In this document: positions 1 to 31,134 of the stretch, piece after piece
Layout of the letters: every line of letters begins with the position of its first letter
Numbering within the stretch: the stretch's first letter is position 1
DNA from: Firmicutes bacterium AM31-12AC
GTDB taxonomy: Bacteria; Bacillota; Clostridia; Lachnospirales; Lachnospiraceae
Assembly: GCA_003480425.1 (NCBI GenBank)
Contig: QUJA01000031.1
Coordinates: forward strand, 1 to 31,134
DNA length: 31,134 nucleotides
Reading direction: 5' to 3'
Made by a program: the position numbers and the translations under genes
Notes under the pieces: model-generated
Seen by the model: the letters and a program-made list of their open reading frames with translations, nothing else
Told to the model about the DNA's origin: nothing
The model's database searches: none

Positions 1-63
1 CCCAAATGGTCCCACTATCCCCGTCCCTAAATGGCTTGAAGCTGAAATTGTTTTGGTGAATGC
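1..63. other. GC-richer left edge, possible remnant of an interspersed repeat
   Basis: The first ~35 bases (with runs such as GTCCCACTATCCCC and GTCCCT) are more GC-rich and C-skewed than the AT-rich sequence around them. Runs of this style are seen at borders of REP-like or transposon-associated repeats in clostridia, but no transposase or inverted partner is visible here. This is inference only; the window starts too close to decide. Confidence 0.2.
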
Positions 64-92
64 TTGACGAAAATATTATCACCTATTAAAAT
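64..92 (+). promoter_or_regulatory. sigma-A-type promoter of the first AraC-GH39 gene
   Basis: TTGACG (64-69) and TAAAAT (87-92) are separated by exactly 17 bases. The start codon at 143 lies about 50 bases downstream, preceded by a purine-rich AGAGAGG (127-132). Position and spacing fit the promoter of the AraC-GH39/MATE transcription unit. Confidence 0.55.
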
Positions 93-142
93 TAAAAATA
101 GTGACTAAAAAGCAGAAACCACAAAAGAGAGGTAGTACTTGA

Positions 143-2544
143 ATGGATAATATGCGAACAATTATGGACTTCGAATTTGATACTAGCGAAGTACAGAATA
201 CACATTTTCATCAGAATCTGGAGATTGTGTATGTTCTGGAAGGCAGTGTGGAAGTACAGATTGAACCAGAAACTTATAATTTGAAAAAAGGTGATTTTTT
301 ACTTATTAATGCGAACAAGCGTCATTCTTGGAGGGCGACGGAAGAAAAAATCCTTCTTGCATCATTTCAAATCAATTTTACAATGTTGGCAGAATATATG
401 GGAACAAATCAGTTGTTATTCTGGTGTAATACTACAGCTGATAAGAACGAGTCGTATGAGCAGTTAAAACGAGTGTTGGATCAGATGCTGAACCGTTTTT
501 ATGACAAAGAAAAAGAAGGGGCGATTTATCTCAACAGCATTTATTATGAAGCCATTTATTTGTTAGTAGCATATTTCATGATAAAAGCGGATGACGTAAG
601 AATGAAAGAAAATTTTACCCCTGATAATTCGCGAATATTTGAGATTCAGAATTACGTACAGGCAAATTATCAAAAACAACTGAGTCTGAACGATCTGGCT
701 CAGAAATTGTATTTATCGAATGCATATTTATCCAAATATATTAAGAAACATTTTGGACTTAGTTTTTTGGAATATGTCAATAATATTCGTCTGTTCCATG
801 CAGTAGATGAGCTTCTCTATAGCGAAAAAAAGATTACAAGAATTGCACTGGACAATGGATTTCCTACAACAGCAGCATTCAATAAGGCTTTCAAAGAAAT
901 CTATAATATGACTCCGTCGGCATATCGTTCGACTGTTCATAAAGAAGAAAATCTGAATGAGAATAAAGAGGCAAAACAAGAACTGGATAAAAGGGTGAAA
1001 GAATATCTGGCAGGCAAAGAGCCGGTGGAGGATAATACAGCGACAAGAAATATGAATCTGTATGTCGTAGATGCAAAAAATACTACAGAGTGGAAAAAAC
1101 CATGGGATAAAATCATCAATATGGGAAATATTGATTCGCTGCTCAATTACGATGTGCAGAGTCAGCTGCTTATGATGCAGAAAGAAATCGGATTTTCCTA
1201 TGTCCGGATTTACAATATATTTATGAAGGATATGTATTATGAAAATATTTCCGGAGATAACAAATACAATTTCAGCAGAATAGACCGCGGGCTGGATTTC
1301 TTGGTAGAGCATAATTTGAAACCATATATAGAACTCTCATTCAAACCAATAGAGGTAAATTATACAATCAACTCTTCTGTAGGAGACCGATATAATGAAA
1401 TTATATTTCATGACAGAGAAAGTTATGTTGAAGTTATGGAAGCACTTTCATCGCATATTGCAAACCGCTATGGGGTAAATGAAATCGAGAACTGGTATTT
1501 CGAACTTTGGAAAGACGACCGTCTCAATATGCTGGATGCGAAAGGGTGGTATTTTGACTGTTTTGAGATTGGGTATCATGCATTAAAGAAGATATCGTCA
1601 AAAATCAAGGTAGGAGGAGCTGGATTTGCACTTGGATACGATAGATATCAATACAGTATTTTGATTAAAAATTGGAAAACAAGAAATGTCAGACCAGATT
1701 TTATCAGTGTGTACTCGTATTCTTATTTATTGTTGCAGCAGGACGGGGTTTATTTTGGAAAGCGTTCGCTTGATAACAGCTTTGTGAAAAATCAACTGGA
1801 ATTATTCAAAGATGTTTTGAAAGCAGAAGATTTTATGCCGGATGAACTACATATTACAGAGTGGAATTTTACAATATCAAATCGAAATTGCATCAATGAT
1901 AGTTGTGCACAGGGAGCATACATTGTGAAAACGTGTATCGAATCGATTGGCGAAGCAGATATGATGGGGTACTGGCATGGTTCGGATTTGCACACAGAAT
2001 ATTATGATTCCGGTGCTGTTTTGTATGGAGATAATGGTCTTCTGACAAGAGATGGAATCAAAAAGCCATCCTTTTATGCATTTCATTTTCTGAAATTTTT
2101 AAAAAAGGGATTACTTGGTAAAACCGAAAATGCGTTGTTGACAACAGATGGACGAGGTGTATATACTATTGCGTGCCATAACTGTAAAAAATTTAATTAT
2201 CGATATACAATGAAGGCTGAGAAAGATATTCGGGTAGATGATATTGACAGTTTGTATGAAGATACAGATTCGATACATTTGAAATTCCAGATTAATAATG
2301 TTAAAAATGGAACTATGTGATGCGTATATTCTATGTAAATGAAAGTAATGGAAGCATTCAGAATATCTGGAAGGATATGGATTATATCAGTAACCTTTCA
2401 AAAGGTGAAGTAGAGTATATGAAAAGAAGTGCCAATCCAAAAGTAGATATGAGGAAAATTACAGTGGAAGATAATGTTCTTCATATAGAAACAAAATTGA
2501 AAGCACATGAGATTAAGGTGTTGGATATACATTATCAATATTAA
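143..2544 (+). CDS. AraC-family regulator fused to a GH39-like domain (one frameshift)
   Basis: A predicted cytoplasmic transcription regulator of about 800 aa once one base is restored. Residues ~1-95 form an AraC-type cupin sensor (HFHQNLEIVYVLEGS, then a KKGD turn). Residues ~163-265 form the double helix-turn-helix AraC domain, ending in the typical TPSAYR. The remainder resembles glycoside hydrolase family 39. The nucleophile motif HITEWN is kept, but the acid/base motif, normally W-N-E-P, reads WKDD, so the domain probably binds a sugar ligand rather than cleaving it. The frame breaks near 2314: it stops at 2318-2320 after NNVKNGTM and continues in the next frame to 2544. Adding one T (ACTATG to ACTTATG) gives NGTYVMRIFYVN, which matches the paralogue's SGTYRIKRYLL. 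The MATE exporter follows after 48 bases. It may control the neighbouring transport and catabolic genes (inference). Confidence 0.85.
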
Positions 2545-2592
2545 GAAATATTTAAAGCTAAAGGAAAAAGAGTGGATTGAGAGGAAAGAAAA

Positions 2593-3972
2593 GTGAATAA
2601 GTTAAAAAAATTATTCGCACCAGTGGATATGACGGCTGGAAGACCATGGGAAGATATTCTGATCTTTACGATACCGATGCTGATAGGAAATATTGCGCAA
2701 CAGCTTTATAATACTGTTGACAGTATTGTGGTAGGAAGATTTGTAGGGGATAATGCACTGGCAGCAGTTGGAAGTGCCGGTCCGATTTTGAACCTTCTGA
2801 TTGTATTGTTTGTTGGAATTTCAGTAGGAGCAAGTATTATGGTGTCTCAGTATCTGGGAGCCAGAAACAGAGAGGCGTTATCTGGAACAATTGGAACATG
2901 TATTATGTTAACTGCAATTGCATCGTTGATCATTATGGTAGTTGCGACGTTGGCGGCAAGACCGCTTTTGGAATTATTGAATACGCCCGATAGTATTCTG
3001 GATTGGTGTACTTCTTATTTGAAAATTCTGTTTTTGGGCGCAGCAGGACTTGCATATTATAACATTCTAAGCGGAGTACTTCGAGGCTTGGGAGATTCCA
3101 TGTCAGCCCTTTTATACTTGCTGGTGGCAAGTGCGTTGAATATTGTGTTGGACTTACTTTTTGTAGTAAAGTTTGGAATGGGTGTAAACGGAGTTGCACT
3201 TGCTACTGCAATTGCACAGGGAATTTCAGCAGTGTTGTGCGTGCGAAGGCTTTCGAAATTAACAGAACTGTTTGATTTGAAGTGGAAATATATTAGATTA
3301 AACAAGCAGCATGCCAGAAATATTATCCGACTTGGAGTTCCGTCGGGTGTAACACAGGCAATGATTTCTATGGCAATGTTAATTGTACAATCATTGACAA
3401 ACAGTTTTGGAGAACAGTTTATTGCAGCGAATGTAATTACAATGCGAGTAGATGGATTTGCAATGCTTCCTAATATGTCGTTTGGTAATGCGATGACTAC
3501 TTATGCCGGACAGAACGTTGGAGCAAATAAATATGATCGTGTTGCAAAAGGTGCAAAACAGGGGCTTTTTATGGGAGTCGGAACATCGGTAGTGATTACA
3601 TCGTTGATTTTAATCTTTGGTAAACCACTGATGGGAATTTTTACAAGTACATCAGAATTGGTTGATTTAAGTTATCATCTAATGCAAATCCTTGCAGTAG
3701 GATATCTGGTTATGTCAGTGACCCAGGTGTTGTCGGGTGTTATGCGAGGTGCCGGAGATACAATGACACCAATGTGGATTTCCATTGTACAGACAATCAT
3801 GATTCGTGTACCACTTGCGTATCTGCTTGTCTATGCATCCAGAAGCACAGCGTTCCCACAGGGAAAACGAGAATATATTTATCTGTCACTGGTTATTTCA
3901 TGGGTGATCGGAGCGTTAATTACTACTTTCTTCTATAAAAGAGGAAAATGGAAAACAAAAGCAATTAAATAA
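2593..3972 (+). CDS. MATE-family multidrug/cation antiporter
   Basis: A 459-aa integral membrane protein of the usual MATE length, with about 12 predicted membrane segments in two similar halves. The N-terminal signature PMLIGNIAQQLYNTVDSIVVG with GDNALAAVGSAGPI, and a repeat in the second half (VLSGVMRGAGDTMTPMW), are typical of NorM/DinF-like MATE proteins, which export drugs or metabolites against H+ or Na+. The start is GTG at 2593, preceded by GAGAGGAAAG; no better in-frame start exists nearby. It lies 48 bases after the AraC-GH39 gene and ends at a strong terminator, so the two probably form one transcript. Export of aglycones or other plant phenolics would fit the context but is not shown by the sequence. 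Confidence 0.9.
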   Translation: MNKLKKLFAPVDMTAGRPWEDILIFTIPMLIGNIAQQLYNTVDSIVVGRFVGDNALAAVGSAGPILNLLIVLFVGISVGASIMVSQYLGARNREALSGTIGTCIMLTAIASLIIMVVATLAARPLLELLNTPDSILDWCTSYLKILFLGAAGLAYYNILSGVLRGLGDSMSALLYLLVASALNIVLDLLFVVKFGMGVNGVALATAIAQGISAVLCVRRLSKLTELFDLKWKYIRLNKQHARNIIRLGVPSGVTQAMISMAMLIVQSLTNSFGEQFIAANVITMRVDGFAMLPNMSFGNAMTTYAGQNVGANKYDRVAKGAKQGLFMGVGTSVVITSLILIFGKPLMGIFTSTSELVDLSYHLMQILAVGYLVMSVTQVLSGVMRGAGDTMTPMWISIVQTIMIRVPLAYLLVYASRSTAFPQGKREYIYLSLVISWVIGALITTFFYKRGKWKTKAIK

Positions 3973-3978
3973 AAAAGG

Positions 3979-4026
3979 AAAAAAGCAGATGCAGGTTTCA
4001 AATTCGAAACCTGCATCTGCTTTTTT
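3979..4026 (+). terminator. Rho-independent terminator after the MATE gene
   Basis: A perfect 21-base inverted repeat (3979-3999 with 4006-4026) with a 6-base loop. The core is GCAGATGCAGGTTTC paired with GAAACCTGCATCTGC, followed by six T. It starts 7 bases after the MATE stop codon. The A-run on the left arm means it could also act on the opposite strand. Confidence 0.93.
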
Positions 4027-4276
4027 GAAACAAAGGTTTATGAAAGAAAAGAATGGAACAGAAATATGCACGCTGAAAAATGGCGAAAAAGATAATATGA
4101 GGATATCAAACATAATAAAGGAGGGTAGGAAGAATAAGTGAATAGCAACATTGCTAAAGATGGGAAAGTCGGACGAAATGAAAAGTTCTATTTTTGATAA
4201 AAGAATATAATCTGTCAGTCATATTTTATTTAAAAATAGACTCTTGAAAATTCGAACGAAGAAAGGAAGGGAAACA
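4027..4276 (+). promoter_or_regulatory. Leader/promoter region of the GPH symporter gene
   Basis: About 250 bases without a convincing gene. TATAAT at 4206-4211 is a good -10 box about 66 bases before the start codon, but no clear -35 lies 16-18 bases upstream. This could mean dependence on an activator such as the AraC proteins nearby (inference). An AAGGAGGG ribosome-binding-like sequence near 4120 precedes only a ~19-codon frame from GTG 4138, which is too short to call. Confidence 0.35.
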
Positions 4277-5563
4277 ATGGAAAAACTGAAAGGAAAAGAT
4301 TATTTCTCATTTGGAATTGGAAACGTGGCATCCCAATTATCATGGACAATGGTAAGTTCGTATCTGACATTATTTTACACCGATGTATTTGGATTGCAGG
4401 CAGGAGCTGTTGCAATATTGTTTTTGGTAGCAAGAATATGGGATGGAATTAATGACCCGATGATGGGTGCGATTATGGAGCATACACATACAAAATACGG
4501 AAGATTCCGTCCTTATATTGCAATCGGTGCTCCGTTGTTGGTTGTATTTACAATTTTAACATTTAGTGTACCAGGTTTTGGTAGTGTGGGAAATCTGATT
4601 TATGCTTACATTACATATATCGGACTGGGAATGGTTTATACAATGACGAATGTGCCATACCTTGCATTGCCAGCAGTTATGTCAAATGATCCGAAAGAAG
4701 TGAATAAGTTAAACACAGCACAAATGATGGGAATGGTAATTGGTATGATTGCTTTACAGTTATGTACATTACCATTAGTAAATTATTTTGAAGGTATCTG
4801 GCCGGGAAGAGGATATCAGATTACAGCAGGAGCATATGCAATTGTTGCATTACCACTTTTCTGGTTCTGTGCGAAAAACTGTAAAGAGAGAATTACAGTA
4901 AAGAAAGAAGAGCAGACTTCTACAAAAGAATCATTAAAATATGTGCTGAAAGATCGCAATGCTATGTCTGTTATTGCATACACAACATTGAATATGATTG
5001 GAATGATGGGAAGAATTGGATGTGCAACATACTTTTACATTTATGTTGTTCAAAACTTTGCTTTAATTACTGTGTTTATGATGATGCCAATGTTTGTAGG
5101 TGCAATCGTAATGCCTTTTGGACCAAAAGTGATTGATAAACTTGGAAGAAAGAAAACATTGTATGTAGCTCTGATTTTTCAAACAGTAGGATGCCTTATG
5201 ATGTTCTTTGGACCTTATACAAATATTCCGTATTTGCTGCTGGCACATGTTGTATATGGAATCGGATATATTGGTGGAGCGTGTGGAAGTTCAATGTTAG
5301 TTGATGTAGTCACAGATATTCATGATAGAACAGGTGCAAGACCGGATGGTATATTATTTTCAATGAACAGTCTGGCAGGAAAGATTGGGCAAGCAATTGG
5401 TTCTGCACTTGGAATTGCTATTATTGGATGGTTTGGATATGTAGCTGGAAAAGACATTACAAATGAAGTCAGAAACGGAATTCAAATTGGTGTAAACTTA
5501 ATGCCGGCAATTGTATATGTATTAGCACTGATACCGGTAGCTATGTACAAGCTGGAAGACTAA
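4277..5563 (+). CDS. GPH-family glycoside/sugar:cation symporter (MFS superfamily)
   Basis: A polytopic carrier of 428 aa resembling MelB/XynP-type glycoside-pentoside-hexuronide:cation symporters. Near the N-terminus, FSFGIGNVASQLSWTMVSSY is followed by FYTDVFGL, then ARIWDGINDPMMG and the loop TKYGRFRPY, all hallmark GPH positions. About 12 membrane segments are predicted. The start is ATG 4277, which has AAGGAAGGG just upstream; an earlier in-frame codon at 4244 has no ribosome binding site. The C-terminus stops soon after the last membrane helix (YKLED), so it is shorter than many homologues by a few dozen residues. It stands alone between two terminators and directly precedes the deglycosidase operon, so uptake of a glycoside for that pathway is the likely role; the substrate is unknown. 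Confidence 0.88.
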   Translation: MEKLKGKDYFSFGIGNVASQLSWTMVSSYLTLFYTDVFGLQAGAVAILFLVARIWDGINDPMMGAIMEHTHTKYGRFRPYIAIGAPLLVVFTILTFSVPGFGSVGNLIYAYITYIGLGMVYTMTNVPYLALPAVMSNDPKEVNKLNTAQMMGMVIGMIALQLCTLPLVNYFEGIWPGRGYQITAGAYAIVALPLFWFCAKNCKERITVKKEEQTSTKESLKYVLKDRNAMSVIAYTTLNMIGMMGRIGCATYFYIYVVQNFALITVFMMMPMFVGAIVMPFGPKVIDKLGRKKTLYVALIFQTVGCLMMFFGPYTNIPYLLLAHVVYGIGYIGGACGSSMLVDVVTDIHDRTGARPDGILFSMNSLAGKIGQAIGSALGIAIIGWFGYVAGKDITNEVRNGIQIGVNLMPAIVYVLALIPVAMYKLED

Positions 5564-5580
5564 AGAAAGCGAACGAAAGA

Positions 5581-5625
5581 AAAAAGAAGACAAAAAAGAT
5601 ATATCTTTTTTTGTCCTCTTTTTTT
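5581..5625 (+). terminator. Rho-independent terminator after the GPH symporter
   Basis: An inverted repeat centred on GATATATC (near 5598-5605) pairs GAAGACAAAAAA with TTTTTTTGTCCTC, followed by a run of T (5619-5625). It begins 17 bases after the stop codon. Confidence 0.75.
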
Positions 5626-5699
5626 GTACAAAAAGAAAGAGTCCAAATACTGTATGAAATTAGGTTAATTTTGCGAAAGCACGCCGGAAATATATTTTA

Positions 5700-5705
5700 T
5701 ATAAT
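5700..5705 (+). promoter_or_regulatory. Candidate -10 box of the C-glycoside catabolic operon
   Basis: TATAAT at 5700-5705 lies 42 bases before the first start codon of the operon, in an AT-rich stretch (TATATTTTATATAATG). No good -35 hexamer is seen at 16-18 bases. A promoter needing an activator would look like this, and three AraC regulators lie in the window; the link is inference. Confidence 0.35.
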
Positions 5706-5747
5706 GAAATCAAGTTAAGAGAGAAAAATGAAAAGGAGCGAAACAGC

Positions 5748-6650
5748 ATGAAATTAGGATTTGTAAGTGCAATTCTTGATACTTGGAGTTATGAAGAAAT
5801 GATGGATTTTGCATCAGATCATGGGTTTGAATGCGTAGAAATTGCCTGCTGGCCACAAGGTAAAGCAGAGAGAAGATACGCAGGAGTAAGTCATATAGAT
5901 GTAGATAAAGTTCTTGCAGACGATGAGTATGCAAAACATATTCTTGACTACAGTAAAGAGAAAAGCGTAGAAATTTCTTCTCTTGCATTTTATCCAAACA
6001 CAATGGATGGAGATTTAGAAAAGAGAGCTTCTGTAGTAGAACATTTGAAAAATGTAATCCGTGCAAGCCATAAGCTTGGCATTGGTATGGTTACAACATT
6101 TATCGGAAGAGATCAGACAAAGAATATCGAAGAAAATCTGGAGCTTGTAAAAGAAGTTTGGCCACCGATTATCAAACTTGCAGAGGAAGAAAATGTAAAA
6201 ATAGCAATCGAAAACTGCCCAATGTTGTTTGGACCAGACCAGTGGCCGGGCGGACAAAATTTAATGACAACACCGGCTATATGGAGAAAAGTATTTGCAA
6301 TTCTTGATAGCGATAATCTGGGAATCAATTACGATCCATCACATTTTGTATGGCAGATGATCGATTATATTAAACCGATTTATGAATTCAAAGATAAAAT
6401 TTTCCATGTTCATTACAAAGATATTAAGCTTTACAATGACCGTTTGAATGATTGCGGAATTATGGCATATCCACTTGATTTTATGTCACCAAAGCTTCCG
6501 GGACTGGGAGATGTGCGATGGGATAAATATGTATCAGCACTTACAGACATTGGATACGACGGATATACATGTATTGAAGTGGAAGATAAAGCTTTTGAAG
6601 GAAGTAAAGAAAAAGTAGAGCAGTCTCTTGTTTTAAGCCAGAGATACTAA
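5748..6650 (+). CDS. Sugar phosphate isomerase/epimerase-like TIM-barrel enzyme
   Basis: A 300-aa protein of the xylose isomerase-like TIM-barrel superfamily. The probable metal ligands appear in order: Glu in IAIENCP (~residue 150), Asp in NYDPSHF, His in FHVHYKD and Glu in CIEVED near the C-terminus. This is the divalent-metal site of IolE/YcjR-type enzymes. Relatives act on 3-keto sugars or hydrate keto-glucals, so here it may convert the enone or keto sugar released by C-glycoside cleavage (inference from context). The start ATG 5748 has AAAAGGAGCG upstream. It is the first gene of the operon and is separated from the next by a strongly structured 172-base spacer. The exact reaction cannot be told from sequence. 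Confidence 0.88.
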   Translation: MKLGFVSAILDTWSYEEMMDFASDHGFECVEIACWPQGKAERRYAGVSHIDVDKVLADDEYAKHILDYSKEKSVEISSLAFYPNTMDGDLEKRASVVEHLKNVIRASHKLGIGMVTTFIGRDQTKNIEENLELVKEVWPPIIKLAEEENVKIAIENCPMLFGPDQWPGGQNLMTTPAIWRKVFAILDSDNLGINYDPSHFVWQMIDYIKPIYEFKDKIFHVHYKDIKLYNDRLNDCGIMAYPLDFMSPKLPGLGDVRWDKYVSALTDIGYDGYTCIEVEDKAFEGSKEKVEQSLVLSQRY

Positions 6651-6656
6651 AACAGT

Positions 6657-6720
6657 TTGTCATCTAGGAAGAAAAACAAGCGGCTGCGCAGCAGACATTT
6701 GTTTTTAACCTAGATGACAG
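6657..6720 (+). other. Long intercistronic stem-loop
   Basis: TGTCATCTAGG (6658-6668) pairs with CCTAGATGACA (6709-6719). The stem extends inward through GAAAAACAA and TTGTTTTT around a self-complementary GCTGCGCAGC. No T-run follows, so it is not a typical terminator. It may stabilise or process the operon mRNA. Confidence 0.7.
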
Positions 6721-6723
6721 CGA

Positions 6724-6774
6724 AAGAATCAAAGAGTGCGAAGCACGACAGATGCGTTAAGCATCTGGATTCTT
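6724..6774 (+). other. Branched RNA-like structure: two hairpins inside an outer stem
   Basis: AAGAATC (6724-6730) pairs with GATTCTT (6768-6774) and encloses two hairpins: GTGC-gaa-GCAC (6736-6746) and AGATGC-gttaa-GCATCT (6750-6766). It directly follows the long stem-loop at 6657-6720 and ends 49 bases before the next start codon. It could be a leader or processing element, or a small palindromic repeat; no known riboswitch class was recognised. Confidence 0.5.
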
Positions 6775-6822
6775 GAGGCTGAATAAGTGAAACAAATTAA
6801 AATATATAAAAAGGAGACTAGA

Positions 6823-7935
6823 ATGGAAAAATTAAGAATTGCAATCGTAGGTTGTGGAGGAATCGCAAATCAGAAACATATGCCATCTATCAAAGCAAAT
6901 GCAGACAAAGCTGATATGGTAGCTTTCTGTGACATCATTCCTGAGCGTGCAGAAAAAGCTGCAAAGGAATATGGTGTAGAAGGTGCTAAAGTTTACACTG
7001 ATTATAAAGAGATGCTTGCAGATACAAGCGTTGAATTTGATGTTGTACATGTATGTACACCAAATGTGGCTCACTGTCCGATTACAGTAGCTGCTTTTGA
7101 AGCTGGAAAACATGTAATGTGTGAGAAGCCAATGGCTCACAATACAGAAGATGCACGTAAAATGATTGATGCATGGAAAAAATCAGGAAAGAAATTCACA
7201 ATCGGTTATCAGAACCGTCTGCGTGATGACACTCAGACATTGCATGCATCTTGCGAGGCTGGAGAACTTGGAGAAATCTATTTTGCAAAAGCACATGCAC
7301 TTAGAAGAAGAGCTGTTCCTACTTGGGGCGTATTCCCTAATAAAGCCCTTCAGGGCGGCGGTCCTTTAATCGATATCGGAACACATGCACTTGATATTAC
7401 ACTGTGGATGATGAATAACTATGAGCCAGAATCAGTATCAGGACAGGTATTCTACAAGCTTGGACGTCAGGAAGATGGTCCTGAAGGAAATGTATTCGGA
7501 CCATGGGATCCTAAGACATTTGAAGTAGAAGACTCTGCATTCGGTCTTGTGAAAATGAAAAATGGTGCAACAATTTATCTGGAAGCATCTTGGGCACTGA
7601 ATGTACTGAAATCTATGGAAGCTTCTACAACACTTTGTGGAACAAAAGCAGGTGCTGAAATCCATCACGGCGGAAGCTACCCACAGGATGAACTGATCTA
7701 CAACACAGTAGAGCATAATCAGTTAATGGAAAAAACAATCTCACCTGCAGGTGTTGTTGATTTCTTTGAAGGCGGAGCAGCAGCAGAGGCAGTTCGTGAG
7801 CAGGAGCAGTGGCTCAATGCAATCATCAATGATACAGATCCGCTTGTAAAACCAGAGCAGGCATTTGTTGTAACACAGATTCTCGAAGGAATTTACAAAT
7901 CAGCAGAAACAGGAAAAGAAGTATTCTTTGACTAA
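6823..7935 (+). CDS. Gfo/Idh/MocA-family NAD(P)-dependent sugar dehydrogenase (DgpA-like)
   Basis: A 370-aa two-domain oxidoreductase. The N-terminal Rossmann fold has the dinucleotide motif AIVGCGGIA (~residues 6-14), and the family motif CEKPMA is at ~residue 105. The C-terminal catalytic domain carries GGGPLIDIGTHALDITLWMM with the conserved Asp/His pair. ATG 6823 is chosen because AAAGGAGA precedes it; an upstream in-frame GTG at 6787 has no such site. In the Dgp system of a gut puerarin degrader, a protein of this family oxidises the C3 hydroxyl of the C-linked glucose, making the C-C bond cleavable. Its place just before the deglycosidase subunits supports that role here. The second family member at 9577 could share or reverse the step, so assigning roles between the two is uncertain. 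Confidence 0.88.
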   Translation: MEKLRIAIVGCGGIANQKHMPSIKANADKADMVAFCDIIPERAEKAAKEYGVEGAKVYTDYKEMLADTSVEFDVVHVCTPNVAHCPITVAAFEAGKHVMCEKPMAHNTEDARKMIDAWKKSGKKFTIGYQNRLRDDTQTLHASCEAGELGEIYFAKAHALRRRAVPTWGVFPNKALQGGGPLIDIGTHALDITLWMMNNYEPESVSGQVFYKLGRQEDGPEGNVFGPWDPKTFEVEDSAFGLVKMKNGATIYLEASWALNVLKSMEASTTLCGTKAGAEIHHGGSYPQDELIYNTVEHNQLMEKTISPAGVVDFFEGGAAAEAVREQEQWLNAIINDTDPLVKPEQAFVVTQILEGIYKSAETGKEVFFD

Positions 7936-8013
7936 GATGAATATTGAGAATACCGGTATCTTTCAAGAGATATTGGCATCTCAGCTATAAGTTAGGAAAG
8001 CGAGGAGTTAAAA

Positions 8014-8409
8014 ATGGCTGGCAGACAGATTTATAATCCGGCTGGATTTAAAAATATAGAAGAAAACGGAAAGGTAACAGGTTACCAGTTCCAGTTTAAA
8101 GCACAGTATTATCGTGGAATTACATTGTCAATCGTTCGTGATATCCAGATCAATGTAGACGGAGAGGATGTTAAAAGAGAAGACATTCGTTTCACAGTAA
8201 ACGGAGAAACATTTACATTGGAAGAAATGCGTACAGTTGTAGATTCAGATTATCGTTGGGAATTTGGCGACTATGCAACAGTATCTGTGATTAAAGAAGG
8301 TGGACTTGCAAAAGGAAATCATCACATTCATGCAAGACAGATTATTGCACCGTCATATATGCCATTTCAGATTGAAGCAGATTGTGACGCAGATTTCGTG
8401 ATTGAGTAG
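8014..8409 (+). CDS. dgpB: C-glycoside deglycosidase beta subunit (DgpB-like, DUF6379)
   Basis: A 131-aa beta-rich protein matching the small subunit of C-glycoside deglycosidases. Visible family features are the opening ENGKVTGYQFQFKAQYYRG, the central VNGETFTLEEMRT, an aromatic turn (YRWEFGDYA), and the closing HARQIIAPSYMPF. In known systems this subunit packs against the TIM-barrel subunit and helps shape the active site; alone it is not a complete enzyme. The start ATG 8014 has GCGAGGAG upstream. The stop lies 13 bases before the start of the large subunit, whose ribosome binding site (GTAGGAGGAAC) overlaps this stop codon, so the two are translationally linked. A paralogue lies at 26246-26710. 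The symbol is given by similarity; the substrate is unproven. Confidence 0.82.
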   Translation: MAGRQIYNPAGFKNIEENGKVTGYQFQFKAQYYRGITLSIVRDIQINVDGEDVKREDIRFTVNGETFTLEEMRTVVDSDYRWEFGDYATVSVIKEGGLAKGNHHIHARQIIAPSYMPFQIEADCDADFVIE

Positions 8410-8422
8410 GAGGAACTTGAAG

Positions 8423-9478
8423 ATGAGTTATGATATTAAAAGAAGTGTTTCCCTGTATAGTTATCAGGATGAATATTATGATGGAAAATTGGATCTTGAG
8501 GGGTGCCTTAGAGAAACAGCAAAAACAGGAGCAACAGGTGTAGAGCTTCTTGCTGAACAGATGATCCGCAGATTCCCATTGCCGATTGAAACAGAAGAAT
8601 TCAGAGCACAGTGGTTTGGCTGGCTTAAAAAATATGGTCTTGAGCCATCATGCTATGATGCATTTTTGGAAAACAAAATTTATGACAATCGTACATTAAG
8701 TCTTGGAGAGCAGATTAATATGATGAAGAGAGATATCCGTCTCGCTTCTATGATGGGATTTCCTACACTTCGTACATTGGTTTCTACACCGATGGATGTT
8801 ATCGAAGGAAGTTTAGAGTATGCAGAAGAAAAAAATGTAAAAATCTGTCTTGAAGTACATGCACCATTTTCTTTGAACTCAGGATGGGCTGACGGATATA
8901 TGGAAATGATTAAGCGTACAGGAACAAAATTCTTCGGATTTATGCCTGATATGGGAATCTTCTGCAAGAACATCCCAGATGTTGTAAGAGATAAAGCAAG
9001 AAGAATGGGTGCATCAGAAGAATGCATTAAGATTGTGGATGATGCTTATGCACAGCGTGTTGCAAAAGGATTTACAAAGATTAAATATGATCTGAACCTT
9101 GGAAAAGCAAATATGGAATATCGTATGGCAAACGGAATGAAAGAAATGATGGATGCTATCGAAGCAGCTGGTGGAAATGATGCAGACCGCTGGTATGGAA
9201 ATGTATCGTTTACATATTCTTGGTCTGAGCCACAGGATATTATCGATAATATTGATTACATTTATCATACACATGCAAAATTCTATAATGTTCACGAAGA
9301 TTATGTGGAAACAGCAGTTGCAATTCCTGAAGTAATCGAGGCATTTAAGAAAGCTGGATATAAAGGATATTTAAGTTCAGAGTACGAAGGTGGAGAGCAT
9401 TTGAGAGATGTTGGTGTTGATAGTATCGAACAGGTACGTCGTCATCAGGAAGCTATGAGAAGAGTAATTGAAGGATAA
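8423..9478 (+). CDS. dgpC: C-glycoside deglycosidase alpha subunit (DgpC-like TIM barrel)
   Basis: A 351-aa xylose isomerase-like TIM-barrel protein, the catalytic subunit that cleaves the C-C bond of 3-keto C-glycosides by a metal-assisted elimination. The opening KRSVSLYSYQDEYY is typical of these enzymes. Probable metal ligands are Glu ~144 in CLEVHAP, Asp ~176 in MPDMGIF, His in YHTHAKFYN and Glu in SSEYEGG; the His of EVHAP is also conserved in both copies here. ATG 8423 follows GTAGGAGGAAC by a good spacing; the TTG at 8402, inside the previous gene, is unlikely. It is the partner of the adjacent small subunit. The paralogue at 25188-26243 has the same length and the same four ligands. 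Confidence 0.85.
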   Translation: MSYDIKRSVSLYSYQDEYYDGKLDLEGCLRETAKTGATGVELLAEQMIRRFPLPIETEEFRAQWFGWLKKYGLEPSCYDAFLENKIYDNRTLSLGEQINMMKRDIRLASMMGFPTLRTLVSTPMDVIEGSLEYAEEKNVKICLEVHAPFSLNSGWADGYMEMIKRTGTKFFGFMPDMGIFCKNIPDVVRDKARRMGASEECIKIVDDAYAQRVAKGFTKIKYDLNLGKANMEYRMANGMKEMMDAIEAAGGNDADRWYGNVSFTYSWSEPQDIIDNIDYIYHTHAKFYNVHEDYVETAVAIPEVIEAFKKAGYKGYLSSEYEGGEHLRDVGVDSIEQVRRHQEAMRRVIEG

Positions 9479-9493
9479 AAAAAGGCTAGATTT

Positions 9494-9529
9494 AAGATTC
9501 AGAGGAGGGAAAACCCTTGTCTGAATCTT
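9494..9529 (+). other. Intercistronic hairpin after dgpC
   Basis: AAGATTCAGA (9494-9503) pairs with TCTGAATCTT (9520-9529), and an inner AGGG-aaaa-CCCT pairs within the loop. No T-run follows, and the operon continues at 9577. This suggests an mRNA-stabilising or processing element rather than a terminator. Confidence 0.65.
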
Positions 9530-9576
9530 GGCCGTTAAGGATATTGATAATAAAAAGATAAAAATCGGAGGGATAA

Positions 9577-10635
9577 ATGATGGAAACAGTTAAATTAGGT
9601 ATTGTTGGATTTGGATTTATGGGACATTGCGATGCTGATATGATGAGTACATTTGATGATAGTGAGATTAAACTTGTAGCAGTAGCAGATACAAACCCAG
9701 AACAGCTGAAGGATGCACCAGAAGGCGTTGAAACATATAACAGTATTGAAGAAATGCTTGAAAAAGCAGATATTAATACAGTTATGGTATCTACTCCAAA
9801 CCCAAGCCATCCAGAAATGGTGAAAAAAGCTGCGGCGGCTAAGAAAAATGTAATCTGTGAGAAACCGGCAGCAATGAGTGTTGCACTTTTTGATGAAATG
9901 GTAGCTGCATGCAAAGACAACGGTGTATTATTCACTGTTCATCAGCAGAGAAGATGGGATAAAGATTATCGTATCATGAAAGAAGTATATGACAAAAACA
10001 TGGTAGGAGATATGTATGTGATTAAATCTCAGCTTTATGGTTTTAATGGAAATATGCATGACTGGCATGTATACCCAGAGATGGGTGGAGGAATGCTTTA
10101 TGATTGGGGTGTTCATTTGATTGACCAGATGCTTGATATGGTAAAATCTGAAATCGTATCCCTTTATGCAGATGTAAGAAATGTTATCAATGAAAATGTA
10201 GATGATTACTTTAATATCATTATGAAATTTAAAAATGGTGTAACAGCAGAGATTGAACTGGGAACATATTATCTGACACCAAAGCGTGCATGGTTTATCG
10301 GTGGTAATAAAGGATCTGCTATCATCGATGGATTTAATGGGGAAGGTAAGATTGTCCGTACTGCACACTTGCTTGAAAATGTACCTGGTAAAATTACAAT
10401 GACAGCAGCCGGTCCTACAAGAAGCTTTGGCCCGGCAGCACCTGGACTGCTTCAAGAAGAAGCATTGCCGGAGGTTGATGTAAATCACAGAAATTACTTT
10501 GAACATTTTGTGAAAGCATTTAATAAAGAGGAAGAAGTTATTATAAAACCAGAACAGGTTAGACGTGTGCTGTGCGTGATGGATGCAGTACGTGAGTCAG
10601 CAAAAACAGGAAAAGCAATCGCATTTGAAGCATAA
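9577..10635 (+). CDS. Gfo/Idh/MocA-family oxidoreductase, second copy in the operon
   Basis: A 352-aa NAD(P)-dependent oxidoreductase of the Gfo/Idh/MocA family. The Rossmann motif GIVGFGFMG is at residues ~8-16, CEKPAAMS at ~95, and the substrate-domain motif GGGMLYDWGVHLIDQML at ~170. Two adjacent ATG codons (9577 and 9580) are possible. GGAGGG at 9567-9572 is better spaced for 9580, so the protein may be one residue shorter. It ends the operon and is followed by a strong terminator. It is clearly distinct in sequence from the 370-aa member at 6823. A pathway of oxidation, cleavage and re-reduction needs a second dehydrogenase, for instance to reduce 3-keto-glucose back to glucose and recycle the cofactor; this division of labour is inference. 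Confidence 0.88.
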   Translation: MMETVKLGIVGFGFMGHCDADMMSTFDDSEIKLVAVADTNPEQLKDAPEGVETYNSIEEMLEKADINTVMVSTPNPSHPEMVKKAAAAKKNVICEKPAAMSVALFDEMVAACKDNGVLFTVHQQRRWDKDYRIMKEVYDKNMVGDMYVIKSQLYGFNGNMHDWHVYPEMGGGMLYDWGVHLIDQMLDMVKSEIVSLYADVRNVINENVDDYFNIIMKFKNGVTAEIELGTYYLTPKRAWFIGGNKGSAIIDGFNGEGKIVRTAHLLENVPGKITMTAAGPTRSFGPAAPGLLQEEALPEVDVNHRNYFEHFVKAFNKEEEVIIKPEQVRRVLCVMDAVRESAKTGKAIAFEA

Positions 10636-10641
10636 TACTAT

Positions 10642-10689
10642 ACAGAGAGCAAAAAAAGTATCTTCTTTTTTGCTCTCTGTAATTTTTTT
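10642..10689 (+). terminator. Rho-independent terminator of the C-glycoside operon
   Basis: ACAGAGAGCAAAAAA (10642-10656) pairs perfectly with TTTTTTGCTCTCTGT (10666-10680), with a 9-base loop and a trailing run of seven T (10683-10689). It starts 6 bases after the last gene of the operon. Confidence 0.93.
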
Positions 10690-10716
10690 GATAGAAGTAA
10701 AGACAAAAAATAATGT
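10688..10716 (+). promoter_or_regulatory. Promoter candidate of the redox operon
   Basis: TTGATA (10688-10693) and TAATGT (10711-10716) are 17 bases apart, directly after the preceding terminator and about 94 bases before the start codon at 10810. Hexamers and spacing fit a sigma-A promoter. Confidence 0.45.
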
Positions 10717-10809
10717 TTTTGGTATAAAAAGCAGTATATGATGATACGAAAACAAACTAAAATAAAAATAAATCAAAGAGAAATAAATCATAAAAGTGAG
10801 GAAAAAAAC

Positions 10810-12261
10810 ATGGCAGATTATGAAACACAAGTAGTAGTAATTGCAGGAGGTCCATCAGGATTATCAGCAGCTGTTCAGGCAGCAGAAGACGGAGCTGAAG
10901 TTATCGTTCTTGAGAAAGCAGCAGCAGTTGGTGGAGCAGCTAACATGGGAATGGGACCACTTGGTATCGGAACAAAATATCAGAAACAGCAGATGGAAGA
11001 TGTAACAGTAGAAAAAGCATTTAACATGTTTATGGAATATACTCATTACAATGTAGATGCAAGACTTGTAAAACGTTACTTCGAACAGTCAGCAGAGACA
11101 ATTGAATGGCTGGAAGATATGGGTGTTGAATTCGAAGGTGCTTATCGTTACTTCCCAAAATCAGAGCCAACATGGCATATCGTTAAAACAGATCAGGGAA
11201 TCGGACCTAGAGCCGCATCATTCATGAACAAAGCTTTGTATGCAAGAGCTCAGGAATTAGGAGTAAAGGTACTTCTTGAGACACCTGCTAAAAAGATTAT
11301 TATGAAAGATGGAAAAGTTGCAGGTGTTCTTGCAACAGACAAAGATGGTAAAGAAATTGAAGTTGCTTGTAAAGCCGCAATTATTTGTACAGGTGGAGCA
11401 GGATGCAACAAAGAATTTATTGAAAAAGAGACAGGTTACAAACATGGTGTAGATATGTTCAACTTTGCTATTCCTGGAATGATGGGAGACGGACTTCGCA
11501 TGGCATGGGAAGCAGGGGCTGATCACCTTCCGGTAAGAATTGAGCAGGCAGCTGCAATCGAGGGTGTAGATGATCTTCCGGGAAGCGTTGGAAACATCAT
11601 GGGACAGCCAAACTTGCTTGTTAACTTACAGGGTAAACGTGTTATGAACGAAGATCATATGCAGAATACGACATTCCTTTCAAATGTGTGTTCACATCAG
11701 AAAGGTAAAGTCTGCATCAGTATTGTAGATTCTTCAATTGCAAAATACTACATGAGAAATGGTGTAGATAACGTATCTATGGTTCGTCCTGATCCAGATG
11801 TATCAGATTTCGCAGATGCAATCAAGATGGCACAGGAGAACGGAAATGAAGGTCTGTTTATCGCAGATACAATCGAAGAACTTGCAGAAATGGCAGGAAT
11901 CGATGTAGATAATCTTGTAGATACAGTAGAAGAATATAATGATTTCTGCGACAGCGTAGATGAAGAATTCTTCAAAGATAAGAGATATTTAAGACCAATC
12001 ACAAAGGCTCCGTTCTATGGTGCAAGAATCCGTCCGGGCGGATATGGAACAGTTGGTGGAATCCGTATCAATGAGAATTGCGAAGCTTGTGATAAAGACT
12101 TCGAGCCAGTTCCAGGATTGTATGCAGCAGGAGCAGATGCTTGCAACATTTACGATGACAGTTATATGTTCTTACTTCCAGGAAACTCTATGGGATTTGC
12201 TGTTAATACAGGACGTATCGCTGGTATGAGTGCTGCAGAGTATGTTGAAGATGAAGACTAA
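10810..12261 (+). CDS. FAD-dependent oxidoreductase, fumarate reductase flavoprotein-like
   Basis: A 483-aa FAD_binding_2 protein. The N-terminal nucleotide-binding region reads VVVIAGGPSGLSAAVQAAE, with the FAD ribose-binding VLEKAAAVGGAANMG next. A GG-containing middle (ICTGGAGCNKEF) and a C-terminal FAD segment (GLYAAGADACN, then GNSMGFAVNTGRIAG) follow. The RIRPGGYGTVGGIRI segment resembles the substrate-side region of fumarate, urocanate and 3-oxosteroid reductases, which add hydride to or remove it from activated C=C bonds. ATG 10810 has GTGAGGA upstream; an extension to 10738 lacks a site. It has no signal peptide or heme motif, so a cytoplasmic partner such as the Fe-S proteins at 15454-18772 would supply electrons. 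Reduction of an aglycone double bond is a plausible but unproven role. Confidence 0.85.
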   Translation: MADYETQVVVIAGGPSGLSAAVQAAEDGAEVIVLEKAAAVGGAANMGMGPLGIGTKYQKQQMEDVTVEKAFNMFMEYTHYNVDARLVKRYFEQSAETIEWLEDMGVEFEGAYRYFPKSEPTWHIVKTDQGIGPRAASFMNKALYARAQELGVKVLLETPAKKIIMKDGKVAGVLATDKDGKEIEVACKAAIICTGGAGCNKEFIEKETGYKHGVDMFNFAIPGMMGDGLRMAWEAGADHLPVRIEQAAAIEGVDDLPGSVGNIMGQPNLLVNLQGKRVMNEDHMQNTTFLSNVCSHQKGKVCISIVDSSIAKYYMRNGVDNVSMVRPDPDVSDFADAIKMAQENGNEGLFIADTIEELAEMAGIDVDNLVDTVEEYNDFCDSVDEEFFKDKRYLRPITKAPFYGARIRPGGYGTVGGIRINENCEACDKDFEPVPGLYAAGADACNIYDDSYMFLLPGNSMGFAVNTGRIAGMSAAEYVEDED

Positions 12262-12298
12262 TTCCTAAGTAACCGCAAACAAATAATGACAGAATAGA

Positions 12299-12336
12299 AG
12301 ATGAGCAGAAGCAGGTAATATAGCTTCTGCTCATCT
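12299..12336 (+). other. Intercistronic hairpin before the nitroreductase gene
   Basis: AGATGAGCAGAAGC (12299-12312) pairs perfectly with GCTTCTGCTCATCT (12323-12336) around a 10-base loop. GGGATAAAA follows instead of a T-run, so readthrough is expected. It may set the ratio between the flavoprotein and the downstream genes. Confidence 0.65.
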
Positions 12337-12367
12337 GGGATAAAAGGATAATATTGGAGGAATTCAA

Positions 12368-12895
12368 ATGAAAGAAACAGTAACAGACATTCTGAATCGT
12401 AGAAGTGTAAAAAATTATAAACCAGACCAGATTACAGATGAAGAACTGATGACTGTATTGAAGGCTGGAATGAATGCTCCTTCTGGTGGTAATAAACAGT
12501 CTCCGATTTTTATTGCAGTACAGAATAAAGAATGGATCAAGAAGCTTTGTAAATTAAATGCAGAGATTGCGGGAGCACCGGAAGGTGTCGATGTATTTTA
12601 CGGAGCACCAACCATTATTCTTGTACTGGCAGAAAAAGGTGTCGGCAATCCGGTAGAAGATGGAAGCCTTTGCCTTGGAAATATGTTCAATGCGGCATAT
12701 GCACTCGGCCTCGGATCCAGATGGATCAATCGTATCCGTGAGACATTTGAGACAGATCTTGGAAAAGAACTGTTAAAAGAAGCTGGTTACGAAGGTGAAT
12801 ATATTGGAGTGGGTTCTTGTATCCTTGGATATCCTGCTGATGGATTTCCGGGACCAATTGAAAGAAAACCAGATTACTTTAAGATTATAAAATAA
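12368..12895 (+). CDS. Nitroreductase-family FMN oxidoreductase
   Basis: A 175-aa member of the nitroreductase fold. The N-terminal ILNRRSVKNYKPDQI holds the conserved arginines that bind the FMN phosphate. NAPSGGNKQSP at ~residue 37 is the second FMN site, and the C-terminal half has GSLCLGNMFNAAYALGLGS and the closing GYPAD. Members use NAD(P)H to reduce nitro groups, enones or flavins. The length is at the short end for the family but no piece is missing. A strong GGAGG lies just upstream of ATG 12368. It sits in the redox operon between the large flavoprotein and the SnoaL-like gene, so a part in handling the aglycone or an enone intermediate is possible. Confidence 0.85.
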   Translation: MKETVTDILNRRSVKNYKPDQITDEELMTVLKAGMNAPSGGNKQSPIFIAVQNKEWIKKLCKLNAEIAGAPEGVDVFYGAPTIILVLAEKGVGNPVEDGSLCLGNMFNAAYALGLGSRWINRIRETFETDLGKELLKEAGYEGEYIGVGSCILGYPADGFPGPIERKPDYFKIIK

Positions 12896-12922
12896 GACAT
12901 TAGAAAGTGCAGGAATAAAATC

Positions 12923-13264
12923 ATGGAACAGAAAAATAAGGACGTGATTCAGAAATTTTATCAGGAATTTTTTAATGAGCATATTATCGAATCAGCAGAT
13001 AAATATGTAAGAGAAGACTACATTCAGCACAATCCGGGAGTTGGTCAGGGCAGAGAAGCATTAAAAGAAGCCTTTGCAGAGAAATTTGTAGAACATCCGG
13101 AATTCTGCCTGAATATTAAAATGATGATTGCAGAAAAAGATATGGTTGCCGTATATTTAAAAAATGTTGATCAGCAAGGAAACACAAGATGCCGTGTTGT
13201 GGATATCTACCGTTTGGAAGACGGAAAGCTCGCTGAACATTGGGATGTATTACAGCCATGCTAG
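12923..13264 (+). CDS. SnoaL/NTF2-like protein
   Basis: A 113-aa protein with the cone-shaped NTF2/SnoaL fold. It opens with helices (VIQKFYQEFFNE), then YVREDYIQHNPGVGQGREAL, where Tyr-Ile-Gln-His-Asn-Pro is the typical pocket motif. It closes with VVDIYRLEDGKLAEHWDVLQ, the family's C-terminal signature. Relatives include small cyclases, isomerases and binding proteins, so catalysis on a cyclic or phenolic compound is possible but not determined. The last codons overlap the start of the MFS gene (ATG 13258 inside the stop region), indicating coupled translation. The ribosome binding site (CAGGAATAA) is moderate. Confidence 0.8.
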   Translation: MEQKNKDVIQKFYQEFFNEHIIESADKYVREDYIQHNPGVGQGREALKEAFAEKFVEHPEFCLNIKMMIAEKDMVAVYLKNVDQQGNTRCRVVDIYRLEDGKLAEHWDVLQPC

Positions 13265-14428
13265 AAAAAACAAAACCAGTAAATAAGAAAAAAGTAGCAG
13301 TAAGCATATTTTTTACGGCATTTGCATTTGGATTAAACATAGTAGGTATCTCTCCGGTACTAGGAGTGATTAATGAAAAGTATCAACAATACGGCACAAG
13401 TGTAATCCAGCTTTTACAAACAATACAATATCTTCTTATTATGGTTGGTTCACTTATGATTGGCTGGCTGACAACAAAAATCAGCAAAAAGAAAATTGTG
13501 TTGAGTGGACTTCTTATTATAGGTATTTGTGGCATCATGCCATTTTTTTCAGAAAACTTTTGGATTCTTGTTTTGTCGAGAATACTAATTGGTTTTGGAT
13601 TTGGAATTACGGGACCGATGAATACGGCAATCGCTGCTGAATTAATACCGGAAGAGGAACGAGCAGGTTATATGGGTCTTCATGTTGTTGGAATGGGAAT
13701 CGGAACAATGGTAGGAGCATGCTGGGAGGAATGCTGGCAGGCTGGAGTTATCGTAATTATTATCTGGTGTATCTGATTCCATTCATTGCAATGGCTGGTG
13801 TGCAGATGCTTTTGGTAGAGACTCCACCAATAAAAACAGAAAAAGCATCGGATATGAAATTAAATAAAATAATTTATCTGATTTCATTTGCATCCTTTGT
13901 ACATACATTATTTATCAATGCCTATAGTACAAATATAGGAATTTATATTGCAGAGAATATTTCAAACAATCCGGGGCTGGCAGGTATGGTGACATCTGTG
14001 AATGCGGCGTTTGCACTTGTGACAGGAATGTGTTTTTCAAAAATATCTGCAAAACTAAAGAATTTTACACTGCCATTTTCAATTCTGACTGCAGCAGTCG
14101 GATATGGAATAGTACTGACAGTACATGGAATGGTGGGAGTATTGATTGTAAGTGCTCTTTGCGGAGTGTCATTAAGTTGTTTTATGGCAATCGGAGCTAT
14201 CTGCTTTCAATTTCTGTTGAGCAGGAAGCGGTAGCAAAGGCAGGCGGAGTATTTTCAATCTTCGGGGGAATCGGCGGATTGATAGCACCGATTTTTATGG
14301 GAAATACCGCAAAACTCACATTAGGTGAAAATACAGCAAACAATCAGTTTGTGATTGCATTTTTCGGAATGTTGATTTTCGGAGTAATCGCAGCAGTGGT
14401 TATGATGAAAAAAAAGGAGAATAAGTAA
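13258..14428 (+). CDS. MFS transporter (two frameshifts)
   Basis: A major facilitator of about 390 aa once two bases are restored. Family features are FGLNIVGISPVLG in helix 1, the loop KISKKKIVLSG, and SRILIGFGFGITGPMN in helix 4. The reading frame breaks twice. Near 13719, GAGCATGCTGGG should be GAGCAATGCTGGG, restoring GTMVGAMLGGMLAGWSYR. Near 14211-14213, one T is missing from the T-run, restoring CFQFSVEQEAVAKAGG. Both sides of each break are well conserved, so the gene is probably intact in the organism. It starts at ATG 13258, overlapping the SnoaL-like gene, and ends 2 bases before the ROK kinase gene. The substrate is unknown; import of a glycoside or export of an aglycone would fit. 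Confidence 0.8.
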
Positions 14429-14430
14429 AG

Positions 14431-15366
14431 ATGAAAAAATATGGATTTGGTGTTGATATCGGAGGAACAACATGTAAGATTGGTCTTTTTGATATGAACG
14501 GAACAATTTTAGAAAAATGGGAAATTAAGACAAATACAGAAAATCATGGCGCAGCAATTCTAGATGATGTTGCAGCAGCTGTGTTAGATAAGATGAAAGA
14601 AAAGGAAATCACAAAAGAGGATGTTCAGGGAATCGGACTTGGAGTTCCGGGACCGGTTGACAGTGAAGGAACAGTTCATAAATGTGTTAATCTTGGATGG
14701 GATGTCATCAATGTAGAAAAGGCTTTAAATGAGAAGACAGGTCTCCTTGTAAAAGCAGGAAATGATGCAAATGTAGCAGCCCTTGGTGAGATGTGGCAGG
14801 GCGGTGGAAAAGGCCATCAGAATGTCATTATGGTGACACTCGGAACCGGTGTCGGTGGCGGCATTATCGTAGATGGTAAGATTATCGCAGGTTCTCATGG
14901 AGCCGGCGGAGAACTTGGACATATTCATATGAATGATGATGAGACAGATACTTGCGGATGCGGAAATAAGGGATGTCTGGAGCAGTATGCATCTGCAACC
15001 GGAATTGTCCGTATGGCGAAGAAAAAACTTGCAACAGAGACACGTGCTACAAAATTAACAACATTTGATCCTTTGACAGCAAAAGATATTTTTGATGTCG
15101 CAAAAGAGAATGATGAAGTAGCATTGGAACTGGTTGACGTACTTTGCACAATGCTTGGAACAGCTCTGGCAAATGTCGCAGCAGTGGTAGATCCTGAAAT
15201 CTTCGTTATCGGCGGTGGTGTATCAAGAGCAGGAGATATTCTGATTCAGGGAATCCAGAAGAAATTTGAAGAGAAAGCATTTCATGCATGTCGTGGAACA
15301 GGTATTTCGCTTGCAACACTTGGAAATGATGCCGGAATGTATGGTTGTGTAAGATTGTTATTCTAA
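14431..15366 (+). CDS. glcK: ROK-family sugar kinase, probable glucokinase
   Basis: A 311-aa kinase of the ROK family. The ATP phosphate loop is GVDIGGTTCKIGLFD at residues ~6-20. The catalytic Asp lies in NDANVAALGE, and the second ATP motif is VTLGTGVGGGIIVDG. The substrate-binding HGAGGELGHI precedes the zinc site CGCGNKGCLEQ (Cys-x-Cys-Gly-x2-Gly-Cys pattern). These features fit the glucokinase branch, which phosphorylates glucose with ATP. Its place downstream of the deglycosidase operon suggests it traps the glucose recovered from the C-glycoside as glucose-6-phosphate. The start ATG 14431 lies 2 bases after the MFS stop, with AAAGGAGAATAAG as binding site. Other ROK substrates (fructose, mannose, allose-type sugars) cannot be excluded. 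Confidence 0.87.
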   Translation: MKKYGFGVDIGGTTCKIGLFDMNGTILEKWEIKTNTENHGAAILDDVAAAVLDKMKEKEITKEDVQGIGLGVPGPVDSEGTVHKCVNLGWDVINVEKALNEKTGLLVKAGNDANVAALGEMWQGGGKGHQNVIMVTLGTGVGGGIIVDGKIIAGSHGAGGELGHIHMNDDETDTCGCGNKGCLEQYASATGIVRMAKKKLATETRATKLTTFDPLTAKDIFDVAKENDEVALELVDVLCTMLGTALANVAAVVDPEIFVIGGGVSRAGDILIQGIQKKFEEKAFHACRGTGISLATLGNDAGMYGCVRLLF

Positions 15367-15382
15367 AGCAATAGCTAAGATT

Positions 15383-15408
15383 CTGCCGGATTCAGATGAA
15401 TTCGGCAG
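15383..15408 (+). other. Intercistronic hairpin after the ROK kinase
   Basis: CTGCCGGATTC (15383-15393) pairs with GAATTCGGCAG (15398-15408) with one G-T pair and an AGAT loop. It has no T-run. The next gene starts at 15454 with a strong AAAGGAGG, so transcription probably continues. Confidence 0.6.
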
Positions 15409-15453
15409 CATGAAATAAAGAGGAAAGAATAAGAGAAAATAAAGGAGGAAGTT

Positions 15454-17571
15454 ATGGCAATTATTACAATTGATGGGAAAAAGATTGAAGTCCCAGAAGG
15501 TAAAAATGTGTTGGATTGTGCACTGGATGCAGGCATTTATATCCCACATCTGTGTCATCATAAAGATTTGAGCCCACTTGGTTCATGTCGTATGTGCGTA
15601 GTAGAAGTAGAAGGACAGGAAGGAGTAACAACTTCTTGTACATTGAAAGCAAAAGACGGAATGAATATCACAACAAAGAGTGATAAACTGGAGCAGCTTC
15701 GTATGCTGGCTTTGGAATTGCTCCTTGCAGGACATCCGGAAGATTGTACAACATGTCCAAAATATGGTAACTGTGAATTACAGATGTTAATTCAGTATAT
15801 CGGACCAAAGACAGGTCGTTTGAAATTACGTACAAAAGGTTTCAAACAGAATGAAGAAAATCCATTGATCATTCATGATATGAATCGTTGTGTACTTTGT
15901 GGCCGTTGTGTACGTGCATGTAACGAATTGCGTGGAGTAAAAGTACTTCAGTATCAGAAAAAAGATATGGAAACATATGTAGGAACAGTACATAACAAAC
16001 TGTTGAAAGATGCAGACTGTCGTTTCTGTCAGGCTTGTGTAGAGGTCTGTCCGACAGGTACAATCCGTGACAAACTGATGAATTCTGAGGTGAAGAAAGA
16101 GGATGCAGTCGTGCCATGTCGTCATGCATGTCCTGCACATACAGATATCCCTCGTTACATCAGACACGTGAAAAACGGAGAATATGATGAAGCTGCAGCA
16201 GTTATTCGTGAGAAAGTTCCATTCCCGAAAGCATTAGGTTATATCTGTAGCCACGTATGTGAATTACAGTGTAAGAGAAAAGAAGTAAGTGATCCAATGG
16301 CAATCCGTGACATCAAACGTTATGCAGCAGAGCATGATACAGGTGCTTACTGGAAAGGCAAAGGAAAACAGCTTGCAGATACAGGAAAGAAAGTATGTGT
16401 TGTAGGAGCAGGTCCTGCAGGTCTGACAGCAGCATATTACTTAAGAAAACAGGGACATGATGTAACATTGAAAGAAGCCCTTCCAACAGTTGGTGGTATG
16501 ATGGCTTATGGAATTCCTGCATATCGTCTTCCAAGAGAAATCATTGCTGAGGAAGCAAAAGTAATCGAAGAGCAGGGCGTTAAGATTGAAGTAAATGCAA
16601 AAGTTGAGAAACCGGTAGATCTGTTGAATGAATATGATGCAGTATTAATGACAATCGGTGGACATAAAGGTGTTCGTCTTCCAATGGAAGGTAGTGAACT
16701 TGACGGAGTTATCCTGAATGCTGACTTCTTACGTAACTGCAGCATGGGTAAAGAAACAGGCATGGGCAAACGTGTTATCGTTCTCGGTGGTGGAAACGTT
16801 GCATTTGACTGTGCAAGATCTGCAAAACGTCTTGGAGCAGAGGAGATTCATCTGGCATGTCTGGAAGCAAGAGAAGTTATGACAGCCGATGATGAAGAAA
16901 TCGAACAGGCAAAAGAAGAGGGAATCTTCGTACATCCTGCACAGACATTTGAGAGAATTACAGGAACAGATCATGTAACAGGTGTTGATTTCATGAATGT
17001 GAAATCATTTACATTTGATGAAAACCGCCGTGCAATCATTGAAAAAGAAGAAGGTTCAGAGCATCACATCGATGCAGATACAGTTATCTTTGCAGTGGGT
17101 CAGAGACCTGATATCACAGAAGAAGCAGGTCTTGAACTTGGAAGAGCAAACAGTATCGCAGTAAAAGATATTGAACATGATAAGACAACTTCTGTAGAAG
17201 GTATCTTCGCAGCAGGAGATGTTATTTACGGAACAAAATCAGTAATCATGGCTATCGAGTCAGGAAGAGAAGCAGCTTCTCAGATTGACAAGTATCTTGG
17301 CGGAGATGGAGACATTTCTGAAGTACTTGCTCCTGAGCAGAAAGCAGATCCATATATCGGACAGTGTCCTGGATTCGGATATGAAGAAAGAAAACATACA
17401 CAGGTTGATCCGGCAGAGAGCAGAAGCGATAACTTTAAACTGTTTGATCACGGAATTTGTGACGCAGATATCTGTGCAGAAGCTGGAAGATGTCTTCAGT
17501 GTGACTTACGTCTGCAGATTTCCAGACCAAGTCTCTGGGGCGATTTCGTAGAAAATAAGGAGGCTGAATAA
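15454..17571 (+). CDS. NuoG/GltD-type iron-sulfur flavoprotein, NAD(P)H-linked
   Basis: A 705-aa multi-cofactor electron-transfer protein. Residues 1-75 form a [2Fe-2S] ferredoxin domain (Cys34, 45, 48, 62). His94, Cys98, Cys101 and Cys107 form the His-Cys3 [4Fe-4S] site of NuoG and iron-only hydrogenases. Two further [4Fe-4S] motifs follow (CVLCGRCVRAC and CRFCQACVEVC). Then comes the cysteine-rich helical domain of GltD/DPYD proteins (PCRHACPAHTDIPRYI, CSHVCELQCKR). FAD binding is at VVGAGPAGLTAAYYL (~residue 316) and NAD(P) binding at VLGGGNVAFDCARSAKRLGA (~441), with the final FAD motif GIFAAGDV. It would oxidise NAD(P)H and pass electrons through clusters, or the reverse. It lies 1 base before its probable partner at 17573, so the two form a complex. 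The acceptor is unknown; the flavoprotein at 10810 is a candidate. Confidence 0.88.
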   Translation: MAIITIDGKKIEVPEGKNVLDCALDAGIYIPHLCHHKDLSPLGSCRMCVVEVEGQEGVTTSCTLKAKDGMNITTKSDKLEQLRMLALELLLAGHPEDCTTCPKYGNCELQMLIQYIGPKTGRLKLRTKGFKQNEENPLIIHDMNRCVLCGRCVRACNELRGVKVLQYQKKDMETYVGTVHNKLLKDADCRFCQACVEVCPTGTIRDKLMNSEVKKEDAVVPCRHACPAHTDIPRYIRHVKNGEYDEAAAVIREKVPFPKALGYICSHVCELQCKRKEVSDPMAIRDIKRYAAEHDTGAYWKGKGKQLADTGKKVCVVGAGPAGLTAAYYLRKQGHDVTLKEALPTVGGMMAYGIPAYRLPREIIAEEAKVIEEQGVKIEVNAKVEKPVDLLNEYDAVLMTIGGHKGVRLPMEGSELDGVILNADFLRNCSMGKETGMGKRVIVLGGGNVAFDCARSAKRLGAEEIHLACLEAREVMTADDEEIEQAKEEGIFVHPAQTFERITGTDHVTGVDFMNVKSFTFDENRRAIIEKEEGSEHHIDADTVIFAVGQRPDITEEAGLELGRANSIAVKDIEHDKTTSVEGIFAAGDVIYGTKSVIMAIESGREAASQIDKYLGGDGDISEVLAPEQKADPYIGQCPGFGYEERKHTQVDPAESRSDNFKLFDHGICDADICAEAGRCLQCDLRLQISRPSLWGDFVENKEAE

Positions 17572-17572
17572 G

Positions 17573-18772
17573 ATGAGTGCATTAGAGAACGCAAAAAATG
17601 GAAGCAGTCAGGATGTCCTGAATAAAATCCAGGAAGCAAATCTTTCTGAGTATGGTTTATGTGCACAGCCATTATTCGACCGTCTGATGGCAGCGAAAGA
17701 AGAAAGTGCAGAGGAACAGAAAGAATTAGGTATTGTAGCAGCACTGAATAATGCAGATACAGATCATGCATTACTGGCAGTTTTAAAAGAACAGCCGGAG
17801 CAGGTGATGGAAGGAATTTCCATTGCTGCTTATGCTCTGGGAACAGAGAAAAAATCATTACAGATTCCGGAAGAAGAAACAGACCTTTTCGAGAGCCTGA
17901 AAGAAACAGCAGAGAAATATGGCGTTGAGCTGGTAAGTGGTATTGTGAATGTCCGTGCAGCAAAAGGAAGCGCTGTACTTCATATCGTTACAGTGAAAAA
18001 TCTTGCCGATCTGTTTGACGGAGCTTACGAAGATGGTGTTTATGTATCAGTAAACGGAGCAGATCTTCAGAAAGTTGCAAAAGATAAAAAAATTGCAGAA
18101 CTGATTGATACAGATGATGTAAAAGCGTTATACTTTGGATATGAGTATCATACACCGGAAGCTGCTGAGACGACAGTCGGTGAAGCTGGAATCACAAACG
18201 GTGTTGTACGAGTTCTGACAAGCAAAGACTGTATCGTACAGGGAGCACAGAAAGAACTTCTTGCTTCCAGAAAGACAAGCTGTGGGAAATGTGTATTCTG
18301 CCGTGAAGGACTGATTCAGTTAGAGCATATGCAGAAAGAAATCACAGAAGGAAGAGGAAAGGTTGAATTTATCAATCTGACAAAAGAAATCGGTGAAGCA
18401 ATGTGCTACTCTACACCATGTTCTATGGGACAGGTATCAGCAAAAGCTGCCTTAAGTGCAACAGAGCTGTTCACAAAAGAATATGAAGAACATATTAAGA
18501 AGAAAAACTGCCCGGCAGGAGCTTGTACTTCTTTCGTTAACATTTACATTGATCCATCACTGTGTAATGGTTGTGGAGAATGTATGGATGTATGTCCAAA
18601 AGACTGTATCGAAGGAAAAGCAAAATACATTCATATGATCGATGATTTCGATTGTACAAAATGTGGTAAATGTATGGAAGTTTGTGATGAAGATGCTATC
18701 GTACAGACAACAGGTAAGTTACCAAAACTTCCAAACAGATTAACAAAGGTTGGTAAATTTAAGAAGAGATAA
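17573..18772 (+). CDS. NuoF-related iron-sulfur protein with a degenerate FMN/NADH site
   Basis: A 399-aa electron-transfer subunit. The C-terminal half is clear: SCGKCVFCREG followed by YSTPCSMG gives the NuoF-type [4Fe-4S] site, and two ferredoxin motifs (CNGCGECMDVCPKDC and CTKCGKCMEVCDEDA) follow at ~residues 330-385. The N-terminal half lines up with the NuoF flavin domain: EQVMEGISIAAYALG matches the normally conserved VIEGMxIAAYAIG. Yet the FMN/NADH loop, usually GRGGAGFPTG, is replaced by YGLCAQPLFDRL, and the NADEGEPG-type loop reads LNNADTDHAL. The subunit has therefore probably lost its own FMN and NADH binding and relies on the FAD/NAD(P) site of the preceding protein. Its start is 1 base after that gene's stop, with AAGGAGG upstream. 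The comparison is from memory of the family and would need an alignment. Confidence 0.82.
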   Translation: MSALENAKNGSSQDVLNKIQEANLSEYGLCAQPLFDRLMAAKEESAEEQKELGIVAALNNADTDHALLAVLKEQPEQVMEGISIAAYALGTEKKSLQIPEEETDLFESLKETAEKYGVELVSGIVNVRAAKGSAVLHIVTVKNLADLFDGAYEDGVYVSVNGADLQKVAKDKKIAELIDTDDVKALYFGYEYHTPEAAETTVGEAGITNGVVRVLTSKDCIVQGAQKELLASRKTSCGKCVFCREGLIQLEHMQKEITEGRGKVEFINLTKEIGEAMCYSTPCSMGQVSAKAALSATELFTKEYEEHIKKKNCPAGACTSFVNIYIDPSLCNGCGECMDVCPKDCIEGKAKYIHMIDDFDCTKCGKCMEVCDEDAIVQTTGKLPKLPNRLTKVGKFKKR

Positions 18773-18776
18773 AAAG

Positions 18777-19283
18777 ATGTTAAAAGGGAACACTGCAAGT
18801 GAAAAATGGCAATATTTTAAAGATTATTATTTAAAGACAACAATTGTAATAGCTGCTGCAATTATTTTTGGAATTTATATATTGTATACAACTGTATTTG
18901 CATATAAAAGTCCAGTAGTGACGGTGCTTGTGATATCCTCAGAAGAACCGGATTGTGGTGGTCTTGAACAAGAACTTGAAGAGTTTTTGGATGTAGACTA
19001 TGTTGCGGTAGAATGGATGAGTCAGGATGCATCAAACTTAGCAAGTGTTTTACCAACGCGTTTTGCAGCCGGGGATATTGATATATTGATCTCCCCGGAT
19101 GCAATTTATAAAAAATATGCACAGGAGGGTGCGATGGAAGATGTGGATGGAGTTTCTGTGCAAACTTCAAAAGTAATAAAATCATATCTTTCGGATACGG
19201 ACTCTCTGGTCATTGGAGTGGTAAAGAATTCCAATGATGTAGACGAAAAAAGGGTAACCTTCAATTACTTGATTCAACAATAG
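18777..19283 (+). CDS. Membrane-anchored protein of unknown function
   Basis: A 168-aa protein with one membrane helix near the N-terminus (TTIVIAAAIIFGIYILYTTV, ~residues 20-39) and a soluble remainder of ~130 residues predicted outside the cell. The soluble part contains FAAGDIDILISPDAIYKKYA and other features vaguely like a periplasmic binding-protein lobe, but no known family was recognised. ATG 18777 lies 5 bases after the previous stop. An upstream in-frame start at 18750 would overlap the previous gene and lacks a binding site. It is the last gene of the redox operon and is followed by a terminator, so it may help place the redox complex at the membrane or may simply be co-transcribed. 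Confidence 0.72.
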   Translation: MLKGNTASEKWQYFKDYYLKTTIVIAAAIIFGIYILYTTVFAYKSPVVTVLVISSEEPDCGGLEQELEEFLDVDYVAVEWMSQDASNLASVLPTRFAAGDIDILISPDAIYKKYAQEGAMEDVDGVSVQTSKVIKSYLSDTDSLVIGVVKNSNDVDEKRVTFNYLIQQ

Positions 19284-19285
19284 AG

Positions 19286-19324
19286 AAATGAGGTCAGATG
19301 CAAAAAATGCGTCTGACCTCATTT
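19286..19324. terminator. Shared terminator between convergent units
   Basis: AAATGAGGTCAGATGC (19286-19301) pairs with GCGTCTGACCTCATTT (19309-19324) with one mismatch or wobble pair and an A-rich loop. A short T-run flanks it on each strand. It lies between the end of the redox operon (19283) and the end of the leftward AraC-GH39 gene (19345), so it can serve both. Confidence 0.8.
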
Positions 19325-19344
19325 TCGTTGGTGCATTTCTTTTA

Positions 19345-21717
19345 TTAATACTGATTTGTAATTTCCCACAGACATACATTATGTGGATAGATCGGAGAAG
19401 TAACCGTAAGTGTATGTTCAACTTGCATATAAAGTGCTCTTTCTTCCGGTACACATGCAGATAATAAATAGTTCATATCTTCTGGCAAGGGGGAAAGTTT
19501 TTCATAGAGAAAGGTCTCTTCATCAATATTTCCATTTATCAGTTCTCCAAGTCGGATATCCAGATAACTTCCATGAAAACGATCGAGCAGATATCGCTTG
19601 ATTCGATAAGTTCCGGATGGAATGTTATTCAGATGAAATGTCATCTGAAGCGGTGGCATATGTTCATAGTGCTTATACATATTCCGAAGAGAATGTTCTT
19701 CTGCATTGCTTAAAAAAGCAGAGCTTGAAAATGGAACACAATGCCAGGAGATAATCTGGTAATTTTTTTCGTCGGTTTGTGTAATACAATAATTGTCGCC
19801 CTGCTCGATCAGACGAGTGCCAAGTTTACTTAGAAGCCGGAACGCATAGTATCCTGGTGTCCGAATCTGGTTTCCTGTAATCAGACCGATTCCGTTTATA
19901 TGGTAGGATTCGGGACTTTCAATGTTGGATAGCGTGTCGGCAAGCATCCAGTAACCGGATAGTGGAGCCTGTTTATGGACTGCAAGTAAATTGTGACAGA
20001 GGAATGCAGCCTGATAACAGGAGTTGTTAATATAACTTCCCGGAATCAGGGAGGAATTATATTCCGTGATATACAATGGAATATCATGTCCGAAAATCTG
20101 CTTTATTTTTCGATTCATCCAGGATACCTGAATCGAGAATATATTAGAATCCAAAAGGCGGACGAGTTTTTGAGTCTGATCCTGTAGTAAATATTGTGCG
20201 GTAAACATATGAACGGAAATAAAATCCGGGGTAATCTGATTTTTTACAAATAATTCCAGATAATCGAGAAAGTCTGTCGAAGGCAGACCGGTATTATGTC
20301 CGGGACCACCAAATTTGGCAGAAGGAATATAAGTAAGAATCAGATTTTTCATAATTTTATACCTCGATATAAGTGTCAAGTGGTTCCGCAGGAGGATTCC
20401 ACAGTTCGAAAATCCATTGATTGTACCATGTAGGTTCGTAATGGGTGGTCACATATTTTAGGAAAGCTTCTAAAAGCAGATGAAACTTTTTATTCGTACT
20501 GTATCCTCGAAAAATCCATTGATTGGAGTTATTTTGCAAATAGTTATAAGAGTTTTTACCAAGTTCGATAAAAGGAATCAGGTTCAAATGTTGTAACAGG
20601 TTTAAAGATTGCTCAATGGATGCAAAGTAAAAACCGTTCTGGTCAGCCAACCGGGGAATCATAGCATTGCTGATGAGTCCTTCTATGCGGACATATTTTA
20701 CAGGAAGTTCCCGGACTGTTCGCGTCAATTGTTCCTGGAAAGAAACAGAGAGCAAAGTTTTGGCAAAACCAATATTTATCATAGAACACAAATTTTGCGA
20801 AAAAGCAGTTGTTGTTGAACAATCAACTGTAATATTACGTTCTTCCTTTTCTATATCCGTATTTAGGTAAACATTTCGCTCATTTATCTGTGGGGTTTCT
20901 TTATCTTGCAAAGAAATAAGCTGACTGTTTTTACGATATTCTTTTGGTGAACATCCATGTGTGGTCCGAAAATATTTATTGAATGTAGCTGCATTTGCAA
21001 ATCCATGATTTAAGGCGATATCTGTCACAGATTCATCAGAGTAGCGCAGGTCATGTTCTGCGTGTTGAATACGCAGCAAATTTACATATTCACTAAATTT
21101 CATATGGAAACAGTCTTTGAACACCTTAGACAGATACTGGACGGACAAGTGTAAATGTTCGGCCAGTGTAGTGAGGGTGATCGGCTGGTTATAATTTTGA
21201 CGGATATAGTCTGAATTTCAAGGGAACGTTCCTTTTGCTTTTCGTTTTTATATTCAATAGAAAGCGGAAGATTTAAAGTGTATTCCCGTTTTAATAAATC
21301 CAGCAGTTCAAACAAAAGACTGTAGAGAGAAAGATCATAAACCGGACCATCAGCATGATATCGCCAGGAAATATTACTGATCAGGCGACGCACTGCAAGG
21401 TAACTTCGATTTGGTTCTAAGGTTGAATCACAGAATATAATCGAATCGGTGCCTAAGTATTTTTCAATAAAAGATGGCAGCAGACACATATGAAGTATTT
21501 CATTCTCTTCATTTGAGGAAAATGAAGCGGATTGGTTCGGATGTATGATCAAAACATCGGAATGATGGTAGATGCGTTCGTCATGATGATCAAGAGCGAT
21601 TTTTATGCTACCGGATAAAATGCAGAGAATGTCAAAAGTATCATGACAGAAGGTCTGCGGTGCATCGACAGTATATTGAGTTAAACTTGTAAGTGGAAAA
21701 TCTTGTTTTGTATTCAT
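19345..21717 (-). CDS. AraC-family regulator fused to a GH39-like domain (two frameshifts)
   Basis: About 790 aa when repaired. N-terminal cupin sensor (~residues 1-90, DILCILSGSIKIALDHHD), AraC DNA-binding domain (SVQYLSKVFKDCFHMKFSEY to CSPKEYRKNS), then GH39-like. The nucleophile motif YITEYNSS is kept, but the acid/base motif W-N-E-P reads WNPP, arguing against hydrolysis. Break 1 near 21208: restoring one T (ACTATA to ACTTATA in the coding strand) gives IQTYIRQNYNQPITL at the first helix of the AraC domain. Break 2 near 20360-20366 needs a net gain of two bases or loss of one; GAGGTATAAA read as GAGGTATATAAA gives YIEVYKIMKN, so this site is less certain. ATG 21717 has AAGGGA upstream and lies 15 bases after the preceding regulator's stop, so the two leftward regulators are co-transcribed. 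Confidence 0.82.
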
Positions 21718-21732
21718 AAAAAATCCCTTTCA

Positions 21733-24164
21733 TTAATTTTCGATATAATCAATCAAGACAAGTTTGACTTCAGATGGTTCAAGATGAACAGAAAAATCAA
21801 GAATCCCATCATCAGTGACTGTTTTGGTGTGCAGGTTTATAGCAGGTTGTGCGAGCTGTTTAAATGTCTGGAAATCCTGTTCTGAAAGATGCGTGAGTGA
21901 ACGACATTTTGCCCAGTATGGTAACAGATTCCCATGAAATGCATTCAATGTATAAGTTTTTAACAGGTAAGTGCCGGGAATTGCCTGCTCAATCTGGATA
22001 TGTAATGGCTTTGTATTTGAAGATTCAAATAATTGTTCCGGGGTATCCAATAATTTTTCATTATGTTTGCTATAGGCAGCCTGTTCATTGATGTGAACAT
22101 AATTCGTAAAAAGTGCCTGAAATCGATAATTGGAATCGGTAGTGATCAAATAATCAGAAGTATGTCCAATGATTCGCGTTCCGAGTTCTCTGAAAAAGGA
22201 ATAAACATGATAAACCGGTTTCGGAAGTCCGATGTAATTAAAAAGGCCATTTCCACCAAAAAATAAATTTCCGGAATCGGCATAATAAACACTTAAGTCG
22301 GACATGGTAAAAAATCCCATCCCTTTTACCAACTGCATAGTTTCACTCAGAAAAGATGCAAGAAAACAGCTTGAAAATACCATATCATTTAAATAATTTC
22401 TGGAAGTATAGCAAAAGGTAAATTCTGTAATAAGTACCGGAAGTGCCGGAAAATAGTGATCGATCAACTTGGCGGATTTACGGATCTTATCCGGCATATA
22501 ATCAGAGTCAGTTGCCAGATGTACGTGAGAATCGGTCATGACCCCGCCATAGGCATTGATACCGATAAAATCCATGCGAACCTGCAGAGCTTGATAAGAC
22601 GAAACTTATCTTCCCAAAAATCAAAAGATAAAAAAATATTAAAATCAGCTCCGCCTACTTTTGTCTCAGGAAGTATATCTTTGATCATAAAACGTATTTT
22701 CTGATAATAGTCAAGGTATTGTCGAAACGTAAGCGTCGATAGATGTTCGTGTTCTTCGATAAAATCGTAGTAAACAGAAAATTTCCAGGATGTTACAGTT
22801 TCAATGCCATAACGATTACAACATGCACGAAGAAAATCGGGTAAAATTTGAATGATTTTATCATAGTAGGAAAAGACTTCTTCATCCATAGTCAGAATTT
22901 GTGTCTCACGGAATTGTAAGTGAACTTTTGCATGCTTGTATCCAAGTTCGATGAATGGTGTTAAGTCCAGTCGGAGCATCTCATCGAGTAGTTGAAAAAT
23001 CTGTTCAAAACCATATCGGGTTGCATGATTTATGATATGGACTGTTGTCAGATCAAGTAGTCTGCAAATACGACCATATCGAAAATGAACGGTCTGCTGA
23101 ATATCTTTTAATTGTGCCTGCATGCGGTTATCATTGAATTGATAAGCGTATCCCATATTCAGAAGATAACGCCAGGAGTCAGGCATATTTTTTGAAGATT
23201 TTGGAGAAATTCTAAAAATCGTATCTTCTTGCTTAAGAACAGCGAGTACGGTCGATTCTTGATGCATGTCGGCGGAGAGCAGTGCATCATAATAAGGGGA
23301 AAGAGGTAGTTTATTTCTTTCATCCGGCAATAATATGGAACCAGGTTGTTGAAATTGTTCACGGTACTGAGTTGGGGATATTCCATCTAGTTCCAGCATC
23401 ACCTGGTATAAGGCATCTGCATTTTTGAAATGAAATAGTTCAGCCAGGACAGAATCACTTAATGCAGTATAGCGAAGCCAAAGCTTTATCGATTCCAGTT
23501 TTTTTCGTTGAATATAGGTTGAAAATGTACAGTCAAAATTTTTCTGAAACCAGGAAGCAAGATATTGCGGAGTAAGTTCGAGTGCCTGTGCAGTTTCGTT
23601 TAATTTGAAAGACTCCTGAATATGAGCGTCAATATAAGTAAGAATGGCTGTCTTTCTTTTCTCTGAATGTCGTAGATTTTTGTCTGAAATCGAAGTAGAC
23701 GAAAGGGAAGGAAACAAGGAATCTAAAACAATGTATAAATTACTGATAATTTGAAATTCGAACTCTTTTTTGTCTGTGATATACAGGTGAGACAGTTTCA
23801 AAAAGGAGTAAAGTGCCCCGGATGAAAATCGTGATGCAAGGTGAACAACCGGGAGAGAAGAAAGTCGGTCTAAAGAAAAAAGGTTCAACAAAAAAGCCGG
23901 ATTGAGCCGAACAAGCAGACAAACAGACACATCTTCTGGTATTAACTGTAAAGAAACACCTGTCTGAAAAACAAAAAAATCATGTGGATGAAGTTGAATG
24001 CACTGCGTATTTTCAGAATGATGAAAATCTATATAGCGAATTTCCAGATTGTTTTCCAGAGGGCAGAGAACACAAAAGTCCGGAAGACAAAGAAAAGTAT
24101 CTGTGTAAAAGCGATATAGAGCCAGGTCAGTAATCATATAATCTAAGTGATTGTTTGAATGCAT
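21733..24164 (-). CDS. AraC-family regulator fused to a GH39-like domain (one frameshift)
   Basis: About 810 aa when repaired. The N-terminal sensor region (~1-140) is more divergent than in the two paralogues. The AraC domain spans ~residues 165-270 (LNETAQALELTPQYLASWFQ to ISPTQYREQF) and the rest is GH39-like. The nucleophile-position Glu is kept (VLITEFTF), but the region that should hold the acid/base motif reads FSVYYDFIEEH, so catalysis is unlikely and ligand sensing more so. The frame breaks near 22591: adding one A in the coding strand (ATCAAGCTC to ATCAAAGCTC) joins DKFRLIKALQVRMDFIGINAYGG. ATG 24164 has a strong GAGGAGG and a near-consensus promoter upstream (24222-24250). It heads a two-gene leftward operon and is divergent from the YesL-like gene. 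Confidence 0.82.
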
Positions 24165-24221
24165 GATAGATTCCTCCTCAAAAAGTATTTATTGAGAACT
24201 AAAAGTTTAAAAATTAATCTT

Positions 24222-24250
24222 ATTATAAAAAATGAAGAGAAAAACGTCAA
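24222..24250 (-). promoter_or_regulatory. Near-consensus promoter of the leftward AraC-GH39 pair
   Basis: On the minus strand TTGACG (24250-24245) and TATAAT (24227-24222) are exactly 17 bases apart. The start codon at 24164 lies about 58 bases downstream. This is the best sigma-A-type promoter in the window and suggests the regulator pair is made constitutively. Confidence 0.75.
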
Positions 24251-24380
24251 TAAACGAAAGAAAAAATATGAATAAAATGAGCAATAAATTAAGAAAAAAG
24301 AAAGATGTGAAAAATAGAGGAGAAAAAAGAGAAAAAACGATGAAAATAATAGCAAAAGAATGAAAAATAAAATAGAATTA

Positions 24381-24409
24381 TTGAATGAGTGAGAGGTAAA
24401 CTTTAATCT
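24381..24409 (+). promoter_or_regulatory. Promoter candidate of the DUF624 gene
   Basis: TTGAAT (24381-24386) and TAATCT (24404-24409) have 17-base spacing and lie 34 bases before ATG 24444, which has GATAGGAGG upstream. Confidence 0.4.
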
Positions 24410-24443
24410 AGAGAAGTGGATAACGTGATAGGAGGAAAAATCT

Positions 24444-25049
24444 ATGAGTGGTATTTTCAGTTATGACAATCCGATTATGTCTGCAATCAGTAAAATTGCA
24501 AATTGTATTTTATTGAATATGTTATTTTTGATCTGTTGTATCCCAATCGTAACAGCAGGTGCATCATTTACGGCAATGTATTATACGATAGAAAAAAACA
24601 TTAAAAATAACAGAGGATATGTCTGTAGTTCCTTTTTTATATCATTTAAAGAAAACTTAAAAAAAGCCACTCCGGTATGGCTGCTTATACTTGGAATAGA
24701 AATTATCTTTTTGAGTGATTATTTTGTTGTAAATCACGTACGTCAGGCAGGAAATATGTTGGGAAATATTTATCCACTGTTTTTGGTTATGATGGTTCTG
24801 GTCGCTTTATATGCGGTGTGGTTTTTCGCGAATCTTGCGAGATTTGACAATTCGGTGAAGAATCTTATGAAAAACAGTTTGATCTTGATGATCCGTTTTC
24901 CGGGAACAACAGTTTTGATATTTTTTGCTTTGATATTTGCGTGTGTGATCACATATCTGATCCCGATTGCAGGTTTTTTAATGCCAGTCATTGCAGCATG
25001 GCTGTTCAGTGCACCGATCGAACATGTATTTTCAAAATGTATGAAATAA
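24444..25049 (+). CDS. YesL-like DUF624 membrane protein
   Basis: A 201-aa protein with about five membrane helices. The N-terminal NPIMSAISKIANCILLNMLFLICCIPIVTAG, here seen in pieces such as LLNMLFLICCIPIVTAGASF, is the DUF624/YesL hallmark, and the helix starting near residue 80 (PVWLLILGIEIIFLSDYF) fits too. The biochemical role of YesL proteins is not established. They recur beside CUT1-type sugar ABC transporters and AraC regulators in Firmicutes, as here with the binding protein and permeases at 27028-31013. The start ATG 24444 has AGGAGG upstream. The gene is monocistronic and closes with a terminator. Confidence 0.85.
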   Translation: MSGIFSYDNPIMSAISKIANCILLNMLFLICCIPIVTAGASFTAMYYTIEKNIKNNRGYVCSSFFISFKENLKKATPVWLLILGIEIIFLSDYFVVNHVRQAGNMLGNIYPLFLVMMVLVALYAVWFFANLARFDNSVKNLMKNSLILMIRFPGTTVLIFFALIFACVITYLIPIAGFLMPVIAAWLFSAPIEHVFSKCMK

Positions 25050-25085
25050 TATAAGCAAACCTATGTGGAACGATAGATGAAAACT

Positions 25086-25127
25086 CTCGGCAGTGATGAA
25101 ATCTTAAATCACTGCCGGGAATTTTTT
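25086..25127 (+). terminator. Rho-independent terminator of the DUF624 gene
   Basis: CTCGGCAGTGAT (25086-25097) pairs with ATCACTGCCGGG (25108-25119), followed by ATTTTTT. It lies 36 bases after the stop codon. Confidence 0.88.
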
Positions 25128-25130
25128 ATA

Positions 25131-25175
25131 TAAAAAAGAACCCTGTGGCTTAAGGGTAAAGCCTGCAAGGTTCTT
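25131..25175 (-). terminator. Rho-independent terminator of the second deglycosidase pair
   Basis: On the minus strand AAGAACC (25175-25169) pairs with GGTTCTT (25142-25136), with further inner pairing (GGCTT with AAGCC) and six T after the stem. It begins 12 bases beyond the stop of the leftward gene at 25188, back to back with the rightward terminator. Confidence 0.8.
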
Positions 25176-25187
25176 AAAAAATATCTG

Positions 25188-26243
25188 TTATTCTCCAATC
25201 AATCGTGTCAACATCTCATGATGTCTTCGAACCTGTTCTACTTCATTTGGAAGGTATTCGATTCCACGATCCTGCTGATCTCGTTGTCCTTCATATTCGG
25301 AATCAATGTATCCGTCAAATCCGTGCTCTTTGAGGATACGGATCGGAGTTTCGTAATCAATAGCAAGATCTTCATAGCATCCCGGTTTTCCAGGAATCTC
25401 AGTCATGTTATAGAATTTTCCGTGGATACTCATGATATATGGAAGAATTTCTACAAGGTCATTCGGGTCAGCGGAAGATTCGTGAAGAGCCATACGTTCC
25501 AAGTTAGAACCATCGATTCCATGATTTGGATATTTCTCGTTCACAACTTTGATCATATCATTCAGGTCATATTCTTTACTGTGTGCAAGAATAAAATCAA
25601 CAGCTTCCGGAATCTCAGCATGACGTTTTACATAATCAATAGCGACCTGAGAAGGAGAGTGCTGGAAGATTCCAAAATCAGGAACCAGTCCTACATGCTT
25701 ACTTCCTGTACGCTGTGCAAGATCAATAATCTGTTCTGACATACGGAAATCAAGTGCAGCAGCCATACCGCTAGTTGGTTGTTTTCTTGCTCCTGGTCGG
25801 ATCGGAAGTGGAGCGTGGATCTCTTTTCCAATTCTGACATTGTATTTTTCAGCTGTATCCAGTGCCATCTCGATTACATCAATCGGAACAAGACAAAGTG
25901 GGCGCACATTCTGGAAACCAAGGCGCGCAGCAAGCTTGATATCATTTTTCAGACGTTCTGCAGCCTCTCGATGATTCATGATATGATCACGGAACTGGTG
26001 TACATCCAGATAAATGTCCATCGTTACCGGTTTCATTTCATAGCGTGCGATATAATTATTCCAATCAAAAATAAATTGTTCAGATGGAAATGGATAATCA
26101 CGAATAGTCGCTTCGTCAATGATCTCTACTCCGTCAGTGTGTAGATTATCATGAATTTCCCGGACCATATCTTTCCAATCCATTTGTTTAAAGAATTGTG
26201 TCTGTTGATAACTGTATAAAGATACACCACGTTTGATACCCAT
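25188..26243 (-). CDS. Second C-glycoside deglycosidase alpha subunit (DgpC-like)
   Basis: A 351-aa TIM-barrel protein, clearly related to the protein at 8423-9478 though well diverged. Both open with KRxVSLYSYQ. The same metal-ligand series appears: Glu in GKEIHAP, Asp in VPDFGIF, His in SIHGKFYNM and Glu in DSEYEG. Both end with EVQRRHxEM-type helices (here EQVRRHHEMLTRL). It would cleave the C-C bond of a 3-keto C-glycoside together with the small subunit, whose stop codon lies only 2 bases before this start. The loop after the EIHAP motif (IRPGARKQPTSG) is longer and differs from the other copy, so a different aglycone preference is plausible. A terminator follows. No dehydrogenase lies in this transcript, so it must share the one at 6823 or 9577. 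Confidence 0.84.
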   Translation of the reverse strand: MGIKRGVSLYSYQQTQFFKQMDWKDMVREIHDNLHTDGVEIIDEATIRDYPFPSEQFIFDWNNYIARYEMKPVTMDIYLDVHQFRDHIMNHREAAERLKNDIKLAARLGFQNVRPLCLVPIDVIEMALDTAEKYNVRIGKEIHAPLPIRPGARKQPTSGMAAALDFRMSEQIIDLAQRTGSKHVGLVPDFGIFQHSPSQVAIDYVKRHAEIPEAVDFILAHSKEYDLNDMIKVVNEKYPNHGIDGSNLERMALHESSADPNDLVEILPYIMSIHGKFYNMTEIPGKPGCYEDLAIDYETPIRILKEHGFDGYIDSEYEGQRDQQDRGIEYLPNEVEQVRRHHEMLTRLIGE

Positions 26244-26245
26244 AA

Positions 26246-26710
26246 TTATTTATCTCCTTCCTGTAATTCTAATGTGAAAGAACAGATTGATGCAGTCTTT
26301 CCAGAACCGGCACCACTTCCAGGAACTGGTGGGTTTTTAAGCCATTCCTCATCCCATGGCATGTATCCGTATTGAGAGAGGATGGACTGTTGTAATTTGA
26401 TGACGTGTTTACCAGGTTCAAGTCCACCTTCTTTTGCAACATAGACATAACCTTCGTCGTCATAATTCCAATGTTCCCATACGCAGGTTTTTAGTTCCTC
26501 GAAATCTCTTGGCTCTTTTTCATTAATTTCAAATTTCTGTAATTCTCTCGGATACACAACACCATCACATTCAATATAGTATCCATTGTGAAGGGAGAGG
26601 AAGCAGCCACGGTAATCAGCAATACGTACTGCAAATTTGAAACCGGTAACTTTTCCATCTTCGACAGTATTTTCCAGACTGTCTTCTCGAATTAAATAAG
26701 AATCAAACAT
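26246..26710 (-). CDS. Second C-glycoside deglycosidase beta subunit (DgpB-like, DUF6379)
   Basis: A 154-aa small subunit paralogous to the one at 8014-8409. Shared landmarks are ENTVEDGKVTGFKF near the start, YRGCFLSLHNGYYIECDG, the central FEINEKEPRDFEELKT, and the YMP turn near the end. It differs by about 20 extra residues before the last strand, including the glycine-serine rich PVPGSGAGSGK. The start ATG 26710 has a strong AGGAGG upstream. The two subunits are separated by 2 bases, as expected for a tightly coupled heteromer. The pair lies opposite and divergent to the ABC transporter operon, suggesting both respond to the same compound. Confidence 0.82.
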   Translation of the reverse strand: MFDSYLIREDSLENTVEDGKVTGFKFAVRIADYRGCFLSLHNGYYIECDGVVYPRELQKFEINEKEPRDFEELKTCVWEHWNYDDEGYVYVAKEGGLEPGKHVIKLQQSILSQYGYMPWDEEWLKNPPVPGSGAGSGKTASICSFTLELQEGDK

Positions 26711-27027
26711 ATTAAAGACCTCCTGTGTTTTTGTTAGCTTTATTTTAATAGAAAAAAAAGAAGAAAACTAATATAAAAAGACGTATTTTTGAGTGAAATA
26801 CTGCAAATTTGATGAGAAATAGAAAAGGAAGAGAAAAAATTGAATTAAAAAATTAATTTTTTTATAAAAATCTTAAGAAATATCAAAACACACTATGGCC
26901 TGGAATGTCGTGTTTCAAAAAAACAAAGAAAATGGAAAAAAAGAATAAAAATAGATGAATTCTAAGAGGAGATTCTCACTTATAATAGAGCCAACAACAA
27001 ACGAACCGAATAAAGGAGGAAAAAGTT
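26711..27027. promoter_or_regulatory. Divergent control region of the second deglycosidase pair and the ABC operon
   Basis: A 317-base AT-rich gap without a gene. TATAAT at 26981-26986 is a likely -10 for the binding-protein gene (start 27028, AAAGGAGG upstream), without a good -35. A perfect 16-base palindrome of A and T (26847-26862) lies mid-gap and could be an operator or chance. A short GC-richer island (about 26893-26912) stands out in the AT background. No clear promoter was found for the leftward pair. Confidence 0.45.
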
Positions 27028-28573
27028 ATGAAGTTCAAAAAGTTAGCAGCATTGTTTCTTGTAGCAGCAATGGGTACAACGATGTTGGCCGGTTGTGGTT
27101 CAAGTGAGGAAGAATCCGGGGGAACAGAGGCAGCCGCAGATTCAGGAGAGACAGACGAGATCACAATTGCATTGATGTGTTTAAGTCCAATGGATGAAAG
27201 TGCAACAGATCATGTGGAAGAAGCAATCAATGAGCAGCTGGAAGAAAAAGTGAACGTACATGCTGATATTAAGTGGTTTGATCCAAACACTTATGCAACA
27301 CAGGTTCCGATGATGATCCAGGCAGGCGAAGACTTGGATCTGATGATGTTTACACCGGTTCCGGCAGCAGGATACCAGTCATTCATGAGTCAGAATCAGT
27401 TGATGGATATTACAGATTACATTGATGAGTATGGAAAAGATATCAAAGATGTAATGGGAGATTATCTGGATGCAACATCAAAAGATGGTAAGATTTACGG
27501 TGTAGGTAATATGACATCTTTATATGCAGCCGAAGCAATCTGTATGAATAAGGACACATTGGATGAGCTTGGACTTACAGATAAAGCTGAAAAGATGACA
27601 ACATGGAGTGAATATCAGGATATCTTAAAAGAAGTAACAGCAAAAACAGAGTTAAATGGTGTTGTAAACAGTGACCAGGAAGGATCTTGTGTAAGCCCAC
27701 AGCCATATATCAATGGAGGAGATTCCTTTGATGATGCTGAATGGTAGATGTATTGGGAGACAGTTATCAGTATGTATATGCTGATCCAGATACAGACGAA
27801 GTAAAATGCTATTTCGCATCTGATGAGTGGTATAACAATGTGAAGATGGCAAAAGAGATGTATGATGAAGGCCTTATCTACAAAGATGCATCTACTTCAC
27901 AGGAATGGGGCGAAAGCTTAATTAAGAATGGTGTTGGATTCTCAGATATCAAACAGATTGAAAATGGAAGTCTTGGAAGTTTTGAAGGAAGTTCAGGACA
28001 CAAAGGATTGTTCAAGGAAGTAACAACAGCAAAAGTAGCAACAGGTGCATTCCAGAAATTTGGATTTGCAGTTCCTGTAACAGCAAAGAGCCCTGAAGCA
28101 GCAATTAAAGTATTAAATCTTCTCTATGGAGATCAGGAATTTATCGATACACTGACATGGGGAGTTGAAGATGTTGACTGGGTTAAAAATGACGATGGAA
28201 CATCGACATATCCAGAAGGTGTAACAGCAGATACAGTTCAGTATCATACAGCTGACTTCTTATATGGAGACAGATTACTTGTAACTCCATGGGAAGGTGA
28301 TGGAGCAGACATCAGAGATCAGCAGAAAGCAGAGAATGAAAAAGTTGAAAAATCAAAATACTTTGGATTCTGTGTAGATCCTTCTGAAGTAACAAGTGAG
28401 ATTACAGCTTGTAAAAATGTTGTAGACCAGTATAAACCACAGCTGGCAGCAGGTATTGTAAGTGATGTAGACGCAACATATAAAGAATTCATTTCTGCAC
28501 TTTCCGCAGCAGGAATGGATAAATCCTTGAGACTTATCAGTCACAGCTGGATGCATGGCTTGCAGAACAATAA
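27028..28573 (+). CDS. Sugar ABC transporter substrate-binding lipoprotein (two frameshifts)
   Basis: About 515 aa when repaired. The signal peptide MKFKKLAALFLVAAMG ends in the lipobox LAGC with Cys23, so the protein is anchored outside the membrane. The body matches the ~500-aa LplA-like binding proteins with a DUF3502-type C-terminus (KYFGFCVDPSEV, VVDQYKPQLAAG). Break 1 near 27740: GCTGAATGG should be GCTGAAATGG, joining DSFDDAEMVDVLGDSYQYV. Break 2 at 28521-28523: one A is missing from the A-run after GGAATGGAT; restoring it gives MDKILETYQSQLDAWLAEQ and a stop at 28571-28573, the usual ending of the family. The uncorrected frame runs on to 28631 with an atypical tail. It is the first gene of the ABC operon and binds an unknown glycoside or oligosaccharide. 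Confidence 0.85.
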
Positions 28574-28591
28574 AAGCAGTGTAGTAAATAG

Positions 28592-28626
28592 AATCGGTAC
28601 CGGCGGAGTCTTCAGCGGTACCGATT
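28592..28626 (+). other. Intercistronic hairpin between binding protein and permease genes
   Basis: AATCGGTACCG (28592-28602) pairs perfectly with CGGTACCGATT (28616-28626) around a 13-base loop, without a T-run. Hairpins at this place in sugar ABC operons usually protect the upstream message and give excess binding protein. It only becomes intergenic once the second frameshift in the upstream gene is corrected. Confidence 0.72.
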
Positions 28627-28710
28627 TGTAGATTAGAGGTAACTGTTTTCATGCAAAATCAATGAGTGTAATGAACAGTTACAAATAGAGGAAGTTCAGG
28701 AGGGCAAGAA

Positions 28711-30093
28711 ATGGAACAGAAAAAAACAAAGCTTGCATCGTTGGCTCTGCCAGAAAAAGAACATCGGATTATGTTTGAAATCTTGATTGCAGGTATTGTA
28801 CTGCTTGCATCTGCAGTATTTCCATTTTTGAAATATTCGTATCAAGGGAAAGTATATGGATTATCAGGAATCAGCCTTCTTACTGGAAAAACAGTATGTG
28901 GAGGTAAGATTGTTCTGACAACCAGCATTCCAATGGTATTGATCATAATTGCGGGAATTGTTTTTGTAATATCAGCAGTAGCAACAGTAAAAGCAGGACA
29001 GAAAAAGACGATGCTGTCAGCCTGTATCGCATCGGTTGTCAGCTTTATTGCAAATCTGTATCTTGCAAGTTCAGCAGTAGATACATTATCCAGAGCAAAG
29101 AATGTACATGTAGGAGCAGGCAGTATTATCTGTATGCTGTGCTCCATCATCGTAGTGATCTGGACAATGTATATGTTATGGAAGTTAAAAGTAGCATCCG
29201 CACTGGATTTCATGGCAATTCCTGGAATGTTGTATTTTGTAGTTAACAACTATATCCCAATGCTTGGTATCGTGATTGCATTTAAAAAAGTAGATTATAG
29301 TGTTGGTATTATGAAGAGTCCATGGGCTGGATTATCGAACTTTAAACAGTTATTTTCCAGCACATCAGGTAGTTTTCTGAACAGCGATGCATTTCTGATT
29401 ACAAAAAATACATTGTTATATAATATTGTATTTATTTTACTTGGAACATTGATGGGGATTATAGTTGGTATTTGTCTGGCTGATATTTTCAGTAAGGCAT
29501 GGCAGAAATTTTTCCAGACAAGTATCCTGCTTCCGCAGTTAATCTCATACGTTATCGTTGCATATATCGTATATGCAATGTTTAGTAATGATGCCGGACT
29601 TGTAAATCATATGCTTGGAGAAGGAAACGAGATCAACTTCTATGCAGCACCGAAATACTGGCCGTTCATATTGATATTTATTTATGTATGGAAAATGGTC
29701 GGATATAACGCGATTATCTTCCTGTCATCTATCGTTGGAATTGACAGAAGTATTTATGAAGCAGCGAGAGTAGATGGTGCAGGAAAATTTAAACAGATTT
29801 TCTACATTACATTACCAATGTTAAAACCGACAGTGATCACACTTGTGATGTTAAATGTAGGACGAATCATGTACTCTGATTTCGGCTTGTTCTATCAGGT
29901 TCCGATGGATTCCGGAGCACTGTATTCGGTAACAAATACAATTGATACTTATGTATATCGTTGCCTGATGACTTTAAATAATATTTCAACATCGTCTGCG
30001 GCATGTACATATCAGGCAATTGTAGGATTTATCTTAGTTCTTGTTGTGAATACAATCGTACGTAGAAAAGACAAAGAGAACGCATTATTCTAG
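28711..30093 (+). CDS. Sugar ABC transporter permease, LplB-like, with N-terminal extension
   Basis: A 460-aa inner-membrane permease. Residues ~165-460 match LplB/YteP-type CUT1 permeases: MAIPGMLYFVVNNYIPMLG, then YEAARVDGAGKFKQIFYITL, the EAA loop that contacts the ATPase. Residues 1-160 are additional: four predicted helices with an external loop reading KVYGLSGISLLTGK. Usual permeases of this type have about 300 aa and six helices. The start ATG 28711 has CAGGAGGG upstream, and the sequence before residue 165 has no better start, so the extension is probably real. The second permease follows after 11 bases. Confidence 0.85.
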   Translation: MEQKKTKLASLALPEKEHRIMFEILIAGIVLLASAVFPFLKYSYQGKVYGLSGISLLTGKTVCGGKIVLTTSIPMVLIIIAGIVFVISAVATVKAGQKKTMLSACIASVVSFIANLYLASSAVDTLSRAKNVHVGAGSIICMLCSIIVVIWTMYMLWKLKVASALDFMAIPGMLYFVVNNYIPMLGIVIAFKKVDYSVGIMKSPWAGLSNFKQLFSSTSGSFLNSDAFLITKNTLLYNIVFILLGTLMGIIVGICLADIFSKAWQKFFQTSILLPQLISYVIVAYIVYAMFSNDAGLVNHMLGEGNEINFYAAPKYWPFILIFIYVWKMVGYNAIIFLSSIVGIDRSIYEAARVDGAGKFKQIFYITLPMLKPTVITLVMLNVGRIMYSDFGLFYQVPMDSGALYSVTNTIDTYVYRCLMTLNNISTSSAACTYQAIVGFILVLVVNTIVRRKDKENALF

Positions 30094-30104
30094 GAGGTAA
30101 GAGT

Positions 30105-31013
30105 ATGGAAGATTCCAGTGTAAAATCAACAGGGGATAAAGCCTATCAGGTTTTGATCTTCGCGATACTGACAATTTTGGCATTATGTGCGCTGCTTCCG
30201 TTTCTGCTTCTGGTGTCATCATCATTGACAGAAAATGCAACGCTTTTAAAAGAAGGATATTCATTCCTTCCAAGAGACTTTACATTATATGCATATACAT
30301 ATTTGTTCAAATCAAATGCAACAAAAGTTTTCCGGGCATATGGAATTACATTTTTCATTACCATTGTCGGAACTGCAATCAGCCTTTTGATCGGTCCGAT
30401 GCTCGGATGGGTATTATCAAGAAAAGATTACAAACGTGCAAAACCATTGACGTTCATGGTATTCTTTACAATGTTATTCAATGGTGGAGTTGTTCCTTCT
30501 TATATCATGTACACACAGGTATTTCATATGAAGAACTCCATTCTGGCATTGTTAATACCGACATTGTTATTTAATGGATTCTATATTATTTTGTACAAGA
30601 ACAATTTTGCATCCAACATTCATCCGGCGTTGGTAGAAGCAGCAAAGATCGATGGAGCTGGAGAGCTTTACATTTATTTCAAGATTGTATTACCACTTTC
30701 CTTACCAATTCTGGCAACGATCGGATTGATGGTAGGACTTGGTTATTGGAATGACTGGACAAATGGATTGTATTATATCAGTGATACAAAATTGTATTCA
30801 TTACAACAGTTTTTGAAGAGTATCATTGATAATATCAATACACTTGCAACGATGGCAACCAGTGCAGATGCAGCAGCCGCTGTAGCAAAGATGCCGGGAA
30901 CCAGTATTCGTATGGCAATGGCAGTAATTGGTGTTATTCCGATCATGGTATTGTATCCATTCTTCCAGAAAGCATTTATCGCAGGAATTTCTCTGGGTGG
31001 TGTAAAAGAATAA
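30105..31013 (+). CDS. Sugar ABC transporter permease, LplC-like
   Basis: A 302-aa permease with six predicted helices. The family motif VEAAKIDGAGELYIYFKIVL (EAA loop, ~residue 180) binds the ATPase. LLLVSSSLTENATLL near the N-terminus and the closing FIAGISLGGVKE are typical of the LplC/YtcP branch. Start ATG 30105 has TAGGAGGTAAG upstream. It completes the binding protein-permease-permease set. No ATPase gene is present, as usual for CUT1 systems served by a shared MsmX-type ATPase elsewhere. Confidence 0.9.
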   Translation: MEDSSVKSTGDKAYQVLIFAILTILALCALLPFLLLVSSSLTENATLLKEGYSFLPRDFTLYAYTYLFKSNATKVFRAYGITFFITIVGTAISLLIGPMLGWVLSRKDYKRAKPLTFMVFFTMLFNGGVVPSYIMYTQVFHMKNSILALLIPTLLFNGFYIILYKNNFASNIHPALVEAAKIDGAGELYIYFKIVLPLSLPILATIGLMVGLGYWNDWTNGLYYISDTKLYSLQQFLKSIIDNINTLATMATSADAAAAVAKMPGTSIRMAMAVIGVIPIMVLYPFFQKAFIAGISLGGVKE

Positions 31014-31059
31014 ATATGGTTTTAGCTATAAATGAGCAAATATCGAATTTTGCACAAAC

Positions 31060-31134
31060 TTATCCCACAAACTTAAAAGCTTCTTCGAATGAGGCGCTGC
31101 TTTTTATGAGGCGGTACAGGTTTGCAAACTGTTC
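31060..31134 (-). CDS. 3' end of an unidentified leftward gene (cut by the window)
   Basis: On the minus strand a frame is open from the window edge to a stop at 31060-31062, giving 24 residues that end in FEEAFKFVG and include QFANLYRLIKSS. The amphipathic, protein-like composition suggests a real C-terminus, converging on the permease operon. The family is not recognised; a transposase is one possibility. Only 46 bases separate it from the permease stop. Confidence 0.45.
   Translation of the reverse strand, partial: EQFANLYRLIKSSASFEEAFKFVG

What the first reader, a model, noticed from the sequence alone, without database searches (positions are those of the whole stretch)
5748..10635. Self-contained operon for cleaving C-glycosides
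Seen: a TIM-barrel isomerase-like enzyme, two Gfo/Idh/MocA dehydrogenases, and a small/large subunit pair with the landmarks of DgpB/DgpC, all in one terminated unit. Established: in gut C-glycoside degraders, a Gfo/Idh/MocA enzyme oxidises C3 of the sugar and the DgpB-DgpC type complex then breaks the C-C bond. Inference: this operon releases glucose from a C-glycoside, with the first gene converting the keto-glucal or keto-sugar product. Few such loci are experimentally described and the substrate of this one is open.
Basis: partly seen in the sequence, partly recalled or inferred. Interest (0 to 1): 0.75.

Follow-up and report, generated by a model that had tools for sequence, protein, structure and literature searches.

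The report
C-glycoside-cleaving operon of gut bacteria
A gut-type bacterium carries a compact set of genes that very probably cuts glucose off carbon-linked plant glycosides, a known kind of pathway in a version whose exact substrate I found no report of.

Summary
The finding holds. The unit at 5748-10635 encodes a TIM-barrel sugar enzyme, a DgpA orthologue (252 of 362 residues identical to PUE DgpA), a CGDB (PF19906) small subunit, its TIM-barrel large subunit, and an orthologue of P581a DgpA2. Hairpins flank it on both sides. All seven published catalytic or metal residues of the large subunit and the small-subunit tyrosine are present.

The likely mechanism is a redox-neutral cycle: C3 oxidation, beta-elimination of the C-C bond, hydration of the keto-glucal, reduction to glucose. 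Published operons work this way, so this is a new member of a known kind. The hydration step rests on gene context only: the first protein is not detectably related in sequence to AtHYD, and its family also sits beside other Gfo/Idh/MocA genes.

A second CGD pair lies at 25188-26710, and a flavoprotein gene (10810-12261), with NADH-dehydrogenase-like genes further on, belongs to the conserved neighbourhood. Both large subunits fall in clades without any of the five solved chains put in the tree. The substrate remains open.

The parts
4244..5563 (+). GPH-type cation symporter (probable glycoside or glucose uptake); separated from the unit by a hairpin
   Evidence: TIGR00792 322 bits, cut-off 231; homologue at 45% or more in 11 of 44 loci with flanks
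5572..5632 (+). terminator-like hairpin upstream of the unit
   Evidence: -15.5 kcal/mol, z -4.3, T run partly inside the stem; not listed by the consensus scan
5748..6650 (+). TIM-barrel sugar enzyme (IolE-like); proposed 2-hydroxy-3-keto-glucal hydratase
   Evidence: PF01261 125.7 bits; orthologues (62-64%) in clusters with CGD genes, Gfo genes and ROK kinases on Enterococcus and Niallia plasmids; AtHYD-like fold, but no better than epimerases
6823..7935 (+). DgpA1: NAD-dependent C3 oxidase of the glycoside (Gfo/Idh/MocA)
   Evidence: 252 of 362 residues identical to PUE DgpA 7xr9; EKP and GTHALD motifs (their catalytic role is recalled)
8014..8409 (+). C-glycoside deglycosidase beta (small) subunit, DgpB type
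   Evidence: PF19906 141.7 bits; the 8 PDB sequences hit are CGD beta chains or the fused 8qrz; Tyr33 = PuCGD Tyr39
8423..9478 (+). C-glycoside deglycosidase alpha (large) subunit, DgpC type
   Evidence: E151 H153 D183 H291 K293 E327 E329 match all seven published residues (numbering counts from base 8402); Foldseek top 16 are all CGDs
9577..10635 (+). DgpA2: second Gfo/Idh/MocA enzyme; second glycoside oxidase or 3-keto-glucose reductase
   Evidence: 197 of 342 residues identical to P581a DgpA2 (9m37, described as an isoorientin complex)
10638..10695 (+). intrinsic-terminator-like hairpin closing the unit
   Evidence: -21.5 kcal/mol, z -5.2, T7 tail; not listed by the consensus scan
10810..12261 (+). 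FAD_binding_2 flavoprotein (fumarate/urocanate/vinyl phenol reductase superfamily); proposed aglycone reductase
   Evidence: PF00890 166 bits; NF053717 284 bits, under its cut-off of 600; present at 45% or more in 25 of 44 flanked loci; at 60% or more in 7 of 200 family genomes, all CGDB-positive
14431..15366 (+). ROK family protein, possible glucokinase for the released glucose
   Evidence: PF00480 239 bits; ROK genes close the homologous plasmid clusters; but a homologue in only 3 of 80 loci
15454..18772 (+). NuoG-like and NuoF-like iron-sulphur flavoprotein genes, a possible electron supply for the flavoprotein
   Evidence: NuoG homologue in 21 of 44 flanked loci
25188..26243 (-). second CGD alpha subunit
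   Evidence: all seven residues conserved (E141 H143 D189 H274 K276 E316 E318); best PDB hit 8qvc, 153.5 bits
26246..26710 (-). second CGD beta subunit
   Evidence: PF19906 127.1 bits; tyrosine conserved
27028..31013 (+). ABC transporter (solute-binding protein in two frames, two permeases), homologous to one that adjoins CGD genes in relatives
   Evidence: L022, L023 and L064

Best explanation
This is a C-glycoside deglycosylation operon of a Lachnospiraceae-type bacterium. DgpA1 (and possibly DgpA2) oxidises C3 of the glucosyl group with tightly held NAD+. The alpha/beta deglycosidase then uses a divalent metal and a histidine base to pull off the C2 proton and break the C-C bond by beta-elimination, with the small-subunit tyrosine helping to activate the phenolic aglycone. 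The products are the aglycone and 2-hydroxy-3-keto-glucal. The first gene product hydrates the glucal to 3-keto-glucose. A Gfo/Idh/MocA enzyme (DgpA2, or DgpA1 in its ping-pong half-reaction) reduces that to glucose and returns the NAD+, so the net reaction is a redox-neutral hydrolysis of a bond that ordinary glycosidases do not cut. Shown here: gene content, orthology, catalytic residues, predicted fold, synteny. Inferred from published relatives: the chemistry. Inferred from context only: the hydration step, the split of work between DgpA1 and DgpA2, and the substrate (most likely plant flavonoid or xanthone C-glucosides).
For: DgpA1 is 70% identical to PUE DgpA. The small subunit is CGDB at 141.7 bits. 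All seven catalytic or metal residues are present in 79 of 82 large subunits (the window's two and all 80 loci; two of the three misses are cut-off genes), and the small-subunit tyrosine in 81 of 81 rows. The alpha model (mean pLDDT 91) matches 16 CGD chains at E 3e-34 to 1e-21 before the first isomerase at 9e-12. A CGDB gene lies next to alpha in 69 of 76 orthologous loci. The IolE-like gene is in 12 of 15 CGDB-positive against 16 of 185 other genomes of one family. Plasmid clusters in Enterococcus raffinosus and, spread over about 18 kb, in Niallia hold the same kinds of genes with ROK kinases. Published: CGD residues and mechanism (PMC8563793, sections read), the four-step scheme and the PUE operon (PMC10628242, section 7 and passages), levoglucosan LgdA/B1/B2/C (PMC7676230, Results part 1 of 2 and Discussion), DgpA ping-pong with 3-oxo-glucose (PMC11239390, passages).
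Against: No activity is shown. The first protein has no AtHYD chain among its PDB sequence hits, and its model (mean pLDDT only 78) matches AtHYD (TMq 0.65) no better than D-tagatose or D-psicose epimerases. Its orthologues also occur without any CGDB gene, beside Gfo enzymes, sugar ABC-transporter binding proteins, a ketohexokinase or a 2-hydroxyacid dehydrogenase. The DgpA2 orthologue is described as an isoorientin complex, which speaks for a second oxidase rather than a reductase. IolE, DgpA1 and DgpA2 homologues are all present in only 17 of 44 flanked loci, so the five-gene set is common but not obligatory. One locus (L006) has Lys in place of the seventh residue.
Confidence: 0.8

Rival explanations
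1. The same proteins, but the physiological substrate is a 3-keto O-glucoside or another beta-linked phenolic; C-glycoside cleavage is a side activity.
For: PuCGE eliminates 3-keto-phlorizin (an O-glucoside) at 1.25 U/mg against 0.64 for the C-glucoside 3-keto-nothofagin (PMC13273386, part 1 of 3 read). D3dgpA oxidises both C- and O-glycosides (PMC11239390, passages).
Against: O-glucosides are cut by ordinary glycosidases. The 16 nearest solved chains are titled CGD, Dgp, Dfg or AgCar proteins. The small subunit, needed for C-C cleavage of 3-keto-nothofagin by PuCGE, is kept in 69 of 76 loci, and in 5 of the other 7 the contig is cut there.
Confidence: 0.12
2. A rival for one step: the first gene is not a hydratase but an epimerase or isomerase of keto-sugars (as YcjR, IolE or IolO), and 3-keto-glucal is hydrated by the deglycosidase itself or spontaneously.
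For: Fold search ranks D-tagatose/D-psicose epimerases with or above AtHYD, and lists the 3-keto-glucoside 4-epimerase YcjR. In 15 of 15 regions examined from genomes without CGDB a Gfo gene lies beside it or one gene away. [quoted passage not shown]
Against: Association with CGDB across 200 genomes and joint plasmid clusters. LgdB2 and AtHYD, the two published hydratases, carry the same sugar phosphate isomerase annotation in operons of the same layout.
Confidence: 0.35
3. The TIM-barrel pair is a plain sugar isomerase with an accessory domain and no lyase activity.
For: The large subunit hits only the general AP_endonuc_2 family in Pfam and nothing in NCBIfam.
Against: About ten orders of magnitude separate CGD chains from isomerases in Foldseek; CGDB partner; all seven residues and the tyrosine.
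Confidence: 0.03

Closest known systems
PUE strain puerarin operon (DgpA, DgpB-DgpC)
   Same: DgpA orthologue at 70% identity; small plus TIM-barrel subunit with the same catalytic residues; same four-step logic as proposed in PMC10628242
   Different: Alpha subunit only distantly related (123 bits against 238 for the Deinococcus enzyme) and in another, long-branched group of the tree; a second CGD pair nearby
Deinococcus aerius TR0125 CGD (8qvc, 8umc)
   Same: Closest solved large subunit: 40% identity over 314 aligned residues, TMt 0.96
   Different: A Deinococcus enzyme; in D. aetherius, which has a 38% homologue of the large subunit, a GMC oxidoreductase follows the CGD genes where DgpA stands here; the alpha1 clade is separate
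P581a DgpA2 and W974-1 DgpA1 / DgpB-C sets (9m37, 9m3a, 9m3b, 9m3d)
   Same: DgpA2 orthologue (58%); these strains too have several DgpA and DgpBC versions, judging by the deposited names
   Different: Their DgpC chains are not close to either window alpha; no paper on them was found in the library
Levoglucosan pathway LgdA/B1/B2/C and A. tumefaciens AtOGE/AtHYD operon
   Same: Oxidation, elimination, hydration and reduction by two oxidoreductases and two proteins annotated as sugar phosphate isomerases
   Different: Those cut C-O bonds, with single-protein eliminases (LgdB1, AtOGE) instead of an alpha/beta pair
Catenibacillus dgpBC clusters (PMC11170127, abstract and one section read)
   Same: Lachnospiraceae with several dgpBC pairs and several dgpA genes
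   Different: There dgpA genes are separately located from dgpBC; here dgpA is adjacent

Membership tests
C-glycoside deglycosidase (DgpB/DgpC type) | CGDB (DUF6379) beta-subunit gene adjacent to a TIM-barrel alpha-subunit gene | tested here: met
   PF19906 141.7 bits; stop 8409, alpha ATG 8423; adjacent in 69 of 76 loci
C-glycoside deglycosidase (DgpB/DgpC type) | Metal ligands E147, D179, H269, K271, E305 and base/support H149/E307 (AgCGD2 numbering) | tested here: met
   E151, D183, H291, K293, E327, H153, E329; all seven in 79 of 82 rows, the misses being two truncated genes and one E-to-K
C-glycoside deglycosidase (DgpB/DgpC type) | Beta-subunit Tyr39 | tested here: met
   Tyr33; 81 of 81 rows, the window's second pair and the PuCGD reference row included
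C-glycoside deglycosidase (DgpB/DgpC type) | Fold of the alpha subunit closer to CGDs than to sugar isomerases, with a helical lid | tested here: met
   Foldseek ranks 1-16 all CGD; model helices 206-222, 233-243, 246-255, 260-271 lie where the lid is expected (that this is the lid is inference)
C-glycoside deglycosidase (DgpB/DgpC type) | Cleaves 3''-keto C-glycosides; alpha4beta4 or alpha-beta assembly | not testable with these tools
   needs purified protein
DgpA glycoside 3-oxidase | Gfo/Idh/MocA domains and orthology to PUE DgpA | tested here: met
   PF01408 and PF02894; 252 of 362 identical
DgpA glycoside 3-oxidase | Ping-pong oxidation with 3-oxo-glucose as acceptor | not testable with these tools
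   published for DgpA/D3dgpA (PMC11239390, passages)
2-hydroxy-3-keto-glucal hydratase (AtHYD/LgdB2) | Detectable sequence relation to AtHYD (8ro4) | tested here: not met
   8ro4 is not among the 3 PDB sequences at E <= 0.001
2-hydroxy-3-keto-glucal hydratase (AtHYD/LgdB2) | Same fold, preferred over other sugar TIM barrels | tested here: inconclusive
   8ro4 at rank 13, TMq 0.65, behind 2zds and epimerases; model pLDDT 78
2-hydroxy-3-keto-glucal hydratase (AtHYD/LgdB2) | Encoded with a 3-keto-glycoside eliminase and Gfo oxidoreductase | tested here: inconclusive
   Met here and on two plasmids, but the family also occurs with Gfo and no CGDB
2-hydroxy-3-keto-glucal hydratase (AtHYD/LgdB2) | Sequence relation to LgdB2 | not tested

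The most novel reading that the evidence does not exclude
The island is a complete C-glycoside-to-reduced-aglycone pathway. Beyond releasing glucose, the conserved flavoprotein (10810-12261), fed by the NuoG/NuoF-like pair, uses the freed flavonoid-type aglycone as an electron acceptor, so that these Lachnospiraceae gain both sugar and an electron sink from plant C-glycosides. The two large subunits represent two enzyme clades of untested specificity.
Probability: 0.2. Interest if true: 0.6.

Novelty: new member of a known kind. Interest (0 to 1): 0.36.

Why it matters
C-glycosides such as vitexin, orientin and mangiferin resist ordinary glycosidases, so which gut bacteria open them decides whether people and grazing animals get the free aglycone. 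This version of the large subunit lies in many gut and rumen Lachnospiraceae, including named strains (Mediterraneibacter glycyrrhizinilyticus, Faecalicatena, Schaedlerella, Pseudobutyrivibrio, Lacrimispora; record titles). The large subunits form clades without any of the five solved chains compared. The question is directly testable with named strains.

Tried and rejected
Plain-isomerase reading: rejected on fold search and residues.

Hydratase identity by fold: tried, did not discriminate. A test of whether the IolE-like gene is exclusive to CGD genomes was negative: 16 of 28 positive genomes have no CGDB match over the cut-off.

Consensus scan for promoters and terminators: promoters 49 against 45.2 expected, so no information; 11 terminator-like sites against 6.0 expected, neither flanking hairpin among them; the hairpins were found by reading the sequence and folding it.

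Rfam search of the window at gathering threshold: no match, so the folded gap at 6651-6822 stays unexplained. Paper searches for the P581a/W974-1 proteins and for the codes 8qvc, 8qrz, 8umc, 8un2, 8qvd found nothing relevant; the titles came from the fold search. A search for C-glycoside terms with the named genera listed no such paper in its 12 rows; 595 papers held two of the six terms and I saw only those 12 listings. PMC10772555 was searched for operon terms and held none; PMC12101588 was seen in passages and PMC12724307 in outline and abstract.

C6 or C8 preference could not be inferred: the window alpha subunits are too far from the characterised ones. A broad protein search with the first gene gave 7996 relatives, 120 listed, with names no more specific than sugar phosphate isomerase/epimerase in the rows seen.

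Counts with dropped rows: one search printed 11 loci with the five-gene order; by the coordinates two of them (L015, L026) have other genes between, leaving 9. G020 (below the CGDB cut-off) was left out of the 2x2 table. Of the 16 genomes with the IolE-like gene but no CGDB I looked at 14 (15 regions); G058 and G088 were left out as short contigs. One search scored only the best 7 candidates a genome. The alpha tree lacks 9m3a and 7dnm, whose sequences no call had printed, and carries warnings of long branches (PUE, Eubacterium, Microbacterium and Enterococcus rows) and of one row cut to a partial codon.


Full report
OBSERVATION. The five genes are real and intact except for the last residues of the first. 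Pfam places 5748-6650 and 8423-9478 in AP_endonuc_2 TIM barrels, 6823-7935 and 9577-10635 in Gfo/Idh/MocA, and 8014-8409 in CGDB, the C-glycoside deglycosidase beta subunit, at 141.7 bits against a cut-off of 27.6. Ribosome sites precede all five starts. Hairpins stand after the upstream symporter (z -4.3) and after the last gene (z -5.2, seven T), although the consensus scan listed neither. The co-location is not chance: in 76 of 80 loci kept from a genome scan (83 found) the large subunit is at least 60% identical, a CGDB gene lies directly upstream in 69 of those 76, and in 5 of the other 7 the contig begins within 90 bases of the match; the last two (L053, L059) have a partial match behind a DgpA2-like gene. 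Among the 44 loci with 5 kb or more on both sides, homologues at 45% or better were found for DgpA1 in 29, DgpA2 in 35, the IolE-like gene in 18, all three in 17, and the flavoprotein in 25. The contiguous order IolE-DgpA1-beta-alpha-DgpA2 occurs in 9 loci by the coordinates.

WHAT IT IS. DgpA1 is 252 of 362 residues identical to DgpA of strain PUE, and DgpA2 197 of 342 to the P581a protein deposited as DgpA2 and described as an isoorientin complex. The small subunit's 8 PDB hits are CGD beta chains or the fused 8qrz; the large subunit's 8 PDB hits are CGD alpha chains, again with the fused 8qrz (titles). Mapping the residues whose mutation cripples PuCGD and MiCGD (PMC8563793; Results parts 1 and 2 of 3, the section on catalytic residues and the Discussion read) gives E151, H153, D183, H291, K293, E327 and E329. 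All seven are present in 79 of 82 large subunits, that is the window's two and all 80 loci; the misses are two genes cut by contig ends (L074, L075) and a Lys at the last position in L006. The small-subunit tyrosine that PMC13273386 (part 1 of 3 read) names as mechanistically critical is Tyr33, kept in 81 of 81 rows. A model from 20 sequences has mean pLDDT 91, and Foldseek returns 16 CGD chains (E 3e-34 to 1e-21) before the first isomerase (9e-12).

HOW IT WORKS. Published work gives the steps. Gfo/Idh/MocA DgpA oxidises C3 and is turned over by 3-oxo-glucose in a ping-pong fashion (PMC11239390, passages). The metal and histidine of the alpha subunit drive beta-elimination to the aglycone and 1,5-anhydro-erythro-hex-1-en-3-ulose. 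The glucal is hydrated and reduced to glucose in the Bacillus smithii pathway and, on preliminary evidence, in A. tumefaciens; PMC10628242 (section 7) predicts the same for the PUE operon. Here the IolE-like enzyme is the candidate hydratase. For: it is present in 12 of 15 CGDB-positive and 16 of 185 other genomes in a 200-genome sample of one family (Fisher p 1.8e-9; 3.5e-7 without the three genomes already known from loci; kinship not controlled). It shares a cluster with two Gfo genes, a CGD pair and a ROK kinase on an Enterococcus raffinosus plasmid (62% identity), and lies with a TIM barrel, a Gfo gene and a ROK glucokinase on a Niallia plasmid that carries a CGD pair with two Gfo genes some 10-14 kb away (64%). 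Against: no AtHYD relation by sequence, no preference for AtHYD by fold, and a general habit of sitting by Gfo genes: in 15 of 15 regions from 14 genomes without CGDB a Gfo homologue lies beside it (12) or one gene away (3), once with a ketohexokinase and once with a 2-hydroxyacid dehydrogenase between, though in one region (L096) a second TIM barrel adjoins and in another (L098) a ROK homologue, as in the levoglucosan-type layout. An A. rubi homologue (51%) lies by an ABC transporter with no Gfo gene annotated within 8 kb. I put hydratase at about 0.6. Whether DgpA2 is the reductase or a second oxidase is open; the isoorientin structure favours oxidase.

A second CGD pair lies at 25188-26710 (minus strand; CGDB 127.1 bits), again with all seven residues and the tyrosine. 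In L022 and L023 homologues of both pairs stand in one cluster behind an ABC transporter related to the one at 27028-31013, with DgpA2 and DgpA1. The flavoprotein at 10810-12261 has its homologue next after DgpA2 in 7 of the 9 contiguous loci, and the contig ends there in the other 2. At 60% identity or more it is found in 7 of 200 family genomes, all CGDB-positive; at 49-52% in 8 more, of which 2 are CGDB-positive. With the NuoG/NuoF-like pair it suggests an aglycone-reducing step, which is inference only. The ROK gene at 14431 would phosphorylate the glucose, but a homologue lies in only 3 of 80 loci.

PLACE AMONG KNOWN SYSTEMS. The nearest solved large subunit is that of Deinococcus aerius (40% over 314 residues). 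In a tree of 26 rows the alpha1 group (13 rows, support 100/100) and the alpha2 group (4 rows, 100/99) each contain none of the five solved chains included. The relation of alpha1 to the Deinococcus and PUE/Eubacterium groups is unresolved, several long branches make deep joins unsure, and two solved chains (9m3a, 7dnm) and the assayed enzymes without structures were not in the tree. So this is a new member of a known kind, in groups whose substrate I found no report of within the ten paper searches made. The source organism is not held; best identities of 88-95% of the core proteins to Lachnospiraceae and 38% GC point to that family.

Noticed in passing
window 25188-26710: Second, divergent C-glycoside deglycosidase pair on the minus strand, with all catalytic residues; closest relatives among the loci (80-84%) in L022, L023 and L066.
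   Followed up: yes
window 10810-12261 and 15454-18772: Fumarate-reductase-superfamily flavoprotein and NuoG/NuoF-like genes recur beside CGD operons; the function is unknown to me, possibly aglycone reduction.
   Followed up: partly
window 6640-6660, 13240-14400, 19345-24164, 27028-28631: Several genes are split across frames compared with relatives: tail of the first gene (6 residues shorter than relatives), an MFS transporter (three pieces), two AraC-GH39 genes, one solute-binding protein. Either sequencing indels or decay (for the AraC-GH39 genes).
   Followed up: partly
window 6650-6790: Strongly folded gap between the first gene and dgpA (-52.3 kcal/mol, z -6.95), no T run and no Rfam match; perhaps a processing or mobile repeat element.
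   Followed up: partly
window 143-2320 and 19345-24164: AraC regulators with GH39-like domains; the first has a homologue (E <= 1e-10, often weak) in 39 of the 80 CGD loci, so these may be the sensors of such islands.
   Followed up: no
L082 8326-13865: A CGD operon with two Gfo genes, IolE-like gene and ROK kinase on a 985 kb Enterococcus raffinosus plasmid from human faeces.
   Followed up: partly
L059 and L053 around 9400-10960: Large-subunit match begins inside the gene (query residue 82 and residue 39) right behind a DgpA2-like gene, with no small subunit found; possibly a deletion in Eubacterium plexicaudatum ASF492 and another genome, or an assembly fault.
   Followed up: no
L084-L098: Orthologues of the first gene (46-81%) sit by Gfo/Idh/MocA genes in genomes without CGDB, suggesting a wider family of keto-sugar pathways.
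   Followed up: partly
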